A stretch of 64,000 nucleotides of DNA from Nesterenkonia sandarakina (GTDB lineage: Bacteria > Actinomycetota > Actinomycetes > Actinomycetales > Micrococcaceae), in NCBI RefSeq assembly GCF_013410215.1, contig NZ_JACCFQ010000001.1, forward strand, positions 868,001-932,000. The letters are read 5' to 3'. Both the position numbers and the translations under genes were made by a program. Below, one piece after another: positions 1 to 64,000 of this stretch. A model generated the notes under the pieces. It was not told the DNA's origin and did not search any database. It saw only the letters and a program-made list of their open reading frames with translations. How positions within the stretch are numbered: position 1 is the stretch's first letter; each line of letters starts with the position of its first letter.

Positions 1-211
1 ACAGCGCGGACCAGAACAGCACCCCCTGCTCGGTGGGCTTCGGGAACAGCCCGCGCTTGCGCAGCCGGTCCGTGGCCACCACGAGCAGGATCATGGCGAA
101 GCCCACCCCGCCGACATTGGCGTCCACACCTACTGCGACACCGAGGACATCACCGATCAGCATTCCCACGAGCATGCACAGCGCCAGCGCTGCAACTCCA
201 TAGAGAACCAT
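1..211 (-). CDS. madL: Malonate transporter subunit MadL (partial, 3' end cut off)
   Basis: Only the first 70 codons are inside the window; the gene runs off the left edge. The visible protein begins MVLYGVAALALC and has two hydrophobic segments with a Gly-rich turn (ANVGGVGF), the pattern I know from the small MadL membrane subunit of the MadLM sodium-dependent malonate carrier. The ATG at 211 has an AGGAG ribosome site seven bases upstream. It lies 42 bases behind the malonyl-CoA decarboxylase/synthetase fusion on the same strand, which supports malonate uptake. MadM should follow just outside the window. Confidence 0.85.
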   Translation of the reverse strand, partial: MVLYGVAALALCMLVGMLIGDVLGVAVGVDANVGGVGFAMILLVVATDRLRKRGLFPKPTEQGVLFWSAL

Positions 212-253
212 CGTCTACTCCTGACTTGCGGTTGAGGTTTCTTGAGCGAGCAT

Positions 254-3200
254 TCAGCTGCTGAAGAGGTCTGTGTACTGCTTGCGCAGCTGCGCCTTCT
301 GGACCTTGCCCATCACGTTGCGCGGCAGCGCGTCCACGAAGCGGACGGCGCGGGGCTGCTTGAACCGGGCCAGCTCACCGGCGAGCGCCCGCAGGATCGC
401 GGTCTCCTCGGGGGCGTCGTCGCCGGTCGGGACCACCACGGCCACCAGACCCTCGCCCAGATCCGGGTGCGGCACCCCGATCACGGCGGATTCGAAGACA
501 CCGGGGTGATCGTCGATGAGTCCCTCGACCTCTTTGGGGTAGATGTTGAATCCCCCGGAGATCACCAGATCCTTGTCGCGGCCCACGATGCTCAGGTAGC
601 CCTGCTCGTCGATCACGCCGAGGTCTCCGGTGATGAAGAAGCCGTCCTCGCGGAACTCCTCGGCGGTCTTCTCCGGCATGTTCCAGTAGCCGGCGAAGAC
701 GTTGTCGCCGCGCACCTCGATGATCCCGACCTCACCCTGGGGCAGGCTTGCCTGGCTCTCTCGGTCCACGATCCTCACCTGGACCCCGGGCAGCGGGTGT
801 CCCACGGTGCCGGGTCGGCGCGGCCCGTCGCGGTAGGGGTTGGAGGTGTTCATCCCGGTCTCGGTCATTCCGTAGCGTTCCAGGATGGCGTGCCCGGTGC
901 GGGCCTCGAAGGCCTCGTGATCACTTGCCAGCAGCGGAGCGGAGCCGGAGACGAAGAGCCGCATCCCGGCGCAGGCCTCGGCGCTGAGCCGCTGCGAACT
1001 CAGCAGCCGGGTGTAGAAGGTGGGCACCCCCATCAGCACGGTGGCGCGGGGCATGGCATCGAGCACGGCGTCCGGGTCGAACTTGGGCAGCCAGATCATG
1101 GAGGCGCCGGAGACCAGGGTCATATTGACCGCCACGAAGAGGCCGTGGATGTGGAAGATCGGCAGCGCGTGGATCAACACGTCTTCTTCGGTGTACTCCC
1201 AGGACTGGATCAAGGAGGCGCAGTTCGCCGCGAGGTTCCCCTGGGTCAGCACCGCACCCTTGGAGCGGCCGGTGGTCCCGGAGGTGTAGAGGATCGCGCC
1301 GGGATCTGAGGGGCTCAACTGGGCGACCTCGGCGTGCTCCTGCTCCGCGGCGAGCAGCGTGCCCTCTCCGCCCGCACCCAGGGTCTCTACGACGATCCCG
1401 TCCTTGCCGCGCTGCACGTGGGCCGCGGTCTGGCTCGGGTCGCAGACCAGCACCCGAGGCGCGGCGTCGGACATGAAGTAGTCCATCTCGGCCCCGGTGT
1501 AGGCGGTGTTCAGCGGCAGGTACACCCCGCCCACCTGAAGGGTGGCCAGGTAGAGCGCGATGGCCTCCGGGGACTTCTCCACCTGCGCAGCGACCCGGTC
1601 ACCGGGTACGACGCCGTCGCCGATCAGCTTCGTGGCGATGCGCCGGGAGCTCTGGAGCACCTGGGAGTAGGTGAGCGTGCGTCCCTCCGGGAGGTGGAAC
1701 AGCGGCTTCTCCGGATGGGTCTGGGCCTGCCGGAGGAAGCCTTGATAGATGCCGTCAATCTGGTGGTCCACTGGTGTGGTTCCCTTCTCGCTGCTGCTGT
1801 CTGTTCTGGAAGAGTCGGAGGTGGTGCTGGCTGTGCCGGATTCGGCACGGGCTGTGCCGGTGCGGCTGCCCGCACCGGAGGGAAGCAGGCCCGAGACCTT
1901 CTCCCCCACCGCGATGGACCCGTGCCGGACGTAGTCCTCATGGCGCTGCTCCACCAGGGCGGGGTCGTAGCGGTAGTTGATCATCGCCCCGTAGGACTGC
2001 TCCCACATGTAGTCCGCACCGCTGGCCGCGGTGTGAAGCTGCCAGGCGGTGGCCCCGTTGCCCAGGTGGAAGCGGGCCACCGGATCCACCGGCTGACCGT
2101 CCGGGCGGCGTTCCACCGCGACGTAGTGCGCCAGCGCCGCGGTGAGCCGCTCGGCAAGCTGCTTCGCGCCGGGCGCCTGGGCTCCGGCTGCCGCGGAGAA
2201 CTTCGCTGCGCCGCTGGAATCGACTGGGCCGCTGGGATCGACTGTGCCGTTGGGATCCGCTGGGCTGTGGAGCTCGAAAGGGCTGTTCAGCTCCTGGAGG
2301 TCCATGTGCAGCGCCGCGAGCTCGGCGGATGTCGCCGTCCGGGCCTGTTCACGCAGCCAGCTGCGGAACCCTGGGATCGGGGAGAGCGTCACGAAGTGCT
2401 GAAGATGCGGCAGCTCGGCGGAGACCTGGTCGATGACCTGCTTGATGAGCAGGCTGCCGAAGGAGATCCCGGCCAGCCCTTCCAGCGAATTGTTGATTGA
2501 ATAGAGCACGGCCGTATCTGCCTTGGCCGGAGCGAGCTCCTCGGTGGGGGCCAGCAGCGGTGCCACGCTGCCGGGGATTCCCTTCACCAGGGCGACCTCT
2601 ACGAAGATCAGCGGGAGCTCCCCGGTGGCGGGGTGGAAGAAGGCATAGCAGGTGCGGTCCTTCGGCCGCAGCCGGCGCTTGAGGTCATTGAGGTCGCGCA
2701 TCGGGTGGACCTTCTCGTAGCGCAGCAGATGATTCTTCATCTCTCGGGAGGAGTCCCAGCCGAGCTGTTCCATCCGGAGGAAGCCGCGGTTGAACCAAGA
2801 CTGCAGCAGGTGCCTGAAGTCCCGGTCCAGCGGAGCCAGCTCCGGATGGTCCCGGAGCGCCCGGCGCAGGTCGGCGCGCATGTTGACCAGGTGCAGAGTG
2901 CCCTCGGGGGCGTGGTTGAGTCGCCGCAGCAGCGCCTGGCGGCGCGGCTCGCTGGCGTCGAAGAGGTCGGCCAGTTCGGCCTGTCCCTCCTCGGCGTCCC
3001 ACCGGGCGTAGGCGTGGCGCAACGCTTGAGGGTCCACGGCATAGGAGTGGAGCATATGGGCGAAGAACTCCGCCCGCGCGGCGGCATCGAGCTCCCGGTA
3101 GGTGGCGAGCGCCCGATCGGCCACGGCCCGCATGGACGCTTCCCCCAGGTCCCCCATCAGCACCGCACAGCCTGCGGTGAGCTGAGCCAGGCCTTCGGAT

Positions 3201-3286
3201 CCCGGGGTCTGCACGCTCGGCCGAGGCTTGTGCCCGCCCAGGCTGCGCAGCAGATCCGCAAGCAGCCATCCCTGCGTGGTTGCCAT
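254..3286 (-). CDS. Fused malonyl-CoA decarboxylase / malonyl-CoA synthetase (MatA-MatB type)
   Basis: This 1010-residue cytoplasmic protein carries both steps of malonate use in one chain: ATP-dependent malonyl-CoA formation and decarboxylation to acetyl-CoA. Residues about 1-465 are malonyl-CoA decarboxylase. They contain the signature LYSINNSLEGLAGISFG (261-277), the catalytic Ser302 in TLSPIPGF and the partner His407 in FHLGNGA. Residues about 470-505 are a Ser/Thr/Gly linker. Residues about 508-1010 are an AMP-forming acyl-CoA synthetase with the P-loop YTSGTTGRSKG (667-677) and a C-terminal GKVQK catalytic-lysine motif. A low-complexity insert (about 344-364) comes from an in-frame 18-bp tandem repeat. 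The ATG at 3286 follows GGGAGGG. In Rhizobium-type loci MatA and MatB are separate genes. The divergent GntR gene probably controls it. Confidence 0.93.
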   Translation of the reverse strand: MATTQGWLLADLLRSLGGHKPRPSVQTPGSEGLAQLTAGCAVLMGDLGEASMRAVADRALATYRELDAAARAEFFAHMLHSYAVDPQALRHAYARWDAEEGQAELADLFDASEPRRQALLRRLNHAPEGTLHLVNMRADLRRALRDHPELAPLDRDFRHLLQSWFNRGFLRMEQLGWDSSREMKNHLLRYEKVHPMRDLNDLKRRLRPKDRTCYAFFHPATGELPLIFVEVALVKGIPGSVAPLLAPTEELAPAKADTAVLYSINNSLEGLAGISFGSLLIKQVIDQVSAELPHLQHFVTLSPIPGFRSWLREQARTATSAELAALHMDLQELNSPFELHSPADPNGTVDPSGPVDSSGAAKFSAAAGAQAPGAKQLAERLTAALAHYVAVERRPDGQPVDPVARFHLGNGATAWQLHTAASGADYMWEQSYGAMINYRYDPALVEQRHEDYVRHGSIAVGEKVSGLLPSGAGSRTGTARAESGTASTTSDSSRTDSSSEKGTTPVDHQIDGIYQGFLRQAQTHPEKPLFHLPEGRTLTYSQVLQSSRRIATKLIGDGVVPGDRVAAQVEKSPEAIALYLATLQVGGVYLPLNTAYTGAEMDYFMSDAAPRVLVCDPSQTAAHVQRGKDGIVVETLGAGGEGTLLAAEQEHAEVAQLSPSDPGAILYTSGTTGRSKGAVLTQGNLAANCASLIQSWEYTEEDVLIHALPIFHIHGLFVAVNMTLVSGASMIWLPKFDPDAVLDAMPRATVLMGVPTFYTRLLSSQRLSAEACAGMRLFVSGSAPLLASDHEAFEARTGHAILERYGMTETGMNTSNPYRDGPRRPGTVGHPLPGVQVRIVDRESQASLPQGEVGIIEVRGDNVFAGYWNMPEKTAEEFREDGFFITGDLGVIDEQGYLSIVGRDKDLVISGGFNIYPKEVEGLIDDHPGVFESAVIGVPHPDLGEGLVAVVVPTGDDAPEETAILRALAGELARFKQPRAVRFVDALPRNVMGKVQKAQLRKQYTDLFSS
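2210..2263. repeat. In-frame 18-bp tandem repeat (3 units) in the malonyl-CoA decarboxylase domain
   Basis: Three consecutive 18-base units of the form GCCG(C/T)TGG(A/G)ATC-CTG lie at 2210-2227, 2228-2245 and 2246-2263. They encode a Pro/Ser/Gly/Asp-rich insert between the Ser302 and His407 regions, probably a surface loop. Similar 18-bp in-frame repeats occur in three other genes of this window. Confidence 0.75.
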
Positions 3287-3300
3287 GATCCCTCCCTACG

Positions 3301-3326
3301 TGTATATCAGTAGCCGTGATGTATAT
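3301..3326. promoter_or_regulatory. Candidate GntR operator/promoter region between malonate operon and its regulator
   Basis: Two copies of TGTATAT (3301-3307 and 3320-3326) lie 19 bases apart in the 115-base divergent intergenic region. The second is part of TGTATATAACA. The AT-rich stretch contrasts with its surroundings and could hold the -10 elements of the leftward operon as well as the regulator's binding sites. It does not match the FadR-type TNGTNNNACNA pattern exactly, so the assignment rests on position and repetition. Confidence 0.4.
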
Positions 3327-3401
3327 AACAGCGACTATAGGGGATTAACGTGATCCACGCCACACTCTGTGGCTGGCGATATGCTCATCAGAGGAGGTGT
3401 C

Positions 3402-4094
3402 ATGGTCCGAGTCCCGGAATCCCAACGGGTGCGTGATGCGCTGGAGAACGCCATCGTCGACGGACACTACGGTCCCGGGCAGCGTCTGGACCCTGCCAAG
3501 CTGCAGGAGGAGTTCGGCTGCTCGCGCACCCCGGTGCGGGAGGCGCTGCAGGGGCTGGAACGTTCCGGATTGGTGCGCATCCGCCCCAAGCAGGGCACCT
3601 ATGTCACCGAGCTGAGCCTGCCGGAGCTGGCGGAGCGCTTCGAACTGATGGCTGAGCTCGAAGGAATGGCCGCACGGCTGGCTTCGAGTCGGATCGAGCG
3701 CGAGCCCCTGGCAGAACTGGGCAAGGCACTGAAGGAATGTGAGCGCTTCGAGGCACTCGGTGACGCCGACGGCTACTACTACGCCAACGCCTTGTTCCAC
3801 GGCATGATCTACGACTCCTGCGGCAACGGGTATCTGCAGCAGCAGGCACACCATCTGCGACGCGTGCTGCAGCCCTACCGGCGACTGCAGCTGCGCGCCC
3901 CGGACCGTATGCGTCGCTCCCTCGCCGAGCACCTCGCCATCGTGAACGCGATCAGCGCCGGAGACGGTGAGACTGCGGAGAACACCGCCCGTGACCATGT
4001 CCTGGTCCAGGTCAAGGAATTCAGCCAGCTCGTGCGGACCTGGACCAGACTGCGCGAGGCCCGCGCCGATCACGTCCACACCGCGTCCTCCTGA
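3402..4094 (+). CDS. GntR-family (FCD-type) regulator of the malonate operon
   Basis: A 230-residue DNA-binding repressor. Residues 5-65 form the winged helix-turn-helix (FGCSRTPVREALQGLERSGLV). Residues about 75-205 form an FCD ligand domain that keeps its metal histidines H133, H177 and H199. The ATG at 3402 is chosen because GAGGAGG lies four bases upstream; an upstream GTG in frame has no ribosome site. It is divergent from the malonate fusion gene, the arrangement of MatR/MdcY-type regulators, so malonate or malonyl-CoA is the likely effector (inference). The IclR gene follows after 13 bases and is probably cotranscribed. Confidence 0.88.
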   Translation: MVRVPESQRVRDALENAIVDGHYGPGQRLDPAKLQEEFGCSRTPVREALQGLERSGLVRIRPKQGTYVTELSLPELAERFELMAELEGMAARLASSRIEREPLAELGKALKECERFEALGDADGYYYANALFHGMIYDSCGNGYLQQQAHHLRRVLQPYRRLQLRAPDRMRRSLAEHLAIVNAISAGDGETAENTARDHVLVQVKEFSQLVRTWTRLREARADHVHTASS

Positions 4095-4107
4095 AGAAAG
4101 GAACCAG

Positions 4108-4956
4108 ATGTCACCGGAGCGCAGCCCCGAGTTCATCGAAGCGATCTCGCGCGGGTTGTCGGTCATCAAGGCCTTCACCCCCGAGTACCCCATCCTGACC
4201 CTGAGCCAGGTGGCCAAGGCCACGGATCTGGCGCGTCCCACCGCACGCCGGATCCTGATGACCCTGCAGGAGCTGGAGTACGTGCGCGCAGAGAACGGCG
4301 CCTTCGCCCTGACCCCTCGAGTGATGGAGCTCGGGATGGCCTACGTGAGCTCCCTGGGCCTGTGGGAGGTGGCGAGGCCTCATCTGGAGGCGCTGGTCAC
4401 GCACACCCACGAGTCCGCTTCGATGTCCCAGCTGGACGGCCCGGACATCGTCTATGTCGCCCGGGTTGCGGTGCCGAAGCTGATCGGGCTGCGAGTGGAC
4501 ATCGGGACCCGCTTCCCGGCTCCGCCGACCTCCCAGGGCAAGGTGCTCTTGGCAGACATGGAGCGTCGGGAGATCCTGCAGCGGCTTTCCGAGGCTTCGC
4601 GCTCCTCGGTCATTCCGGTGGTCCAGTGGGACCAGAAGTCCTTCCTCGAAGAGCTGGACCGGGTGAAGCAGCAGGGTTACGCACTCGCCGATGAGGAGCT
4701 TGCCCGTGGCATCCGTTCCGTCGCCGTTCCGGTCCGTGATGCCCAAGGCCGAGTGCTGGCCTCGATGAACACCACCGTCCATGCCGCCGAGACCAGTGTG
4801 GAGACGCTGCTGAACAAGCACCTTCCTCCGCTGCGCGAGGCTGCTGCGGCGGTCACCGAGGATTGGACCCGCTGGCAGTCACTGCCGAGTCAGGTCCGCG
4901 AGCGCGACCCCGCCGACGTCGGCCGGATCCCGCTGCTGGTCTCCCCGGAGGAGTAG
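4108..4956 (+). CDS. IclR-family transcriptional regulator (PcaR/PobR-like)
   Basis: A 282-residue IclR-family protein. An N-terminal winged helix-turn-helix (about 12-72, LTLSQVAKATDLARPTARRI) is followed by a GAF-like effector domain (about 85-255) with LGMAYVSS and the family-typical ELARGIRSVAVPV segment. The PcaR/PobR/PcaU branch controls aromatic acid catabolism. The ATG at 4108 has GAAAGGA upstream; longer in-frame extensions overlap the GntR gene and lack a ribosome site. The gene converges on the dioxygenase operon (stop at 5074), so it is the nearest candidate for the factor that reads the CGGAC-N4-GTCCG palindromes. That link is inference. Confidence 0.87.
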   Translation: MSPERSPEFIEAISRGLSVIKAFTPEYPILTLSQVAKATDLARPTARRILMTLQELEYVRAENGAFALTPRVMELGMAYVSSLGLWEVARPHLEALVTHTHESASMSQLDGPDIVYVARVAVPKLIGLRVDIGTRFPAPPTSQGKVLLADMERREILQRLSEASRSSVIPVVQWDQKSFLEELDRVKQQGYALADEELARGIRSVAVPVRDAQGRVLASMNTTVHAAETSVETLLNKHLPPLREAAAAVTEDWTRWQSLPSQVRERDPADVGRIPLLVSPEE

Positions 4957-4982
4957 CCCAGCCAGACCGCCCAGCCACCCCG

Positions 4983-5018
4983 CCCATTCAGCCCGTTCAG
5001 CCCGTTCAGCCCGTTCAG
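4983..5018. repeat. 9-bp tandem repeat (CCCGTTCAG) in a convergent intergenic region
   Basis: Four head-to-tail 9-base units lie between the stop codons of the IclR gene and the LigA-like gene: one CCCATTCAG, then three exact CCCGTTCAG. No gene or clear terminator hairpin is visible in this 117-base gap. It looks like a slippage-prone microsatellite with no evident function. Confidence 0.85.
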
Positions 5019-5073
5019 CCAACCCGTCCGGACCGCAGGCCCCGCCGTAGGGGACAGGGCTGCAGCGTCTTGC

Positions 5074-5439
5074 TCACATGGCGACCGAGGGGTAGTCCCG
5101 GCCGGTCCAGTGGCCCAGCTTCTGCGCCATCTCGGTCTGGAACGCCAGCGGACCCTTGGCGGCGGCGTACTCCTCGTCGAAGAGTGCGATGAACAGGGTC
5201 AGGTTCAGGAAGAAGTGGGCGCCGTGCTCGAAGAGCCAGACGTAGTCGTGGGTGGCCAGCGCCTCGCGCTCTTCTTGAGTGAACTCCAGCCAGCTGGTCT
5301 GCTCCACCGGATTCAGCCAGCGCCCGACCTCCTTCTCCCAGCGGAGGACGGTGGCCCGCGGATCCTCGCGATAGCTGGCCACCCATTCGGGGTCCCGATC
5401 GATGGTGAAGAGAAACTTGTTCACGTAGTACTTGCTCAT
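5074..5439 (-). CDS. LigA-like small subunit of a class III extradiol ring-cleavage dioxygenase
   Basis: A 121-residue all-helical protein of the LigA family (small subunit of protocatechuate 4,5-dioxygenase, or C-terminal domain of gallate dioxygenase). It starts MSKYYVNKFLF and keeps a long helical core with LATHDYVWLFEHGAHFFL (62-79). The family subunit closes the active site of the catalytic subunit. The ATG at 5439 overlaps the stop of the catalytic gene by four bases (ATGA), implying translational coupling; the longer in-frame extension is only an overlap artefact. The order catalytic then small subunit equals the domain order of fused gallate dioxygenases and is opposite to ligA-ligB. 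Confidence 0.85.
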   Translation of the reverse strand: MSKYYVNKFLFTIDRDPEWVASYREDPRATVLRWEKEVGRWLNPVEQTSWLEFTQEEREALATHDYVWLFEHGAHFFLNLTLFIALFDEEYAAAKGPLAFQTEMAQKLGHWTGRDYPSVAM

Positions 5440-6407
5440 GCCTGCTCCTGACTCACGCGGAACTGATCCCAGGCCGGGTCGGAGGCGTAGATCGGGCCGG
5501 TGCTGGCCTCCGAGGTCTCCGCGGCCCGGGCGGCCGCATCGAGCTGACCGGGAGTCTTGTTCGGGTACCAGGTCATGTACATCTCCCGGGTGTGGAAGAG
5601 ATCCAGGTGATCGACGTAGTCGGCGTGGACTCCGGGGCCGGCGATGCCCATCATCAGCAGCAGGTCCATGAAGCCGTGGGTGGCATTGCCGGCTCCGGCC
5701 ATGGACGCGTGGGTGACGTTGTCCAGGATCGCGTCGACATTGCCGGTGGAGAGCCATTCGATCGCATCGGCGTCGAAGAGCGGGTCGGGGCCGTGCTCAC
5801 CGAACTGGCGCGGCCCGCCGAGCTCCAGCGAGAGATGCCCGGTGCCGATGGCTGCCACTTTCTTCTCGCTGGGGAAGCTGTCGATGATCTCCCGGATGGC
5901 CCTCCCCACCTGGTAGAACCGACGCGGGGAGGGCAGCGGGGGCACGAAGATGTTGGTGTAGATCGGCACGATCGGCAGATCCGCTTCGGGGCGGACCGTG
6001 ATGATCGGGCAGATGATGGAGTGATCGATCTTCAGCTCATGACTGACCGAGAAGTCGAAGTCCTTGCCCAGCAGCTCCTCATGCATATAGCGGGAGAGCT
6101 CGATGTCCCCGGCGAGGGTGTACTTCGGGATCCCGAACTCGCGCTCCTCGTTGTAGAAGGTCGCGTCGTAGCTCTCCTGCTTGCCGATCAGGAACTGCGG
6201 ATAGTTGTCCAGCCAGAGCTGGTGGAAGTGATCCGCCCCGACCATCACCAGGATGTCAGGCTCCGCGGCGGTGAGCGTCTCGCGGTAGGCCTCGACCTTG
6301 CGCTGCCAGTCGGCGGCATAGGGCGGTCGCTGATCTGCCGGAGACGTGGTGGCCTTGTAGTAGAACGGGTGATGGGTGCTGGCGAGCACCGCGGTCAGCT
6401 CTGCCAT
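5436..6407 (-). CDS. LigB-like catalytic subunit of a class III extradiol dioxygenase
   Basis: A 323-residue protein of the LigB superfamily, which uses Fe(II) to cleave catecholic rings. The expected iron and active-site histidines are present: H12/H13 in STHHPF, H60 in GADHFH, H129 in KIDHS and H191 in GTGHLS. The region where LigB/gallate dioxygenases supply the third ligand, a glutamate, reads AGAGNATHGF (238-247) with no Glu, so the ligand set may be altered. The ATG at 6407 has AAGGAG upstream and lies two bases after the lyase gene. Substrate is unknown; a gallate- or protocatechuate-like acid is a reasonable guess from the subunit arrangement. Confidence 0.85.
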   Translation of the reverse strand: MAELTAVLASTHHPFYYKATTSPADQRPPYAADWQRKVEAYRETLTAAEPDILVMVGADHFHQLWLDNYPQFLIGKQESYDATFYNEEREFGIPKYTLAGDIELSRYMHEELLGKDFDFSVSHELKIDHSIICPIITVRPEADLPIVPIYTNIFVPPLPSPRRFYQVGRAIREIIDSFPSEKKVAAIGTGHLSLELGGPRQFGEHGPDPLFDADAIEWLSTGNVDAILDNVTHASMAGAGNATHGFMDLLLMMGIAGPGVHADYVDHLDLFHTREMYMTWYPNKTPGQLDAAARAAETSEASTGPIYASDPAWDQFRVSQEQA

Positions 6408-6409
6408 GC

Positions 6410-7246
6410 TCAGATCTCCTTCGACTCACCGGCGTCGTCGCCGCTCAGCGGGACGAACCTCGCGTTCCGGTCCACATGCATATAGATCTCGTTGGCGATC
6501 GGGTTCCGCCGCTCCTCCGCGATCTGTCCCAGCAGCCCGGCAGTGCGGGCCAGCAGCGCGAAGCCGCGCAGGAAGTCCACCGGGAGGCCCAGGTCAGCCA
6601 GGGCTGCTCCGCAGACCCCGGCGCCGTTGAGCGGCAGCTTCTTGCCCAGCACCTCTTCACTGACCCGACCCATGGCCTCGAACAGGCGCAGATGCTCCCC
6701 GCGGGTGTCGCCCTCCTCAGCGATCTGGATCAGCCGCGGGGTCCGCGGGTCCCCCTGCTTGTGCACCGGATGGCCCAGGCCGGGAACGATCTGCTTCGCG
6801 GCCCGCGCCCGGGTGATCGCCTCCCGCGCCAGCGCGTCGTAGTCCGCCTCGGTGCTGCGCTCGCCGTCGTCGGCCTGAAGCACCTGGTGCAGGAACCTCC
6901 CGGTGTCCTCGGTGACCCCGAGGAAGCGGGAGCCCCCGCCCAGCAGGCCGGCGGCGATGGCGCCCTGAATGGACTCCGGGGCCGAGAGGTAGGTCAGCCG
7001 GGCCGCGATCGCGGTGGGGGTGAAGCCGTGATCGGCCAGTGCGACCAGCACCGCCTCGAAGGTGCGCAGCTCACCGGGGGTGGGCCGGCGAGTGGCGGTC
7101 ATCCAGAAGGCCAGCTCGGCGAACCCGACCTTGCCCATCAGGTCCTCGGAGAGGGACTGGCCCATCAGGCTGATCTCTTCGGTGGTGGAGGTTCCCAGCG
7201 AGGTGGGGTAGCTCGGTGTCTGATCCTCGTGCGCTGCGGTGCCCAT
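6410..7246 (-). CDS. Citryl-CoA-lyase-like protein (citrate synthase fold)
   Basis: A 278-residue, short citrate-synthase-fold protein of the type annotated as citryl-CoA lyase. The two histidines that act in citrate synthase are recognisable: H73 in ADHGF and H159 in GLGHPVHK. The third catalytic position, an Asp in the usual NVDG motif, appears as NGAG (207-210), so the acid/base Asp seems lost. Its start overlaps the CoA-transferase stop as TGATG, and the LigB-like gene follows after two bases. A CoA-transferase plus a lyase of this fold suggests that a citrate-like ring-cleavage product is activated with CoA and split; this is inference. Confidence 0.75.
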   Translation of the reverse strand: MGTAAHEDQTPSYPTSLGTSTTEEISLMGQSLSEDLMGKVGFAELAFWMTATRRPTPGELRTFEAVLVALADHGFTPTAIAARLTYLSAPESIQGAIAAGLLGGGSRFLGVTEDTGRFLHQVLQADDGERSTEADYDALAREAITRARAAKQIVPGLGHPVHKQGDPRTPRLIQIAEEGDTRGEHLRLFEAMGRVSEEVLGKKLPLNGAGVCGAALADLGLPVDFLRGFALLARTAGLLGQIAEERRNPIANEIYMHVDRNARFVPLSGDDAGESKEI

Positions 7247-8493
7247 CAGTGGGTCCTCTCGGCGGGGTGCTGCCCGCTTCGCGTGGAAGCCGGCTGCTTC
7301 AGCCAGGCCTTGATCTCCTCGGTGTGCTCGCCCAGCTCCGGCGGGGCCAGCTCATAGCGCGGAGTCATGGTGTTGAAGCTCAGCGGGTGCCGGACCCCGG
7401 GCACAGCGGACTCCCCGCTGCCCACCTGGACCACCGGCTTCAACCCCAGCGCCTCGGCGTATTCCACCCCCTGTTTGATGGTGTTGATCGGCCCGCAGGG
7501 CACTCCGACCTCATTGAGCTTCTCGAAGAGCTCCTGGGCGGTGTGCTTGGCGAGCTCCGCCTCCAGGATCGGGCGCAGCTCGTCACGGCGGTCGGTGCGG
7601 TCTCCGACCTCGGCGAAGCGCTCATCCTGGGCGATCTCCGGGATTCCCAGCACCGTGCAGAGCCTGCTGAACTGAGTGTTGTTCCCGGCGGCGATGATCA
7701 CGTCGTCGTCGGCGGTGGGCATGGCCTCATAGGGGTAGAGCGAGGGGTGGGCGTTGCCCATCCGCATCGGGGTGGTGCCGCCGCCCACATAGGCGTGGGT
7801 CTGGTTCACCAGGCCGGACATGGCCGAGGCCATCAGGGACGCCTCGACGTGGGTGCCGTCGCCGGTGCGATCGCGCTGGCGCAGCGCGGCGAGGATGCCG
7901 ATGGTCGAATGCAGCCCGGCCATCACGTCGAACACGCTGATCCCGGCGCGGTAGGGCGGGCCGTCCGGGGAGCCGGTGAGGCTCATCAGCCCCGACATCG
8001 CTTGGACGATCAGGTCATAGCCGGGGTACTTCGCGCCCTCCCCCTCGGTGCCGAAGCCGGTGATCGAGGAGTAGATGACCTGCGGATTGGACTCCGCGAC
8101 GGCGTCGTAGTCCAGTCCGAACTTCTTGAGCCCGCCGGGCTTGAAGTTCTCGATCACCACGTCGGCGCGCTGCGCGAGCGCCTGGGCGGCGGCGAGGTCC
8201 TCGGCGTCCTTGAAGTCCAGCACGATCGACTTCTTGTTCCGGTTGATCGCCGCATAGTAGGTGGAGACTCCGTCCGGACGGCGGGGCGGGACCCAGGTGC
8301 GGGTGTCGTCTCCCCCGGCGTTCTCGACCTTGATCACCTCGGCTCCGAGGTCTCCCAACAGCATGGTGGCGTAGGGGCCGGCGAGCACCCGGGAGAAGTC
8401 CGCGATCAGGATGCCCTCCAGCGGCAGGCCGCCGCCGGCCTGCTGGGGCCGCGCATCTGCGGCGCTGGTCTGATCTGGATGATGTTGGCTCAT
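7246..8493 (-). CDS. CaiB/BaiF family III CoA-transferase
   Basis: A 415-residue family III CoA-transferase, which moves CoA between carboxylic acids through an aspartyl-CoA intermediate. The N-terminal LAGPYATMLLGDLGAEVIKVE block (38-57) and the catalytic Asp189 in GISVFDVMAG are intact. The ATG at 8493 is chosen because AAGGAGGA stands seven bases upstream; a longer in-frame start lacks a ribosome site and would cover the operator. It is the first gene of the operon with the lyase and the dioxygenase subunits, and its promoter region carries a CGGAC-N4-GTCCG palindrome. Confidence 0.88.
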   Translation of the reverse strand: MSQHHPDQTSAADARPQQAGGGLPLEGILIADFSRVLAGPYATMLLGDLGAEVIKVENAGGDDTRTWVPPRRPDGVSTYYAAINRNKKSIVLDFKDAEDLAAAQALAQRADVVIENFKPGGLKKFGLDYDAVAESNPQVIYSSITGFGTEGEGAKYPGYDLIVQAMSGLMSLTGSPDGPPYRAGISVFDVMAGLHSTIGILAALRQRDRTGDGTHVEASLMASAMSGLVNQTHAYVGGGTTPMRMGNAHPSLYPYEAMPTADDDVIIAAGNNTQFSRLCTVLGIPEIAQDERFAEVGDRTDRRDELRPILEAELAKHTAQELFEKLNEVGVPCGPINTIKQGVEYAEALGLKPVVQVGSGESAVPGVRHPLSFNTMTPRYELAPPELGEHTEEIKAWLKQPASTRSGQHPAERTH

Positions 8494-8552
8494 CTCGGAG
8501 TCCTCCTTCTGCGAGTCCCACACAGGTCCTGTCACACCCGGACGTGTCGTCA

Positions 8553-8612
8553 TGCGGACACTCGTCCGCACGTGTCGTGATCAGTTTCACACCGGCTGCC
8601 TGTGGCCGTCAA
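8553..8612 (-). promoter_or_regulatory. Promoter and palindromic operator of the CoA-transferase/dioxygenase operon
   Basis: A perfect 18-base inverted repeat TGCGGACACTCGTCCGCA lies at 8553-8570, flanked by two direct copies of CGTGTCGT (8543-8550, 8571-8578). Upstream on the minus strand I see TTGACG (8607-8612), a 17-base spacer and TGAAAC (8584-8589) as a plausible promoter. That places the palindrome about 14-31 bases downstream of the -10, a repressor position. The core CGGAC-N4-GTCCG recurs at 8676, 10907 and 15335. Confidence 0.75.
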
Positions 8613-8675
8613 CCCCGGGATCACCTGGGCCAGAGTCCCTAGACTGGATTACTTGGGCCGACTTCACGAGGTAAA

Positions 8676-8711
8676 CGGACTCTTGTCCACTGTGCGAACG
8701 ACCGCTATCGT
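8676..8711 (+). promoter_or_regulatory. Promoter with overlapping palindromic operator, amidohydrolase gene
   Basis: CGGACTCTTGTCCA (8676-8689) matches the CGGAC-N4-GTCCG palindrome in nine of ten arm positions. It overlaps a likely -35 TTGTCC (8683-8688), which is followed by a 17-base spacer and -10 TATCGT (8706-8711). A protein bound here would block RNA polymerase. The gene starts at 8747. Confidence 0.7.
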
Positions 8712-8746
8712 GAGCAGCATCACAGAGAACTTCAATGGAGGCTGAT

Positions 8747-10237
8747 ATGAGTTCTGAAGCCGCATCCAACGGCACCGGCGCGCCCGTCCTGTTCAAGAAC
8801 GGGATCGTGCTGACCATGGACAAGCAGCACAGCGTCTTGACCAGGGGTGACGTCCTGGTGCTGGGTGACACCATCGCGGCCATCGGCCCGGACCTCGAGG
8901 CGCCCGAACATGCCCGGGTGATCGACGCCGAGGGCGGGATGATCACCCCCGGCTTCATCGACACCCATCGGCATATGTGGCAGACCGCCATGCGCGGCTA
9001 CGGCGCCGACTGGACACTCACCCAGTACTTCGTCTGGAACTACTTGGAGCACGGCAAGAAGTTCCGACCCGAGGACATCTATGCCGGGAACCTGCTCTCC
9101 GCCGTGGAGGCCATCGACTCCGGGGTCACCACCTCGGTGGACTGGTCCCACGGGCTCTCCACCGTGGACCATGCCGATGCCGCGGTGGACGCACTCCAAG
9201 AGGTCGCCGGGCGCTTCGTCTTCGCCTATGGCAACATCCACGCCGGGCCCTGGGAATGGTCCGCCTCACCCGAGTTCCGCGACTTCGTGGACCGTCGGAT
9301 CCCCCGCTCCGGAGGCCAGCTCGGCGATGACATGCTCGGATTCCAGATGGCCTTCGACGTCACCGGTGACCCGGAGTTCCCGGAGAAGAGGGCCTTCGAG
9401 GTCGCCCGGGAGCTGGGCGTGGGCGTCACCACCCACGCCGGGGTCTGGGGTGCGACCAACGACGACGGCATCCGACTCATGCACGAACACGGGTTCATGG
9501 ATGAGAAGACGGTTTATGTCCACGCCGCCACTCTGAACCAGGACTCCTACCAGCGCATCGCCGCCACCGGGGGTGCCGCCTCGGTCTCGGCGGAGTCCGA
9601 ATCCAGCTGTGGGCAGGGCTACCCCTCCTCCTGGCAGCTGCGCAGGCACGGGATTCCGGTCTCCCTCTCGGTGGACACCTCGGTCTGGTGGAGCGCAGAT
9701 CCCTTCGCCGCCATGCGTTCCACGCTCAGCTCCGACCGGGCGCGCGAGCATTTCGAGCACCACGCCACCGGGGAGACCTGCACCAACCTGGGCCTGCGCG
9801 CCGACCAGGTGGTCGGCTGGGCCACCCATGGCGGCGCGGAGGCGCTCGGGATGGGAGACTCCATCGGCTCCCTGGAGGTCGGCAAGAAGGCCGACATCGT
9901 GCTGATCAAGAACGATGACTCTCCGGCGATGTTCCCGATCCTGAACCCGCACGGCCACGTGGTGTTCCAGGCCCAGCGCGGGGATGTGCACACCGTGATG
10001 GTCAACGGGCGGATCGTGAAGCATGCGCACAAGCTGGTGGATGTGGACCTGGCCAAGGTGCGGCGCACCGTGCAGGCGACCGTGGACCACATTGCCGCGG
10101 AGCTGGGACAGGCGGAGTGGGAGGCCGGGATGAGCCCCGAGGTTCCGGAGACCAAGATCCTGGACAACCCGTACACCTACACCGAGTACCGCTCCGAGAA
10201 GACCCATACCGCCCAGGGGCGCGGCCCCGGGGCGTGA
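8747..10237 (+). CDS. Metal-dependent amidohydrolase (ATZ/TRZ-type deaminase-like)
   Basis: A 496-residue member of the amidohydrolase superfamily related to chlorohydrolases and cytosine/guanine-type deaminases. The metal and catalytic residues are visible: H74 and H76 in THRHMWQ, H230 in TTHAGVW, H259 in VYVHAA and D310 in SVDTSVWW. The substrate is not predictable from sequence. The start at 8747 is preferred over 8735 because GGAGG sits five bases upstream. It is divergent from the dioxygenase operon and shares its operator type, so it probably acts in the same pathway, perhaps removing an amino or halogen substituent before ring cleavage (inference). Confidence 0.85.
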   Translation: MSSEAASNGTGAPVLFKNGIVLTMDKQHSVLTRGDVLVLGDTIAAIGPDLEAPEHARVIDAEGGMITPGFIDTHRHMWQTAMRGYGADWTLTQYFVWNYLEHGKKFRPEDIYAGNLLSAVEAIDSGVTTSVDWSHGLSTVDHADAAVDALQEVAGRFVFAYGNIHAGPWEWSASPEFRDFVDRRIPRSGGQLGDDMLGFQMAFDVTGDPEFPEKRAFEVARELGVGVTTHAGVWGATNDDGIRLMHEHGFMDEKTVYVHAATLNQDSYQRIAATGGAASVSAESESSCGQGYPSSWQLRRHGIPVSLSVDTSVWWSADPFAAMRSTLSSDRAREHFEHHATGETCTNLGLRADQVVGWATHGGAEALGMGDSIGSLEVGKKADIVLIKNDDSPAMFPILNPHGHVVFQAQRGDVHTVMVNGRIVKHAHKLVDVDLAKVRRTVQATVDHIAAELGQAEWEAGMSPEVPETKILDNPYTYTEYRSEKTHTAQGRGPGA

Positions 10238-10288
10238 GCAGGCCGAGCGCCTGGACTGGATCCGGGCACGCGTGGTGCGTGCGATCGA

Positions 10289-10323
10289 CGGGGGCTGCGC
10301 CGGCGAGGGGAGCACAGCCCCCG
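10289..10323. terminator. Bidirectional terminator-like hairpin
   Basis: Perfect 9-bp arms CGGGGGCTG (10289-10297) and CAGCCCCCG (10315-10323) with a 17-base loop lie between the convergent amidohydrolase and DoxX genes. There is no clear T tract, which is common in high-GC actinobacteria. Confidence 0.6.
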
Positions 10324-10367
10324 CGAGCGCGGCCCCCGTTCTGCTGCGCTGCGAGTCGCGCCGGTCC

Positions 10368-10889
10368 TCAGCCGGTGACTCTGGCGCGGCGAACCAGCAG
10401 CGCAAAGGGCACTGCGGCGATCCCTGCCGCAAGGAGGATCAGGATCCCCACCCAGGTGGCCGGCTCCTGGATCAGCGTGCTCCAGAGCTCACCGGAGAAC
10501 TGCGCATCCACGGCATGGGCCCCCGCCCCGGTGAAGCCCAGCACGGCGGCGGCGGCCGCGAGCACATAGGGATACTCCCCGCCCCCGGCGATGTTCCAGA
10601 ATGCCCCGGAGTTCAGCTGCATGGTCAGACCCGCCACCATCATGGTCCCGGCCGCGAGCAGCGCCCCGATGGGTGTGAGCAGACCCAGGAGCAGCAGTGT
10701 GCCGGCGAGCAGCTCGGAGAGTCCCGCAGCGAGCACCATTCCGCGGCCCGGTCGCAGCCCCAGGGAGGCGAAGATCTCCCCCTGACGGCGCAGCCCGTTG
10801 CCCCCGAACCATCCGGCGAGCTTCTGGCTGGCGTGGGTGAAGAGGATCAGCGCCAGCACCAGGCGCAGCAGCAGCAGACCGATGTCCAT
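10368..10889 (-). CDS. DoxX-family membrane protein (MhqP-like)
   Basis: A 173-residue integral membrane protein with four hydrophobic segments (about 4-24, 50-70, 74-94 and 140-165) and the DoxX-type N-terminus LLLRLVLALILFTHASQKL. DoxX proteins are linked to quinone and thiol redox stress; Bacillus mhqP sits beside the dioxygenase mhqO. The ATG at 10889 is chosen because AAAGG lies five bases upstream, whereas the GTG at 10895 abuts the ribosome site. It has its own promoter with a CGGAC-N4-GTCCG palindrome, tying it to the dioxygenase genes on both sides. Confidence 0.85.
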   Translation of the reverse strand: MDIGLLLLRLVLALILFTHASQKLAGWFGGNGLRRQGEIFASLGLRPGRGMVLAAGLSELLAGTLLLLGLLTPIGALLAAGTMMVAGLTMQLNSGAFWNIAGGGEYPYVLAAAAAVLGFTGAGAHAVDAQFSGELWSTLIQEPATWVGILILLAAGIAAVPFALLVRRARVTG

Positions 10890-10906
10890 GATCACCTTTC
10901 ATTCAG

Positions 10907-10956
10907 CGGACGAGTGTCCGTTTGGCAAGTGTCGCCCGCCAGCACTCGCTCGTCAA
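10907..10956 (-). promoter_or_regulatory. DoxX promoter with palindromic operator
   Basis: CGGACGAGTGTCCG (10907-10920) is exactly the reverse complement of the core palindrome at 8555-8568. Upstream on the minus strand, TTGACG (10951-10956), a 17-base spacer and GACACT (10928-10933) form a possible promoter. The palindrome would then cover the transcription start. Confidence 0.7.
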
Positions 10957-11067
10957 GGGTTTCCCCGCCGCATGCAGCACCAGTCATCCGACCCTGGGCG
11001 CTGCTCTGGCGTAGCATGAGGTGCCTCACACCAGTGGGCAGGATCTCTCGGAGGAAGGGGACGGGCC

Positions 11068-11364
11068 GTGGCACATGCAGCTGGCCATCAACCCCGAGCC
11101 GAGGAGCCGGCCAGTCTGTGGAAGCGGTTCAACGCCGGGCTCCACGAGTTCTACGTCGCCCCGTACCGGCGGGTCTTCGCCCGCGCCAAGCGCGATGAAG
11201 AGGACCTGTTCATGATGCTGGTGCTCTCCGAGGCGCTGGGCCTGCCGAACCCCGCCTCGGGGATGACCCTGGAGCTGCTGCCCGAGATGCTGGACCGGAT
11301 GCATGAATGGCACACCCGCCAAGGGTTGGAGCACTCCCCGATGGATGGACTGAGCTGTTGCTGA
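11068..11364 (+). CDS. Cory-CC-star-type small protein (C-terminal Cys-Cys)
   Basis: A 98-residue basic protein that ends GLSCC. The body is mostly helical ([21 protein letters not shown]). It resembles the actinobacterial cory-CC-star family: small proteins of unknown function with a terminal Cys pair, encoded next to an ArsA-like ATPase, as here (13-base gap). The paired cysteines could bind metal or a membrane-targeting partner; that is inference. The GTG at 11068 follows GGAGGAAGGGG by about eight bases. Confidence 0.75.
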
Positions 11365-11377
11365 AAGGACTCGGTAC

Positions 11378-12358
11378 ATGCTGCTGGAGCTGATTCAACG
11401 ACGCCGCGTGCTCTTCCTCGGCGGCAAGGGCGGGGTCGGCAAGACGGCCACCGCCTCTGCAGCGGCGCTGCACCAGGCCGCCTCCGGGCGACGCGTGCTG
11501 CTGGTCTCCACCGACCCGGCGCATAATCTGGGCCACCTGTGGGACCAGCGGGTGGGCGATGAGCCGGTGGAGCTCTACCGCGACGACACTACCGGCGGGG
11601 TGCTGCGCGGAGTGGAGATCGACCCGCAGCGCACCATCGACGAGCACCTGGCGGAGGTCGGGGCCACGCTGCGCGACTTCATGCCGGAACACCTCCACCC
11701 ACAGGTCGCCGCGCATCTGAAGCTCTCCGCACACTCCCCCGGCACCCATGAGTCGGCCATCTTGGAACGCATCGCCGTGCTGATCGAATACGGGCTCGAC
11801 GCACATGATCTGATCGTCTTCGACACCGCCCCCTCGGGTCATACGGCACGGCTCATGGCCCTGCCGGAGATCATGTCGACCTGGATGTCTGGACTGCTGA
11901 CCCGGCGCAGCAAGGCAGAACGCTTCGGTGCGGCGGTGCGGGTGCTCGACGGAGACGATGACCCGGCGTCGAACGCTCCGAGCAACCGGGATCAGCGGAT
12001 CCGGCAGGTGCTGACCCGCCGCAAGGCACGGTTCGAGATGCTGCGCGAGGTGCTCAGCAACCCCAAGACCTGCAGCTTCGTGGTGGTGCTGACCCCCGAA
12101 CGACTCCCGGTGCTGGAATCCGTGGAGCTCTGCGCGCAGCTGCGCGAGTCAGGGGTCGACGTCGGCGGCCTGGTGGTCAACCGACTCTCTCCCCGCGATG
12201 CCGGGGAGTACCTGGCGCAGCGGCGGGAACAGGAGCAGCGTCATCTGGACTCCCTCTCCGAGCTGCTCCCCGGGGTGGCGGTGGACACCCTTCCGATGCT
12301 CTCCGGGGATCTGGTCGGCCCGGCGGCGATCCAGCGTCTGGCCCACGAGCTGCGCTGA
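11378..12358 (+). CDS. ArsA/GET3-family ATPase
   Basis: A 326-residue P-loop ATPase of the anion-transporting/tail-anchored-protein-targeting family. The deviant Walker A is GGKGGVGKT (15-23) and is followed by STDPAHNLG (49-57) and a switch-like [12 protein letters not shown] segment (about 149-160). True ArsA is a tandem duplication; this single copy is nearer to GET3. No arsR, arsB or arsD is nearby, so arsenite transport is not supported. It is translated with the cory-CC-star gene and probably serves that protein, perhaps in metal or membrane-protein handling. Confidence 0.85.
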
Positions 12359-12403
12359 GCCCCCGCTCGCCTGAGTCGACAGCTCTTCTCCGGCAGCAGG
12401 AGT

Positions 12404-12434
12404 CCCGGGCTGGATCAGCCTGTTCAGCCCCGGG
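12404..12434. terminator. Imperfect hairpin at convergent gene ends
   Basis: CCCGGGCTG (12404-12412) can pair with CAGCCCCGGG (12425-12434) with one bulged C. The right arm overlaps the last codons of the hydrolase gene. It could terminate the ArsA transcript. Confidence 0.4.
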
Positions 12435-13071
12435 CGTGACGCCTGAGATACTCGCGGATCCGGGCCACGGCGTCCTCGGCGATGTGGTGCTCCTCGTCGC
12501 GGTAGACGCTCAGCGTGGTGACCGCGGCGAGTCCCTCGAACGCCGCGGCGGTGTCCTTCACCCGGTGCAGCGGCACCCAGGGGTCCTCATCGGCGCAGAA
12601 GAGCTCGATGGCGCGCCCGCTGAGCCCGGGCTCGGAGGCCGCATCGAAGCTGCGTGGTCGCGGCCCCAGATACCCGCCGGTGTGCAGCAGCGCCCCGTCC
12701 ACCGCCGGCTGGACCGTGAGCAGGTACTCGGCGAGCAGGCAGGCTCCCTGGGAGAACCCGAAGACGACCACCGGGGCGCCGTCGTCGTCGCGGGTGTCAA
12801 GCAGCTTGCAGAGCTGATCCTTGACCACCGCGAGGGCCTGGCCGAGCTGGGGCTGGTTGGACTCGAACGGTTCCATGAACTTCCCCGGATACCAGGAGTG
12901 CCCCGCCGCGCTGGGCAGCCACCAGCAGATGCCGTCCACGCCGATACGCTGCGCGAGGTCGATGAAGAACTGCGGGCTCTGGGTGCGACCATGGACCCCG
13001 TACACCACCAGCCGCGCCTGCTCGGGCTCGGCGCCGTGGTGCACGAGGTCCATCTGGTGATGGGTCAGCAC
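12424..13071 (-). CDS. Alpha/beta hydrolase, MhqD/carboxylesterase-like
   Basis: A 215-residue phospholipase/carboxylesterase-type hydrolase. The triad is visible: Ser in GFSQGA, Asp in CADEDPWVP and His in DEEHHIAED. In Bacillus, MhqD is co-regulated with the ring-cleaving MhqO under quinone stress, and here it directly follows an MhqO-like gene (six bases). The GTG at 13071 is used because it keeps the operon spacing; an ATG at 13053 is possible and neither has a clear ribosome site. It may hydrolyse the lactone or ester product of ring cleavage (inference). Confidence 0.8.
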   Translation of the reverse strand: MLTHHQMDLVHHGAEPEQARLVVYGVHGRTQSPQFFIDLAQRIGVDGICWWLPSAAGHSWYPGKFMEPFESNQPQLGQALAVVKDQLCKLLDTRDDDGAPVVVFGFSQGACLLAEYLLTVQPAVDGALLHTGGYLGPRPRSFDAASEPGLSGRAIELFCADEDPWVPLHRVKDTAAAFEGLAAVTTLSVYRDEEHHIAEDAVARIREYLRRHARG

Positions 13072-13077
13072 GGCGGA

Positions 13078-14037
13078 TCAGTCGTCCACGCGCAGCGGCT
13101 CGAGCTGGGACATGATGTGCTCGCGCTCGTGCTCGAACTGCGGCGGCAGCATGAACTTCCGGCCCAGCTCCTCGGGGGACTCATCGCAGTCCCAGCCGCC
13201 GTCGGCATGGGTCACCGCCAGCTCGAAGAGCGCCCCTCCGGGGGTGCGCACGTAGTGGGACTTGAAGTAGGTGCGGTCCTTCAGCTCCGAGATGTCGGTG
13301 TAGCCCGCGCCCTCGATCTGGAACTTCGAGGCCTCCTGGTTCTCCAGGGTGTCGAAGTTCCAGGCGAAGTGGTGGTAGGTGCCGGCGGCGAATCGCCAGG
13401 TCCCCTGATCATCGGTGCGGTTGCCGCGGAGCTGGACCCAGTTGCCGTAGTCATCGGAGCCGACCTTGAACCGGGCGACGTCGCCGGCCTCGCTGATCTC
13501 ACCGTCGAAGAAGAACACGTCCTTGGCGAAGTCCACCATCCGGTCCTGGTCATAGACGTGGATGCCCATGCCGTAGATCCCGTGCACCGCGTGCTCCGGG
13601 GGCACCCCGTGTCCGGGATGCCCGACTCGCGGGTCACCGTGCACCCCCACCAGCACGTATTCCAGACCGCAGGGGTGGTGGAACTCCAGCCGCCGTTCAC
13701 CGAAGAGCTCGGACTGCTGGTGATCGATCTGCATGGAGCTCAGCCGCTTCGCCCAGAAGTCCAGTGAGTCCGCCGGCACCGCGAGCATCACCTCGCGGGC
13801 CTGATTGGTGCCGCGCGTGCCGAATCGTCCCTGCTGGGCCCAGGGGAAGGTGGTGACCACCGCGGAGGGGTCCCCGTGGGCGTTGGAGTAATACAGGTGA
13901 TAGATCGGGATCGAGCCGTCGTAGAGCACGGTCTTCTTGATGAAGCGCATCCCCAGGACCTTGGTGTGGAAGTCGACGTCCTCCTGGGCCTTGCCGACGG
14001 AGAGCGTCACATGGTGGGAGCCGAGCAGATACGTCAT
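13078..14037 (-). CDS. Ring-cleaving dioxygenase, glyoxalase fold (MhqO/LinE-like)
   Basis: A 319-residue protein with two vicinal-oxygen-chelate halves, of the MhqO/PcpA/LinE type that cleaves hydroquinones. It begins LLGSHHVTLSVGKAQEDVDFHTKVLGMRFIKK, keeps YHHFAWNFDT in the second half, and ends each half with a metal-ligand-like Glu segment (LEFHHP, LFELAVTH). Downstream is an MhqD-like hydrolase; upstream is maleylacetate reductase, which reduces the ring-fission products of chlorohydroquinone or hydroxyquinol pathways. The ATG at 14037 has AGAAGGG upstream. The exact substrate cannot be read from sequence. Confidence 0.85.
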   Translation of the reverse strand: MTYLLGSHHVTLSVGKAQEDVDFHTKVLGMRFIKKTVLYDGSIPIYHLYYSNAHGDPSAVVTTFPWAQQGRFGTRGTNQAREVMLAVPADSLDFWAKRLSSMQIDHQQSELFGERRLEFHHPCGLEYVLVGVHGDPRVGHPGHGVPPEHAVHGIYGMGIHVYDQDRMVDFAKDVFFFDGEISEAGDVARFKVGSDDYGNWVQLRGNRTDDQGTWRFAAGTYHHFAWNFDTLENQEASKFQIEGAGYTDISELKDRTYFKSHYVRTPGGALFELAVTHADGGWDCDESPEELGRKFMLPPQFEHEREHIMSQLEPLRVDD

Positions 14038-14078
14038 GGTGGTGCCCTTCTGTGGAAGTGACTGCTGCGTTCTGGGGA

Positions 14079-15269
14079 CTAGGGTGACCTGCTGCCTTCC
14101 AGGTGCCGGACGGGACGCTCCAGCGCGGAGGCATCCGCTCCGGAGAATGCCGCCCGGATCAGCTCGGCCGCATCGGTGGCGGTCATCTTCCGGGGATTGC
14201 TCGCCGGGACGACCTCCAGGATCAGGCTCGCAGCACGGTCCAGATCGGCCTCCTTCAGCCCGTGGTCCCGCAGTGCACGCGGGGCATCGATCTGGGTGCG
14301 CAGCCGCTCCAGGCCGGTCAGCGGATCCGGGGCGTCGAGGGCCTGCGCAATGCGCTCCCCGGCCGCGGGCGCATGAGGCAGGTTGAAGGCGAGCACGTGG
14401 GGCAGCAGCACGGCGTGGGTCTGGGCGTGGGGCAGCCCGAAGGCTCCACCGAGCATGTGGCAGATCTTGTGGTGCAGCCCGGAGCCGGCCGAGGCGAAGG
14501 CCGTGGCGGCGAGGTAGGCCCCGTACTGCAGCTGCTGGCGGGCCTGCAGCTCGGCGCCGGCGGAATCGGCGGCCCCTGAGGTCCCTGGGCCTGCTGATCC
14601 ACCTGGGTTTCCTGATCCACCTGAGTTCCCTGATCCATCTGAGTCCCCGGCGAGCGGGCTCATGCCGCGACGCAGGGCACCCATGGCCTCACCGGCGAGC
14701 AGAGCGTTGAGCGGATCGGCCCGCGGGCCCCAGAGCGAGTCGATGCAGTGCGCCAGCGCGTTCATGCCGGAGGCGCTGGCCAGCTCCTGTGGGAGGTCAC
14801 GGACCAGCTCGGCGTCGTAGACCACCCCGGCAGGCAGGACGACCTCGTCGGTGCCGGTGGCCTTGGCGCCGGCCTCGGTGACGCCCCAGACGTTCGTCGC
14901 CTCGGACCCGGCGTAGGTCGTGGGCACCGCGATGATCGGAGCGCGGGTCTTCAGGGCAACGGCTTTGCCCAGCCCGATGGCTGAGCCTCCGCCCACGCAG
15001 AGGATCAGGTCGGCCTGGGCCTGGGTCGCGGCGTCGCAGGCGGACTCCACGTCCTCCACGGGAACATGCTGACGGGCGCCGTCGATCCGGTGCGCGATCC
15101 GCAGCGTGGCATGCAGCTCATCCGCGGCAGCGACGGCGCTGCCGGAGGCGATCAGCAGGATCTGCTGGGCCTGGTGACGCGTCACCTCACTCCGGACGTC
15201 TCTGGTGAGGTTCCCGACGCCGAAATGGACCTGCTGGCCCAGCGTCTGATGGCTGAAGCTCATGGGCAT
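14079..15269 (-). CDS. Maleylacetate reductase (iron-alcohol-dehydrogenase fold)
   Basis: A 396-residue NAD(P)H-dependent reductase converting maleylacetate to 3-oxoadipate, feeding aromatic carbon to the beta-ketoadipate route. The cofactor motif GGGSAIGLGKAVAL (93-106), PTTYAGSEAT (116-125) and the His-rich segments ALAHCID, LHHKICH and LPHAQTHAV mark the family. Residues about 209-238 are a Gly/Ser/Asn insert absent from usual relatives, encoded by an 18-bp tandem repeat. The ATG at 15269 has GGAGGAGAG upstream. It is the first gene of the operon with the dioxygenase and hydrolase; a CGGAC-N4-GTCCG operator lies 66 bases upstream. Confidence 0.9.
   Translation of the reverse strand: MPMSFSHQTLGQQVHFGVGNLTRDVRSEVTRHQAQQILLIASGSAVAAADELHATLRIAHRIDGARQHVPVEDVESACDAATQAQADLILCVGGGSAIGLGKAVALKTRAPIIAVPTTYAGSEATNVWGVTEAGAKATGTDEVVLPAGVVYDAELVRDLPQELASASGMNALAHCIDSLWGPRADPLNALLAGEAMGALRRGMSPLAGDSDGSGNSGGSGNPGGSAGPGTSGAADSAGAELQARQQLQYGAYLAATAFASAGSGLHHKICHMLGGAFGLPHAQTHAVLLPHVLAFNLPHAPAAGERIAQALDAPDPLTGLERLRTQIDAPRALRDHGLKEADLDRAASLILEVVPASNPRKMTATDAAELIRAAFSGADASALERPVRHLEGSRSP
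14594..14647. repeat. In-frame 18-bp tandem repeat (3 units) in maleylacetate reductase
   Basis: Three units of the form CTGATCCA(C/T)CTG(A/G)GT-- lie at 14594-14611, 14612-14629 and 14630-14647. They encode a GSGNPGGS-like insert of about 30 residues, probably a surface loop near the domain junction. Confidence 0.85.
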
Positions 15270-15334
15270 AGGTGTCTCTCCTCCCGCGCAGCGGCGGAGT
15301 CAGGACGGCGGGCACCACGACTGGGCGCAGGTTT

Positions 15335-15385
15335 CGGACAGCTGTCCGAGCGCCATTATGTGATGTAGACCACGCAGTATGTCAA
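15335..15385 (-). promoter_or_regulatory. Maleylacetate reductase operon promoter and palindromic operator
   Basis: CGGACAGCTGTCCG (15335-15348) is a perfect 14-base palindrome of the CGGAC-N4-GTCCG type. Upstream on the minus strand are TTGACA (15380-15385) and CATAAT (15355-15360), with a 19-base spacer, slightly long. The palindrome begins six bases after the -10, a repressor position. Confidence 0.75.
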
Positions 15386-15430
15386 GGGGCTGCCGTCTGA
15401 CGCTCGGTCAGCACCGGGCGGCAGGCGTGA

Positions 15431-16810
15431 TCATCCCGCCCGGCGGAACGCGGTCTCGATCTGCTCCAGTGTGCGCTCCTTGGTCTCCGGGACCTTCTTG
15501 AAGGTGAAGAGGAAGGCGGTGAAGCAGATCAGGGAGAACCCGGCGAAGATCCAACCCACCCCGAAGGCCGCCAGCGCCGTGGGGAACAGCAGCGAGACCA
15601 GCCCGTTGGCCAGCCAGTGCGCGGTGGTGACCACGCCCATCGCGGCCGCGCGGACACCCAGCGGGAAGATCTCCCCGAGCACCACCCAGACCAGGGCGCC
15701 CCAGCTGACCTGGAACATGAAGATGAATACCGCCAGGCAGGCCAGGGTGGCGATGCCCAGCGCGCCGAGCCCGTCCGGTGCGGGCATGAGCAGGTTCACC
15801 GCGGCGAGCACGGCCAGCGCCAGCGAGGTGCCCAGCGCCCCGACCAGCAGCATCGGCCGCCGTCCCCAGCGGTCGGTGTAGCTGATCGCGATCCAGACCG
15901 CGACGATGTTCAGCGCCCCGATGATCAGGTTTGAACCGATCGCACCCTCGTCGGAGAAGCCGACGTTCTGCAGCGTGGTGGGCGCGTAGTAGAGCACCGC
16001 GTTGATGCCCATCACCTGCTGATAGACCCCCAGACCGAAGCCCACCCCGAGGATCGAGAGCACCCAGGGCCGGCGCAGTGCGCGCAGACCCGAGACGCCG
16101 TCGCGCTGCTCCGCCTCATGGACCTCATGGATCTCGCCGAGCTCCCGGCGGGCCTCTTCGGGAGTCCGGTCGCGCAGCAGCATCTGCTCCGCCTCGGCCT
16201 CCCGGCCGCGGTGGACCAGCCAGCGCGGAGTCTCGCGCACCACGGTCAGGCCCAGCGCGAAGAGCACCGAGGGGATCACCGAGAGCCCCAGCATCCAGCG
16301 CCAAGACTCCACCGGGGCGAACGCCACCCCGACCACGAACCCGAGGAACTGCCCGATCACGATGGCCAACACGTAGGAGGCGGTGACCCGGCCACGGATC
16401 CGCGCCGGGGCGATCTCGGAGAGATACACCGGGAGCACGACGGCGGCCAGGCCAGTGCCCAGCCCGACCACCAGCCGGGCGGCGAAGAGCACCTCGGGGT
16501 TCGGGGCGAAGGCCATGCCCAGTGGGGCGATCAGGAACAGGGCCGCGGTGACCAGCAGCACGGCCCGGCGGCCGTAGCGATCGGAGAGCCGTCCACCCAG
16601 GCCGGCGCCGATCGCGGCGCCGACCATCAGCCCGGTGACGATGGCGCCTTCCGTCCAGCTGCTGAGCTGGAAGTCACGGCGCAGGTACACCAGCGCCGCG
16701 GAGATCACCCCGGTGTCATAACCCCAGTTCAGCCCGCCCAGGGCGCCGAAGAGGTAGATCAGGGTGGAGCCCCGGCGGCGTTGGGCGGTGGTGGGCGCTG
16801 CTGTGCTCAT
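15431..16810 (-). CDS. Sugar-porter-type MFS transporter
   Basis: A 459-residue, 12-helix secondary transporter of the major facilitator superfamily, sugar porter branch. Signature segments are GGLNWGYDTGVISAAL in helix 1, SDRYGRRAVLL in the first cytoplasmic loop, RETPRWLVHRGR after helix 6, QQVMGINAVLYYAP in helix 7 and VPETKERTLEQIE at the C-terminus. Likely a proton-coupled sugar or polyol importer; the substrate is unknown. The ATG at 16810 fits the usual short N-terminus; an in-frame extension of 17 residues lacks support. It sits upstream of the maleylacetate reductase operon on the same strand, but that operon has its own promoter. Confidence 0.88.
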   Translation of the reverse strand: MSTAAPTTAQRRRGSTLIYLFGALGGLNWGYDTGVISAALVYLRRDFQLSSWTEGAIVTGLMVGAAIGAGLGGRLSDRYGRRAVLLVTAALFLIAPLGMAFAPNPEVLFAARLVVGLGTGLAAVVLPVYLSEIAPARIRGRVTASYVLAIVIGQFLGFVVGVAFAPVESWRWMLGLSVIPSVLFALGLTVVRETPRWLVHRGREAEAEQMLLRDRTPEEARRELGEIHEVHEAEQRDGVSGLRALRRPWVLSILGVGFGLGVYQQVMGINAVLYYAPTTLQNVGFSDEGAIGSNLIIGALNIVAVWIAISYTDRWGRRPMLLVGALGTSLALAVLAAVNLLMPAPDGLGALGIATLACLAVFIFMFQVSWGALVWVVLGEIFPLGVRAAAMGVVTTAHWLANGLVSLLFPTALAAFGVGWIFAGFSLICFTAFLFTFKKVPETKERTLEQIETAFRRAG

Positions 16811-16912
16811 TCGATTCCATTCTGCTGCTGTGCTCCAGGCTCCAGACGCCGACCTGCGCATGGAACGAACGTCAGACTAGTCCGTGAGGCCACCGGTGGC
16901 AGAATATCGAGC

Positions 16913-17377
16913 ATGCGCATCACCGAGGGGACCCTGGATCATCCTGCCGTGCGGGAGCTGATCACCGAGCATCTGCGGGACATGCACGAGACCTCACCGC
17001 CGGAGAGTATCCATGCCCTGGACATTCAGGCGCTCAGCGGACCTGGGATGACGTTCTTCAGCGCCTGGTTCGAACCCGAGGAGGCGCTGGCCGGCTGCGC
17101 CGCGCTCAAGGAGCTGGAGCCTCGTCACGTGGAGATCAAGGCCATGCGCACCTCGAAGGCGGCGCGCGGTCAGGGCGTGGCCAGCGCCATGCTGGAGCAC
17201 CTGATCAGCGTGGCCAGTGCCCGCGGCTGCACCCGGCTGAGCCTGGAGACCGGGGTGGAGGACTACTTCGCCGCCGCGCGTCGGCTCTACCTCCGGCACG
17301 GGTTCACCGAATGTCCGCCCTTCGGCAGCTACCGCCCGGATCCCAACAGCGTGTTCATGACCCGGACCCTGGGCTGA
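16913..17377 (+). CDS. GNAT-family N-acetyltransferase
   Basis: A 154-residue acetyl-CoA-dependent acetyltransferase. Motif A is KAMRTSKAARGQGVASAMLEHL with the acetyl-CoA-binding RGQGVA, followed by TRLSLETG and YLRHGFTECPPF. The pattern resembles small YafP/PhnO-like putative acetyltransferases, with an unknown acceptor. The ATG at 16913 starts at the natural N-terminus; longer in-frame readings are antisense to the MFS gene. No strong ribosome site is visible, and a GAATAT -10-like element ends five bases before the ATG, so a leaderless message is possible. Confidence 0.82.
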   Translation: MRITEGTLDHPAVRELITEHLRDMHETSPPESIHALDIQALSGPGMTFFSAWFEPEEALAGCAALKELEPRHVEIKAMRTSKAARGQGVASAMLEHLISVASARGCTRLSLETGVEDYFAAARRLYLRHGFTECPPFGSYRPDPNSVFMTRTLG

Positions 17378-17392
17378 GGCTGGTGGAGGGGG

Positions 17393-18559
17393 TCACCGCA
17401 GCCCCGCGGCGATGGTCTCTTTCAGGATCTCGCTGGTGCCGCCGAAGATGGTGAGCAGACGCACTGCGAGGTAGGCCTGGGCCACCGGATAGTCCAGGAT
17501 GTAGCCGTAGCCGCCGTGCAGCTGCAGGCAGGCGTCCACCGAGGACTTCGCCTGCTCGCTGGCCCAGAGCTTCGCCTTCGAGGCGCCGACCAGGTCCAGC
17601 TCACCGGCGTTGAACCCTGCCACGGCAGCCGCGACGTAGCGCTCGGTCGCCTCAAGTCCCACCTGCAGCTCGGCGAGCTGGAATCGGGTGTTCTGGTGCT
17701 CGCTCACCGGCTGCCCGAAGGTCTCCCGCTGGGCGACGTAGTCGCGCGTCTGGCGCAGCACCTCGGCGGTGATCGCCGCGGCTGAGGTGGCGATGCCGAG
17801 CCGGCCCTGCGGCAGGATCGCCTTGGCGTATTCCAGGCCCCGGCCCGCCTCGCCGATCAGGTTGGCGGCAGGGATCTGCACCCTGGCGAAGAACAGCTCG
17901 GCGGTGTCAGAGGCCGTGAACCCCATCTTCTCCAGCTGGCGTCCCGGCTGGTACCCCGGGTTGTCCTGCTTCTCGACCAGGAACAGGCTGAAGGAGTCCT
18001 CGGCGCCGCGCTGACGGACATCGGAGCCGTCGGTGCGCGCCAGCACCAGGGCCCCGTCGCCGGAGATGCCGTTGCCGATGAAGGTCTTCTGCCCGTCGAG
18101 GGTCCAGCCGCCGTCGTCGTTCTTCACCGCTTTGGTGCGCACGGCGCGCAGGTCTGACCCGGCGCCGGGCTCGGTGAACGCCACGGAGGAGACGAAGGAG
18201 CCGTCCATGAACCGCGGAAGCCAGGCCGCCTGCTGCTCCGGGGTGCCGAACTTCAGCAGCGCCGGGAGCACCCAGTCATCGTGCAGATGCAGCGCGAGGG
18301 AGACCGCGAGCGCGCCGGCGCGGGCGAGCTCCTCGTCCAGGATCATCCGGAACCGGTAGTCCCCGAGCCCCATGCCGCCGTGGTCCTCCTGAACCGCGAG
18401 CCCGAGCAGACCGTTCTCTGCCGCCGCAAGCCACATCGAGCGCTCGATCATGTGCGCAGATTCCCACCCCGGGTAGTGCGGGGTGACCTCGCGGGCGACG
18501 AACTCGCGCACCACCTCGCGGAACTCCTCGTGGATCTCGTCGTAGAAACCGGCAAACAT
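17393..18559 (-). CDS. Acyl-CoA dehydrogenase
   Basis: A 388-residue FAD-dependent acyl-CoA dehydrogenase, which makes a 2,3-enoyl-CoA and passes electrons to ETF. Domain features: LGLAVQEDHGGMGLGDYRF in the N-terminal helical part, SVAFTEPGAGSDL in the beta domain, and LQLHGGYGYILDYPVAQAYLAVRLLTIFGGTSEI at the C-terminal FAD site. The ATG at 18559 has AAAGG upstream. It is last in an operon with etfB, etfA and a CitE-like gene, which supply its electron acceptor and a later C-C lyase step. The substrate is unknown. Confidence 0.88.
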   Translation of the reverse strand: MFAGFYDEIHEEFREVVREFVAREVTPHYPGWESAHMIERSMWLAAAENGLLGLAVQEDHGGMGLGDYRFRMILDEELARAGALAVSLALHLHDDWVLPALLKFGTPEQQAAWLPRFMDGSFVSSVAFTEPGAGSDLRAVRTKAVKNDDGGWTLDGQKTFIGNGISGDGALVLARTDGSDVRQRGAEDSFSLFLVEKQDNPGYQPGRQLEKMGFTASDTAELFFARVQIPAANLIGEAGRGLEYAKAILPQGRLGIATSAAAITAEVLRQTRDYVAQRETFGQPVSEHQNTRFQLAELQVGLEATERYVAAAVAGFNAGELDLVGASKAKLWASEQAKSSVDACLQLHGGYGYILDYPVAQAYLAVRLLTIFGGTSEILKETIAAGLR

Positions 18560-18647
18560 CGTAGGCGGGTGACCTTTCAGGCGGTGGAGGTTCAGGTGGT
18601 CGCGGTCGGTGCGGTTGGGGGCGGTGCTGCGGCGCGCCAGGCGCGGC

Positions 18648-19562
18648 TCAGACGACCCTGCCGATGGACTCGAAGCGGGTCAGGATCCGCTGGACCTGGA
18701 TGATCACCGGCATGTCGATCATCTCACCGCGGAAGCTGAAGGCCCCTGAGAGCTCCGGGTCGGCGCGATGTCCGGCACCGGGAGCCAGTCCCGCCGTGTT
18801 CTCGAAGGCGGCGATGACCCCCTTGGCCCATTCCAGATCCGTGGCCGTGGGGGTATAGGCCTGCCGGATCGGGGCGATCTGCTTCGGGTGGATGCAGGCC
18901 TTGCCGATGAAGCCGGAGGCGCAGGCGTCCTCGGTCTCCACCGCCAGGCGCTGCAGGTCCGGGACCCGGGTGAAGACCGCGTCGATGATCGGCACCCCCA
19001 CGGCGCCGGCGGTGAGCAGCAGCCGGTTACGGGTGAAGCGGATGATCTCCCGCTGCGAACCGTCGCTGTTGCGCGAGGTGGTGCCGCCGATGCCGGCGAT
19101 CAGGTCCTCGGTGCCCCACAGCAGCGCCACGGTGGCCCGGTGCTGGGCCAGCGCGACGTCGTTGAGCACCCCGACCGGCGTCTCGATCTGCGGGATCAGG
19201 CCGACGCCGGGCAGCGCAGCCGCCACCCGGTCCAGGACCTCGGTGCGCTCCGCCTTGGAGACCACCACGAAGCGGATCTCGGTGCCCGCGAGGGCACGCA
19301 GGTCATCCTCGAGCTCCCCGGAGCCCGGGGCGTTGACCCGCACCAGGGTGCGCGCGGGATCAAGGGGCCTCTCCCCCGCGTTCAACGCCTGCACCGCGTG
19401 GTCCCGGGCGATCTCCTTGGCCCCGGAGACCACGGCGTCCTCGAGGTCGATGATCACCGCGTCGGCGGCCTCGGCGGCCTTGCCGAAGAGCTCGGGACGG
19501 CTTGCCGGGCAGAACATCAGGGCTGGGCCAAGCCCGAAGCGGTCTGAGGCGAGGTGGGACAT
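18648..19562 (-). CDS. CitE-like lyase/thioesterase (HpcH/HpaI aldolase family)
   Basis: A 304-residue TIM-barrel protein of the citrate lyase beta/malyl-CoA lyase family. Signatures are VIIDLEDAVV (37-46), the Mg-binding glutamate in IPQIETPVGVLN (about 133-144), WGTEDLIAGIGG and GKACIHPKQI. Family members split malyl-, citramalyl- or hydroxymethylglutaryl-type CoA esters or hydrolyse malyl-CoA. No citC/D/F/G genes are present, so citrate lyase itself is excluded. The ATG at 19562 has GGAGAAGATCC upstream. Between acyl-CoA dehydrogenase and ETF genes it suggests breakdown of a short branched or dicarboxylic acyl-CoA. Confidence 0.83.
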   Translation of the reverse strand: MSHLASDRFGLGPALMFCPASRPELFGKAAEAADAVIIDLEDAVVSGAKEIARDHAVQALNAGERPLDPARTLVRVNAPGSGELEDDLRALAGTEIRFVVVSKAERTEVLDRVAAALPGVGLIPQIETPVGVLNDVALAQHRATVALLWGTEDLIAGIGGTTSRNSDGSQREIIRFTRNRLLLTAGAVGVPIIDAVFTRVPDLQRLAVETEDACASGFIGKACIHPKQIAPIRQAYTPTATDLEWAKGVIAAFENTAGLAPGAGHRADPELSGAFSFRGEMIDMPVIIQVQRILTRFESIGRVV

Positions 19563-19687
19563 GGATCTTCTCCGAGCGTGGTGGGCGAGCCGGGGGTGGT
19601 GCGGGTACCCGGTCCTGATGGGCGAGCCCGGTGCGGGTGGGCCGATGCGGGGGCGAGCCCGGGGTGGAGCGGTTCAGACGCGCGGGG

Positions 19688-20647
19688 TCATCCCTTGCGC
19701 CGTCGCAGCTCCTCGATCATCTGCGGGATGACCTCGTGCAGGTCCCCCACGACGCCGAAGTCGGCGATCTCGAAGACCGGGGCGTCTTCGTCCTTGTTGA
19801 TCGCCACGATGGTGCCGGCGGTCTGCATCCCGGAACGCTGCTGGACCGCCCCGGAGATCCCCGCGGAGATGTAGAGCTGCGGGGAGACCGTCACCCCGGT
19901 CTGGCCCACCTGGGCGGCGTGTTCGATCCAGCCGGCGTCGGTGGCCGCGCGGGAGGCGCCCAGTCCGGCGCCGAGTTCGTCGGCGAGCTCCTCCAGGGGC
20001 GTGAAGTCCCCGTCGACTCCGCGGCCGCCAGCGACGACGACGCGCGCCTCCGCCAGGGCGGGACGGGCCGAGACCTTCAGCGCCTCGCGGTGCAGGACCT
20101 CCACACCGCCCTGGGAGGGACGCACCGGCAGCACGGTGCCATCGGGCTGGTCTCCGGCGTCGAGGAGCGCGTCGACCCGCTGCGGGTCCAGGCTGTTGGG
20201 CCTGAACGTCGCGATCAGCGGGCGACTCAGGCCCGGAGCGAGCTGCGAGACCGTCGTGTAGGAGCCGGCCAGCTCAGATTTCGTGGCGAGAAGCTCCCCG
20301 GTCAGCGCGGCGATGCTGCAGATGATTCCGGTGTCCAGCCGGACCGCCAGCCGGGCCAGGGCGTCGGTGACGTCCGCCGTGGAGGAGCCCAGGATGACCT
20401 CGGCACCGCATTCGGCCACTGCGGTCTCTAACAGGTCCACCACGGCGACCTCGGGGGCGGGCAGGCTGGCCTCGGCCAGGTAGACCTCGCCGACGCCGCT
20501 GATCGCCAGCGCCGGGGTGGGGTCACCCTGGTAGGCGCCGATGGCGATGTGGACCTCTCCCAGTGACTGGGCCTGCGCGATCAGCTCGCGCTGGGTGAAG
20601 CTCAGCGTCTCGCCGAGGACATCGAAGAAGACCAGGACATTGCTCAC
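19688..20647 (-). CDS. etfA: Electron transfer flavoprotein, alpha subunit
   Basis: A 319-residue EtfA/FixB protein: FAD-binding partner that moves electrons from acyl-CoA dehydrogenases to the membrane quinone pool. The C-terminal FAD domain is typical: [49 protein letters not shown] and [22 protein letters not shown]. The GTG start overlaps the etfB stop as GTGA and has GAAGGAG upstream. Gene order etfB-etfA is standard. The next gene lies 125 bases on, after three degenerate copies of GGGCGAGCCC with no coding potential. Confidence 0.93.
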
Positions 20648-21459
20648 AGCAGACGCTCCTTCGCCAGGAACTCGACGATCTTCAGACCGGCGTCCCCTTC
20701 ATCGGTGATGATCTCTCCCGCGGTGCGCGCGGGACGGGCCTGGGTGCTCAGCACCCGGACCTTCGCGGTGACCTCTTCGGCGCGCAGCCCGAGGTCAGCA
20801 AGGCTGAACCGGGTCAGCGGCTTCTTCTTCGCGGCCATGATGGCCTTGAAGTTGGGGTAGCGCGGGTCGTTGGCCTGGTCGGTGACCGAGACGACGGCGG
20901 GCATGCGCACCGCGACCTTCTGCGACTCGGTGCCTCCGGACCGGGTGACGATCAGGCGTTCCGGCTCCAGCTCGAGCCCGGTGGCGTAGGTGACCACGTG
21001 GGCGCCGAGACGCTCGGCGAGCTGGGCGGGGACCGCGCCGGACTCGCCCTCCTCAGAGGCCATGCCGGTGAGCACCAGATACTCCGGCTCGCCGGACTCG
21101 AATTCGGCGGCCCCCGCCACGGCCTCGACCGCGGCCTTCAGCGCTACCGAGGTGGCCCAGATGTCGGCGCCGATCAGGGCGTCGTCGGTGAGCTGGTAGC
21201 CGTCGTCGGCCCCGATCTGCAGGGCCTTCTTCACAGCCGTGCTGGAGCCGGCGGGGCCCATGGTCAGCGCGGTGACCCGGACTTCGCGGTCCGCCGCCGC
21301 CTCGCGCAGCTGCAGCGCGGCCTCCAGGGGGTATTCGTCGAGTTCGCTGAGCACGCCTTCGGAGCGGTCGATGCGCGCCTCGGCGTTGTACCGGCGCTCC
21401 AGCTGGGCGTCCGGGACCCATTTGACCAGGGTGATGATGTGCAGGGGTGCATTCACCAT
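20644..21459 (-). CDS. etfB: Electron transfer flavoprotein, beta subunit
   Basis: A 271-residue EtfB/FixA protein. It begins PLHIITLVKWVPDAQ and has the family segments LDEYPLEAALQLRE, ALTMGPAGSSTAVKKALQIGADDGYQL and a C-terminal KAIMAAKKKPL arm that docks on dehydrogenases. The ATG at 21459 has GGGAG upstream; an in-frame extension to 21660 would run through the intergenic hairpin and is rejected. First gene of the etfB-etfA-citE-acyl-CoA dehydrogenase operon. Confidence 0.93.
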   Translation of the reverse strand: MVNAPLHIITLVKWVPDAQLERRYNAEARIDRSEGVLSELDEYPLEAALQLREAAADREVRVTALTMGPAGSSTAVKKALQIGADDGYQLTDDALIGADIWATSVALKAAVEAVAGAAEFESGEPEYLVLTGMASEEGESGAVPAQLAERLGAHVVTYATGLELEPERLIVTRSGGTESQKVAVRMPAVVSVTDQANDPRYPNFKAIMAAKKKPLTRFSLADLGLRAEEVTAKVRVLSTQARPARTAGEIITDEGDAGLKIVEFLAKERLL

Positions 21460-21772
21460 GCGGTGCTCCCGCCTCACTCTCGAGATGTATGGAGAAACAG
21501 ACCTTTTCCATGGTCGCATGAAACCCGGCTCCAGGCAGGGTCGTGAAGCCCCACGACACCTCCCCCCCGAGCCCCGTCCACCCCACCCCTCCTGGCTGGT
21601 TGAGTTCTCCGGTTCCGACGTTCCGACCGGAGAACTCAACCAGCCAGGAAAAGTTGGCACGCTGTGATCGGTGGAGATTCGCTTGTCTGACTATATGATC
21701 ACTCTGTTCAGGAGTGGATCCTGCTACCGCCCCGTCCCGCGCAGCGGACGCCTCACACTGGAGACGAATGCC
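21460..21772. other. 313-base divergent intergenic region with hairpin repeat
   Basis: This gap between etfB (leftward) and the secreted-protein gene (rightward) holds no credible gene. It contains a C-rich run, the 24-bp hairpin at 21590-21649 and an AT-rich patch with TATATGAT near 21690 that may belong to the rightward promoter. Confidence 0.7.
21590..21649. repeat. Long intergenic hairpin repeat, copy 1
   Basis: A perfect 24-bp inverted repeat (arms 21590-21613 and 21626-21649, left arm beginning TCCTGGCTGGTTGAG) surrounds a 12-base loop. A second copy lies inverted at 22768-22827. Similarity continues outside the arms (CCCCACCCC on one side, AAAG on the other) and through the loop half ACGTTCCGACCGGA. 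The pair C21607-G21632 is replaced in copy 2 by A-T, a compensatory change. Here it stands upstream of two divergent genes, so it is not simply a terminator. Confidence 0.9.
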
Positions 21773-22756
21773 ATGGGAGCCTCCCAGCATTGGCGGACCT
21801 TCACCTCGGTCCTGACCACCACCGTATTGGCCGCCACTCTGATCGGGGCTTCAGCGCCGCCGCCAGAGCTGACGACGACGCAGCTCAGCCACTCTGCACT
21901 CAGTGTCTCTACACTCCGTGCCTCCGCGCAGGCGGCTCTCCCGCTGAGCGGGGCCCCGGCGTCGTCCACGTCGTCCGTCGCAGCACCCGCAGCAGCGCCC
22001 GTGGTGCCGGACATGAGCAGGGCTGCGCTGAAGACGCTTCGCGCGCCCACCCCGACGATCTCGGGAGCCGCCGCTGTGGGCACGAAGCTCACCGCTAAGC
22101 CGGGCACCTGGACCAGCGGGACCGCTCGCAGCTACCGGTGGTACGCCGACGGCAAGGCGATCAGCGGTGCCACGCGCAGCACCTTCACCCCGAGCACCGC
22201 ACAGCAGGGCAAGCGGATCACCGTGCAGGTGACGGGGAAGCGCTCCGGCTACAGCACGGTCACCCGCACCTCGAAGGCCACGCTGAAGGTGGCGCGGTCC
22301 TCCACCCCGAAGATCACCGGCTCGGCGACCGCGGGGAAGACCCTCTCGGCCAGCGTCGGGACCTGGACGTCCTCGACCTCGTTCTCCTATCAGTGGCGCG
22401 CCAACGGCACCTCGATCAAGGGCGCGACCAGCCGGACCTATAAGGTGGCCAGCGCGCACACGGGCAAGCGGATCTCCGTGGTGGTGACCGGCAGGAAGTC
22501 CGGGCACACCACGCTGACCCGCACCTCGGCGTCGACCGCGACGGTGCAGAAGGCAGCTCCGGCGAAGACGCCGACCCGGGTGAAGATCACTTCCTCGACC
22601 TTCAACTGCCCGAAGGGCTACCCGGTCAAGGGCAACGCCGACTCCGGGATCTACCACGTGCCCAGCGGAGCCTTCTATTCCCGGACCAAGCCCGAGGAGT
22701 GCTTCACGACCACGGCGGCCGCCAAGAGCGCCGGGTACCGCGCGTCTAAGCGCTGA
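21773..22756 (+). CDS. Secreted protein with two Ig-like repeats and a C-terminal Cys domain
   Basis: A 327-residue exported protein. A signal peptide (about 1-28, LTTTVLAATLIGASA) precedes a Ser/Thr/Ala-rich region (30-90). Two roughly 80-residue repeats follow (93-173 and 178-258), each with GTWTS, an (Y/S)Y(R/Q)W core, and GKRI-V-VTG, typical of Ig-like repeats in actinobacterial surface proteins. The C-terminus (278-327) has Cys279 and Cys310 and reads GYPVKGNADSGIYHVP then AGYRASKR, a small domain I associate with the actinobacterial sunset-domain annotation. The ATG at 21773 is chosen for the signal peptide and the GGAG upstream. Function is unknown; inverted hairpin repeats flank it. 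Confidence 0.75.
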   Translation: MGASQHWRTFTSVLTTTVLAATLIGASAPPPELTTTQLSHSALSVSTLRASAQAALPLSGAPASSTSSVAAPAAAPVVPDMSRAALKTLRAPTPTISGAAAVGTKLTAKPGTWTSGTARSYRWYADGKAISGATRSTFTPSTAQQGKRITVQVTGKRSGYSTVTRTSKATLKVARSSTPKITGSATAGKTLSASVGTWTSSTSFSYQWRANGTSIKGATSRTYKVASAHTGKRISVVVTGRKSGHTTLTRTSASTATVQKAAPAKTPTRVKITSSTFNCPKGYPVKGNADSGIYHVPSGAFYSRTKPEECFTTTAAAKSAGYRASKR

Positions 22757-22767
22757 CCCCTCCCTTT

Positions 22768-22827
22768 TCCTGGCTGGTTGAGTTATCCGGTCGGAACGTC
22801 ACCGCCGGATAACTCAACCAGCCAGGA
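22768..22827. repeat. Long intergenic hairpin repeat, copy 2 (possible bidirectional terminator)
   Basis: A perfect 23-bp inverted repeat (arms 22768-22790 and 22805-22827) with a 14-base loop is a reversed copy of the hairpin at 21590-21649. It differs by the paired substitution A22785-T22810. It lies between convergent genes (stops at 22756 and 22839) and could terminate both. Confidence 0.9.
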
Positions 22828-22838
22828 GGGGTGGGGCC

Positions 22839-24074
22839 TCAGCGGGCGCGGGGGACGAGCCGTTCCAGCTGGGTCACGTGCTTGGGCTCAAGCTCGGCGA
22901 GGTTCGGGACCTCCAGCAGCTTCATGGTGCGTTGGACCTGATCGGCGAGGATTTCGATGGTCCGGTCCACCCCGGCCCGGCCGCCAGCCATCAGACCGTA
23001 GAGATACGCCCGCCCGATCAGGGTGAACTTCGCGCCCAGGGCGATCGAGGCCACGATGTCCGCGCCGTTCATGATCCCGGTGTCGATGGTCACCTCGAGG
23101 TCCTCGCCCACCTCGCGGACCACCTCGGGCAGCAGATGGAATGGGACCGGGGCGCGGTCGAGCTGCCGTCCGCCGTGGTTGGAGAGCACGATCCCGTCCA
23201 CCCCGAGGCTGGCGAGTTGCTTCGCATCCTCGACGTTCTGCACTCCCTTGACCACCAGCTTGCCGGGGAACAGCTCCCGGATGATCTTCAGGTCCTCGAA
23301 GCTGATCGAGGGGTCCATCGCCTTGTCCAACAGCTCCCCCACTGTGCCGCCGGTGGAGGAGAGTGAGGCGAACTCCAGCGGCGGGGTGGTCAGGAAGTCA
23401 TACCACCACCAGGGCCGCGGGATCGCGTTGAGCACGGTGCCCAGGCTCAGCTGCGGCGGGATCGAGAACCCGTTGCGCTTATCCCGCAGCCGTGCCCCGG
23501 CGACCGGGGTGTCCACGGTGAAGAACAGGGTGTCGAACCCGGCCTTCCCGGCGCGCTCGGTGAGCGCATAGGAGATCTCACGGTCCTTCATCACATAGAG
23601 CTGGAACCAGTTGCGCCCGTCCGGGTTCGCCTCCTTCACCGCCTCGATGGAGGTGGTGCCCAGCGTGGAGAGGGTGAACGGGATCCCCGCGGCACCGGCT
23701 GCGGTCGCCCCGGCGATCTCGCCCTCGGTCTGCATCAGCCGGGTGAACCCGGTCGGGGCGATCCCGAAGGGCAGCGCGGAGCGCCCGCCGAAGATCTCAC
23801 ACGAGGTGTCCACCTCGGAGACATCACGCAGGATCGAGGGGTTGAACTCGATGTCCTGGAACGCCTCCCGGGCACGGGTGAGTGAGAACTCGCCCTCCGC
23901 GGCGCCGTCGGTGTAGTCGAACGCCGCCTTCGGGGTGCGCCGCTTGGCGATCTTGTGCAGGTCCTCGATGGTCAGCGCCGCATCGAGCCGGCGACGGGAG
24001 GCGTTGAAGTCGAACTTCTTGAACTTCATCAGCGGCGCGATGTCGCGCGGCTTGGGCAGTTGACGCTGAACCAT
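22839..24074 (-). CDS. lldD: L-lactate dehydrogenase (quinone), FMN-dependent
   Basis: A 411-residue FMN-dependent 2-hydroxy-acid dehydrogenase that oxidises L-lactate to pyruvate at the membrane. Motifs: [11 protein letters not shown] (52-62), [18 protein letters not shown] (102-119), FQLYVMKD, and the catalytic His300 in [11 protein letters not shown]. The ATG at 24074 has TAGGAG upstream. It ends the rhamnose operon 40 bases after rhaB. That position fits the pathway: the fused aldolase/dehydrogenase yields L-lactate from rhamnose, and this enzyme feeds it to central metabolism. Confidence 0.92.
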
Positions 24075-24114
24075 GGGTTGCTCCTAGACCGGTCGCTTCG
24101 ACGACTGTGGAATT

Positions 24115-25587
24115 TCAGGACTGTGGACGGTACGTGATGGGAGAATACGTTCGGATGATCAGCTCGCGCAGGTCCTCGAGGCTGCCCGAAAGCGTCCCCG
24201 CGGTGCGCGCCTGGACGAGCAGATTCCCTATGGCAGTGGCCTCCACAGGCCCGGCCACCACAGGATATCCACTGCGATCGGCGGTGGCCTGGCAGAGCAG
24301 CGCGTTCAGCGACCCTCCACCGACCATATGGACGACGTCGACCCGCCGGTCCGCGAGTTCACCGGCGGTCCGCAGCGCCGCGGCGAACTGGTAAGCGATG
24401 GACTCCACGATGCTGCGCACCAGCTCCGCCTTGCCCGCCGGGATCGGGGAATCCTGCTCCGCGCAGAGCTGCCCGATCCGGGCCGGCATGTCACCAGGCG
24501 CTACGAACCGCTCATCCTGGACATCAAAGACGACGACGGCGGCCGGGTTCACCTCGGAGGCCGCGTCGAGCAGGCCGACCAGATCCTGGCTCTTCCCCTC
24601 CTGACGCTCCCAGGTGCGCAGCGTCTCGGAAAGCAGCCAGGTGCCCATGACGTTGGTGAGGAACCGGGTGCGCCCGTCGACTCCGCCCTCATTGGTGAAG
24701 TTCGCCGCGCGGGAGGCGTCGCTGACCACAGGAGTGTCCAGTTCCAGGCCGACCAACCCCCAGGTGCCGCAGGAGATATAGGCGGCGTCGGGAGTGGAGA
24801 GCGGGGTGCCCACGATCGCGCTGGCGGTGTCGTGGGAGCCGACCAGGGTGACCGGCAGCTGGCACCCGCCGAGCAGCGGCTTCAGCTCGGCGCGGATCGG
24901 GCCCAGCGTGGTGCCCGGTGCGGCCACGGGCGCGAAGATCCGCGAGGACAGGCCAAGCGTGGACATGAGATCGGTGTCCCACTCTTTGGTGTGCACGTCG
25001 AGCAGTCCCGTGGTCGAGGCGTTGGTGACCTCGGTGAGCTGCTCGCCGGTGAGCCAATAGCCCAGGAGGTCCGGCACCAGCAGCAGCCGATCTGCATGCG
25101 GCGCCAGTCCCTCCTGGGCCAGCTGGTAGAGCGTGTTGAAGGGTAGGAACTGCAGTCCGTTCCGTCGGTAGAGCTCAGCGAAGGAGACTCTGCCGTGGAC
25201 CTTCTCCACGCCGGCCGCGGTGCGCTCGTCCCGATAGTGGAACGGGGTGCCCAGCAGCTGCATTCGGTGCGGGTCGGTTCCGGTGAGCAGACCGTAGTCC
25301 ACCGCCCAGGAGTCGATGGCCACAGAGGCGAGTTCGCCCTCGGTCTCCCGGACGGCCACACCGAGCCCGGCGAGTGCCTGTTCGTAGAGGCCCGCGAGGT
25401 TCCAGTGCAGCCCATCGGGCATAGGGACCACGCCATTGGAGAACCGCGCGGCCTCGTAGAACTCGAGCGTGTCCGGGCCCACCCGACCGAGCACCACGCG
25501 TCCGGAGGAGGCGCCGAGGTCGACGGCGGCGTGCGTCGTCGTCGGCGCCGCGGCTCTCCCCGCTCCCGTGTTCGTCGCTGGGTGCAT
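24115..25587 (-). CDS. rhaB: L-rhamnulokinase
   Basis: A 490-residue FGGY-family sugar kinase that phosphorylates L-rhamnulose. It opens HAAVDLGASSGRVVLGRV (about 19-36) and has SVAIDSWAVDYGLL, TLVGSHDTASAIVGTP and the C-terminal ATP-site segment VDVVHMVGGGSLNALLCQATADRSGYPVVAGP, all typical of RhaB. The start overlaps the aldolase stop as TGATG, so translation is coupled. Order in the operon is rhaM, rhaI, rhaEW, rhaB, lldD. Confidence 0.93.
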   Translation of the reverse strand: MHPATNTGAGRAAAPTTTHAAVDLGASSGRVVLGRVGPDTLEFYEAARFSNGVVPMPDGLHWNLAGLYEQALAGLGVAVRETEGELASVAIDSWAVDYGLLTGTDPHRMQLLGTPFHYRDERTAAGVEKVHGRVSFAELYRRNGLQFLPFNTLYQLAQEGLAPHADRLLLVPDLLGYWLTGEQLTEVTNASTTGLLDVHTKEWDTDLMSTLGLSSRIFAPVAAPGTTLGPIRAELKPLLGGCQLPVTLVGSHDTASAIVGTPLSTPDAAYISCGTWGLVGLELDTPVVSDASRAANFTNEGGVDGRTRFLTNVMGTWLLSETLRTWERQEGKSQDLVGLLDAASEVNPAAVVVFDVQDERFVAPGDMPARIGQLCAEQDSPIPAGKAELVRSIVESIAYQFAAALRTAGELADRRVDVVHMVGGGSLNALLCQATADRSGYPVVAGPVEATAIGNLLVQARTAGTLSGSLEDLRELIIRTYSPITYRPQS

Positions 25588-27620
25588 CAGCGCAGGAACG
25601 CGGCAGCCACGCCGGCGTCGACGGGCACGTGCAGTCCGGTGGTGTGCGAGAGCTCGGGTCCGAGCAGGGCGAATACCGCGTTGGCCACGTTGCGCGGCAG
25701 CACCTCGCGCTTGAGGATGGTGCGCTGGGCATAGAAGGCGCCCAGGTCCTTCTCCTCGATGCCGTAGGTGGCGGCACGATTGGCACCCCAGCCGGAGGCG
25801 AAGATGCCCGAGCCCTGGACGACGCCGTCGGGGTTGATGCCGTTGACCCGGATCTGGTGCTCGCCAAGTTCGGCGGCGAGCAAGCGCACCTGGTGCGCCT
25901 GATCCGCCTTGGTGGCGGAATAGGCGATGTTGTTCGGGCCCGCGAAGACGCTGTTCTTCGAGGAGATGTAGATGACGTCTCCGCCGAGGCCCTGGTCGAT
26001 GAGCACCCCGGCAGCGGCCTTGGAGACCAGGAAGGAGCCCTTGGCCATCACGTTGTGCTGCAGGTCCCAGTCCTTGGCGGTGGTCTCCAGCAGGGACTTC
26101 GACAGGCTCAGCCCGGCGTTGTTGACCACGATGTCCAGGCCGCCGAAGGCCAGCAGGGTCTCGTCGATGGCCTTGACCACGGCATCCTCATCCGAAACGT
26201 CCACGGCGATGCCCACTGCCTTGTCAGGCCCGCCGATCTCGGCGGCGGCCTCCTGGGCCTTGGCAAGGTTCAGGTCCGCGATGGCGACGACGGCGCCCTC
26301 CTCGGTGAGACGCTCCGCAATGGCCTTGCCGATGCCGGAAGCGGCCCCGGTCACCAGGGCGATCCGGGTGGCCAGCGGCTTCGGCGCCGGCATGCGCTGC
26401 AGCTTGGCCTCCTCCAGGGCCCAATACTCGATGCGGAACTTCTCCGACTCCTCAATCGGCGCATAGCTGGAGAGGCCCTCCGCGCCGCGCATCACGTTGA
26501 TGGCGTTCAGGTAGAACTCACCGGCCACGCGGGCGGTCTGCTTGTCCTTGCCGAAGCTGAACATCCCGACGCCGGGGATGAGCACGATCGCCGGGTCGGC
26601 GCCGCGCAGCGCCGGGCTGCTTCCGCTGGCGTGACGGTCGTAGTAGGCCTGGTAGCCCTCGCGGTACGTCTGGTGCAGTTCGCGCAGCCGGGCGATGGAG
26701 TCCTCCACCGAGGCATCGGCGGGCAGGTCCAGCACCAGCGGCTTGACCTTGGTGCGCAGGAAGTGGTCCGGGCACGAGGTGCCCATCTCGGCAAGCCGGG
26801 GGTGCTCGGCGTGGGCGAGGAACTCGAGCACGGCGTCGTCGTCGCTGAAGTGGCCGATCTGCGGCTTGTCCGCACTGGCGATGGACCGGATGGTCGGGAT
26901 CAGCGCGGCGGCCTTGGCGCGGCGCTCGGACTCATGCAGCGCCGAGAAGCCCTCGAGTGCGGGACCGAAGGGCTCCGGGCTGGAGTGTTCGGCGATGTAG
27001 GCGGCTGCGGTGTCGATGATCCACAGCGAGTTCTGCTGGGACTCCTCCGAGGTCTCACCCCAGGCGGTAATGCCGTGACCGCCGAGGATGCAGCCGATGG
27101 CCTGCGGGTTCGCTTCCTTGATCGCGGCGATGTCCAGGCCGAGCTGGAAGCCGGGACGGCGCCAGGGCACCCAGACGACCTTCTCACCGAAGATCTTCGT
27201 GGTCAGCTCGGGTCCGTCAGCGGCGGTGGCGATCGCGATCCCGGAGTCCGGGTGCAGGTGATCCACGTGGGCGGCGTCCACCAGACCATGCATGGCGGTG
27301 TCGATGCTCGGGGCGGCGCCGCCCTTGCCGTGCAGGCAGTAGTCGAAGGCGGCGACCATCTCATCCTCGCGCTCGACTCCGGGGTAGACATGTTGAAGCG
27401 CGCGCATCCGGTCCAGCCGCAGGGTGGTCAGGCCGGACTCCTTGAGGGTGCCGAGGTCTCCGCCGGAGCCCTTGACCCAGAGCAGCTCGACCTCTTCGCC
27501 GGTGACCGGGTCCTGCTCGGTGCCCTTGGCCGAGGTGTTGCCGCCGGCGTAGTTGGTGTTCTTCGGGTCCGCGCCGAGGCTGTTGGACCGGTTGATCAGG
27601 TCGTTGACCGTGGGGTTCAT
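25587..27620 (-). CDS. rhaEW: Bifunctional rhamnulose-1-phosphate aldolase / L-lactaldehyde dehydrogenase
   Basis: A 677-residue fusion. Residues about 1-400 are a class II aldolase with zinc-site histidines in HLHPDSG (121-127) and GGHGI (180-184), splitting L-rhamnulose 1-phosphate to DHAP and L-lactaldehyde. Residues about 415-677 are a short-chain dehydrogenase with TGAASGIG (424-431), NNAG (500-503) and the catalytic YSATK (567-571), oxidising lactaldehyde to L-lactate. This architecture is the known RhaEW type of Actinobacteria, Chloroflexi and Bacillus. The ATG at 27620 follows AAGGAG; the upstream GTG at 27635 overlaps the rhaI stop and is less likely. Confidence 0.92.
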   Translation of the reverse strand: MNPTVNDLINRSNSLGADPKNTNYAGGNTSAKGTEQDPVTGEEVELLWVKGSGGDLGTLKESGLTTLRLDRMRALQHVYPGVEREDEMVAAFDYCLHGKGGAAPSIDTAMHGLVDAAHVDHLHPDSGIAIATAADGPELTTKIFGEKVVWVPWRRPGFQLGLDIAAIKEANPQAIGCILGGHGITAWGETSEESQQNSLWIIDTAAAYIAEHSSPEPFGPALEGFSALHESERRAKAAALIPTIRSIASADKPQIGHFSDDDAVLEFLAHAEHPRLAEMGTSCPDHFLRTKVKPLVLDLPADASVEDSIARLRELHQTYREGYQAYYDRHASGSSPALRGADPAIVLIPGVGMFSFGKDKQTARVAGEFYLNAINVMRGAEGLSSYAPIEESEKFRIEYWALEEAKLQRMPAPKPLATRIALVTGAASGIGKAIAERLTEEGAVVAIADLNLAKAQEAAAEIGGPDKAVGIAVDVSDEDAVVKAIDETLLAFGGLDIVVNNAGLSLSKSLLETTAKDWDLQHNVMAKGSFLVSKAAAGVLIDQGLGGDVIYISSKNSVFAGPNNIAYSATKADQAHQVRLLAAELGEHQIRVNGINPDGVVQGSGIFASGWGANRAATYGIEEKDLGAFYAQRTILKREVLPRNVANAVFALLGPELSHTTGLHVPVDAGVAAAFLR

Positions 27621-27631
27621 GGGGGTCTCCT

Positions 27632-28792
27632 TCACCAGCTGAGCTGGGTTCCGCCGACGCGGTCGGCCTCGATCGTCTCTTGGTATCCCGACTCGGCGTA
27701 GGCGCGCATCGGCGAGGCCGGGAGTCCGCGGGTCTCGCGCCAGGCGGCGAGGTCGGCCCGGACATCGGTGTAGAAGGCATCCATGAAGACCTCGTGGGCG
27801 CCGAGCACGTCACCGGCCTGCTGAGCGGCGGCGAGTGACTCGGTGTCGACCATCAGCGCGCGGGAGGTCATCTCCTGGACATTGAGCACGCTGCGGATCT
27901 GACCGGGGATCTTCTTCTCCACGTTGTGGCACTGGTCCAACATGAACGCGACTCCGGAGTCCGCGGCGTAGCCTCCGCCGCGGACCACTTCGAACATGAT
28001 CCGGAACAGCTGGAACGGATCGGCCGAGCCGACGATGAGGTCGTCGTCGGCGTAGAACCGGGAGTTGAAGTCGAAGGATCCGAGCCGCCCGAGTCGCAGC
28101 AGCTGGGCCACGATGAACTCAACATTGGTGCTGGGGGCATGGTGGCCGGTGTCCAGGCAGACCATCGCCTTCTCTCCCAGGGCCTGGACCTGCACCAGAG
28201 CGGTGCCCCAGTCGGGGACATCGGTGTGATAGAACGCCGGTTCGAAGATCTTGTACTCCAGCACCAGGCGCTGATCGTCCTTGAGCTCGGCGTAAATGGC
28301 GGCCAGGGACTCTGCGAGCCGGTCCTGGCGGGAGCGCATATCGGCCTGCCCGGGGTAGTTGGAGCCGTCGGCCAGCCAGATCTTCAGGTCCTGGGAGCCG
28401 GTGGCGTCCATGATCTGCAGACATTCGAGGTGGTGGTCGATGGCCTTGCGCCGGATCACCGGGTCGTGGTGGGTGAGCCCGCCGAGCTTGTAGTCGTCGT
28501 CCTGAAAGGTGTTGGAGTTTATGGTGCCGATCTGCACGCCCTGCTCGGCGGCATAGGCGGTGAGCGCGGCGTAGTCATCGACCTTGTCCCAGGGAATGTG
28601 CAACGCGACCTTCGGCGCCAAGCCGGTGAACCGGTGCACCGCCGCCGCGTCGGCGATCTTCTCCTGAACGGTCCGCGGGGTCCCGGCAGAGCCGAAGACC
28701 TTGAACCGGGTCCCGGAGTTGCCATAGGCCCAGGAGGGGACCTCGATGGCTTGATGGTCCAGCTGCTGGGAGATCTGCTCGAAAGTAGGCAT
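27632..28792 (-). CDS. rhaI: L-rhamnose isomerase
   Basis: A 386-residue xylose-isomerase-like TIM barrel of the RhaI/actinobacterial rhamnose isomerase group, converting L-rhamnose to L-rhamnulose with a divalent metal. Recognisable barrel segments are IWLADGSNYPGQADMRSRQDRLAES, LEYKIFEPAFYHTDVPDWG (metal Glu and His), CLDTGHHAP and GSFDFNSRFYADDDLIVGSADPFQLFRI. The ATG at 28792 has AGGA upstream; the longer in-frame start is an Arg/Ser-rich artefact. The gap to rhaEW is 11 bases. Confidence 0.92.
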   Translation of the reverse strand: MPTFEQISQQLDHQAIEVPSWAYGNSGTRFKVFGSAGTPRTVQEKIADAAAVHRFTGLAPKVALHIPWDKVDDYAALTAYAAEQGVQIGTINSNTFQDDDYKLGGLTHHDPVIRRKAIDHHLECLQIMDATGSQDLKIWLADGSNYPGQADMRSRQDRLAESLAAIYAELKDDQRLVLEYKIFEPAFYHTDVPDWGTALVQVQALGEKAMVCLDTGHHAPSTNVEFIVAQLLRLGRLGSFDFNSRFYADDDLIVGSADPFQLFRIMFEVVRGGGYAADSGVAFMLDQCHNVEKKIPGQIRSVLNVQEMTSRALMVDTESLAAAQQAGDVLGAHEVFMDAFYTDVRADLAAWRETRGLPASPMRAYAESGYQETIEADRVGGTQLSW

Positions 28793-28799
28793 GGTTCCT

Positions 28800-29204
28800 C
28801 TAGTTCTGCGGCGTCTGGTGGTTCTGCGGTGTCGGGTGGTTCTGCGGGGTCTGGGCGGCGGACCGCTCGACGGTGGCCAGCTGGTCCTCGAGGTGGAAGA
28901 CCTCATGGAGCTGGAGGAAGCCGGTGTCCGGCCTGGCCCCTTCGAGGTCGATGAAGAACTCCCCCATCTGTTCCTGCCAAGCGGCGTTGATCGGCTCGGC
29001 GTCCATCGCGGCCTGCGCGGCGGCGATGGAATCGACCTCCATGTACCCGATGAGCAGCCCGTCCCCGCGCAGGAACAGCGAGTAATTGCGCCACCCGGAA
29101 CGCTTCAGCGCCTGCAGCATCTCGGGCCAGACGGCTCGATGCCGAGCGGTGTATTCCTCCAGGCGTTCCGGCCTGACCTGAAGCTGGAAACAGACTCGTT
29201 GCAT
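28800..29204 (-). CDS. rhaM: L-rhamnose mutarotase
   Basis: A 134-residue ferredoxin-like protein that interconverts alpha and beta L-rhamnose. The N-terminal 105 residues match the family: MQRVCFQLQV, EYTARHRAVWPEML, NYSLFLRGDGLLIGYMEV and FFIDL. The C-terminus is extended by a PQNHPTPQNHQTPQN tail encoded by an 18-bp tandem repeat that ends at the stop codon. The ATG at 29204 has AGAGGA upstream. First gene of the rhamnose operon, directly behind a strong promoter and a LacI-type operator. Confidence 0.9.
   Translation of the reverse strand: MQRVCFQLQVRPERLEEYTARHRAVWPEMLQALKRSGWRNYSLFLRGDGLLIGYMEVDSIAAAQAAMDAEPINAAWQEQMGEFFIDLEGARPDTGFLQLHEVFHLEDQLATVERSAAQTPQNHPTPQNHQTPQN
28803..28856. 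repeat. In-frame 18-bp tandem repeat (3 units) at the rhaM 3' end
   Basis: Units GTTCTGCGGCGTCTGGTG (28803-28820), GTTCTGCGGTGTCGGGTG (28821-28838) and GTTCTGCGGGGTCTGGGC (28839-28856) encode the repeated C-terminal (N/T)PQNH tail and stop next to the TAG codon. Confidence 0.9.
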
Positions 29205-29244
29205 GGGGGTCCTCTCGGCCGCTAGGGCCAGCATCGCCGGTGTA

Positions 29245-29258
29245 TTAAATCGTTTCAA
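29245..29258 (-). promoter_or_regulatory. LacI-type operator of the rhamnose operon
   Basis: TTGAAACGATTTAA on the minus strand (29245-29258) has the AANCGNTT centre of LacI-family operators. It lies just downstream of the predicted transcription start. Close relatives occur at 40334, 59452 and 59531. The LacI-family gene at 29948 is the obvious candidate regulator. Confidence 0.75.
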
Positions 29259-29270
29259 TCATTGCCCATG

Positions 29271-29299
29271 ATCGTATGATCCTCATCACAGCGTGTCAA
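29271..29299 (-). promoter_or_regulatory. Sigma-70-type promoter of the rhamnose operon
   Basis: On the minus strand TTGACA (29294-29299), a 17-base spacer and TACGAT (29271-29276) form a near-consensus promoter. The rhaM start codon is 66 bases downstream of the -10, with the LacI operator in between. Confidence 0.8.
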
Positions 29300-29447
29300 C
29301 GAGGGCTTAGACCGAGATTCCCGAGCCTACTGAGGAACCACACGTAGCGTTCCCCGCCAACGAAATCGGCGGTCCAGCGCGATCGCCGACTTTGCTGGAG
29401 CGGCGCAGTCCGCACATCAGAACCATCTCGGCACCGCATGATGCCGT

Positions 29448-29915
29448 TCAGGCATCAGTGGCATCGACGCTTCCAGCGGACTCCCCAGCCGCAAGCCGTG
29501 CATCCAGCCACCGCGAACCGAATGCAGCGCCGGCGCCGATCAGAATGATCCAGCCGATCTGCGCCCATGCCGCCAATGGCGCCCAGAGCAGCCCGAAGGT
29601 CGCCATCGCCCCAACACCTGTGGCGGTGACCCCTGCGAGCACGGCCGTTCCGCGCGGCCGGGTAGCCGTGGACCAGCGTGAGTAGGCACCCACGCCACCG
29701 CCCAGCGCCCCGGCGAGCCCGGCCACCGGGATCATGGCCAGCGCATAACTGCCGGCCGCCCGAATCAGGTCCCCACCTTCGAGGAACCCCTGGATGACGT
29801 CCAACGGCAGGGCCACGAGCAGGATCAGCACCGCGCCCAGGGCTGCGCCAGCCGCGCAAAAGAGAACTCGGCGGCCGGGGGCTGGGGGCTGAAGCGGTGC
29901 GTCCATGGCCCTCAT
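29448..29915 (-). CDS. Small membrane protein of unknown function
   Basis: A 155-residue protein with four likely membrane segments (about 18-42, 54-75, 88-108 and 113-131), Gly/Ala-rich turns and no motif I recognise. The N-terminus is short and Pro-rich. ATG codons at 29915 and 29906 are both possible; GAGG precedes the second closely. It lies between the rhamnose operon and the divergent LacI gene, on the same strand as the operon. A link to rhamnose uptake is not supported by sequence. Confidence 0.6.
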   Translation of the reverse strand: MRAMDAPLQPPAPGRRVLFCAAGAALGAVLILLVALPLDVIQGFLEGGDLIRAAGSYALAMIPVAGLAGALGGGVGAYSRWSTATRPRGTAVLAGVTATGVGAMATFGLLWAPLAAWAQIGWIILIGAGAAFGSRWLDARLAAGESAGSVDATDA

Positions 29916-29947
29916 GATGCCTGAACCCGCGAGGTATTCTGAATCTC

Positions 29948-30955
29948 ATGGCACTGGCTCAGGTACGCGACGTGGCTGCACGAGCCGGAGTCTCCCCCGC
30001 GACCGTCTCCAATGCGCTGAATCACCCAGACAAGGTTTCCCAGGCCACGCGGGAGCGCGTTCAGGTGGCCATCGCCGATCTCGGTTATGTGCGCAATGAT
30101 GCAGCCCGACAGCTGCGTCAGCAGCAGAATCTGGCCGTAGGCATGATCGTGCTCGACATCGGCAACCCCTTTTTCGCAGACGTCGCCCGAGGCGCGGAGA
30201 ACAGCCTCGAGGTGTTCCACCGACCGCTGCTGCTGGGAAACTCAAGTCAGAGTTCTCAGCGCGAGCTGACCCAGCTGCGGCTTTTCGAAGAACAGCGAGT
30301 CTCCGGGCTCCTGGTGACCCCGGTGGGTGACATCATCGAGCGGCTCCAGGAGATCAGGCGGCGCGGGATCGCTGTGGTCCTCGTGGACCGCGACGCGGGC
30401 GCCGATGCGCTCTCCTCGGTCTCCACCGACGACGTGCTCGGCGGGCGCCTGGCCACCGAGCACCTGCTCGAGCTGGGACGACGTCGTATCGCCGTGGTCG
30501 GCGGTCCGCAACGCATCCGCCAGGTCGCCCACCGACACCAGGGTGCGCTGGCGGCGGCCCAAGAGTACGACGGCGCGCAGGTGCGCCTCGTCGACACCGG
30601 AGCCATGGACGCCACCGCCGGCCGCGAGGCGTCCCGGAACCTGCTCGAACTCCCGGAGACACAGCGTCCCGACGCGATCTTCGCCACCAACGACTTGGTC
30701 GCCCTGGGTGCCCTGCAGGAGCTCTCCCGCGCCGGGGTTCGGGTGCCCGAGGACATCGCACTCATCGGCTACGACGACATCGCGTTCACCGCATCGGCCA
30801 CTGTGCCGATCAGCTCCGTGCGGCAGCCCGCTGAGGAGATGGGCGCCCGCGCGGCAGAGCTGCTGGTCGCAGCGATCGAGGATCCCGAGGCGCCCGTGGA
30901 GCACCAGGTGTTCACCCCCTCACTGCTGGCCCGAGAGTCCACCCTGGGGCGCTGA
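29948..30955 (+). CDS. LacI-family regulator, probably of L-rhamnose genes
   Basis: A 335-residue LacI/GalR repressor. The N-terminal helix-turn-helix VRDVAARAGVSPATVSNALN (6-25) leads to the hinge helix NDAARQLRQQQ and a periplasmic-binding-like effector domain (about 60-330) with MIVLDIGNPFFADVARG and IALIGYDDIAFT. No ribosome site precedes the ATG; a TATTCT element (29935-29940) ends seven bases before it, so the message may be leaderless. Neighbourhood and the LacI operators at 29245, 40334, 59452 and 59531 suggest it governs rhamnose and rhamnoside genes (inference). Confidence 0.87.
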   Translation: MALAQVRDVAARAGVSPATVSNALNHPDKVSQATRERVQVAIADLGYVRNDAARQLRQQQNLAVGMIVLDIGNPFFADVARGAENSLEVFHRPLLLGNSSQSSQRELTQLRLFEEQRVSGLLVTPVGDIIERLQEIRRRGIAVVLVDRDAGADALSSVSTDDVLGGRLATEHLLELGRRRIAVVGGPQRIRQVAHRHQGALAAAQEYDGAQVRLVDTGAMDATAGREASRNLLELPETQRPDAIFATNDLVALGALQELSRAGVRVPEDIALIGYDDIAFTASATVPISSVRQPAEEMGARAAELLVAAIEDPEAPVEHQVFTPSLLARESTLGR

Positions 30956-30971
30956 AGCTTCTCCGTCCACT

Positions 30972-31001
30972 CTTGTATAACAAGTAATCCACTTGTACGA
31001 T
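30972..31001 (+). promoter_or_regulatory. GntR/FadR-type operator overlapping a leaderless promoter
   Basis: CTTGTATAACAAG (30972-30984) is a perfect palindrome matching the FCD/FadR operator TNGTNNNACNA. It covers the -35 TTGTAT (30973-30978); a 17-base spacer and -10 TACGAT (30996-31001) follow. The predicted start of transcription falls on or next to the ATG at 31008. Confidence 0.75.
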
Positions 31002-31007
31002 CACTGG

Positions 31008-32141
31008 ATGTCCTACACCCCAGACGCCATCCGGCACATCACCCTCTCCGCCGCCACACTCCCGCTGGCCGGCCCGATCTCCGACGCCAAGGTCTTCACG
31101 GGTAGGCAGAAGCCGATGACCGAGGTGGAGGTGCTCTTCGCCGAGATCACCACGGAGCAGGGCTTCGAAGGGGTCGGGTTCTCCTACTCCAAGCGCGCCG
31201 GCGGGCCGGCGCAGTACGCCCACGCCAAAGAGGTGGCCCAGCTGACCATTGGCGAGGACCCCAGCGACATCGCCAAGCTGTATGACAAGCTGCTCTGGGC
31301 CGGCGCCTCCGTGGGTCGTTCGGGCGTGGCCACCCAGGCGCTGGCGGCGATCGACATCGCCCTCTATGACCTCAAGGCGCGCCGGGCGGGCCTGCCGCTG
31401 GCGAAGCTGCTCGGCTCACACCGCGACTCGGTGCGCACCTACAACACCTCCGGCGGCTTCCTTCAGGCCTCCATCGAGGAGATCCAGCACAACGCCTCCG
31501 CTTCCCTGGAGGCGGGGATCGGCGGCATCAAGATCAAGGTCGGACTTCCAGACACCCGCGAAGACCTCCGCCGGGTCACCACGATCCGCGAGCACCTCGG
31601 CCCCGATGTGCCGCTGATGGTCGACGCCAACCAGCAGTGGGACCGTGCCACAGCGCTGCGCATGGGCCGGCGGCTCGAAGAGTTCGACCTGAACTGGATC
31701 GAGGAGCCGCTGGATGCCTACGACGTCGAAGGCCACGCCTCCCTCACCGCCGCCCTGGACACCCCGATCGCCACCGGCGAGATGCTCGCCTCGGTCTCGG
31801 AACACGAGAAGCTCATCGCAGGCCGCGCCTGCGACATCCTCCAACCCGATGCCCCGCGCATCGGTGGGATCACCCAGTTCCTGCGGCTGGCAACCCTCAC
31901 CCATCAGGCGGGCCTCGCCCTGGCACCGCATTTCGCCATGGAGATCCACCTGCACCTCGCCGCGGCCTACCCCACGGAACCCTGGGTGGAGCACTTCGAC
32001 TGGCTCGACCAGCTCTTCGAGCAGCGACTCGAGATCGCGGATGGCCGGATGCTGGTCCCGGCACGCCCAGGGCTGGGGATCTCGCTGAGCCCCCGCGCCC
32101 GGAGGCTGACCCACGCGACCGCCGAGTTCGGCCGATCCTGA
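31008..32141 (+). CDS. L-talarate/galactarate dehydratase-like enolase superfamily enzyme
   Basis: A 377-residue mandelate-racemase/muconate-lactonising-type protein. The active site is complete: K175 and K177 in IKIKVG, D206 and N208 in VDANQQW, E232 in IEEP, E258 in ATGEML and H308 in LAPHFAME. These positions keep a constant 20-residue offset from my memory of Salmonella L-talarate/galactarate dehydratase (K197, D226, N228, E252, E278, H328). It probably dehydrates a hexarate to 5-dehydro-4-deoxyglucarate for the KdgD gene downstream. The ATG at 31008 lacks a ribosome site but lies one turn after a -10 element. A GntR operator overlaps the promoter and the GntR gene follows. Confidence 0.85.
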   Translation: MSYTPDAIRHITLSAATLPLAGPISDAKVFTGRQKPMTEVEVLFAEITTEQGFEGVGFSYSKRAGGPAQYAHAKEVAQLTIGEDPSDIAKLYDKLLWAGASVGRSGVATQALAAIDIALYDLKARRAGLPLAKLLGSHRDSVRTYNTSGGFLQASIEEIQHNASASLEAGIGGIKIKVGLPDTREDLRRVTTIREHLGPDVPLMVDANQQWDRATALRMGRRLEEFDLNWIEEPLDAYDVEGHASLTAALDTPIATGEMLASVSEHEKLIAGRACDILQPDAPRIGGITQFLRLATLTHQAGLALAPHFAMEIHLHLAAAYPTEPWVEHFDWLDQLFEQRLEIADGRMLVPARPGLGISLSPRARRLTHATAEFGRS

Positions 32142-32189
32142 GGGCTTCGGGGCTTCGGGGCCTAAGCTGATCTCTGACGAAAGCAGGCC

Positions 32190-32855
32190 ATGAACCGCAC
32201 CGAGAACCTCTCCGCCCAGCTGCGCCAGCAGATCCTCGACGACACGCTGCCGATCGGCACCAAGCTGCCCAGCGAATCGGAGCTGATCAGCGCGCACGGC
32301 GTGAGCCGCACCGTGGTTCGTGAGGCGCTGACTCAGCTGCGCGCCGAGGGCCTGATCCACACTCGGCGCGGCACTGGCAGCTTCGTGCTGGCAGCTCCCG
32401 CCGAGACCTCGCCCACCTCAACCCCCGCCCCCCGCACAGCACAGGACCGAGCGCTGCTCATCGAATACCGGATGGCCCTCGAATGTGAGGTGGCAGCGCT
32501 GGCCGCGGTCCGCCGCACGCAGCACCAGCTCGCCGCGCTGGCGGCGGCACTGGAAGGGTTTGCGGCCGCCGTCGAACATCCCGCCACCGCAGTGGAGCAG
32601 GACTTCGCGTTCCATCGCACCCTGGCTGAAGCTGCGGGCAACCCGCACCTGATCGAGGCGGTGAGTCGCCTGGGTCCCACGATGATCTCGATGCCGCGCA
32701 CCCGCCTGGAGGCCAGTGCCGACCGGCATCAGCTGGCCGCGCTGGAACACCGGGCGATCCTCGACGCCGTCCGCGAGGCCGATTCGGCAGCCGCTTCCGC
32801 GGCGATGCGCCTACATCTGACTGCCTCGCGCCGGCGGGTGCTCGAGCTCGACTGA
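32190..32855 (+). CDS. GntR-family (FadR/FCD) regulator of hexarate use
   Basis: A 221-residue FadR-subfamily repressor. The winged helix-turn-helix (about 5-70) contains LPSESELISAHGVSRTVVREALTQLRAEGLI. The FCD domain (about 85-215) keeps the DFAFHRTLAEAAGNPHL and LEHRAILDAVR segments with likely metal ligands. It follows the dehydratase by 48 bases, and the perfect FadR-type site at 30972 upstream of that gene is its probable target. Confidence 0.87.
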   Translation: MNRTENLSAQLRQQILDDTLPIGTKLPSESELISAHGVSRTVVREALTQLRAEGLIHTRRGTGSFVLAAPAETSPTSTPAPRTAQDRALLIEYRMALECEVAALAAVRRTQHQLAALAAALEGFAAAVEHPATAVEQDFAFHRTLAEAAGNPHLIEAVSRLGPTMISMPRTRLEASADRHQLAALEHRAILDAVREADSAAASAAMRLHLTASRRRVLELD

Positions 32856-32910
32856 GCTGCGCGCCTGCGGCAGACCCCCCGGGGCGCGGGACTGGGCCAC
32901 GCTGCCCGTA

Positions 32911-32950
32911 GGGCTCAGGACTCGGGGCTCAGGACTCGGGGCTCAGGACT
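32911..32950. repeat. 14-bp tandem repeat (2.9 units)
   Basis: GGGCTCAGGACTCG is repeated at 32911-32924 and 32925-32938, followed by a 12-base partial unit (32939-32950). It lies in the 226-base gap between the GntR and LysR genes, which holds no other gene. No function is evident. Confidence 0.85.
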
Positions 32951-33037
32951 TCATTGCGCATACGGCACCACATGATCCCCATCGTGCATCGCAGTCGCCC
33001 GTGCTTGAGCCGGCGTGACCCACATGACACGATGATG

Positions 33038-33054
33038 CTCAAACGCTTGTTGAG
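33038..33054 (+). promoter_or_regulatory. Candidate LysR-type binding site
   Basis: CTCAA-N7-TTGAG (33038-33054) is a dyad about 28 bases before the LysR start codon, where LysR proteins usually autoregulate. The match to the general T-N11-A pattern is loose. Confidence 0.4.
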
Positions 33055-33081
33055 ACCCGCTACTGATACTCGGAGTGCATT

Positions 33082-33987
33082 GTGTTCACCTTGGACCAGA
33101 CCCGAAGCTTCGTCGCCGTCGCCGAAGAGCTCCATTTCGGGCGAGCCGCAGAGCGCCTCAATATGACTCAGCCGCCGCTGAGCAGACAGATCCAGAAGCT
33201 GGAGAAGTCCGTTGGAGTGCAGCTCATCGAGCGCGACAACCGCAAGGTGGCGCTCACCACGGCCGGCAGGGCCTTCCTCGCCGACGCCCGCAAGCTGCTC
33301 ATCGCGGCCGATCAGGCTCCGCTGACCGCGCGCCGGATCGCTCGTGGACGCGCCGGAGTGCTGCGCATCGGCTTCACGGCGACCTCCGCGCTCAGCATCT
33401 TGGGCCAGGTCCTCAGCACCGCCGCCGAACACCTCCCCCAGGTCGACATCGACCTGCGCGAGATGGTCACCCGAGAACAGCTCGCGGCATTGAACAGCGG
33501 CGGCATCGACCTGGGCCTGGCACGTCCACCCATCGACCCGGATCGTTTCGAGTCCAAGCTCGTGCAGACCGAATCCCTGCGCCTTGCCGTGCCCGATGAG
33601 CATCCCCTGACCCAGCTGGACCGCCCGGTGGAGGCCGCGGACCTCCGGGAGACTCCGCTGATCATGCATTCGCCCCTGAAGGCCCGCTACTTCTACGACC
33701 TCGCGATCCGACATATGCCGATCCAGCACGGGAACGTGGTGCACACCGTGAGTCAGATCTTGACCATGGTTTCTCTCGTCGGAGCCGGACGCGGTGTTGC
33801 CTTCGTCCCAGAGTCCGCGGCACGACTGGGAATCGCCGGAGTCACTCACCTGGAGCTCGCTGAACAGGCTCGGGACGTCGTGGAGCTGCACGCGATCTGG
33901 CGACGCAACCACCGCAACCCAGCATTGACGAGTCTCCTCGAGATCCTCGGGGACACACCGCTGCGCTCGGGACACCGACCAGGCTGA
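33082..33987 (+). CDS. LysR-family transcriptional regulator
   Basis: A 301-residue LysR regulator. The helix-turn-helix spans about 3-62 (FVAVAEELHFGRAAERLNMTQPPLSRQIQKLE), followed by a linker and a two-lobed effector domain (about 90-295) with VLRIGFTATSAL and GRGVAFVPES. The GTG at 33082 has GGAG seven bases upstream. It precedes kdgD and the semialdehyde dehydrogenase on the same strand, with a 169-base gap holding a GATGC-N7-GCATC dyad, so it probably activates them in response to a hexarate or its keto acid. Confidence 0.87.
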   Translation: MFTLDQTRSFVAVAEELHFGRAAERLNMTQPPLSRQIQKLEKSVGVQLIERDNRKVALTTAGRAFLADARKLLIAADQAPLTARRIARGRAGVLRIGFTATSALSILGQVLSTAAEHLPQVDIDLREMVTREQLAALNSGGIDLGLARPPIDPDRFESKLVQTESLRLAVPDEHPLTQLDRPVEAADLRETPLIMHSPLKARYFYDLAIRHMPIQHGNVVHTVSQILTMVSLVGAGRGVAFVPESAARLGIAGVTHLELAEQARDVVELHAIWRRNHRNPALTSLLEILGDTPLRSGHRPG

Positions 33988-33988
33988 A

Positions 33989-34005
33989 GATGCTTTGAGT
34001 GCATC
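33989..34005 (+). promoter_or_regulatory. Candidate regulatory dyad upstream of kdgD
   Basis: GATGC-N7-GCATC (33989-34005) starts just after the LysR stop codon and about 150 bases before the kdgD start. It has the size of a LysR site but differs from the dyad at 33038. Confidence 0.3.
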
Positions 34006-34156
34006 AATCCATACGAAACAAAGCTTAGACGGGCATCACTGGCGGAACCTAAGGTGGGAAGGACTATGCCCCGAGCTGCCGCTCAGAGGCACCGCAACGA
34101 TGAGAGTTCGCCTCCTGGGAGGCATACCCTCCGAACCACAACCTAGGAAGGTCTCC

Positions 34157-35107
34157 GTGGCCAAGTACACCCCGCATGAACTGGCGGCACAGCTCAAAGA
34201 GGGACTGCTGTCCTTCCCCGTCACCGCTTTCACGGCTGATCTCGAGGTGGACGAGGAATCCTACCGTCGGCATCTGAACTGGCAGGCCCGGCAGGGTGTT
34301 GCGGGGCTCTTCGCCGCCGGCGGCACGGGTGAGGGATTCAGCCTGTCCCCGGAGGAGAACGCATTCGTGGCACGAATGGCCGTGGAAGAGGCCGGCGACG
34401 TCGTCCCGGTGCTCGGCTCCGCCGGAGGCGCCACCTATCTCGCGGTGGCCAACGCCCGCGCGGCACAGGCCGCCGGCTGTGAGGGTCTGCTGCTGCTGCC
34501 GCCCTACCTGACCGAATGCGACCAGCTGGGCCTGGAGGCCCATGTGGATGCCGTCTGCTCGGCGGTGGACATCGGAGTGATCGTCTACAACCGCGCCAAC
34601 GCGATCTACCGGGCCGATACGATCAGCCGGCTCGCCGCCAAGCATGAGAACTTCATCGGCTTCAAGGACGCGACGGGTGACATCGAGGCCGTCACCCGAG
34701 TGGTCGCCACCGCTGGAGACCGACTCTTCTACCTGGGCGGACTCCCGACGGCGGAGACGTTCGCACTGCCGATGCTGCAGCTGGGAATGAGCACCTACTC
34801 CTCGGCGATGTACAACTTCGTCCCGGAGTTCGCCCTGGAGTTCTACGCCGATGTGCGCCGTCAGGACCGCATCGCGGTGACCGAGAAGCTCAACCGCTTC
34901 GTGCTTCCCTACCTGGAGATCCGAGACCGGGTGAAGGGTTATGGCGTGTCCATCGTCAAGGGCGGGCTCAAGGCGGTTGGCCGCGACGCCGGACCGGTAC
35001 GCCCGCCGCTGCAGGACATGACCGCCCAGGACATCCAAGACCTCTCCGATCTGATCGACGCCGCCGGGATCCGGCCGGCAGAAGCACCGGCCCTGGCCAG
35101 TGCCTGA
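34157..35107 (+). CDS. kdgD: 5-dehydro-4-deoxyglucarate dehydratase
   Basis: A 316-residue DHDPS-family aldolase-fold enzyme that decarboxylates and dehydrates 5-keto-4-deoxyglucarate to 2-oxoglutarate semialdehyde. The Schiff-base Lys170 in IGFKDATGD, Tyr144 in VIVYNRANA and the phosphate-loop-like AAGGTGEGF (53-61) are present. The GTG at 34157 is chosen because AGGAAGG precedes it by five bases; an in-frame extension to 33995 crosses the promoter region. It is coupled to the next gene, which oxidises its product. Confidence 0.92.
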   Translation: MAKYTPHELAAQLKEGLLSFPVTAFTADLEVDEESYRRHLNWQARQGVAGLFAAGGTGEGFSLSPEENAFVARMAVEEAGDVVPVLGSAGGATYLAVANARAAQAAGCEGLLLLPPYLTECDQLGLEAHVDAVCSAVDIGVIVYNRANAIYRADTISRLAAKHENFIGFKDATGDIEAVTRVVATAGDRLFYLGGLPTAETFALPMLQLGMSTYSSAMYNFVPEFALEFYADVRRQDRIAVTEKLNRFVLPYLEIRDRVKGYGVSIVKGGLKAVGRDAGPVRPPLQDMTAQDIQDLSDLIDAAGIRPAEAPALASA

Positions 35108-35120
35108 AAGGAACTCCCCC

Positions 35121-36749
35121 ATGACCACAGAGACCCTAGAGACCCAGAACCTGACCGGAGCCTCGCTCATCGCCGGGCAGAGCGTGCCCGGAGCCGGTCG
35201 AACCGTCAACGGCGTCAACCCCGCCACCAATGAAGCGCTTGAGCCGGGCTACACGCTCATCGATGAGGCCCAGCTCGCCGTCGCGACCGCGGCCGCCGCC
35301 GAGGCCTTCGACTCCTTCTCCCAGCTGGACCCAGAGACCCACGCGAGGTTCCTGGAGAAGGTCGCGGAGAACATCGAGGCTGAAGCCGAACCGCTCACCG
35401 AGCGAGTCATGGCCGAGACTGGTCTGCCCCGGGCCCGGGTGCAGGGCGAACGGGGCCGCACCGTGAACCAGCTGCGGCTCTTCGCCTCGGTGGTGCGCCA
35501 GGGCGACTTCCGCGGCACCCGCTGGAACACCGCAGATCCCGAGCGGAAGCCGCTGCCCAAGCCCGACGTGCGTCAGCGCTTGATCCCACTGGGCCCGGTG
35601 GCGGTCTTCGGCGCATCGAACTTCCCGCTGGCGTTCTCCGTGGCCGGCGGGGACACCGCCTCGGCCCTGGCCGCGGGCTGCCCGGTCGTCTTCAAGGCGC
35701 ACAACGCCCACCCAGGCACCTCCGAGATCGTGGGGGCGGCCATCACCGCCGCGGTCAAGGAGATCGGCCTGCACCCAGGCGTGTTCTCGCTGATCTATGG
35801 ACCCGGAGCCTCCATCGGGCAGGCGCTGGCCAGCGACCCCGCGATCAAGGCCGTGGGCTTCACCGGATCCCGCGGGGCCGGCGTCTCACTCATGCAGGCC
35901 GCCGCCGCGCGTGAGGTGCCGATTCCGGTCTACGCCGAGATGAGCAGCATCAACCCGGTGTTCTTCTTCGAGCGCCTGCTCGAGGACACCGTGGCCGCCG
36001 GCGAGGACGCCGTGGCGGACTTGGCCAATGCCTATCTCGGCTCCGTGACCGGGTCCTCCGGTCAGCTCTGCACCGCGCCCGGACTGGTCTTCGTGCCCGC
36101 CGGTGCCAGCGGAGATGTGTTCCTGGCGGCCGTGGGCGAGGCCGCGAAGCCCGCCGCGGGCCAGACCATGCTCACCAAGTCCATCGCAGCCTCCTGGAAC
36201 GAGGGCGTCGAAGAGCTAGCCTCCCAGTCGGGGGTCGAGCTGGTGGGCCGCGGCACCCCAGGTGAGGGCGAGAACGCCCCGGCGCCGGTGATCTACCAGG
36301 CATCGTCCGCTGCGTTCCGGAACAACCCCGTGCTCCATGAGGAGATCTTCGGCGCCGCCTCCCTGGTTGTCCGCTATGACTCGTCGGAAGACCTGATCTC
36401 GGCGGCGAAGAGGCTCGAAGGTCAGCTCACAGCCACGCTGCACCTGAGCGAGGCCGACCACGAACAGGCTGCGCCACTGATCCCGGTCCTTGAGGGCAAG
36501 GTCGGCCGAATCCTGGCCAACGGCTGGCCCACAGGCGTGGAGGTCAACCATTCCATGGTTCATGGCGGACCGTTCCCGGCAACCTCGGATTCCCGCACCA
36601 CCTCCGTGGGCACCCGTGCGATCGAGCGGTTCCTGCGACCGGTGGCCTACCAGAACCTGCCGGAGTCCCTGCTGCCCCAGCCGGTCCAGGCCGAGAACCC
36701 GTGGAAGTTGAACCGGCGCGTGAACGGCAGCATCTCCCTGGCCGAGTAA
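35121..36749 (+). CDS. 2-oxoglutarate semialdehyde (2,5-dioxovalerate) dehydrogenase
   Basis: A 542-residue aldehyde dehydrogenase of the long KGSADH group associated with hexarate catabolism. Catalytic residues are N167 in FGASNFP, E273 in VYAEMSSINP and Cys317 in SSGQLCTAPG; the NAD site FTGS lies at 247-250. It converts 2-oxoglutarate semialdehyde to 2-oxoglutarate, ending the pathway. The ATG at 35121 has GAAAGGA upstream, 13 bases after kdgD. A strong terminator follows at 36784. Confidence 0.9.
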   Translation: MTTETLETQNLTGASLIAGQSVPGAGRTVNGVNPATNEALEPGYTLIDEAQLAVATAAAAEAFDSFSQLDPETHARFLEKVAENIEAEAEPLTERVMAETGLPRARVQGERGRTVNQLRLFASVVRQGDFRGTRWNTADPERKPLPKPDVRQRLIPLGPVAVFGASNFPLAFSVAGGDTASALAAGCPVVFKAHNAHPGTSEIVGAAITAAVKEIGLHPGVFSLIYGPGASIGQALASDPAIKAVGFTGSRGAGVSLMQAAAAREVPIPVYAEMSSINPVFFFERLLEDTVAAGEDAVADLANAYLGSVTGSSGQLCTAPGLVFVPAGASGDVFLAAVGEAAKPAAGQTMLTKSIAASWNEGVEELASQSGVELVGRGTPGEGENAPAPVIYQASSAAFRNNPVLHEEIFGAASLVVRYDSSEDLISAAKRLEGQLTATLHLSEADHEQAAPLIPVLEGKVGRILANGWPTGVEVNHSMVHGGPFPATSDSRTTSVGTRAIERFLRPVAYQNLPESLLPQPVQAENPWKLNRRVNGSISLAE

Positions 36750-36783
36750 GCCTCGCTCCGTTCGCCACGGAGCAACACGCCCC

Positions 36784-36832
36784 GCACGACGTCGGCCCCG
36801 ATCCTCATTCAGGACCGGGGCCGACGTCGTGC
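36784..36832. terminator. Strong bidirectional terminator hairpin
   Basis: Perfect 17-bp arms (36784-36800 and 36816-36832, left arm GCACGACGTCGGCCCCG) are extended inward by TCCT/AGGA pairing around a five-base loop. It separates the hexarate genes from the oppositely oriented beta-galactosidase gene. There is no T tract. Confidence 0.85.
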
Positions 36833-36900
36833 TGCGCGCGCTACCTGGCCGCGCCGGTGAGACTCACGTCGCGCCCGGGACTCATGCCCTGCGCGCCGGG

Positions 36901-39090
36901 TCAGCCTTCCTGGACCACCGCCACGCCACCGGCTGCCACGGTGAGCCGGCCGCGGGTCTTGGTCCCGGTGAGCAGCTCGGCGCCCTTCACTTTGAGGGTT
37001 GTGTCCTGACCGGTGTGGTTCAGCACGAAGAGGAAGCTCCGGGCAGCCTCGCCCTCACCGCTCCAGCGGCGCACCGCGTCCACCCCGACCGGCGCGTCGA
37101 CCTGTTCCGGGGCGACGCCGGCTTCGATGAGCACCTCCTGGACCAGTCCGTGGACCGCCTGGGCGTCGGGTCGGGTGCCCACGTACCAGGCCACTCCCTG
37201 ACCGACCTGGCGACGAGTCACCGCGGGCCAGCCGGCGAGCGTGAACTCGCCGGTCGGCGCGATGCTCGCGGGCACCGGCTCTGCTGATGGTCCGGCCTCA
37301 GCCGTTGATCCCGGCGTGACCGTTGATCCCGCCTCGGCCGCGTGGCCCAGCGTCGCGAACCGGCTGACCACCGCGGCAGGCGCGCCATCCTCTGCGGCGA
37401 GGTGGATCTTCTCGCTCCACATCTCAGCTCGGCTCCCGTCGTCCAGGCGCAGCGCCTCCTCGGATTGCAGCGGCCAGAACTCCTCGACCCGGATGCCCAG
37501 CAGTTCGCGGAAGGCACCCGGATAGCCACCGAGCCGGACGGCGTCGTGCTCATCGACGATCCCGCTGAAACAGGTCACCAGCACCGAAGCACCGGCCCGT
37601 GCCGCAGCCTCGATGTTCGCCGCATCGGCATCGGTGACCAGGTAAAGCGTCGGGACCACGATGACCCGGTAGCGGCTGAGGTCGGCGGAGGGATGGACGA
37701 CGTCGACGTTCACCCCGGACTCCCACAGTCCGCGATACCAGTGCAGCACCTCCTCCGGATAGGAGAGGTCGTTGATCGGATGTGAGTCCAGCTCGGCGCC
37801 CCACCAGGCCTGATAGTCGAAGAGCAGCGCCACCTCGGCATGGACCCGGGAGCCTTGCACCGGGGCGAGCCGGCGCAGCGCCTCCCCCAGGGACACCGTG
37901 GAGCGGAAGACGTCACTGTCCACCCCGGCGTGGGGCACCATGGCGGAGTGAAACTTCTCCGCTCCGGCCCTCGACTGGCGCCATTGAAAGAACATCACCG
38001 CATCCGCGCCGCGGGCCACATGGCCCAGCGAGTCCCTCAGCATCTCGTCAGGTGTCTTGGTGTGATTGCGCGGCTGCCAGTTCACCGCGGAGGTGGAGTG
38101 CTCCATGAGCATCCAGGGCCTCCCGCCAGCGACGCCACGGGTCAGGTCCGCGCTGAAGGCCAGTTCGATGTGCCGGTCCGGCGAATCTGCCACGGTGTAG
38201 TGATCGGTGGCGATCACGTCCATCTCGCTCGCCCAGGCGAAATAGTCCATGTACTTGGTACGCGTGCTGCACATGAAGTTCGTGGTCACCGGCACGCCGG
38301 GGGTGATTTCACGCAGGATCGCCTTGATCTCGCGGAAATAGTCCAGCAGCTCGTCGGAGGAGTACCGGTGGAAGTCCAGCTGCTGGGTGGGGTTCACGAA
38401 CATCGGTGCCGCGCGCGGGGGCAGGATCTCCTCGAAGCTGGAATAGCGCTGAGACCAGAACGCGGTTCCCCAGGCGCGGTTGAGCTCCTCCACATTGCCG
38501 TAGCGGGTGGTGAGCCAGGAGCGGAAGGCGGCTGCGGCGTCCTCGGAAAAGTCGTGGGCGTTGTGGCAGCCGAGTTCGTTGTCCACATGCCACAGCGCCA
38601 GCGCCGGATGGGTGGCGTAGCGCTGGGCCACGGCCCAGGTCATCCGCAGCGCGTATTCGCGGAAGACTGGGTTGGACACAGAATAGGCCTGCCGGGCGCC
38701 GGGCCAGAGCGTGGTGCCCTCGGCGGTCTCGGGCAGGATCTGGGGGTGCTGGTGGGTCAGCCAGGGCGGCGGGGAGGCTGTGGCCGTGGCCAGAGCGACG
38801 CGGACTCCGGCGGCGTGGAGCCGATCCATGGTCTCGTCCAGCCAGCCCCAGTCGTACTCCCCTTCGCGGGGTTCCAGCATCGCCCAGGAGAAGATCCCCA
38901 CGCTGACCAGGTTCACTCCGGCCTGGGTCATCAGTTCGACGTCCTCGACCCGCGTGACCTCGGGCCACTGTTCGGGGTTGTAGTCGCCGCCGTAGGCAAG
39001 TCCGGGCACCGAGCTGGGCCAGCCCTTGGGTGCGCTGTGCCGGGTGGTTTCCTGATGGGTGGATGGCCGGGCGTTCTGGTCATGGATCAT
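36901..39090 (-). CDS. Beta-galactosidase, glycoside hydrolase family 42
   Basis: A 729-residue GH42 enzyme. The TIM barrel starts GLAYGGDYNPEQWPE (30-44); the acid/base is E172 in WHVDNELG and the nucleophile E330 in WMLMEHSTSAVNW. A beta-galactosidase trimerisation domain (about 410-620) and a small C-terminal beta domain follow. No signal peptide is present, so it acts on imported galactosides, perhaps galactan or arabinogalactan fragments given the neighbours. The ATG at 39090 has AAGGA upstream. A short Ser/Thr/Ala/Glu repeat sits at about residue 585-605. It lies 75 bases behind the serine hydrolase gene and is probably cotranscribed. Confidence 0.92.
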   Translation of the reverse strand: MIHDQNARPSTHQETTRHSAPKGWPSSVPGLAYGGDYNPEQWPEVTRVEDVELMTQAGVNLVSVGIFSWAMLEPREGEYDWGWLDETMDRLHAAGVRVALATATASPPPWLTHQHPQILPETAEGTTLWPGARQAYSVSNPVFREYALRMTWAVAQRYATHPALALWHVDNELGCHNAHDFSEDAAAAFRSWLTTRYGNVEELNRAWGTAFWSQRYSSFEEILPPRAAPMFVNPTQQLDFHRYSSDELLDYFREIKAILREITPGVPVTTNFMCSTRTKYMDYFAWASEMDVIATDHYTVADSPDRHIELAFSADLTRGVAGGRPWMLMEHSTSAVNWQPRNHTKTPDEMLRDSLGHVARGADAVMFFQWRQSRAGAEKFHSAMVPHAGVDSDVFRSTVSLGEALRRLAPVQGSRVHAEVALLFDYQAWWGAELDSHPINDLSYPEEVLHWYRGLWESGVNVDVVHPSADLSRYRVIVVPTLYLVTDADAANIEAAARAGASVLVTCFSGIVDEHDAVRLGGYPGAFRELLGIRVEEFWPLQSEEALRLDDGSRAEMWSEKIHLAAEDGAPAAVVSRFATLGHAAEAGSTVTPGSTAEAGPSAEPVPASIAPTGEFTLAGWPAVTRRQVGQGVAWYVGTRPDAQAVHGLVQEVLIEAGVAPEQVDAPVGVDAVRRWSGEGEAARSFLFVLNHTGQDTTLKVKGAELLTGTKTRGRLTVAAGGVAVVQEG
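37307..37342. repeat. In-frame 18-bp tandem repeat (2 units) in the GH42 gene
   Basis: GATCCCGGCGTGACCGTT (37307-37324) and GATCCCGCCTCGGCCGCG (37325-37342) encode part of a GSTVTPGSTAEAG linker. It is weaker than the other three 18-bp repeats of the window but has the same period and a GATC core. Confidence 0.55.
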
Positions 39091-39165
39091 GCGGGGTCCT
39101 TCGTGGTCCGTGCGGGTCTGGGGCTCATCAGGGACTCTCCGGCGCGGCGGTCCGCGCCAGATACC

Positions 39166-40284
39166 TCACCGCGTCTCCCCGGGGATGCGCAGCGAGGTCT
39201 GCGCTGTGCTCACCGGGGTCATCGCCGGGAGCAGCTCCTCGAAGACCGCGTCGAAGACCTTCTGCTGGCCGTCACTGCGCGCGAAGCTGCTGCCGGTGGT
39301 GATCAGCGCGAAGTCGTGCTCGGGCAGACACAGCACGATCTGGCCGCCGATGCCCCAGGCGAGGAACCCCTGGTGGCGGGTGCGCCAGAACTGGTAGCCG
39401 TAGCCCTGCTGGTTCTCGAGGCAGGGAAAGTTCTCATCCTCGGTGGGCGTCTGCCATCCGGTGGCCGCCGCCATGAACTCCTCCGAGAGGATCTGCTTCT
39501 CCCCCGAGCGGCCCGCTGCCAGGCACAGCTGAGCGAAGCGGGCGAGGTCCCGGGCGGTGCAGAACAGCGCCGAGCCACCATGGGTGACCCCCTGCGGGTT
39601 CTCGGGGACCGGTTCCCAGCTCGGACGCCCGCCGCGCTGCGCGGGGGAGAGTCCCAGCGGGCTGCGCCAGGCCTGGAGGGTCGGCTGACCGGCCACGGTG
39701 CGCGCTTCGGCGCCGAAGCCGAGCGGCAACAGGATCCGCTGCAGCAGGAAGTCCTCCAGCCGGTCGCCGCTGAGCTTCTCCGTCAGCGCCGCGAGCACCA
39801 CCGAGGCGGCCGTGTCGTAGACGAATCGAGTCCCCGACCGCTGAGCCGGTTCCTTTGTGAAGAAGCTGCGTACCCAGTCGGTGTCCTCGGTCTGGATGAA
39901 GCTGGTGATCCGATGCGCGGTGCGCATGGTCAGCAGGTCCTCCACCGTCATCGCCGCGATCCAAGGATGCACTGTGGCGGGAAGCTTCTCCGGGAAGTGC
40001 TCGGCCACCCGGTCGGTGAGCCGGAGTCGACCCTCGTCGATCAGGGCGCCGATCGCGAGTGCAGTGAAGGACTTCGCCACCGAGTAGAGCCGGTGGGGTT
40101 CGGTGACGCTGTGGCCCGGCCGGTACCGTTCGACCACGAGCTCCCCGCGGTGCACCAGCAGCAGCGCGTGCAGCTCCGGCTGCTCAGCCTCGATCCGTTC
40201 GGTCAGTCGCTCCAGCGCAGACTTGAGCCGAGCGTCCAGACCGGTTCCGGGCTGAGGGACCGAGTCGAGGGTGGGGTCAGACAT
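39166..40284 (-). CDS. Serine hydrolase, class C beta-lactamase-like
   Basis: A 372-residue penicillin-binding-protein/class C beta-lactamase fold enzyme. The nucleophile motif is S68-V-A-K71 in LYSVAKSFTALA, with Y156 in FVYDTAAS as the likely second motif. No signal peptide is visible, so it is not a secreted beta-lactamase; cytoplasmic members act as esterases or peptidases. It may deacylate esterified sugars imported with the galactosides cut by the GH42 enzyme downstream (inference). Its promoter carries a LacI-type operator almost identical to that of the rhamnose operon. Confidence 0.83.
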   Translation of the reverse strand: MSDPTLDSVPQPGTGLDARLKSALERLTERIEAEQPELHALLLVHRGELVVERYRPGHSVTEPHRLYSVAKSFTALAIGALIDEGRLRLTDRVAEHFPEKLPATVHPWIAAMTVEDLLTMRTAHRITSFIQTEDTDWVRSFFTKEPAQRSGTRFVYDTAASVVLAALTEKLSGDRLEDFLLQRILLPLGFGAEARTVAGQPTLQAWRSPLGLSPAQRGGRPSWEPVPENPQGVTHGGSALFCTARDLARFAQLCLAAGRSGEKQILSEEFMAAATGWQTPTEDENFPCLENQQGYGYQFWRTRHQGFLAWGIGGQIVLCLPEHDFALITTGSSFARSDGQQKVFDAVFEELLPAMTPVSTAQTSLRIPGETR

Positions 40285-40333
40285 CGCCGCCCTTTCAGCC
40301 GGTCATCTGTGCGGGTGCGCCGTGATCAAGTTC

Positions 40334-40376
40334 TTAAATCGATTTACAGATTAGTGTGACGGCGCTCACCGGTCAA
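40334..40376 (-). promoter_or_regulatory. Promoter with LacI-type operator, serine hydrolase/GH42 genes
   Basis: On the minus strand TTGACC (40371-40376), a 17-base spacer and TAATCT (40348-40353) form a good promoter. The operator TTAAATCGATTTAC (plus strand, 40334-40347) abuts the -10 on the downstream side. Its 12-base core TAAATCGATTTA is perfectly palindromic and matches the site at 59452. Confidence 0.8.
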
Positions 40377-40403
40377 TAAGCGTGAGCCAGATCGACCGGT
40401 GAG
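40365..40403. terminator. Terminator-like inverted repeat after the arabinofuranosidase gene
   Basis: Perfect 10-bp arms CTCACCGGTC (40365-40374) and GACCGGTGAG (40394-40403) enclose 19 bases, 15 bases past the GH51 stop codon. One arm overlaps the -35 of the next promoter, so it could also be a regulator site. Confidence 0.5.
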
Positions 40404-40417
40404 CGTACCGTTGTGGC

Positions 40418-41974
40418 TCATCCGACCCGCAGCTGCACCACCGCCCAGGACAGCGCCGGCAGGCTCATCTGCACCGCTGCACTGTCCCCGGAGTCCTCCA
40501 GCCGAACACCATCCAGCGGCACCAGACCGACAGCCTCCTGGCTCTGAAGATCATTGGCGGTATGCCGGTCCCCGCCCTCCGGGATGGTCAGCACCTCGGC
40601 GCGCAGCACCTCGCTGGCGGTGAGCCCGCGCAGATCCAGGGCGACGTCGGCAGCCTCGTCAAGCCCGCGGTTGGCGATGAACAGGCTCAGCACCCCGGTC
40701 TCGGCGTCGTAGGTGGCGGCCGCGTCGACGACGTCCACATCGCCGTGGCGCGCGGTGGGCTGCTGGTCGGCGTCGACCACCAGACGCAGGATCTCACCGG
40801 TGGCAAGCTCCGCGATCCGCGCGAAGGGCCAGAAGATGGTCTGCCGCCAGGCGGGTCCGTTCTCCTCCGAGCGGATCGGGGCGATCACATTGACCAGCTG
40901 CGCCTGGTTCGCGATCCGCACCCGGTCCCCGTGGCGCAGCAGCGAGTGCATCAGCGTGCCGACGACGACGGCGTCCGTGACCGAGTACCGGTCTTCGATC
41001 AGCCGCGGATGAGCCTTCCACTCCTTGGCCACCTGCTCCGGCTGATCCTCGGTGTCGAGGCCCTGCTGGTACCAGACGTTCCACTCGTCGAAGGAGATGT
41101 CGATCTGCTTGCTGTGCTTGCCCGCCGCCTTGACCGCGTCGATGGTCGCGACCACTCCGTCGATGAAGCCGTCCATGTTCACCGCCTCGGCCAGGAACGA
41201 GGCGGCGTCGCCGTCGTGCTCCTGGTAGTAGGCGTGCATCGAGATGTAGTCGACCTCGTCGTAGGTGTGACTGAGCACGGTCTGTTCCCAGGTGCCGAAG
41301 GTCGGCATCTGCTTGCCCGAGGAGCCCACCGCGACCAGCTCGATGTCCGGGTCCACCAGCTTCATCGCCTTCGCGGCCTCCTGGGCGAGGCGGCCGTACT
41401 CCTCCGCGGTCTTGTGCCCGATCTGCCACGGGCCGTCGAGCTCGTTGCCCAGGCACCAGAGCTTGATCCCGAAGGGCTCCTCGCTCGTGCCCGCGGCGGC
41501 GGCATGCTCGCGGCGCAGGTCGGACCAGTAGGTGCCGGAGGGGTGGTTGGCGTACTCCACCAGCGCCCGCGCCTCGTCCACGCCCCGGGTGCCGAGGTTG
41601 ATCGCCTCCATCACCTCCATGTCCGCACGCCTGGCCCATTCCACGAACTCATGCAGCCCGAAGGCGTTGGTCTCGATGGTGTGCCAGGCGCCGTCGATGC
41701 GCACCGGGCGGTCCTCACGCGGACCGACCCCGTCCTCCCAGTTATAGCCCGAGACGAAGTTTCCCCCGGGGTAGCGCACCACGGTGGCGCCGAGCTCCTT
41801 GGCCAGGGCCATCACGTCCTTGCGGAACCCCTGGTCATCGGCCTCCGGGTGGCCGGGCTCATAGATCCCCGTATAGACGCAGCGGCCCATATGCTCCACG
41901 AAGGAGCCGAAGAGTCGCGGGGAGACATCGGCGATGGTGAAGTCACGGTCGACGATGATGCGGGCGTGAGACAT
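40418..41974 (-). CDS. Alpha-L-arabinofuranosidase, glycoside hydrolase family 51
   Basis: A 518-residue GH51 enzyme releasing L-arabinose from arabino-oligosaccharides. It opens with RLFGSFVEHMGRCVYTGIYE (20-39). The acid/base E178 lies in LGNELDGPWQ and the nucleophile E297 in SFDEWNVWY; a C-terminal beta domain completes it. There is no signal peptide, so it works in the cytoplasm. The ATG at 41974 has AAGGAG upstream. It follows the binding-protein/permease genes after 158 bases that hold a nine-G run (42111-42119) and no gene. Arabinose would flow to AraA at the right end of the window. Confidence 0.93.
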   Translation of the reverse strand: MSHARIIVDRDFTIADVSPRLFGSFVEHMGRCVYTGIYEPGHPEADDQGFRKDVMALAKELGATVVRYPGGNFVSGYNWEDGVGPREDRPVRIDGAWHTIETNAFGLHEFVEWARRADMEVMEAINLGTRGVDEARALVEYANHPSGTYWSDLRREHAAAAGTSEEPFGIKLWCLGNELDGPWQIGHKTAEEYGRLAQEAAKAMKLVDPDIELVAVGSSGKQMPTFGTWEQTVLSHTYDEVDYISMHAYYQEHDGDAASFLAEAVNMDGFIDGVVATIDAVKAAGKHSKQIDISFDEWNVWYQQGLDTEDQPEQVAKEWKAHPRLIEDRYSVTDAVVVGTLMHSLLRHGDRVRIANQAQLVNVIAPIRSEENGPAWRQTIFWPFARIAELATGEILRLVVDADQQPTARHGDVDVVDAAATYDAETGVLSLFIANRGLDEAADVALDLRGLTASEVLRAEVLTIPEGGDRHTANDLQSQEAVGLVPLDGVRLEDSGDSAAVQMSLPALSWAVVQLRVG

Positions 41975-42132
41975 GGTGCTCCTTGGTTTCTTGGATGCGC
42001 GCTGTGGTTCGCGTGCTGGACTGAACTGCTGGGCACTGCTGTGAGTGCGGGATCCTGCGGTGAGTTGGGAACTGCCGTGCGTGGCGACTAAGCCGCCCGC
42101 CGGCTCGGGCGGGGGGGGGCGGGTCGACGGAC

Positions 42133-43062
42133 TCACTGGCCGCCGAACCCTGTGGTGGCCACCCCCTTCACGATCTGCCGCTGATAGAAGAGGAAGACGA
42201 TCACCAGGGGCAGCGCGGCGAGCACCGCCTGCGCCATGACCTGCGAGTACTGCACCCCGTAGGCGCTGAGCACGGTCTGCAGACCCACCGGCAGGGTCAT
42301 CAGGGTGGTGTCGTTGATGATCAGGAAGGGCCAGAGGAAGTTGTTCCACGCCTGGATGAACACGAAGATCGACACCGCGCCCAGGATCGGGCGCGAGAGC
42401 GGGAGCACCACGGAGAAGAACACCCGCAGCCGGCCCGCGCCGTCCACCCGTGCCGCGTCCTCCAGCTCCACCGGCACCGCGTCGAAGAACTTCTTCAGGA
42501 TGAAGATGATCGGCGCCATCACGATCTGCGGCAGGATCAGGCCCCAATAGGTGTCGACCATGTTGAAGGTCAGCATCTGGTAGTAGAGCGGGATGATCAG
42601 CGCCTGCGGGGGCACGATGATCGAGGCGATGACCGCCAGGAAGATCCAGCGGCTGCCCTTGAAGTCGAGCCGGGAGAAGGCGTAGGCCGCCAGCGCCGAG
42701 ATCGAGACCGTGATGAGCGTGATCACCGCGGATGTCCAGAGGCTGTTGAGCGCCCAGACGTAGACGTTGCCCTCGGCGAGGATCGCTTCGTAGGCCTGGG
42801 TGGTGATCCCGTTGGGGCCGATGAGCTCGAGACCCCCGGATGCGGCGTCGGTCTCTGTCTTGAAGGAGGTCACGATGGCCCAGAGCATCGGCAGCAGCCA
42901 GAGCAGCGCCATCAATGCCAGGGCGAGGAAGGCCAAGATCCGCGCCGGGCCCAGCGGCTTCTCCCCCGGCATCCGATTGGTGCGTCTGACCTTGGTGACA
43001 TCAACCGGCGCGACGTCGACCTGCGGGTCGTCGGTCCTCGTGGCGGTGGCTGTGGAACTCAT
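42133..43062 (-). CDS. Carbohydrate ABC transporter permease (MalG type)
   Basis: A 309-residue inner-membrane permease of the CUT1 sugar importer family with six membrane segments and the ATPase-docking EAA-type loop (VELEDAARVDGAGRLRVFFSVVLPLSRPI, about 200-228). The N-terminus is a Pro/Thr/Asp-rich cytoplasmic tail. The start overlaps the previous permease stop by four bases (ATGA). No ATPase gene is in this operon; a shared MsiK-type ATPase elsewhere is usual for actinobacteria. Confidence 0.9.
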   Translation of the reverse strand: MSSTATATRTDDPQVDVAPVDVTKVRRTNRMPGEKPLGPARILAFLALALMALLWLLPMLWAIVTSFKTETDAASGGLELIGPNGITTQAYEAILAEGNVYVWALNSLWTSAVITLITVSISALAAYAFSRLDFKGSRWIFLAVIASIIVPPQALIIPLYYQMLTFNMVDTYWGLILPQIVMAPIIFILKKFFDAVPVELEDAARVDGAGRLRVFFSVVLPLSRPILGAVSIFVFIQAWNNFLWPFLIINDTTLMTLPVGLQTVLSAYGVQYSQVMAQAVLAALPLVIVFLFYQRQIVKGVATTGFGGQ

Positions 43063-44033
43063 GAGCTTCCCTTTCGATTCCGAAGCACGACCATCTGGAA
43101 GATGCCGACGATGAGGATCAGCACGAAGAAGATGTACGAGATGGCGGAGGCGTAGCCGAATCGGTATCCGACGAAGCCCGCCTCAAAGATGTACTGGACG
43201 ATGGGACGGGAGGTCTCCGAGGAGCCACCCTCCATCATCTGATAGGCCTGGTCGAAGAGCTTGAGCGAGGCCAGCATCTGCAGCACCAGGATGACTCCGG
43301 TGACCGGTCCCAGCTGAGGGATGGTGATCGAGAACAGCTGACGCCAGGGTCCGGCTCCGTCGACGGCCGCAGCCTCATACTGCAGGGTCGGGATGTTCTG
43401 CAGCGCCGCGAGGTAGAGCAAGAAATTGAAGCCCACGGTCCACCAGATGGTGGCGATGGCGATCGAGATCAGGTCGACGTTGGCGGTCTGCAGCCAGGCG
43501 ATCGGCTCGAGGCCGACTGCAGAGAGGATCTCGTTGGCCGCGCCGATCTGTGGATTGAAGATCCAGACCCAGATCTGCGAGATCACCGTGGAGGCGAGCA
43601 GGAATGGCATGAAGAAGGACAGCCGCCAGAGCCACTGTCCGGGGAGCCCGGTGTTGACCAGCAGCGCCATGATCAGTGCGAGCAGCACCAGGGGCACCGT
43701 GGTGATGAGCGTGAACCAGACGGTGTTCCCTATGGACGTCCACATGACCGGGTCGGAGAGCGCCTCGGAATAGTTCCCGAGTCCGATGAAGCTGCCACCC
43801 GCTCCGGTGAGCGACTGGTCGGTCAGAGAAAGGTAGATTCCGTGGATCAGCGGCCAGATCACGAAGAGCAGGAAGGCCACCATGAACGGGCCCAGGAAGG
43901 CCCAGGCGACCAGCTGCCCACGTCGGCTCGCCTGCCCTCGAGTGGGTGAGGTGCGGCGCCCCTTGGAATCCTCTCCTGGAGCCGCCCCGGGCTCGGGACC
44001 CGCAGCGCTGCGACCTGCCATCACGTCGGTCAT
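43059..44033 (-). CDS. Carbohydrate ABC transporter permease (MalF/UgpA type)
   Basis: A 324-residue permease with six membrane segments after a charged N-terminal tail (SKGRRTSPTRGQASRRGQ). The docking loop reads YEAAAVDGAGPWRQLFSITIPQLGPV. Together with the MalG-type permease it forms the channel of the arabino-oligosaccharide importer implied by the GH51 neighbour. The start overlaps the binding-protein stop by four bases. Confidence 0.9.
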   Translation of the reverse strand: MTDVMAGRSAAGPEPGAAPGEDSKGRRTSPTRGQASRRGQLVAWAFLGPFMVAFLLFVIWPLIHGIYLSLTDQSLTGAGGSFIGLGNYSEALSDPVMWTSIGNTVWFTLITTVPLVLLALIMALLVNTGLPGQWLWRLSFFMPFLLASTVISQIWVWIFNPQIGAANEILSAVGLEPIAWLQTANVDLISIAIATIWWTVGFNFLLYLAALQNIPTLQYEAAAVDGAGPWRQLFSITIPQLGPVTGVILVLQMLASLKLFDQAYQMMEGGSSETSRPIVQYIFEAGFVGYRFGYASAISYIFFVLILIVGIFQMVVLRNRKGSS

Positions 44034-45355
44034 GACCGTCCTCCCTGTGGATTGGCGGGATTGGGCTGGGCGAGAAGATTGTCGACGTATCGACGGAACT
44101 CCTCCAGCGCCTGGTCGTACCCGCTGCCGGATGTGATCGCACTGCCGACGATCTGACCGAACTGCTGAACGAAGTTGGACCCGGAACCGGTGAACCAGGC
44201 CACCGGGTCATAGACCAGATAGTCCGCCGCCTCGGCGTACTCCGCCTGCGGAGTGAGCTCGGCGTAGTCCTCGTTCTCGGTGACGGGAAGGTAGGCGGGT
44301 ATATGCCCGGCACCAGCCCAGGTGATCGAGTTCTTCAACAGCTCTGCGACCACGGTGTACGTGTCGCGGCGCATCTGTTGATCAGGGTTGGCCTGGTGCG
44401 GCAGGACGAACGAGTGCGAGTCCGCATAGACCGCCTCGTCGCCGAAGATCGGAGGAATCATGGTCGCACCCAGCGGGACCCCAGCCTCCTGCATCGGGGG
44501 AAGTTCCCAGACACCGGTGAAATGCATCCCCGTCCGCTGCGCGGCGAATTCAGCGACGGCGGCGTCGATGGTCCCACGTTGAGAGGCGACCTCACCATCG
44601 ACAAGTCGGTGCATGAACTCCAGCACGGCGACGAACGCGTCGCCGTCCACCTCGACAGATCCTCCCTGGGGGAAAGTCATCTGCTGCCCGTGCTGACAGT
44701 AGAGCGTGTAGAAGAGCCGCCACATCTGGTTCCCGTCCCCGATGAACCCGTAGGAGAGTCCGTAGGTGCCGGTGACGCCGGCGATCTCCCGACCCATCTC
44801 GAGGAAGTCCTCCGGATTGTCGGGCCGCATGAGCTGCCCGTCGGAGTTCAACACTCCGGCTTCCTCACAGATCTCGGTGTTGTACAGCGTGATGAAGGGG
44901 TGCGCGTCCAGTGCGACGCTGTAGACCTCCCCGTCCACCACGCTGGAGTTCCAGACAGGATCCGTGAAAGTGGACTCCGAGACCCCGAGTTCAGTCAGCT
45001 GATTCAGGTCCCAGGGGTCGAGAAGTCCGCCGGGGACATACCCGGAGACCCGGGAGGAGTGCATGACTGCGAGATCCGGTGCCCGCCCACCCGCACCGGC
45101 CATCGCCAGCTTGGTGTAATACGGGGCACCCCAGGCCAGCACGGTGGGCCGCACGTGAAAGCCACCGTGTGCCGCATTGATGCGGTCGATCATGCCCTGC
45201 ATCGTGATGCCGTCACCGCCGCTGAGCAGGTGCCAGAACTGCAGGGTCGTGGTCTGTGAACCCTGAGCCGGGGTGCAGCCCGCGAGGGCCGCCAGTCCTG
45301 CCGTCGCCAGGCCACCGGCAAGGACGCTTCGGCGATTGATGCGTGTGTCGATCAT
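44030..45355 (-). CDS. Sugar ABC transporter solute-binding lipoprotein
   Basis: A 441-residue extracellular binding protein. The N-terminus combines twin arginines (INRRSVLAGG) with a lipobox ending at the Cys of LAALAGC (about residue 27), so it may be a Tat-exported lipoprotein. The mature part starts TTTLQFWHLLSGGDG, typical of family 1 sugar-binding proteins, and has several Trp/Tyr residues for sugar stacking. First gene of the operon with two permeases and the GH51 arabinofuranosidase, so arabino-oligosaccharides are the likely ligand. A perfect LacI operator lies 58 bases upstream. Confidence 0.9.
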   Translation of the reverse strand: MIDTRINRRSVLAGGLATAGLAALAGCTPAQGSQTTTLQFWHLLSGGDGITMQGMIDRINAAHGGFHVRPTVLAWGAPYYTKLAMAGAGGRAPDLAVMHSSRVSGYVPGGLLDPWDLNQLTELGVSESTFTDPVWNSSVVDGEVYSVALDAHPFITLYNTEICEEAGVLNSDGQLMRPDNPEDFLEMGREIAGVTGTYGLSYGFIGDGNQMWRLFYTLYCQHGQQMTFPQGGSVEVDGDAFVAVLEFMHRLVDGEVASQRGTIDAAVAEFAAQRTGMHFTGVWELPPMQEAGVPLGATMIPPIFGDEAVYADSHSFVLPHQANPDQQMRRDTYTVVAELLKNSITWAGAGHIPAYLPVTENEDYAELTPQAEYAEAADYLVYDPVAWFTGSGSNFVQQFGQIVGSAITSGSGYDQALEEFRRYVDNLLAQPNPANPQGGRS

Positions 45356-45412
45356 GAGTCACCACTTACGGACGTACGCGGAGTCAAGCTCCGCCATCCG
45401 GAGCCTGCGTCT

Positions 45413-45428
45413 TTTACATCGATGTAAA
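45413..45428. promoter_or_regulatory. LacI-type operator, arabinoside importer operon
   Basis: TTTACATCGATGTAAA (45413-45428) is a perfect 16-base palindrome with the LacI-type CG centre. It lies in the 111-base gap between the LacI gene and the binding-protein gene. It differs from the TTAAATCGATTTAA sites at the outer positions (ACATCGATGT versus AAATCGATTT), so a different repressor, probably the neighbouring LacI gene product, is expected. Confidence 0.8.
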
Positions 45429-45466
45429 GACTGCACCCATCCTACACAGATGTGGTGCGGGTCACA

Positions 45467-46528
45467 CTAGTTTTCGAAGTTTCTTCCGGAGAACCCTGCT
45501 GGAGGGCCGGTGGTGCTGGCACGCTCAAGGAGCTCATAGCCGATCTCCTCCGCCCGCGGCGGCAGCGCGCGATCCCGCATCCGGGAGGTGAGCAGGTCCA
45601 GCGCCGCGTTGGCGTAGCTCTGGTGATCGAAGCCGATCGTGGTCAGCGGGGTCCCGGCGAAGCGGGCATGTTCCACGTCGTCGAAGCCGCAGACCAGCAC
45701 GTCTTCGGGCAGCCGCGCACCCCAGCTGCGCAGCTCATGCATGGCCCCCAGGGCGATGGAGTCCGTGAAGGCCAGGACCGCGTCGAACGGGGCGCCGCGC
45801 TGCAGGATCTCCCGCATGCCGGCGGCTCCCCCGGCGATGGTCCATTCCGGCACCTCCACCTGCAGCTGCGCGAGAGCAGGAAGCCCGGCCTCGGTGAGTC
45901 CGGAGAGGTAGCCGCGCAGTCGCTGCCCCTGGGTGGCCTTGTCCAGACCCGTCCCGGACTCCGCGCCGCCCAGGGAGACGATCCGGCGCGCGCCGCGGGC
46001 CAGCAGGTGGCGGACCGCGTCGCGGGCCGCGGCGCGGGAGTTGATGAACACCCGATCCGTGCGGTGCTGCTCCACCTCGCCGATCAGCACGATCGGCGGC
46101 AGATGGTCCAGGTGCTCCACCACGCTGTCCTGCAGCCGCACCGGGTTCAGCACCATGCCGTCGATCAGGTGCGTCCGGGCGCGGGTGACCAGGTCATGCT
46201 CCCGGCCCGGCTCTGCCGCCGTCTCCTCCACCTGCACCACCAGGCCGCGCGTATGGGCGGCCTCCACCACGGCATGGGTCATGCTGGCGGAGAACGCGGC
46301 ACGCAGGTCTGGCAGCGCCAGTCCGATCACCCCGGAGCGGCCGTTGCGCAGTCCGCGGGCGCTGAGGTTGGGCACGAAGTCCAGCTCACGCATCGCTTGT
46401 TCCACGCGCTGCCGGGTGGGTTCGCGCACCTGCGCGGTGCCGGTGAGCACGTTGGAGACCGTCTTGGGAGAGACTCCGGCGCGTTCGGCGACATCGCGCA
46501 TCGTCGGGCGGGAACTGGACGGGGACAT
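45467..46528 (-). CDS. LacI-family regulator of the arabinoside importer operon
   Basis: A 353-residue LacI/GalR repressor. Helix-turn-helix MRDVAERAGVSPKTVSNVLTG (about 10-30), hinge NLSARGLRNGRSG, effector domain about 65-340 with VIGLALPDLRAAFSASM and VLVCGFDDVEHARFAG. It lies directly upstream of the importer/GH51 operon, separated by the palindrome at 45413, and downstream of a Gfo/Idh/MocA operon on the same strand. Arabinose or arabino-oligosaccharide is the likely inducer (inference). Confidence 0.88.
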   Translation of the reverse strand: MSPSSSRPTMRDVAERAGVSPKTVSNVLTGTAQVREPTRQRVEQAMRELDFVPNLSARGLRNGRSGVIGLALPDLRAAFSASMTHAVVEAAHTRGLVVQVEETAAEPGREHDLVTRARTHLIDGMVLNPVRLQDSVVEHLDHLPPIVLIGEVEQHRTDRVFINSRAAARDAVRHLLARGARRIVSLGGAESGTGLDKATQGQRLRGYLSGLTEAGLPALAQLQVEVPEWTIAGGAAGMREILQRGAPFDAVLAFTDSIALGAMHELRSWGARLPEDVLVCGFDDVEHARFAGTPLTTIGFDHQSYANAALDLLTSRMRDRALPPRAEEIGYELLERASTTGPPAGFSGRNFEN

Positions 46529-46587
46529 GCCCTCAGCCTAGGCCGCCCGCGCCGGGATCGGAGCGCGCGGGGATCGGACCGCGGGGC

Positions 46588-47721
46588 TCATCGCGGATCC
46601 AGCGGCACCGCGCTGGGTCGATCTGCCCGCGAGCTGATGGCCACCGAGGCTCCGGTCTCCGCGGCGGTGAGCACCCCGGCCATCACCTCGAGCACATGCA
46701 GCCCCAGAGCTCCCTGCGCCCGGCCGAGAGTGGGGTCGCCGTCGAAGGCGCCGGACCAGAGCAGATCGGCCAGGCCGTAGCCCCGTCCCGCCTGGACGTA
46801 GCCGCCCGCGGTCTCCACCGGCTGCCATCCGGTCCGATCGCGGGCGAGAAGGACCTCACCGGCGAAGTGGTTCGGGTCCGGGACCGCCATGGAGCCTTCC
46901 GTGCCGTGGACCTCGATCGGCGGTGCCTGGCTCGCGGTGCCGTCGAAGCTCATCACCAGGGTGGAGATGGCACCGGATTCATGGATCAGCGCCCCGGTGA
47001 TGTGGCTCGGGGTGCTCACGGGCAGCTTCTCTCCGGCTCGGGGACCGGATCCGATCTCCCGCTCGGTGCGCAGCGCGCTGGAAGCACCGATGACCGAGGC
47101 CACCGGTCCAAGCAGCGTGATCAAGCTGGTCACGTAGTAGGGCCCCATGTCCAGCAGCGGCCCGCCGCCGGGCTGGTAGTAGAAGTCCGGGTTGGGGTGC
47201 CAGCTCTCGTGGCCGGCGGTGACCATGGTGGCCACCGCGCTGATCGGGGCGCCGATCTGCCCGGCGTCCACGGCTGCGCGGGCGGTCTGCACTCCAGTGC
47301 CGAGCACCGTGTCCGGTGCGCTGCCCATGACCACCCCGGCGGTCTCGGCGGCGGCGAGCATCTGCTGCCCCTGGGCCACGGTCGCGGCGAAGGGCTTCTC
47401 CACATAGACCCCCTTGCCCGCGGCGATGGCGGCCAGGGAAGTCTCGGCGTGGGCCCGCGGGATGGTCAGGTTGATCACGGCCTCGACCTCCGGGGAGGCC
47501 AGGAGCTCCTCCACGCTCATGCCCTGGGCCCCGCCGGCTTCGGCCACCTGGCGTGCCCGGTCCAGGTCCAGGTCGGCGACGCCGACCAGGTTCAGGTCTT
47601 CGAGCCGGTTCAGCGTCTGCAGATACTGGCCGCTGATGTTTCCGGCCCCGATGAGCCCGACGTTGAGCCTGCGCTGGGATCCGTCCTGTGACCGATCCTG
47701 GGATTCTGTGGCGGCGCTCAT
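46588..47721 (-). CDS. Gfo/Idh/MocA family oxidoreductase (second in operon pair)
   Basis: A 377-residue NAD(P)-dependent sugar oxidoreductase. The Rossmann motif is NVGLIGAGNISGQYL (20-34) and the catalytic-site lysine motif is YVEKPFA. The C-terminal half is the usual alpha/beta sheet dimer domain. The start overlaps the ThuA-like gene stop by four bases. With a second Gfo/Idh/MocA gene and a ThuA-like protein it resembles loci that oxidise and reduce C3 or C1 of unusual sugars or glycosides; the substrate is unknown. Confidence 0.87.
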   Translation of the reverse strand: MSAATESQDRSQDGSQRRLNVGLIGAGNISGQYLQTLNRLEDLNLVGVADLDLDRARQVAEAGGAQGMSVEELLASPEVEAVINLTIPRAHAETSLAAIAAGKGVYVEKPFAATVAQGQQMLAAAETAGVVMGSAPDTVLGTGVQTARAAVDAGQIGAPISAVATMVTAGHESWHPNPDFYYQPGGGPLLDMGPYYVTSLITLLGPVASVIGASSALRTEREIGSGPRAGEKLPVSTPSHITGALIHESGAISTLVMSFDGTASQAPPIEVHGTEGSMAVPDPNHFAGEVLLARDRTGWQPVETAGGYVQAGRGYGLADLLWSGAFDGDPTLGRAQGALGLHVLEVMAGVLTAAETGASVAISSRADRPSAVPLDPR

Positions 47722-48410
47722 CGGCTGGCCCAGAGCATGCCGCGCTCGATCATGGTGCGCACGTTCGGGTTCTGCAGCACCTCGACCCGATGCCCCGGTG
47801 TGGACACGAAGACCCGGCCCTGGCCCCAGCGCCGGGTCCAGATCGCTGGGTTCACATGCGGGCGCTCCCAGTCGTCGAAGTCGCGCTTGGGCAGCGTGGT
47901 GGTGGCGAGGATGTCGATGAGCTGGTCGTGGAGCACCCAGTACTGCTCGGTGACCAGGTCGAAGCTCTCGATGCCGGCGGTGATCGGGTGATCCGCGGCC
48001 TCAGGGGCGATGTCGATCCGATGCGGGGTGTAGTAGTCGGACTGCTCGCCGGTGCGCTCATCCGGGTGCACCGCCGGGTGGTGGGCGAACTGGCCGCCGA
48101 TCAGCTGCAGGTATCCGTCGCTGGCCCGGTAGGAGTCGGCGATCCCGCCGTGCCATCCGGCCAGTCCGGTGCCGGCGGCGACGGCGGCGCGCAGGCCCTC
48201 GAGCTGGTCCTTCTCGATGGTGGACATGGTCATGCACTGCACGATCAGGTCGGCCGAGCCCATGGTGGCGGCGTCGGCGTAGATCTCTGGGGATTCGTGG
48301 ATCGCCACCTGGTAGCCGTTGGCCTGAAGGAAGGGCAGGAAGAACTCGGTGGCCTCCACGGGCTGATGCCCGTCCCAGCCGCCGCGGACGATGAGTGCGC
48401 TCTTGGTCAT
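47718..48410 (-). CDS. ThuA-like domain protein
   Basis: A 230-residue protein of the ThuA (trehalose-utilisation) family, a glutamine-amidotransferase-like fold. Segments AALIVRGGWDGHQPVE-like at the N-terminus, LAGWHGGIADSYR (about 83-95) and IWTRRWGQGRVFVSTPGH mark it. The biochemical role of the family is not settled; members accompany sugar dehydrogenases. The ATG at 48410 is taken because longer in-frame starts overlap the upstream gene. It lies eight bases after the upstream oxidoreductase gene. Confidence 0.83.
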   Translation of the reverse strand: MTKSALIVRGGWDGHQPVEATEFFLPFLQANGYQVAIHESPEIYADAATMGSADLIVQCMTMSTIEKDQLEGLRAAVAAGTGLAGWHGGIADSYRASDGYLQLIGGQFAHHPAVHPDERTGEQSDYYTPHRIDIAPEAADHPITAGIESFDLVTEQYWVLHDQLIDILATTTLPKRDFDDWERPHVNPAIWTRRWGQGRVFVSTPGHRVEVLQNPNVRTMIERGMLWASR

Positions 48411-48418
48411 GGTCTCTC

Positions 48419-49651
48419 TCAGTCTTGTGAGTCGGGTCGGTCTACCGAGGTGTATCGGCTGGCGTTGCGCGCGCTGGCTTCCACGGCGTGGAGCACGCGC
48501 TGGACCGTCAGCGCCTCGGCGAAATCGGGGTGCGCAGCGGTGTCCGCCTGAAGCGCGGCGACGACGTCGGCCACCTGGTGCACGAAGAGGTCCCCGTAGC
48601 CCAGGCCGTGGCCCACCGGCCACCAGTGATCGGTATAGGGATGCACCGCGTCGGTGACCTGGATGGTGCGGAAGCCCTGCGCTGCCTGGTCGTCGCGGGC
48701 GTCGAAGTACTCAAGGGTGTTCATCGACTCGAAGTCGAAGGCGATCGATCCTGAGCTGCCGTTGATCTCCAGCCGGTTGGCGTTGCGTCGACCCTGGGCG
48801 AACCGGGTGGCCTCGAAGACGCCGATCGCGCCGCCGTCGAACCTTGCGGTGAAGGCCGCGGCGTCGTCGACCGTCACCGGACCGCGCGGGGCGCCGGCTT
48901 CGGCACTGCCACCGAGGCCCTGCGCGGTGCCGGCCAGCGGTCGGGTCTCCACGAAGGTGTGCAGCATCGCCGAGACGCCCTCGATGCGCTGGCCGGAGAC
49001 CCACTGGGCGGCGTCCACCGAGTGCGCGCCGATGTCTCCGAGCGCCCCGCTTCCGGCCTTGTCCTTCTCCAGCCGCCAGTTCAACGGGGTGTCGGCGTCG
49101 CTGAGCCAGTCCTGCAGGTACTGGGCGCGCACGTGCCGGATCTCACCGAGCCGGCCCTCCTCCACGAAGCGCTTCGCCAGCGCCAGCGCGGGGGTGCGGC
49201 GGTAGCTGAAGCCGCAGAAGGCCCGGACTCCGCGGGCCGCGGCCCGTTCTGCGGCCGCAGTCATCGCCTCGGCCTCGGCCACCGAGTTCGCCAGCGGCTT
49301 CTCGCACAGCACGTGCTTGCCTGCGGCCAGCGCCGCCAGGGCGATCTCGGCGTGGGTGTTGCCCGGAGTGCAGATGTCGACGACGTCGATGTCCTCGCGC
49401 TCCACGGCGCGGCGCCAGTCGGTCTCGATCTCTGCGATCTCCAGGCGCTCCGCGGCGGCCCGGGTGCGGGCCTCGTCGCGACCCACGAGCAGGGCAAGCT
49501 CAGGTGGAGCCGCCATCGGGAAGAACCGCGGCGCGGTCCGCCACGCATGAGTATGGGCGACACCCATGAACGCGTGGCCGATGATGGCCACCCGCAGCGG
49601 GCGTTCGGCAGAGCTCGGGGCGGGCTGGTGAACTTCGGTGGACTCGGTCAA
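48419..49651 (-). CDS. Gfo/Idh/MocA family oxidoreductase (first in operon pair)
   Basis: A 410-residue NAD(P)-dependent oxidoreductase. Rossmann region RVAIIGHAFMGVAHTHAW (about 20-37), catalytic lysine motif CEKPLANS and a C-terminal substrate domain with GDIGAHSVDAAQW. It begins with a TTG codon preceded by GAGGAG. First gene of the oxidoreductase-ThuA-oxidoreductase operon. The 124 bases upstream contain no gene; I saw no clear operator there. Confidence 0.87.
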   Translation of the reverse strand: MTESTEVHQPAPSSAERPLRVAIIGHAFMGVAHTHAWRTAPRFFPMAAPPELALLVGRDEARTRAAAERLEIAEIETDWRRAVEREDIDVVDICTPGNTHAEIALAALAAGKHVLCEKPLANSVAEAEAMTAAAERAAARGVRAFCGFSYRRTPALALAKRFVEEGRLGEIRHVRAQYLQDWLSDADTPLNWRLEKDKAGSGALGDIGAHSVDAAQWVSGQRIEGVSAMLHTFVETRPLAGTAQGLGGSAEAGAPRGPVTVDDAAAFTARFDGGAIGVFEATRFAQGRRNANRLEINGSSGSIAFDFESMNTLEYFDARDDQAAQGFRTIQVTDAVHPYTDHWWPVGHGLGYGDLFVHQVADVVAALQADTAAHPDFAEALTVQRVLHAVEASARNASRYTSVDRPDSQD

Positions 49652-49775
49652 TCGGACTCCTCGGCAGCAGCAGGAATGTGATCCGCGTCAACCTTACGCC
49701 CTGTGGCGCGAAACACATCACCGCGCAACTAATTCGATGATGCCTCTTCAGACACGCGACCAGCCTGCTGAAGGA

Positions 49776-50285
49776 TCAGGCCAGATCGTCCAGGGCTGAG
49801 CTGTCACCGATGTTCTGCGTGGAGATCACGCTGAGCGTGCCGTTGGTCTCGAGCACCACGGCAGCGATGCTGCTCAGATCTCCGGCTCCGCTGCTGCGGA
49901 TGGCCTGGTGCACCTCCGAGGCGGAGAGCCTGTTCCGACGCAGCTGCTCCTGCTGCATCTCCCCGTGCCAGAACACCACTGCGGGCCGCGCCGTGACGAG
50001 CGTGCGGAACTTCGGTGCTCGCGCAGAGATCCACGCCAGGACGAACTGGAGCCCCGCAAGCAGCACCAGCGCCAACGCACCCTCGGACCAGGAGACGTCG
50101 CTGCTGAGCAGGATGGTGGCCAGCACCGAACCGAGAGCCACTGTGACGATGAAGTCGAACGCGTTGAGCTGACTCAGCGTCCGCTTCCCGGAGAGCCGAA
50201 TCACCAGGATCAGCACCGCGTAGGCCGCCATGCCCACCCACAGCACTCGGCCGAGGTCGGACCAGGTGTCGAACCACATGTGCAT
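49776..50285 (-). CDS. DUF421/YetF-like membrane protein
   Basis: A 169-residue protein with three N-terminal membrane segments (about 13-31, 40-60 and 66-86) and a cytoplasmic C-terminal domain (RTLVTARPAVVFWHGEMQQEQLRRNRLSASEVHQAIR), the YetF/YcaP layout. Family function is unclear. ATG at 50285 with GGAGAGCGAG upstream. It lies 38 bases downstream of the alditol oxidase fusion gene and may be cotranscribed. Confidence 0.83.
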   Translation of the reverse strand: MHMWFDTWSDLGRVLWVGMAAYAVLILVIRLSGKRTLSQLNAFDFIVTVALGSVLATILLSSDVSWSEGALALVLLAGLQFVLAWISARAPKFRTLVTARPAVVFWHGEMQQEQLRRNRLSASEVHQAIRSSGAGDLSSIAAVVLETNGTLSVISTQNIGDSSALDDLA

Positions 50286-50323
50286 CTCGCTCTCCAGCGC
50301 CGAGGCGCTCCGGCCGGGGGTGA

Positions 50324-52549
50324 CTAGTCGCGCGGCTCCGAGCCGAAGAGCATCTCATCCAAGAAAGTGTTGCGGAACGTGCCCTTCGGATCCAGCTCCT
50401 TCGCCAAACGGGTGAAGTCACCCAGCCGGGGGTAGAGGCTGGCGATCTCGGTGGTGGCGAATCGCTTGCCCCAGTGCGGCCGGGCCCCGAGCGGGAGCAG
50501 CTGCTCCTCGAGCCGGGGCAGCAGCGCGGCGACCTCCGCCTCACGCTGGAGCCAGGTGAAGTGGAACCCGACGGTCTCCCGCCCGGAGGCCCCGCTGAGC
50601 CACTGTTCGTCGGCCGCCATGGTGCGGATCTCGCTGATCAGCAGCAGCGGCTCGATCTCCGCGGCGAGCGCACGCATCCGGCGCAGACCCTCCACCGCGT
50701 TCTCGCGGGGAAGCAGATACTCGCTCTGCAGCTCGTCGCCGTTGCTGGGGGTGAAGTCCAGCCGGAAGTGCGGCAGGCGCTGGTCCCAGCTGCCCCACCG
50801 TCCGCCTTGTTCGGTGGCGAACTCGGGCGGGCCTCCGGCGAGGCCGATGTCCTCCCGGCGAGCGCTCACACCGAGCACCTCGGCTGGGGGCTCCTGGGTG
50901 GACTTCATCCAGACCAGCCCGAAGTCTTCATCAGCCCAGCGGGTGAAGAGGCTGACGCTGTAGGCCGCACCGGTGAGCTCCTCGAAGTTCTCCAGCACGC
51001 CTTCCCAGCTGACGCCTTCGTAGATGTCCTGGCGGACCTGGAAGCTGGGGATCACGTCGAGGGTCAGCGTGGTGACGATCCCGAGGGCCCCCAGGCTGAC
51101 CACCGCGCCGTCGAAGTCTGCCTCGCCGCGACGGAAGGTGCGCAGGCTGCCGTCGGCGAGGGCCATCTCCAGGCTGCGCACCGAGGAGGCCAGCGGCGGG
51201 TTCGCGTTCCCGGAGCCGTGGGTGCCGGTGGCCACCGACCCTGCCACGGTGATGTGTGGCAGCGAGGCCATGTTCGGCAGCGCCCAGCCCTCGGCCTGCA
51301 GCGCCGCCGCAAGGTCCCCGTAGCGGGTGGCCGCGTCGAAGGTGACGGTGCGCGCCTCGGCGTCGAGGGTGAAGACCCGCGGCATCTCGGTCAGCGTGAT
51401 CAGGGTGCCGGTGGTGTCCGCCACGGAGCTGAAGCTGTGCCGACTGCCCAACGCCTTGACCTGATCCGACTCGGCGACCAGCTGGGTGAGCTCATCGATC
51501 GAGCGCGGGCGCTTCAGCCGGGTGCTGGAGTAGGTGAGGTTCCCGGCCCAGTTGGACTGGGGCTCCTGCTCGGGCCCGGGACGGTAGCTCACCGCGGGGC
51601 GCCCCGCGACGCTGACCTCGGCGGTGATCACCCGACCGTCATGGTCGGTGGGCTCATCGAGGTGCTGGGTGGCGGAGGTGACCATCACCCGGTAGGGCGG
51701 TGCGGCGCTGAGCGCGATGGAGGTGGGCTGGCGCACCGGCACCTCGATCCGTTCGAGGAGCTCCCCGGCGGGTGAGTAGCGGTGCAGGCAGGAGGCTCCC
51801 CAGACCGCGGACCACAGGCAGTCCTCGGCGTCGACGGTCATCCCGTCGGGGCCGCCCTCGCTGATGTGGATGAAGTCCTCCCCGGCGTCGAGTGCGCCGG
51901 TGGCGATGTCCACCCGGTGGCGCCGGATCCATCCGGTGGGGGTGTCGGAGAGGTACATGGTGGCGCCGTCGGCGCTGAACGCCGGTCCGTTGGGGATGGC
52001 CAGGTCCTCGAGCACGATGTGGATCGACCCGTCGGGGTCCAGGCGGAGCAGGAAGCCCTGCCCGGCATCGCCGTCATAGGCCATGGCTCCGGCCCAGAAC
52101 CTGCCGTGCGGGTCGGCCACGGCGTCGTTCATCCGCAGCGGCACCGCGGAGCGCCCGGCCGCCGGCTCGCCCAGGGACTCCAGCACCTGCAGCTCGCCGC
52201 TGGAGGAGCGCTCCAGCAGCGCCAGGCCCGCACCCCGCGCGGCCACCCACTGACCCTCCGGGGCGGAGCTGTGCTGACGCACCGGTGCCACCGCGCCGAG
52301 CGGTTCGGTCAGGCTGCCCTGCAGGGTCAGTCCGGAACCGGGCTCGGCCGAGGTGGAGTACAGGCAGCCCTCGAGGATGTCGACCAGCACGAAGGGATGC
52401 TGCGCGGCGCCCGGCTGCTCCGTGTCCGGGACCGGGCGGATGCCGGTCTCCAGGAAGCGTGCGCCCTCGCCCAGGACGAGCCGCCGCTCCTCCACGGGCG
52501 CCCAGGCGCTGAGAATCACCGATGACTGACCTGTTGGAGTTGTTTTCAC
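50324..52549 (-). CDS. Fusion of SMP-30-type lactonase and FAD-dependent alditol oxidase
   Basis: A 741-residue two-domain protein. Residues about 20-325 are an SMP-30/gluconolactonase beta-propeller with metal-site residues E28 (LGEGARF), N141 (RMNDAV), N187 (IPNGPAF) and D235 (GPDGM). Residues about 332-741 match Streptomyces alditol oxidase closely in my memory: NWAGNLTYSSTRLKRP, the flavinylation histidine H371 in GSRHSFSS, LPNMASLPHITVAGSVATGTHGSG (424-447), AAYSVSLFT, ELQSEYLLPRE and RPHWGK. The oxidase makes H2O2 and oxidises polyols or aldonolactones; the propeller could hydrolyse the lactone formed. No signal peptide. Start is GTG with AAGGA upstream. Whether such fusions are already described I cannot check. 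Confidence 0.88.
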   Translation of the reverse strand: MKTTPTGQSSVILSAWAPVEERRLVLGEGARFLETGIRPVPDTEQPGAAQHPFVLVDILEGCLYSTSAEPGSGLTLQGSLTEPLGAVAPVRQHSSAPEGQWVAARGAGLALLERSSSGELQVLESLGEPAAGRSAVPLRMNDAVADPHGRFWAGAMAYDGDAGQGFLLRLDPDGSIHIVLEDLAIPNGPAFSADGATMYLSDTPTGWIRRHRVDIATGALDAGEDFIHISEGGPDGMTVDAEDCLWSAVWGASCLHRYSPAGELLERIEVPVRQPTSIALSAAPPYRVMVTSATQHLDEPTDHDGRVITAEVSVAGRPAVSYRPGPEQEPQSNWAGNLTYSSTRLKRPRSIDELTQLVAESDQVKALGSRHSFSSVADTTGTLITLTEMPRVFTLDAEARTVTFDAATRYGDLAAALQAEGWALPNMASLPHITVAGSVATGTHGSGNANPPLASSVRSLEMALADGSLRTFRRGEADFDGAVVSLGALGIVTTLTLDVIPSFQVRQDIYEGVSWEGVLENFEELTGAAYSVSLFTRWADEDFGLVWMKSTQEPPAEVLGVSARREDIGLAGGPPEFATEQGGRWGSWDQRLPHFRLDFTPSNGDELQSEYLLPRENAVEGLRRMRALAAEIEPLLLISEIRTMAADEQWLSGASGRETVGFHFTWLQREAEVAALLPRLEEQLLPLGARPHWGKRFATTEIASLYPRLGDFTRLAKELDPKGTFRNTFLDEMLFGSEPRD

Positions 52550-52608
52550 GTGATCATCCTTGCAGACGAGCCCAATCTCCCGGCACAGGACGCGAGATTC
52601 ATGTCACA

Positions 52609-52647
52609 GAGCTGCGGGGATGACCGGTCCGGTCATCCCCGCAGCTC
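52609..52647. terminator. Strong terminator hairpin after a solute-binding-protein gene
   Basis: Perfect 17-bp arms (52609-52625 and 52631-52647, left arm GAGCTGCGGGGATGACC) around a five-base loop GGTCC. It lies 36 bases past the stop codon of the binding-protein gene and upstream of the oxidase fusion gene, so it should end the rhamnoside transcript. Confidence 0.85.
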
Positions 52648-52683
52648 ATCGTCGAGTGGGCGGGAACCCTGGTTCCTTGCGGA

Positions 52684-53979
52684 TCAGCCCAGTGCGCTCT
52701 CCATCTCTGGGATCATGGACTCAGCGGCCTCTTCAGGGGTCATGTTCTCGAAGAAGACCTCAGACTCGTAGCGGTAGAGGATCTCCTGCAGGGCGGAGAA
52801 GCCCAGAGCCGGAACCGGTTCGACGGACTGCGCCTCAACCTCGGATTCGATGTCCAGGATGAAGTCCGCAGTCTTCTGATCGGCCTCACCGGCATCCTCG
52901 AGGACGTAGTCACGGATGGAGGCGTTTGCCGGCAGCCCGCGGTCGAAGCCGTTGAAGTCTGCGGCTTCCTCGGAGTTCACAAACCAGTCGATGAAGGTCT
53001 TGACCTCTTCGGGGTGATCGGTGCCTGCCGAGGCGGACATCAGCATCGAAGACTTGTACCACATGCCCGATTCCATCGGATCGCCGCTCTCGGTGGGGAA
53101 GCGCAGCAGTTCGAGATCAGCTCCGGAGGCATCGGAGAGCCCGCCGAGCTGGTTGGTCCACCAGGAGGCCATGGCGGCGGTCCCAGTGCCCATCATGGAC
53201 TGGTCCGGGCCGGCGCCCTGATTCTCGGAGAGCTCTGAGGGCGAAGCCATTCCGTTGTTCACCAGATCCAGGTGGTACTGGAAGTACTCGGTGGCCTGAG
53301 CCTCATCGAATCCCAGGCCGCCCTCTTCAGTGGTGAAGTTCGTGCCCTGCTGCCGCAGCCAGACCTGGAAGGAGCCCGGCTCGTTGGGGTTGTTCGTGCC
53401 GTAGACCCCGTCACCGCTCTCGCTGATCGCAGCGGTCATCTCGGCGAAGTCCTCCCAGGTCCAGCTGGTGTCATCGGGCATCTCCAGGCCGGCTTCCGCA
53501 ATGACATCCGGGTTGGTCACCAGGGCCAGGGAGTTGATGCCGGTGGTGATGCCGAAGAGCCCGTCCTCGGTGCGCCCGTTGTCCACGGCGCCCTCGTCGA
53601 ACTCGGAGGTGTCCACGTCGGAGAGCTCGAGCAGGCTGCCGCGGTCGGCGTATTCACGCAGGTACTTGTCGTCCATCTGGATGATGTCGGGCGCGTTGTT
53701 GCCTGCGGTCTGGGTGGCCAGCTGATCCCAGTATCCGCCCCATTCCCCATACTCGCCCTCGACGGTGATGCCCTCGTGAGTCTCGTTGAAGACGTCGATG
53801 GCCGCCTCGGTGGCCTGGTGGCGGGCGTCGGAGCCCCACCAGCTGAAGCGGAGGTTGACCTCACCACCGTCGCCGCCGCCACCCTCCTCGCCACCGGCGT
53901 CGCCACCGCATGAGGTCAGTGCCAGGGCACCGATGACGGAGGCTGCTGCGAGTTTGGTGAATCGGTAGGAGTGCGTCAT
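52684..53979 (-). CDS. Sugar solute-binding lipoprotein, paralogue 1
   Basis: A 431-residue extracellular ABC binding protein. Signal peptide with lipobox ALTSC (Cys24), then an acidic Gly/Glu linker and LRFSWWGSDARHQATEAAIDVF. It is clearly paralogous to the proteins at 56835 and 58138: shared PDI-QMD, REYADRGSLLELS, DTSWTWEDF, WTNQLGGL and a C-terminal FEN-TPEEAAES segment. No permease or ATPase gene is next to any of the three. The ATG at 53979 has AGAGGA upstream. The 190-base gap before it holds two inverted repeats (54143-54178), so it may have its own promoter. Confidence 0.9.
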   Translation of the reverse strand: MTHSYRFTKLAAASVIGALALTSCGGDAGGEEGGGGDGGEVNLRFSWWGSDARHQATEAAIDVFNETHEGITVEGEYGEWGGYWDQLATQTAGNNAPDIIQMDDKYLREYADRGSLLELSDVDTSEFDEGAVDNGRTEDGLFGITTGINSLALVTNPDVIAEAGLEMPDDTSWTWEDFAEMTAAISESGDGVYGTNNPNEPGSFQVWLRQQGTNFTTEEGGLGFDEAQATEYFQYHLDLVNNGMASPSELSENQGAGPDQSMMGTGTAAMASWWTNQLGGLSDASGADLELLRFPTESGDPMESGMWYKSSMLMSASAGTDHPEEVKTFIDWFVNSEEAADFNGFDRGLPANASIRDYVLEDAGEADQKTADFILDIESEVEAQSVEPVPALGFSALQEILYRYESEVFFENMTPEEAAESMIPEMESALG

Positions 53980-54142
53980 GGTGTCCTCTTCATTGAGTGA
54001 AACGGTGCGAATGTGGCGCCAGCCCTCGTTGACGGTCCGTGCTGGATCAGCTCATTGGGATAGCGGTTGCCCTGACTGTATGGCTGTGACGCAAGACACG
54101 TCAACGCAGGTCAGCGCTTCTCCGTGACCGCTTCGACATGCA

Positions 54143-54178
54143 GTGATACTGCGGATGTATCACTTCACGTCAAGTGAT
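54143..54178. promoter_or_regulatory. Two overlapping inverted repeats at the GH106 gene end
   Basis: GTGATAC-N7-GTATCAC (54143-54163) and ATCACTT-N6-AAGTGAT (54159-54178) share the ATCAC segment. They span the 3' end of the GH106 gene and the start of the 190-base gap before the next binding-protein gene. They could be operator sites for that gene or alternative RNA stems. Confidence 0.45.
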
Positions 54179-56827
54179 GCGCAAGCTGGGTTTCCCGAGA
54201 AGACCAGAGGCGACATCGGCGAGCGCAAGGTCCAGAGTCTGGATGCCGAAACGGGTGCCGTAGGCCTGCTGAGACTCTGCGACCAGACGTGGGATGCCGG
54301 AGTCGGCGGCGAGCCGGTGGCTGGTCACGGTGGAGACGACCAGCTGAAGCTGGTGGGTCTGCCCAGGGCTGACCCAATCAGTGAGATCCAGACGGTAGGG
54401 CGTCTTCCACAGGAAACCCCGGTGGACGCCGTCAAGGACCACCCTGGCGATCGTCCCGACCGGCGGCAGCACCTTCGCGCTGAAGGACGCCTCCATGAGC
54501 CCCGCACCCTCGGGATCCTCTAACTCATGGGCGAGCGCCGGACCCAGGTCCAGGGTCACGCGCTGCGCGAGAGCCGGAATCGTCAGCTCCGCGGAGTAGG
54601 TGGCGGTTCCCGAGAACAGGCGCCGCTCCGGGTCCTGTTCCCACTGGTGAGGAAGCTCGACGGGACAGGACTGGGCCTGATCCTCGAAGCGCACCAGCCA
54701 GCCCTCGATGCTCTGCGTCCGCTCCACCGCGCGGTGGTCGGGTTCGGGGATCTCGGACGCGCCCGCTGACGGCAATCTGCTCAGGTCTCCGTGGGTGATC
54801 AGCACGGTGGATTCGTAGGCCTCCAGCGAGAGTCGGGCGCTTCTGTAAATGCGGCGAATCTCGGAGACCTCTGCGGAAGCGGGATCCCATCGTTCCAGGA
54901 CCTGATTCCCAGGCTCGGCTCCGAGCTGCGCACCTTGCAGGTCCGAACCTTGCAGGTCCAAGCTGAATTCCGCGGTCTCCGAACCGGTGTTGGCCACGAA
55001 GTGGACCCGGATGCCTCCCACGTCGCGGGTGGTCACGGCCACTGCTTCATTGCCGAGCTGCACGCCGTCCTTGCCGCTCGGGACCGAATGGATCCAAACC
55101 GGGACCTGCACAGAACCAGGCATCTGCTCCGGGACGACGGCGGGGTCTCTCACCACGGTGCCGAGGTCGGCGGTGCCACCGAGGTCAAGCACCACTCCCC
55201 CGGACTGTTCCACCCGGTGCAGCCAGTCGCGGGTGGGCCCGGGGAGGTCGCGGGCGTGAGGCAGCACCACCAGGGGGAAGGTCGCGGGATCGAGGACGGC
55301 GAGGGCGTCGTCGTCGAAGAGGTCGAAGTCCAGGCCGGCGGTGCGAATGGCATGGGGCAGCTCATCACCGATGTGCAGCCGGGACTCCTTATAGAGGTCA
55401 ACCCGGTCTGCGGCGGTGAATCCCGTGGAGATGTCCCGTGCGGGAAGGTAGATGCCGACCTGGGAGAGCCGGCGCCCCTGGCGCATCAGCCAACAGAGCC
55501 GGTGCAGCGTCTTCCACAGCTCTGGCGCCACGTCCCACCAGGCGTTGCGTGAATCCAGCGCGGCGGAGGCGTAGAAGACCCGACCGAGCTCTGCGGCCTC
55601 CCCAGCGGTGTCCGGCTGTGGGCGCGGTGATGTGGGCCAGCCATGGCCGACGAACTGGTTGATGCCCATCAACAGGTGATCCTGGGCCTCTCCGAGCAGA
55701 TCCAGCGGGGTGGAGCGGAAGGACGGGGAGTGGTTCCAGGTCCAGGTCTCGGAGGAGACGACGGTTTTGCCGTAGAGCTGTCCGGCGGAGCTGGCCCAGC
55801 GGCAGGCGGTGATCGCGTCCCAGCCCCAGCCTTCGCCCTCGAAGGCGTCGGCGTGGCGATAGGAGCTGATCGTGACCGGGGGCTGCCCGTAGCACTGGAT
55901 GCGGAACTCCAACCCCCTCGAGCGCGCCCACCCGCCGAAGACCTGGATGAAGTTGGCCTCCACGAGTTCGGTGAGGGTGCGGTGATAATCCGCCTGGAAC
56001 GCTGCACCGGTCCCGTCGGTCAGTGTGAGCTGCCAGAGCAGGGGCAACGGGTCATAGCCGCGGCGGGCTGCGAACTCTGCCGGGACTGAGGCGCTGTAGT
56101 CGGCGTTGAAGACCTCGAGGCTGTCGCAGAAGACCGTGCCGATCCGCTCGACGCCTGCGGCGGCGACCAGCGGCTCGGCCACGGCGGCGATGTGCGACCG
56201 TGCGGCGGCAGGGTTCATGTGATCGAGCACCCAGCCCTCGGCGCCCTTGGAGGCGCGTTTCAGCGTCTGGCCGCTGAGCCGGCTGATGGCCAGCAGGATC
56301 ACCCGCGGACCGCGGCCCGCGGGGATGATCAGCTCCCCGTCCTCCACCTCGAGCTGGATATAGGAGTCCGGGGTCTCCCATCGGGTGCCCTCTCCGATAT
56401 AGCCGGCGATGAACTCGTCGCTGGGCCAGGTCTGCGGGATTCGGAGGCGCTGTGCAGTCATGAGCACCTCTTCGCGCTCCCAGTGCAGCCGGCGGGAGGC
56501 GGTGGTCTCATCGATGTGCGGCCCGCCGTAGGGCCAGCCGGACCCCAGTGTGAGGTCGAAGCGCAGCCCCCGATCCACGGCTGCCGCGGCGGCGAAGCCC
56601 AGATTCTCCAGAAAGCTGGGCGAGCCGAAGGAGTCGCTCTCAGCCCCCATCGGATACACGAAGGAACATTCCACCCCTCCAATCCCGGCGGCGGCCATGT
56701 CGTCGAGGTCGCGCAGCAGGTCCTCTCGCACGACGTCGGGGCCGAACCACCACCACCGCATCATTGGACGGGCGGCCGGATCTGGCGCGAGAAATCCAGC
56801 GTGCAGGCGTTGAACCTCGGTCATCAT
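54170..56827 (-). CDS. Glycoside hydrolase family 106-like alpha-L-rhamnosidase
   Basis: An 885-residue protein. The start has the GH106 hallmark PMMRWWWFGPD followed by DLDDMAAAGIGGVE (40-53). The barrel continues to about residue 460, with candidate acidic residues E238 (FCDSLEVF) and E360 (SSETWTWNHSP). A middle domain with LLMGINQFVGHGWP and beta-rich C-terminal domains follow, including a carbohydrate-binding-like LPHQWEQDPERRLFSGTATYSAE. No signal peptide, so imported rhamnosides are cut inside. The ATG at 56827 avoids a 32-base overlap with the preceding gene. Its company with sugar-binding proteins and rhamnose-type operators supports rhamnoside breakdown. Confidence 0.78.
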   Translation of the reverse strand: MMTEVQRLHAGFLAPDPAARPMMRWWWFGPDVVREDLLRDLDDMAAAGIGGVECSFVYPMGAESDSFGSPSFLENLGFAAAAAVDRGLRFDLTLGSGWPYGGPHIDETTASRRLHWEREEVLMTAQRLRIPQTWPSDEFIAGYIGEGTRWETPDSYIQLEVEDGELIIPAGRGPRVILLAISRLSGQTLKRASKGAEGWVLDHMNPAAARSHIAAVAEPLVAAAGVERIGTVFCDSLEVFNADYSASVPAEFAARRGYDPLPLLWQLTLTDGTGAAFQADYHRTLTELVEANFIQVFGGWARSRGLEFRIQCYGQPPVTISSYRHADAFEGEGWGWDAITACRWASSAGQLYGKTVVSSETWTWNHSPSFRSTPLDLLGEAQDHLLMGINQFVGHGWPTSPRPQPDTAGEAAELGRVFYASAALDSRNAWWDVAPELWKTLHRLCWLMRQGRRLSQVGIYLPARDISTGFTAADRVDLYKESRLHIGDELPHAIRTAGLDFDLFDDDALAVLDPATFPLVVLPHARDLPGPTRDWLHRVEQSGGVVLDLGGTADLGTVVRDPAVVPEQMPGSVQVPVWIHSVPSGKDGVQLGNEAVAVTTRDVGGIRVHFVANTGSETAEFSLDLQGSDLQGAQLGAEPGNQVLERWDPASAEVSEIRRIYRSARLSLEAYESTVLITHGDLSRLPSAGASEIPEPDHRAVERTQSIEGWLVRFEDQAQSCPVELPHQWEQDPERRLFSGTATYSAELTIPALAQRVTLDLGPALAHELEDPEGAGLMEASFSAKVLPPVGTIARVVLDGVHRGFLWKTPYRLDLTDWVSPGQTHQLQLVVSTVTSHRLAADSGIPRLVAESQQAYGTRFGIQTLDLALADVASGLLGKPSLRIT

Positions 56828-56834
56828 GCTGGGG

Positions 56835-58133
56835 TCAGTCTCCAATCGTGCGTTCCAGTTCGGCATAGGCCCCCGCTGCCGCCTCGTCCGCAGTCATGCG
56901 GTCGAAGAACATCTCGTGCTCGAAGCGAGTCAAGATTTCACCGATCTGCCCGAATCCAGTCGCGGGCACCGGCTCGGGCGGCCCGAGCTGCGTCTCCATC
57001 TCGGTGATGAACTCGGCCGCCTCCTGGTTGGCCTCATCCATCTCCTCTAGCAGCCCATCCCGGATCTCGGTGTTGGCCGAGAGCCCACGGTCGGTCATGT
57101 TGATCACCGCGGACCGCTCATCGTTGACGAAGAAGTCCAGGAAGGTCACCACCTCCTCCGGATGCTCAGTCTGCCCGGACGCGGAGACCATACCGGTGTT
57201 GTACCACTGGGCAGCCTCGTCGACGGAGCCTGTCTGGCTGGGCAGGCGAAGCAGCGTGAGCTCCTCGCCGCCTGCATCGGTCAGCGCACCGAGCAGATTC
57301 GTCCAGGTCAAGGCCATGGCGGCCTGACCTGTCGCTTCCAGGGACTGATCCTGCGTGGTCGACTCTTCTTCGACCATCACCTGCGCCTCGGGGAACACCC
57401 CGGAATCAGCCAGCTCTTTCAACCAGCCGAAGTATTCGCCCAGGTCTGCTTCCTCGAAGCCGAGCTCGCCGTCCTCGTTCGTGACGAAGAGATCGTGCTG
57501 GCGCATGAACGCCTGCACCAGCTGCGGCTCCGCCGGCCCCGCTGCGCCATAGACCCCGTCGAGGCTCCCGCTGATCTCCTGCGCAATTTCGGCGTAGTCG
57601 TCCCAGGTCCACGTCGAGTCATCCGGCATGCGGACCCCGGCCTCTTCGAAGACTGCCGGGTTCGCCACGATCGCCACGGCGTTGACCCCCGAGGCGAGCC
57701 CGTAATACTCGCCGTCGATGGTCCCGGACTCCACGATCTCGTCGGGGATCGCGCTCAAGTCGACCTCGGAGAGGTCCATCAGGGCGCCCCGCTCTCCGTA
57801 TTCGCGCAGGTATGGGGCATCCATCTGGAAGATGTCCGGTGGGTCACCTCCAGCGATCTGAGTGTTCAGCTGGTCCCAGAAGTTGTCCCAGTCGCTGTAG
57901 GCAACCTCGACGTTGATCTCGGGATGGTCTTCATTGAAGGCTGCGATGATCTCCTCGGTATTGCGGACCCGGGTATCGGAGCCCCAGAACGCGAAGCGCA
58001 GCGTGACGTCCTCACCGTCCCCGGCTTCTCCGCCGCCGTCGCCCCCACCGGAACAACCGGAGAGGAGGGCGGCGGCCGCGGCTGCCGCCGCCACGGTGGA
58101 TCTCAGACGATGGCTGCTTCGGAAGGCGCCCAC
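56835..58133 (-). CDS. Sugar solute-binding lipoprotein, paralogue 2
   Basis: A 432-residue binding protein with a signal peptide and lipobox LLSGC (Cys27), then LRFAFWGSDTRVRNTEEIIAAF. Shares DIFQMDAPYLREYGERGALMDLS, DSTWTWDDYAEI and a C-terminal FDRMTADEAAAG with its two paralogues. The GTG start lies four bases after the stop of paralogue 3 with no clear ribosome site, implying coupled translation. The GH106 gene follows after seven bases. It probably binds rhamnosylated oligosaccharides; the partner permeases are not in the window. Confidence 0.9.
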   Translation of the reverse strand: MGAFRSSHRLRSTVAAAAAAAALLSGCSGGGDGGGEAGDGEDVTLRFAFWGSDTRVRNTEEIIAAFNEDHPEINVEVAYSDWDNFWDQLNTQIAGGDPPDIFQMDAPYLREYGERGALMDLSEVDLSAIPDEIVESGTIDGEYYGLASGVNAVAIVANPAVFEEAGVRMPDDSTWTWDDYAEIAQEISGSLDGVYGAAGPAEPQLVQAFMRQHDLFVTNEDGELGFEEADLGEYFGWLKELADSGVFPEAQVMVEEESTTQDQSLEATGQAAMALTWTNLLGALTDAGGEELTLLRLPSQTGSVDEAAQWYNTGMVSASGQTEHPEEVVTFLDFFVNDERSAVINMTDRGLSANTEIRDGLLEEMDEANQEAAEFITEMETQLGPPEPVPATGFGQIGEILTRFEHEMFFDRMTADEAAAGAYAELERTIGD

Positions 58134-58137
58134 GGGA

Positions 58138-59421
58138 TCACTCGTTGCCTTCGAGGATGCCCTCGACCTCGGTGACGAAGGACTCTGCGGCCTCGGCCGG
58201 GGTCATCCGCTCGAAGTAGACGTCCTGCTGGCGATTGGTCAGCGCGGCGGAGATGCCGGTGAAGCCCACCGGCGGCAGGACCTCGGAATCGGTGATCTCG
58301 CCCTCGAGGTCGGCCACGAACTCAGCGGCGACGAGGTCCTGTCCTTCGACCTGCTCGATCACGCTCTCACGCACCTCCTGGTTCGAGGGCAGTCCACGGT
58401 CCATCAGGTTGGCCTGCCCGGCCTCTTCGGAGTTGACCATGAAATCGATGAACTGCTGTGCCTCCTCCGGGTAGTCCGTGGAGGCGGTGGCGGCGACCAG
58501 CATGGTGTTCTTGAACCACAGGCCGTTGTCCTCCGCGCTGCCGGTCTCGCTTGGGAAGCGCAGCGGGATCAGCTCGTTGCCGGAGGCCTCGGACATCACC
58601 GGGAGCTGGTTGGTCCAGGACATGCCCATGGCGGCCCGGTTCGTACCGATCATGGCCGCCTCCAGGGTCGCGGCCTCTTCTTCGACCAGCTCTGAGGCGC
58701 TGGCCAGAGCGTTGGAATCCATCATGTCCACCAGCAGGGTGAAGTACTCCTCGGCGTCCTCCTCGGTGAAGCCGATGCCGCCGTCCTCGGTGAACATGGA
58801 CTTATCCTGCTGGCGCAGCCACACCATCATGGTCTGTGGAATCGGCTTGTTGGTGCCATAGGCGCCGGTCTCTTCATGGATGGTCTCGCTGATCTCCATG
58901 TAGTCATCCCAGGTCCAGGTGGTGTCGTCCGGGATCTCCACGCCGGCCTCGTCAAAGAGCTGCGGATTGGCCAGCATCACCAGAGCGTTGACTCCGGTGG
59001 GAATGGCGTACTGGGTGCCGTCGGCCTGGCCGCCTTCGACCACGGCGGGATCCATGGCGGAGGTGTCGACCTCGGTGAGCTCGAGCAGTGAGCCGCGGTC
59101 CGCGTATTCGCTGATGAACTCGTCGTCGAGCTGGACGATGTCCGGGCCGTCGCCGGAGGCCACCTGGGTGGCCAGCTGGTCCTGGTATCCGGTCCAGTCG
59201 TTGAAGCTGCCCTCCACGGTGATGCCGGGGTTCTCCGCCTCGAAGGCGTCGATGATCTCCTGGGTGCTGGCGTTGCGGTCCTCGGAGCCCCACCAGGCGA
59301 AGCGCAGCTCGACGGGGTCTTCTTCGGTGCCCTCCGCCTGACCGCCTCCGCCGCATGCGGTCAGCGCCAGGACGCCGATGCTGGTGGCGGCGGTGAGTTT
59401 GCTGAAAGTCTTGAAGTTCAT
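58138..59421 (-). CDS. Sugar solute-binding lipoprotein, paralogue 3
   Basis: A 427-residue binding protein; signal peptide with lipobox ALTAC (Cys23), then LRFAWWGSEDRNASTQEIIDAF. Shares GPDIVQLDDEFISEYADRGSLLELTEVDTS with the other two. First gene of the SBP3-SBP2-GH106 operon. The ATG at 59421 is preferred because GAGGG lies upstream; a 4-codon longer start has no site. Two LacI-type operators (59452 and 59531) lie in its promoter region. Confidence 0.9.
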   Translation of the reverse strand: MNFKTFSKLTAATSIGVLALTACGGGGQAEGTEEDPVELRFAWWGSEDRNASTQEIIDAFEAENPGITVEGSFNDWTGYQDQLATQVASGDGPDIVQLDDEFISEYADRGSLLELTEVDTSAMDPAVVEGGQADGTQYAIPTGVNALVMLANPQLFDEAGVEIPDDTTWTWDDYMEISETIHEETGAYGTNKPIPQTMMVWLRQQDKSMFTEDGGIGFTEEDAEEYFTLLVDMMDSNALASASELVEEEAATLEAAMIGTNRAAMGMSWTNQLPVMSEASGNELIPLRFPSETGSAEDNGLWFKNTMLVAATASTDYPEEAQQFIDFMVNSEEAGQANLMDRGLPSNQEVRESVIEQVEGQDLVAAEFVADLEGEITDSEVLPPVGFTGISAALTNRQQDVYFERMTPAEAAESFVTEVEGILEGNE

Positions 59422-59451
59422 GTGATCCCTCATCGTTGATGGGCAAGTCTT

Positions 59452-59465
59452 TTAAATCGATTTAA
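59452..59465. promoter_or_regulatory. LacI-type operator 1 of the rhamnoside SBP/GH106 operon
   Basis: TTAAATCGATTTAA (59452-59465) is a perfect 14-base palindrome 30 bases upstream of the SBP3 start codon. It is the consensus version of the sites at 29245 and 40334. Confidence 0.85.
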
Positions 59466-59530
59466 TTAGAGAACATGGAGAACAACTGAATCTCTGCCCA
59501 ACACGCTACTTGTGATCTGAGACACAAGCA

Positions 59531-59544
59531 ATAAATCGATTCAA
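59531..59544. promoter_or_regulatory. LacI-type operator 2 of the rhamnoside SBP/GH106 operon
   Basis: ATAAATCGATTCAA (59531-59544) matches the operator at 59452 at 12 of 14 bases. Centres are 79 bases apart, a spacing compatible with DNA looping by a tetrameric or paired LacI repressor. Confidence 0.7.
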
Positions 59545-59606
59545 CGGATGCTTCATAGCCATGGAGTGATGCCATTAGCGCATCAAAGCACCTGGATGGC
59601 ACGGAA

Positions 59607-59694
59607 AGGGGCCGCCCCCGAGCTGATGATCGAGGACGGCCCCTGCGCTGAGCCGGTGCTGCGCGAGCACTGCCTGCCGCGACTACAGCGGCAG
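59607..59694. terminator. Two hairpins downstream of the mmsB gene
   Basis: CTGCCGC/GCGGCAG (59674-59694, 7-bp stem, 7-base loop) and AGGGGCCG/CGGCCCCT (59607-59644, 8-bp stem) follow the mmsB stop codon. Together they probably end the chvE-mmsAB transcript before the next promoter. Confidence 0.55.
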
Positions 59695-59699
59695 CAGGA

Positions 59700-60881
59700 T
59701 CAGGCGCTCACGGAGGACCGTTTCTTGCTCCAGACGTCGAAGGCCACGGCGAGCACCAGGACCACGCCGCGCACCACGTTCTGGGTGGACTGGTCGATGC
59801 CCAGGATCTGCATGCCGTTGGACATCACCGCCATGATCAGGCCGCCGATGATCGCGCCCTGGACCTTGCCCACACCGCCGGTGACCGCCGCGCCGCCGAT
59901 GAAGGCGGCCGCGATGGCGTCGAGCTCGAACATGTTGCCCGCCGCCGGCTGGGCGGAGTTCGACCGTGCCGAATAGACGATCCCGGCGATGGCCGCCAGC
60001 ACACCCATGTTGACGAAGAGCAGGAAGTTCACCCGCTTGGTCTTCACCCCGGAGAGCTTCGCGGCATCGAGGTTGCCGCCCATGGCGTAGATGTGCCGCC
60101 CGAAGACGGTGCGTTGGGTGACGAATCCGTAGATCAGCACCAGCGCGGCGAGCAGGATCAGCACGATGGGCATGCCGCGGGCGTTGGCCAGCTGCCACCC
60201 GAAGGCCATGATCACGGCCGCCACTGCGAGCACCCGGATCGCGAAGAGCCACAGCGCCTCCACCGGCTGCTTGTACTCGAGCTTGCGCATCCGCACCCGC
60301 CACTGCTGGACACCGAAGCCGGCCGCGGCCAGGGCGAAGATCAGCAGGGTGAAGACGTCATAGCCGGGGCCGCCGAGCAGTCCGTTGAGGAAGCCGCCGG
60401 CGATCTGCCGGTACTCGTTGGGGAACGGGGAGAGTGAGACGTTGTCCAGCACCTGCATGGCCAGTCCGCGGAAGATCAGCATCCCGGCCAGGGTGACGAT
60501 GAACGCTGGGATCCCCACGATCGCCACCCAGAAGCCCTGCCAGATGCCCACCAGGACACCGGTGATGAGCGCGGCGATGATCCCGACCCACCAGGGCATC
60601 CCTTCCCGGATCACCACGACGGCGGCCACCGCGCCGGTCAGTGCCACCACGGAGCCCACCGAGAGGTCGATGTGACCGGCGACGATGATCATCACCATGC
60701 CGATGGCGAGGATCAGGATGTAGGAGTACTGCAGCACCAGGTTGGTGATGTTTCCGGGGCTGAGCAGCGTGCCGCCGGTGAGCACCGTGAAGAGCAGCAC
60801 GATGAACACGAAGGCGATGTAGATGCCGCTCTGACGCAGATTCCGCGTCATGAGCTCCAAGAGATTTGATGTACCGGTCAT
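59700..60881 (-). CDS. mmsB: Multiple-sugar ABC transporter permease
   Basis: A 393-residue permease of the ribose/xylose (CUT2) family, GguB/MmsB type, with about ten membrane segments. Typical segments: IDLSVGSVVALTGAVAA, GIPAFIVTLAGMLIFRGLAM and GRHIYAMGGNLDAAKLSGVKTKRV (ATPase docking). Operon order chvE-mmsA-mmsB. Next to araA it is most likely an L-arabinose, or broad monosaccharide, importer. The gap to the ATPase gene is three bases. Confidence 0.92.
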   Translation of the reverse strand: MTGTSNLLELMTRNLRQSGIYIAFVFIVLLFTVLTGGTLLSPGNITNLVLQYSYILILAIGMVMIIVAGHIDLSVGSVVALTGAVAAVVVIREGMPWWVGIIAALITGVLVGIWQGFWVAIVGIPAFIVTLAGMLIFRGLAMQVLDNVSLSPFPNEYRQIAGGFLNGLLGGPGYDVFTLLIFALAAAGFGVQQWRVRMRKLEYKQPVEALWLFAIRVLAVAAVIMAFGWQLANARGMPIVLILLAALVLIYGFVTQRTVFGRHIYAMGGNLDAAKLSGVKTKRVNFLLFVNMGVLAAIAGIVYSARSNSAQPAAGNMFELDAIAAAFIGGAAVTGGVGKVQGAIIGGLIMAVMSNGMQILGIDQSTQNVVRGVVLVLAVAFDVWSKKRSSVSA

Positions 60882-60884
60882 GCC

Positions 60885-62426
60885 TCAGTCCCTCTCCATA
60901 GTCATAAGCTCCATGAGGCGCTCCTGGGTGGCCTCTTCCACGGGGAGCTGCCCGGTGATCCGCCCGGCGGAGAGCGCGTAGACGCGGTCGCACATGCCGA
61001 GCACCTCGGGCAGCTCGGAGGAGATGACGATGATCGCCTTCCCCGAGGCAGCCAGCTTGTTGATGATTGAATAGATCTCGTACTTCGCGCCGACGTCGAT
61101 GCCGCGGGTGGGCTCATCCAGGATGAGCAGCTCGGGCTCGGTGTAGAGCCACTTGCTCAGCACCACCTTCTGCTGGTTGCCTCCGGAGAGCTTGCCCATG
61201 ACGGAGAGGACCGTCGGTGCCTTGATGTTCATCGAGCTGCGGTAGCGCTCAGCCACCGCGATCTCCTCGTTGCCGTTGATCCAGCCGCGCGGTGCGACCC
61301 GCTTGAGGGCGGCGGCGGTGACGTTGCGCCGGATGTCGTCGATCAGGTTCAGCCCGTAGCGCTTGCGATCCTCGCTGACATAGGCGATGCCCGCCTTGAT
61401 GGCATCGGCCACGGTTTCGATCTTCACGGGCTTCTTGTGCATGTACACCGTGCCGCTGATGTCGCGTCCGTAGGACTTCCCGAACACGCTCATCGCCAGC
61501 TCGGTCCTGCCGGCGCCCATGAGTCCCGCGATGCCGACCACCTCCCCGGCGCGCACGTTCAGCGAAGCCCCTTCGACGACCTTGCGATCCCGCTGGGTGG
61601 GGTGGGTGACGTGCCAGTCCTCAACCCGGAACACCTCCTCGCCCAAGGTCACATCGCGCTCCGGGTACATGTTCTCCATGTCCCGGCCGACCATGCCCCG
61701 GATGATCCGACGGGTGAGGTCCTCCCCGTTGCGGGTGGCCTCGGCCATGTCGATGGTCTCCACCGTGCCGCCGTCTCGGATCACCGTGGTGGAGTCGGCC
61801 ACGGCCGCGATCTCGCCGAGCTTGTGCGAGATGATGATGCAGGTGACGCCCTCATCGCGCAGATCCCGGATCAGCCCGAGCAGGTGAGCGGAGTCGTCGT
61901 CGTTCAGCGCGGCCGTGGGCTCGTCGAGGATCAGCAGCCTCACGTTCTTGCTCAGCGCCTTGGCGATCTCCACGAGCTGCTGCTTGCCCACTCCGAGGTG
62001 ACCCACCGGGGTGACCGGGTTCTCGGCCAGGCCGACCTTCTCCATCAGCCGCACCGCCTCGGAGTTGACCTCGTGCCAGTTGATGATCCCTGCCGTGGCC
62101 TTCTCGTTGCCCAGAAAGATGTTCTCCGCCACCGAGAGGTGCGGCACCAGGGCCAGCTCCTGGTGGATGATCACGATGCCCAGGGCCTCGGAGTCGTTGA
62201 TCGAGGAGAAGCTCACCTGCTCGCCCTCGAAGTGGATCTCGCCCTCGTAGGTGCCCGCCGGGTAGAGCCCGGAGAGCACCTTCATCAGCGTGGACTTCCC
62301 GGCCCCGTTCTCGCCGCAGACCGCGTGGATCTCCCCCCGACGCACCTGAAGGTTCACGTCGTCCAGCGCCACCACCCCAGGAAACTTCTTGGTGATGGAG
62401 CGCATCTCGAGGATGTTCTCGTTCAT
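60885..62426 (-). CDS. mmsA: Multiple-sugar ABC transporter ATP-binding protein
   Basis: A 513-residue double ATPase of the CUT2 family. The N-terminal cassette has Walker A GENGAGKST (38-46), signature LGVGKQQLVEIAKAL and Walker B LLILDEPTAAL. The C-terminal cassette has the usual degenerate Walker A-like GLMGAGRTEL, the signature LSGGNQQKVVLSKWL and LLILDEPTRGID. Start ATG at 62426 with AGGAGG upstream (CTAAGGAGGGCCC). It is separated from chvE by a strong hairpin that may reduce expression relative to the binding protein. Confidence 0.93.
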   Translation of the reverse strand: MNENILEMRSITKKFPGVVALDDVNLQVRRGEIHAVCGENGAGKSTLMKVLSGLYPAGTYEGEIHFEGEQVSFSSINDSEALGIVIIHQELALVPHLSVAENIFLGNEKATAGIINWHEVNSEAVRLMEKVGLAENPVTPVGHLGVGKQQLVEIAKALSKNVRLLILDEPTAALNDDDSAHLLGLIRDLRDEGVTCIIISHKLGEIAAVADSTTVIRDGGTVETIDMAEATRNGEDLTRRIIRGMVGRDMENMYPERDVTLGEEVFRVEDWHVTHPTQRDRKVVEGASLNVRAGEVVGIAGLMGAGRTELAMSVFGKSYGRDISGTVYMHKKPVKIETVADAIKAGIAYVSEDRKRYGLNLIDDIRRNVTAAALKRVAPRGWINGNEEIAVAERYRSSMNIKAPTVLSVMGKLSGGNQQKVVLSKWLYTEPELLILDEPTRGIDVGAKYEIYSIINKLAASGKAIIVISSELPEVLGMCDRVYALSAGRITGQLPVEEATQERLMELMTMERD

Positions 62427-62450
62427 GGGCCCTCCTTAGGACCTCTGCCT

Positions 62451-62486
62451 CAGGGCGGGCCCGGGTGCAGACCCGGGCCCGCCCTG
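62451..62486. terminator. Intra-operon hairpin between chvE and mmsA
   Basis: Perfect 16-bp arms CAGGGCGGGCCCGGGT (62451-62466) and its complement (62471-62486) with a four-base loop. Such hairpins after binding-protein genes usually stabilise the upstream message or attenuate the downstream genes, giving binding protein in excess. Confidence 0.85.
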
Positions 62487-62526
62487 GAGCCGGTGAGCGA
62501 TGCTCAGCTCAGATAATCGGATGAGA

Positions 62527-63687
62527 TCAGAGCTGGCCGGACTCGACCTGTTCCTCGGTGTAGTACTCGGAGTCCACCAGGATCTCCTCGTAGTTGTCCT
62601 GCAGGATCATCTCCACCGGCAGCAGGTAGGAGGGGATGACCGCGGAGCCGTTGTCGTAGCTCTCGGTGTCGTTGGCCTCGGGCTCCTCCCCGCTGAGGAA
62701 GGTGTCTGCGGCGTTGACGGCCTGCTCGGCGAGCAGTCGGGTGTCCTTGAAGATGGTGGAGTGCTGCACCCCGTCGGCGATCAGCGAGACCGAGGCGATC
62801 TCGGCGTCCTGACCGGTCACGATCGGCAGTCCGTCTTCGATGGTGTCGCCCAAACCGTCGCTGCGCAGCGCCTGGATGATGCCGCGGGAGAGCGGATCCG
62901 CCGGCGCCAGGACGCCGTGGAGCTCTTCGCCGCCGCTGTAGGTGCTGGTGAGCAGGTTCTCCATGCGTTCCTGAGCCGTCTCCTGCTCCCAGCGCTGGGT
63001 GGCGGCCTGCTCGATGGTGGTCTGACCCGAGGGCACCGCGATGGTCTCGTCCTCGATATAGGGCTCAAGCACGTCCATGGCGCCGTCCCAGAAGAACCGG
63101 GCGTTGTTGTCATCGAGTGACCCGGCGAAGAGCTCCACGTTCAGCGTCTCCTCCGGGGCGTCCTCGGCGGGCTCGAAGTCCTCATCGAGCACACCCAGAC
63201 CGTAGAGCAGCGCGTTGGCCTGGTTCTGGCCCACCGCGAAGTTGTCGAAGGTGACGTAGAAGTCGACGTTCTCGCTGTTGGTCAGCAGCCGGTCGTAGGA
63301 GATCACCGGGATGTCGGCCGCGTCGGCGGCGTCGAGCTGACTGGTCAGCGAGGAGCCGTCGATCGAGGCGATGATCAGCGCGTCGACCTCCTGGGTGATC
63401 ATCTGGTCGATCTGCTGCTGCTGGGTGGGGATGTCGTCATTGGCGAACTGCAGGTCAGCGGTGTAGCCGAGCTCCTCCAGGCCTTCCTCCACGGAGGCGC
63501 CGTCGTTGACCCAGCGCTCGTAGGTCTGAGTCGGCATCGCTACGCCGACGGTCATGTCCTCCGGTGCGGCGTCGCCGCCGCCGGCGTCATCGCCGCCGTC
63601 GCTGCCAGCGCCTCCGCCGGAGCATGCGGTGAGGCCCAGAACCAGGACCGCCGAGACGCCCAACATCTTCATTGATCGGTTGTGCAT
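62527..63687 (-). CDS. chvE: Multiple-sugar-binding lipoprotein ChvE
   Basis: A 386-residue CUT2-family binding protein. Signal peptide with lipobox GLTAC (Cys22) and a Gly/Asp linker, then MTVGVAMPTQTYERWVNDGASVEEGLEELGY, QQQIDQMITQEVDALIIASID and VISYDRLL, the ChvE/XylF pattern. The ATG at 63687 is chosen because AGGAGG lies upstream; an in-frame extension of 53 residues lacks one. First gene of chvE-mmsA-mmsB, 79 bases after araA. Confidence 0.92.
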   Translation of the reverse strand: MHNRSMKMLGVSAVLVLGLTACSGGGAGSDGGDDAGGGDAAPEDMTVGVAMPTQTYERWVNDGASVEEGLEELGYTADLQFANDDIPTQQQQIDQMITQEVDALIIASIDGSSLTSQLDAADAADIPVISYDRLLTNSENVDFYVTFDNFAVGQNQANALLYGLGVLDEDFEPAEDAPEETLNVELFAGSLDDNNARFFWDGAMDVLEPYIEDETIAVPSGQTTIEQAATQRWEQETAQERMENLLTSTYSGGEELHGVLAPADPLSRGIIQALRSDGLGDTIEDGLPIVTGQDAEIASVSLIADGVQHSTIFKDTRLLAEQAVNAADTFLSGEEPEANDTESYDNGSAVIPSYLLPVEMILQDNYEEILVDSEYYTEEQVESGQL

Positions 63688-63766
63688 GATGCTTTCCTCC
63701 TGAGAAGTGATGTCTGCCGGTGCGGCAGGCACGTGGTGCGAATGAGTGGGTCTTGTACGCGCCGGG

Positions 63767-64000
63767 TCAGAGGCCCTGCGCAAGTCGGTGATAGGCGGCG
63801 TTGAAGCGCAGCTCCTTCGCGAAGCCGCGGGCCGTGGTGCCCGCATCGATGACCGCCAGCTCCATGCCGGCGATCTCGGCGAGGTCCTCGAAAGCCTGGA
63901 GGCCCGCGGCGGTGGAGAGCACGGTGTGGTGCGCGGCCCCGGCGGTGAGCCAGCACGCAGCCGAGGTCGCGAAGTCAGGGCGCGGCTCCCAGACCGCGCG
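63767..64000 (-). CDS. araA: L-arabinose isomerase (partial, C-terminal end only)
   Basis: Only the last 77 codons are inside the window; the gene enters from the right edge. The visible sequence [30 protein letters not shown] and [10 protein letters not shown] matches the C-terminus of AraA, which isomerises L-arabinose to L-ribulose. It precedes chvE-mmsAB on the same strand, so araB/araD and an arabinose regulator probably lie beyond the edge. It links the GH51 enzyme and the importers to central metabolism. Confidence 0.88.

Follow-up and report, generated by a model that had tools for sequence, protein, structure and literature searches.

Four copies of the palindrome CGGAC-N4-GTCCG in the window (the whole 64,000-nucleotide stretch of DNA that was analysed) are predicted, with a probability of roughly 0.8, to be operators bound by the IclR-family product of the gene at 4108-4956, which would block four gene units until an aromatic effector binds. 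The computation shows that the sites exist, that they are conserved and that they are linked to this IclR gene; the predicted site also accompanies this regulator and its gene set in many actinobacteria. The regulon would be new, although of a kind already known, and this aromatic-degradation switch is apparently unstudied.

Palindromes in the window and the genes beside them

The initial annotation had described four such dyads, and we recovered all of them: the match is exact at 8555-8568, 10907-10920 and 15335-15348 and has one mismatch at 8676-8689, where the sequence reads CGGACTCTTGTCCA. The exact pattern was observed 3 times in the window versus 0.48 expected (three or more copies in 2 of 100 shuffles); with up to one mismatch allowed there were 6 matches versus 8.39 expected, and in this loose form the window shows no enrichment. 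Nor is the motif over-represented genome-wide, because the 3.02-Mb genome holds 9 exact copies compared to 20 for a reversed control pattern. Three of these 9 copies lie inside 6.8 kb (0.0013 in simulation), and only the window's three fit CGGACRNNYGTCCG, a form for which three of three copies that close together gave 1.25e-5 in simulation. Random spread or location inside genes, named in the initial annotation as evidence against a shared site, was not borne out, as this genome has no RNNY-type exact copy elsewhere. Five of the other six exact copies fall inside predicted coding sequence (three in open reading frames with Pfam domains, two judged from codon-position GC) and one (L008) is intergenic, flanked by genes for an oxidoreductase and a glycosyltransferase-like protein.

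The genes of the locus are:

3369-4094, GntR-FCD protein, adjoining the IclR gene
4108..4956, plus strand, IclR-family regulator, proposed binder (PF09339 and PF01614 above cut-off; co-occurrence with the motif)
5077..5439, minus strand, LigA-like small dioxygenase subunit (PF07746 at 19.7 bits, below the cut-off of 25.3)
5436..6407, minus strand, LigB-type class III extradiol dioxygenase (PF02900; top solved-structure match gallate dioxygenase)
6410..7246, minus strand, citryl-CoA-lyase-like protein of citrate synthase fold, "CitE" (NF004868 above cut-off; PDB 6hxp, citryl-CoA lyase)
7246..8493, minus strand, class III CoA-transferase (PF02515, scanned as 7246-8571)
8747..10237, plus strand, TRZ/ATZ-type amidohydrolase of the PRK08204 family (PF01979; NF006056 at 399.7 bits versus a cut-off of 391)
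10368..10889, minus strand, DoxX-family membrane protein (PF07681 at 59.7 bits versus a cut-off of 23.6)
12424..13071, minus strand, MhqD-like alpha/beta hydrolase (PF02230 above cut-off; the name MhqD is that of the initial annotation)
13078..14037, minus strand, MhqO/PcpA-like ring-cleaving dioxygenase (PDB 4huz, 2,6-dichloro-p-hydroquinone 1,2-dioxygenase; PDB 3oaj, mhqO)
14079..15269, minus strand, member of the iron-type alcohol dehydrogenase family (PF25137 and PF00465, both over their cut-offs)

The product of 14079..15269 is a probable maleylacetate reductase (MAR), a putative name carried over from the initial annotation. The CoA-transferase start at 8493 was picked by its ribosome-binding site, with the frame checked to be open; the amidohydrolase probably starts at 8747, picked by its GGAGG; and the doxX start was corrected to 10889. 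Adjacency of the LigA-like gene to LigB is conserved in relatives. Atrazine chlorohydrolase was the sole solved structure matching the amidohydrolase at E < 1e-20, and homologues of this enzyme carried only generic names among the 120 matches listed of 6254 found (7999 candidates scored). The literature searched contained no definite pathway for the combination of LigAB, amidohydrolase, CoA-transferase and citryl-CoA-lyase-like protein.

Co-occurrence of the site with the IclR gene

The regulator belongs to the IclR family, scoring 44.7 bits for the helix-turn-helix domain PF09339 (cut-off 22) and 116.3 bits for the C-terminal effector domain PF01614 (cut-off 24) in a Pfam scan of the longer frame 3967-4956. 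The best of 8 models listed, TIGR02431 for PcaR/PcaU/PobR, gave 261.4 bits, below its cut-off of 284.75. Among 80 named amidohydrolase loci, 73 had an orthologue of this IclR gene and all 73 had an exact site; the 7 loci that lacked the orthologue had none (Fisher 3e-10, with genomes that are not independent). When all 5-base arms and spacers of 0-12 were compared, CGGAC-N4 was the sole arm and spacer pair common to the 73 loci, and 132 of its 140 copies lay no more than 400 bp from core genes without falling inside the coding hits of those genes. This co-occurrence strongly supports the initial suggestion of the IclR gene as candidate regulator, and the local IclR protein (4108-4956) is the most likely binder predicted from these sequences. 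Paralogues of the protein (44-49% identity, 20 loci) had 3 exact copies in 261 kb, none within 1.1 kb of iclR and none with a third box. One of 16 orthologue loci outside Nesterenkonia (L108) had one-mismatch sites only, and one genome (G012) kept IclR (74%) but not the site; there the CoA-transferase is missing and CitE is cut to 28 aa. In G593 (L239), a MAR-like gene beside the amidohydrolase had no site even at one mismatch.

Within the window we predict the following operators and promoters, the promoters being read by eye; none passed a strict consensus scan:

8555..8568, unstranded, predicted operator of the CoA-transferase/CitE-like/LigB/LigA unit, which lies on the minus strand (exact match)
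8676..8699, unstranded, predicted amidohydrolase operator (CGGAC-TCTT-GTCCA at 8676-8689 with one mismatch, CTGTG, and a third half-site CGAAC at 8695-8699)
10907..10920, unstranded, predicted doxX operator (exact match)
15335..15348, unstranded, predicted MAR-MhqO-MhqD operator (exact match)
10928..10956, minus strand, probable doxX promoter (TTGACG at 10951-10956, 17 bases, GACACT at 10928-10933)
15355..15385, minus strand, probable MAR-unit promoter (TTGACA at 15380-15385 and the CACATAATG block, with CATAAT at 15355-15360)

The centres of the exact sites lie 68.5 bp (8555..8568), 24.5 bp (10907..10920) and 72.5 bp (15335..15348) upstream of the start codons of their units. Conservation in relatives is, in our view, decisive for the predicted motif being real. 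Intergenic regions there keep the sites upstream of orthologues, and the claim that the arms alone are conserved agrees with the Nesterenkonia genomes, which retain sites at matching promoters while the spacers vary. The exact site at the 8555 position was present in 12 of 13 Nesterenkonia genomes having the IclR orthologue, and the same 12 carried CGGAC[TC]CTTGTCCA plus a third box (CGAAC or CGGAC) at the amidohydrolase. Among the Nesterenkonia genomes with both IclR and MhqO, the MAR-unit site was kept in 8 of 8 and the doxX site in 7 of 8; the exception is L112, in which the doxX start comes 4 bp after mhqD. Gene order is reshuffled among taxa, but the sites remain between genes, in some cases (L240 among them) upstream of iclR itself; the window's own iclR has no upstream site.

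The predicted core regulon is the CoA-transferase, citryl-CoA-lyase-like protein, LigB, LigA and amidohydrolase, and it is wider, and probably older, than Nesterenkonia. DoxX joins it from time to time in several genera, Nesterenkonia being only one of them, and in every arrangement observed the gene comes after an operator. For MAR-MhqO-MhqD, membership was seen in 8 Nesterenkonia genomes; no other locus examined showed it. The "aromatic/quinone regulon" first proposed is narrowed to that extent, since its quinone part comes only from the homology of MhqO, MhqD and MAR and is confined to those 8 genomes.

Predicted operator layout and sign of regulation

A third half-site stands exactly 5 bases outside the pair in 104 of the 140 copies at the 73 IclR loci, giving a PcaU-type three-box layout with alternating half-site direction; in the window it is present at one of the four sites (the amidohydrolase) and missing from the other three. 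The dyad initially described is thus refined: in relatives the predicted operator is often three-box. Alternating three-box operators have been described for PcaU and 32 IclR groups (PMC8222616).

In the model that follows we infer the binding, a repressing instead of an activating role, the effector and the pathway. A dimer, or pair of dimers, of a PcaR/PcaU/PobR-like IclR protein would read CGGAC half-sites; a complete facing pair four bases apart (CGGACRNNYGTCCG) would suffice, and many operators in relatives would add a half-site five bases further out. When the inducer is absent, IclR would occupy the promoter, or the DNA immediately behind it, at each of the four units (CoA-transferase/CitE-like/LigB/LigA; amidohydrolase; DoxX; MAR/MhqO/MhqD) and block them, and an aromatic substrate or ring-cleavage intermediate binding the C-terminal domain would release it. 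Repression relieved by an aromatic effector is suggested by site placement: both legible promoters lie directly upstream of their operators, with CACATAATG in 8 of 8 aligned genomes at MAR (TTGACA in 7, TCGACA in 1) and TTGAC in 7 of 7 at doxX (GACACT in 5, AAGACT in 2).

The same sites and IclR protein could instead serve an effector-dependent activator (like PcaU or PobR) or a dual regulator, which we regard as rather unlikely. The nearest subfamily model of the protein is PcaR/PcaU/PobR, PcaU is called an activator in the title of a reference of PMC8222616, and the amidohydrolase operator overlaps the putative -35; the sign of regulation is uncertain on these grounds. However, an operator behind conserved promoter elements, as at MAR (8 aligned genomes) and doxX (7), is in the usual position for a repressor. 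Binding by the adjacent GntR-FCD protein or by an unlinked regulator is quite improbable. The GntR gene adjoins IclR in the window, as it does at 9 further Nesterenkonia loci, but a close orthologue (at least 77%) was found in Nesterenkonia loci alone, with a 27-32% relative elsewhere in 1 of 16 and 3 of 70 loci, and three Nesterenkonia loci with sites (L237, L238 and L240) lack a close GntR; IclR accompanied the sites at each of the 73 named loci that have them and was missing from the 7 that do not, tracking not expected of an unlinked regulator. GntR as binder was rejected on these grounds. Chance matches and RNA hairpins were likewise rejected, a practically negligible reading despite the unenriched one-mismatch pattern in the window and exact pattern genome-wide, given equivalent positions in 12 of 13 genomes where the arms are conserved and the spacers vary, a site in 73 of 73 IclR loci, a third half-site always the same number of bases away where present and, at the amidohydrolase, a site that covers the putative -35 and so would not be transcribed.

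Known systems and wider scope

In Bacillus, the MarR protein MhqR controls MhqO and MhqD. Homologues of both share one unit here; the MhqR regulon was rejected as a match, the regulator tied to the present sites being an IclR protein. PobR and PcaU of Acinetobacter (4-hydroxybenzoate and protocatechuate) have the same IclR domains as the predicted repressor. As in the present sites, the PobR motif TTGTCCGATSATCGGACAR contains GTCCG, five bases and CGGAC (PMC8222616, Table 1), and PcaU uses three alternating boxes (PMC8222616). Compared to these systems, the constant pair here is CGGAC-N4-GTCCG with the N5 pair optional, the target genes differ, and the protein scores under the PcaR/PcaU/PobR subfamily cut-off. 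The group 2 IclR motif, given as TGRAACA-N1-2-TGTTYCA (Suvorova and Gelfand 2021, PMC8222616), agrees by eye in half-site direction and two-base centre, AC[AR]-N2-[YT]GT, whereas the outer bases here are G+C-rich (CGGAC) and off consensus. NdgR of Streptomyces coelicolor is likewise an actinobacterial IclR-type protein with GTCC/GGAC half-sites, but these are reversed, its 15-base site being of the GTCCAC...GTGGAC type, and its targets are amino-acid and sulfur genes (PMC4340878). In the ARO microcompartment locus, too, an IclR gene adjoins ring-cleavage genes of actinobacteria, but the locus encodes a 2-aminophenol pathway and shell proteins, and the main text of that paper lacks the terms amidohydrolase, palindrom and Nesterenkonia (PMC10470539). 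No description of the regulon was found in the literature searched; this group may be among the 181 IclR groups in the supplement of PMC8222616.

It is possible, at somewhat less than an even chance, that these genes form a widespread, undescribed actinobacterial aromatic route (LigAB-type cleavage, an aminohydrolase-type enzyme, CoA activation and citryl-CoA-lyase-like cleavage) under one IclR orthologue group whose dimers would read half-sites in either of two spacings, N4 or the PobR-style N5, a complete N4 pair being able to replace the third box, and that Nesterenkonia has wired hydroquinone-type cleavage into the same switch. A predicted regulator, operator and targets are now given for a ring-cleavage gene set of many actinobacterial genera. 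The operator is a direct handle, as a promoter reporter exposed to a range of aromatics would identify the inducer and hence point to the pathway, and the two-box and three-box sites, mixed as they are in nature, offer a ready data set on IclR arrangement on DNA. A zinc-type dehydrogenase, distantly like the PIG3 quinone oxidoreductase (below that model's cut-off), is present in 37 of 94 loci and offers a hint of the pathway, though no answer.

Sites, genes and conservation within Nesterenkonia

The initial annotation proposed that the palindrome CGGAC-N4-GTCCG, in which two half-site arms flank a 4-base spacer, marks four promoters of a shared regulon, and a motif scan of the window located all four copies, three of them exact.

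Features of the window (genome size 3.02 Mb, 2 contigs)
3369-4094, GntR-FCD gene (GntR)
4108-4956, IclR-family regulator gene (IclR)
5077-8493, minus strand, LigA, LigB, citryl-CoA-lyase-like protein (CitE), class III CoA-transferase
8555, exact site
8676, imperfect site, CGGACTCTTGTCCA
8747-10237, amidohydrolase
10368-10889, DoxX
10907, exact site
12424-15269, MhqD (hydrolase-like), MhqO (ring-cleaving dioxygenase-like), iron-type dehydrogenase, probable maleylacetate reductase (MAR)
15335, exact site

In the window, the exact palindrome occurs three times against 0.48 expected, a count reached in 2 of 100 shuffles, and the clustering within 6.8 kb of three of the nine genomic copies has a simulated probability of 0.0013. 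One-mismatch palindromes are not enriched in the window (6 observed, 8.39 expected), and the exact palindrome is rarer genome-wide than a reversed control pattern (9 vs 20). The case for the sites rests mainly on conservation rather than on these statistics.

An IclR match of at least 74% identity is present in 13 of 30 Nesterenkonia genomes. In 12 of these the CoA-transferase is preceded by an exact site, and CGGAC[TC]CTTGTCCA stands on the amidohydrolase side; only G012, in which the CoA-transferase and most of CitE are missing, departs from this. Eight of the 13 genomes also encode MhqO; the MAR site is present in all eight and the doxX site in seven, and in the eighth (locus L112) only 4 bp separate the stop codon of mhqD from the start of doxX. 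The amidohydrolase is followed by doxX in three genomes that lack MhqO (L237, L238, and L240). Two Nesterenkonia genomes have MhqO and no IclR match of at least 74%; no exact site was found in one of these loci (L242), and the other (L241) is cut by a contig end. Away from IclR, 12 loci with MhqO homologues from other genera have no exact site beside MhqO, with one copy 3 kb off. A MAR-like gene without a site, even at one mismatch, in G593 (L239) counts against the proposal. Between Nesterenkonia genomes the arms are constant and the spacers vary, and the same promoters carry the sites.

The G012 locus (L098 11467-13068) holds a decaying copy of the cluster, in which the CitE match spans 28 aa, the amidohydrolase match is split in two pieces, and both the CoA-transferase and the site are absent.

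Association of the sites with IclR

Among 394 genomes sampled across the class, 32 IclR matches had at least 52% identity; 30 of them are outside Nesterenkonia, and 16 of these loci were fetched. IclR adjoins some or all of the CoA-transferase, CitE, LigB, LigA, and amidohydrolase genes in all 16, in variable order, and exact sites lie between these genes in 15; the remaining locus, L108, has one-mismatch sites only. A separate scan of named genomes with an amidohydrolase alignment yielded at least 588 relatives, of which the best 80 were kept; many of these genomes are related, and a few are shared with the IclR sample. At least one exact site is present in all 73 of these loci with an IclR orthologue and in none of the seven without (Fisher 3e-10, for loci that are not independent), although contig ends could conceal genes in short loci. 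Around IclR paralogues (44–49% identity, 20 loci), 261 kb of sequence contains three exact copies, none of which comes within 1.1 kb of the iclR gene or has the third half-site described below; the 73 orthologue loci contain 140 copies in 1,179 kb. The rival binder, GntR, lies beside IclR in the window, and its close orthologue was found in Nesterenkonia loci only, including two of the 73; a relative of 27–32% identity occurs in one of the 16 class loci and three of the other 71 named loci. The sites thus follow IclR, which the initial annotation had named as the nearest candidate regulator, and we infer that IclR binds them. The analysis agrees with the initial annotation on the sites, on a shared regulon, and on this candidate.

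Operator architecture and proposed mode of action

In a blind count of all 5-base arms with spacers of 0–12, CGGAC-N4 ranked first, being present in 73 of 73 loci, and the next two pairs each occurred in 65. Its copies number 140. Most (132) are outside the coding hits of the core genes but no more than 400 bp from them, two are inside such hits, and six are more distant; four of these six are the sites at doxX and MAR in two Nesterenkonia. The spacer begins with R and ends with Y in 102 of the 132. A third half-site, GTCCG (at least four of five bases), stands exactly 5 bases outside the palindrome at 108 of 280 flanks and accompanies 104 of the 140 sites; no other distance between 0 and 19 bases gives more than 26. 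Leaving out two of the 140 sites that are far from the cluster, the R/Y rule holds for 32 of 34 two-box and 76 of 104 three-box operators (Fisher 0.008), as if a complete N4 pair compensated for an absent third box. The amidohydrolase site of the window, imperfect but conserved alongside a third half-site (CGAAC in nine Nesterenkonia genomes, CGGAC in three), agrees with such compensation; the other three window sites lack a third box. Suvorova and Gelfand (PMC8222616) describe three boxes of alternating direction for PcaU and for 32 IclR groups, and give the PobR motif as TTGTCCGATSATCGGACAR, i.e. GTCCG-N5-CGGAC. The system appears to be a new regulon whose regulator type and operator style are already known, and its pathway is the more interesting part.

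Promoter elements at all four units were read by eye in alignments; a strict promoter scan found none. The MAR operator starts directly after a conserved TTGACA (7/8; TCGACA in one) and CACATAATG (8/8), and the doxX operator directly follows TTGAC in seven of seven genomes, with GACACT at 17 bases in the window. The CoA-transferase operator lies downstream of a putative TTGACG-N17-TGAAAC, and that of the amidohydrolase overlaps the putative −35 of TTGTCC-N17-TATCGT. This placement favours repression: the regulator would repress these units and an aromatic effector would release them. The analysis establishes the sites, their conservation, and their link with IclR; the sign of regulation, the effector, and the enzyme order are what we infer.

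Predicted regulon membership and neighbouring genes

The predicted core regulon comprises the CoA-transferase, CitE, LigB, LigA, and amidohydrolase genes. DoxX is an occasional member: outside the MhqO-bearing type, it occurs in five further named loci and one of the 16 class loci, lying behind the amidohydrolase (L120, L113), between LigA and the amidohydrolase (L175 and L191, two Arthrobacter), behind LigA (L126, Streptomyces), or behind an exact site that precedes the amidohydrolase (L140). MAR, MhqO, and MhqD were found in none of the class loci; among the 73 named loci, two have them, each from Nesterenkonia. In 2 of the 12 Nesterenkonia genomes with both core sites (L237 16010-17725, L240 14039-15763), a CstA-like transporter gene separates the amidohydrolase from the operator on its side. 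In L156, from an Acidothermaceae bin, two exact sites precede a sugar-type ABC importer (9575-13500). Transporters behind these operators would fit substrate uptake.

An acyl-CoA dehydrogenase, an HpcH/HpaI lyase, and two ETF subunits (17393-21660, minus strand) adjoin the cluster in the window, as they do in four other Nesterenkonia loci; no exact site lies within 17393-21660. A zinc-type dehydrogenase with distant similarity to PIG3 quinone oxidoreductases is found beside the core cluster in 37 of 94 loci (e.g. L099 10023-11000). Adjoining the GntR gene is a 1010-aa frame (254-3286, minus strand) with malonyl-CoA decarboxylase domains (PF17408, PF05292) and an AMP-binding ligase (PF00501, PF13193), probably a decarboxylase/synthetase fusion. 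AT-rich TGTATAT repeats between these two genes (3290-3340) are possibly operators of the GntR protein itself.
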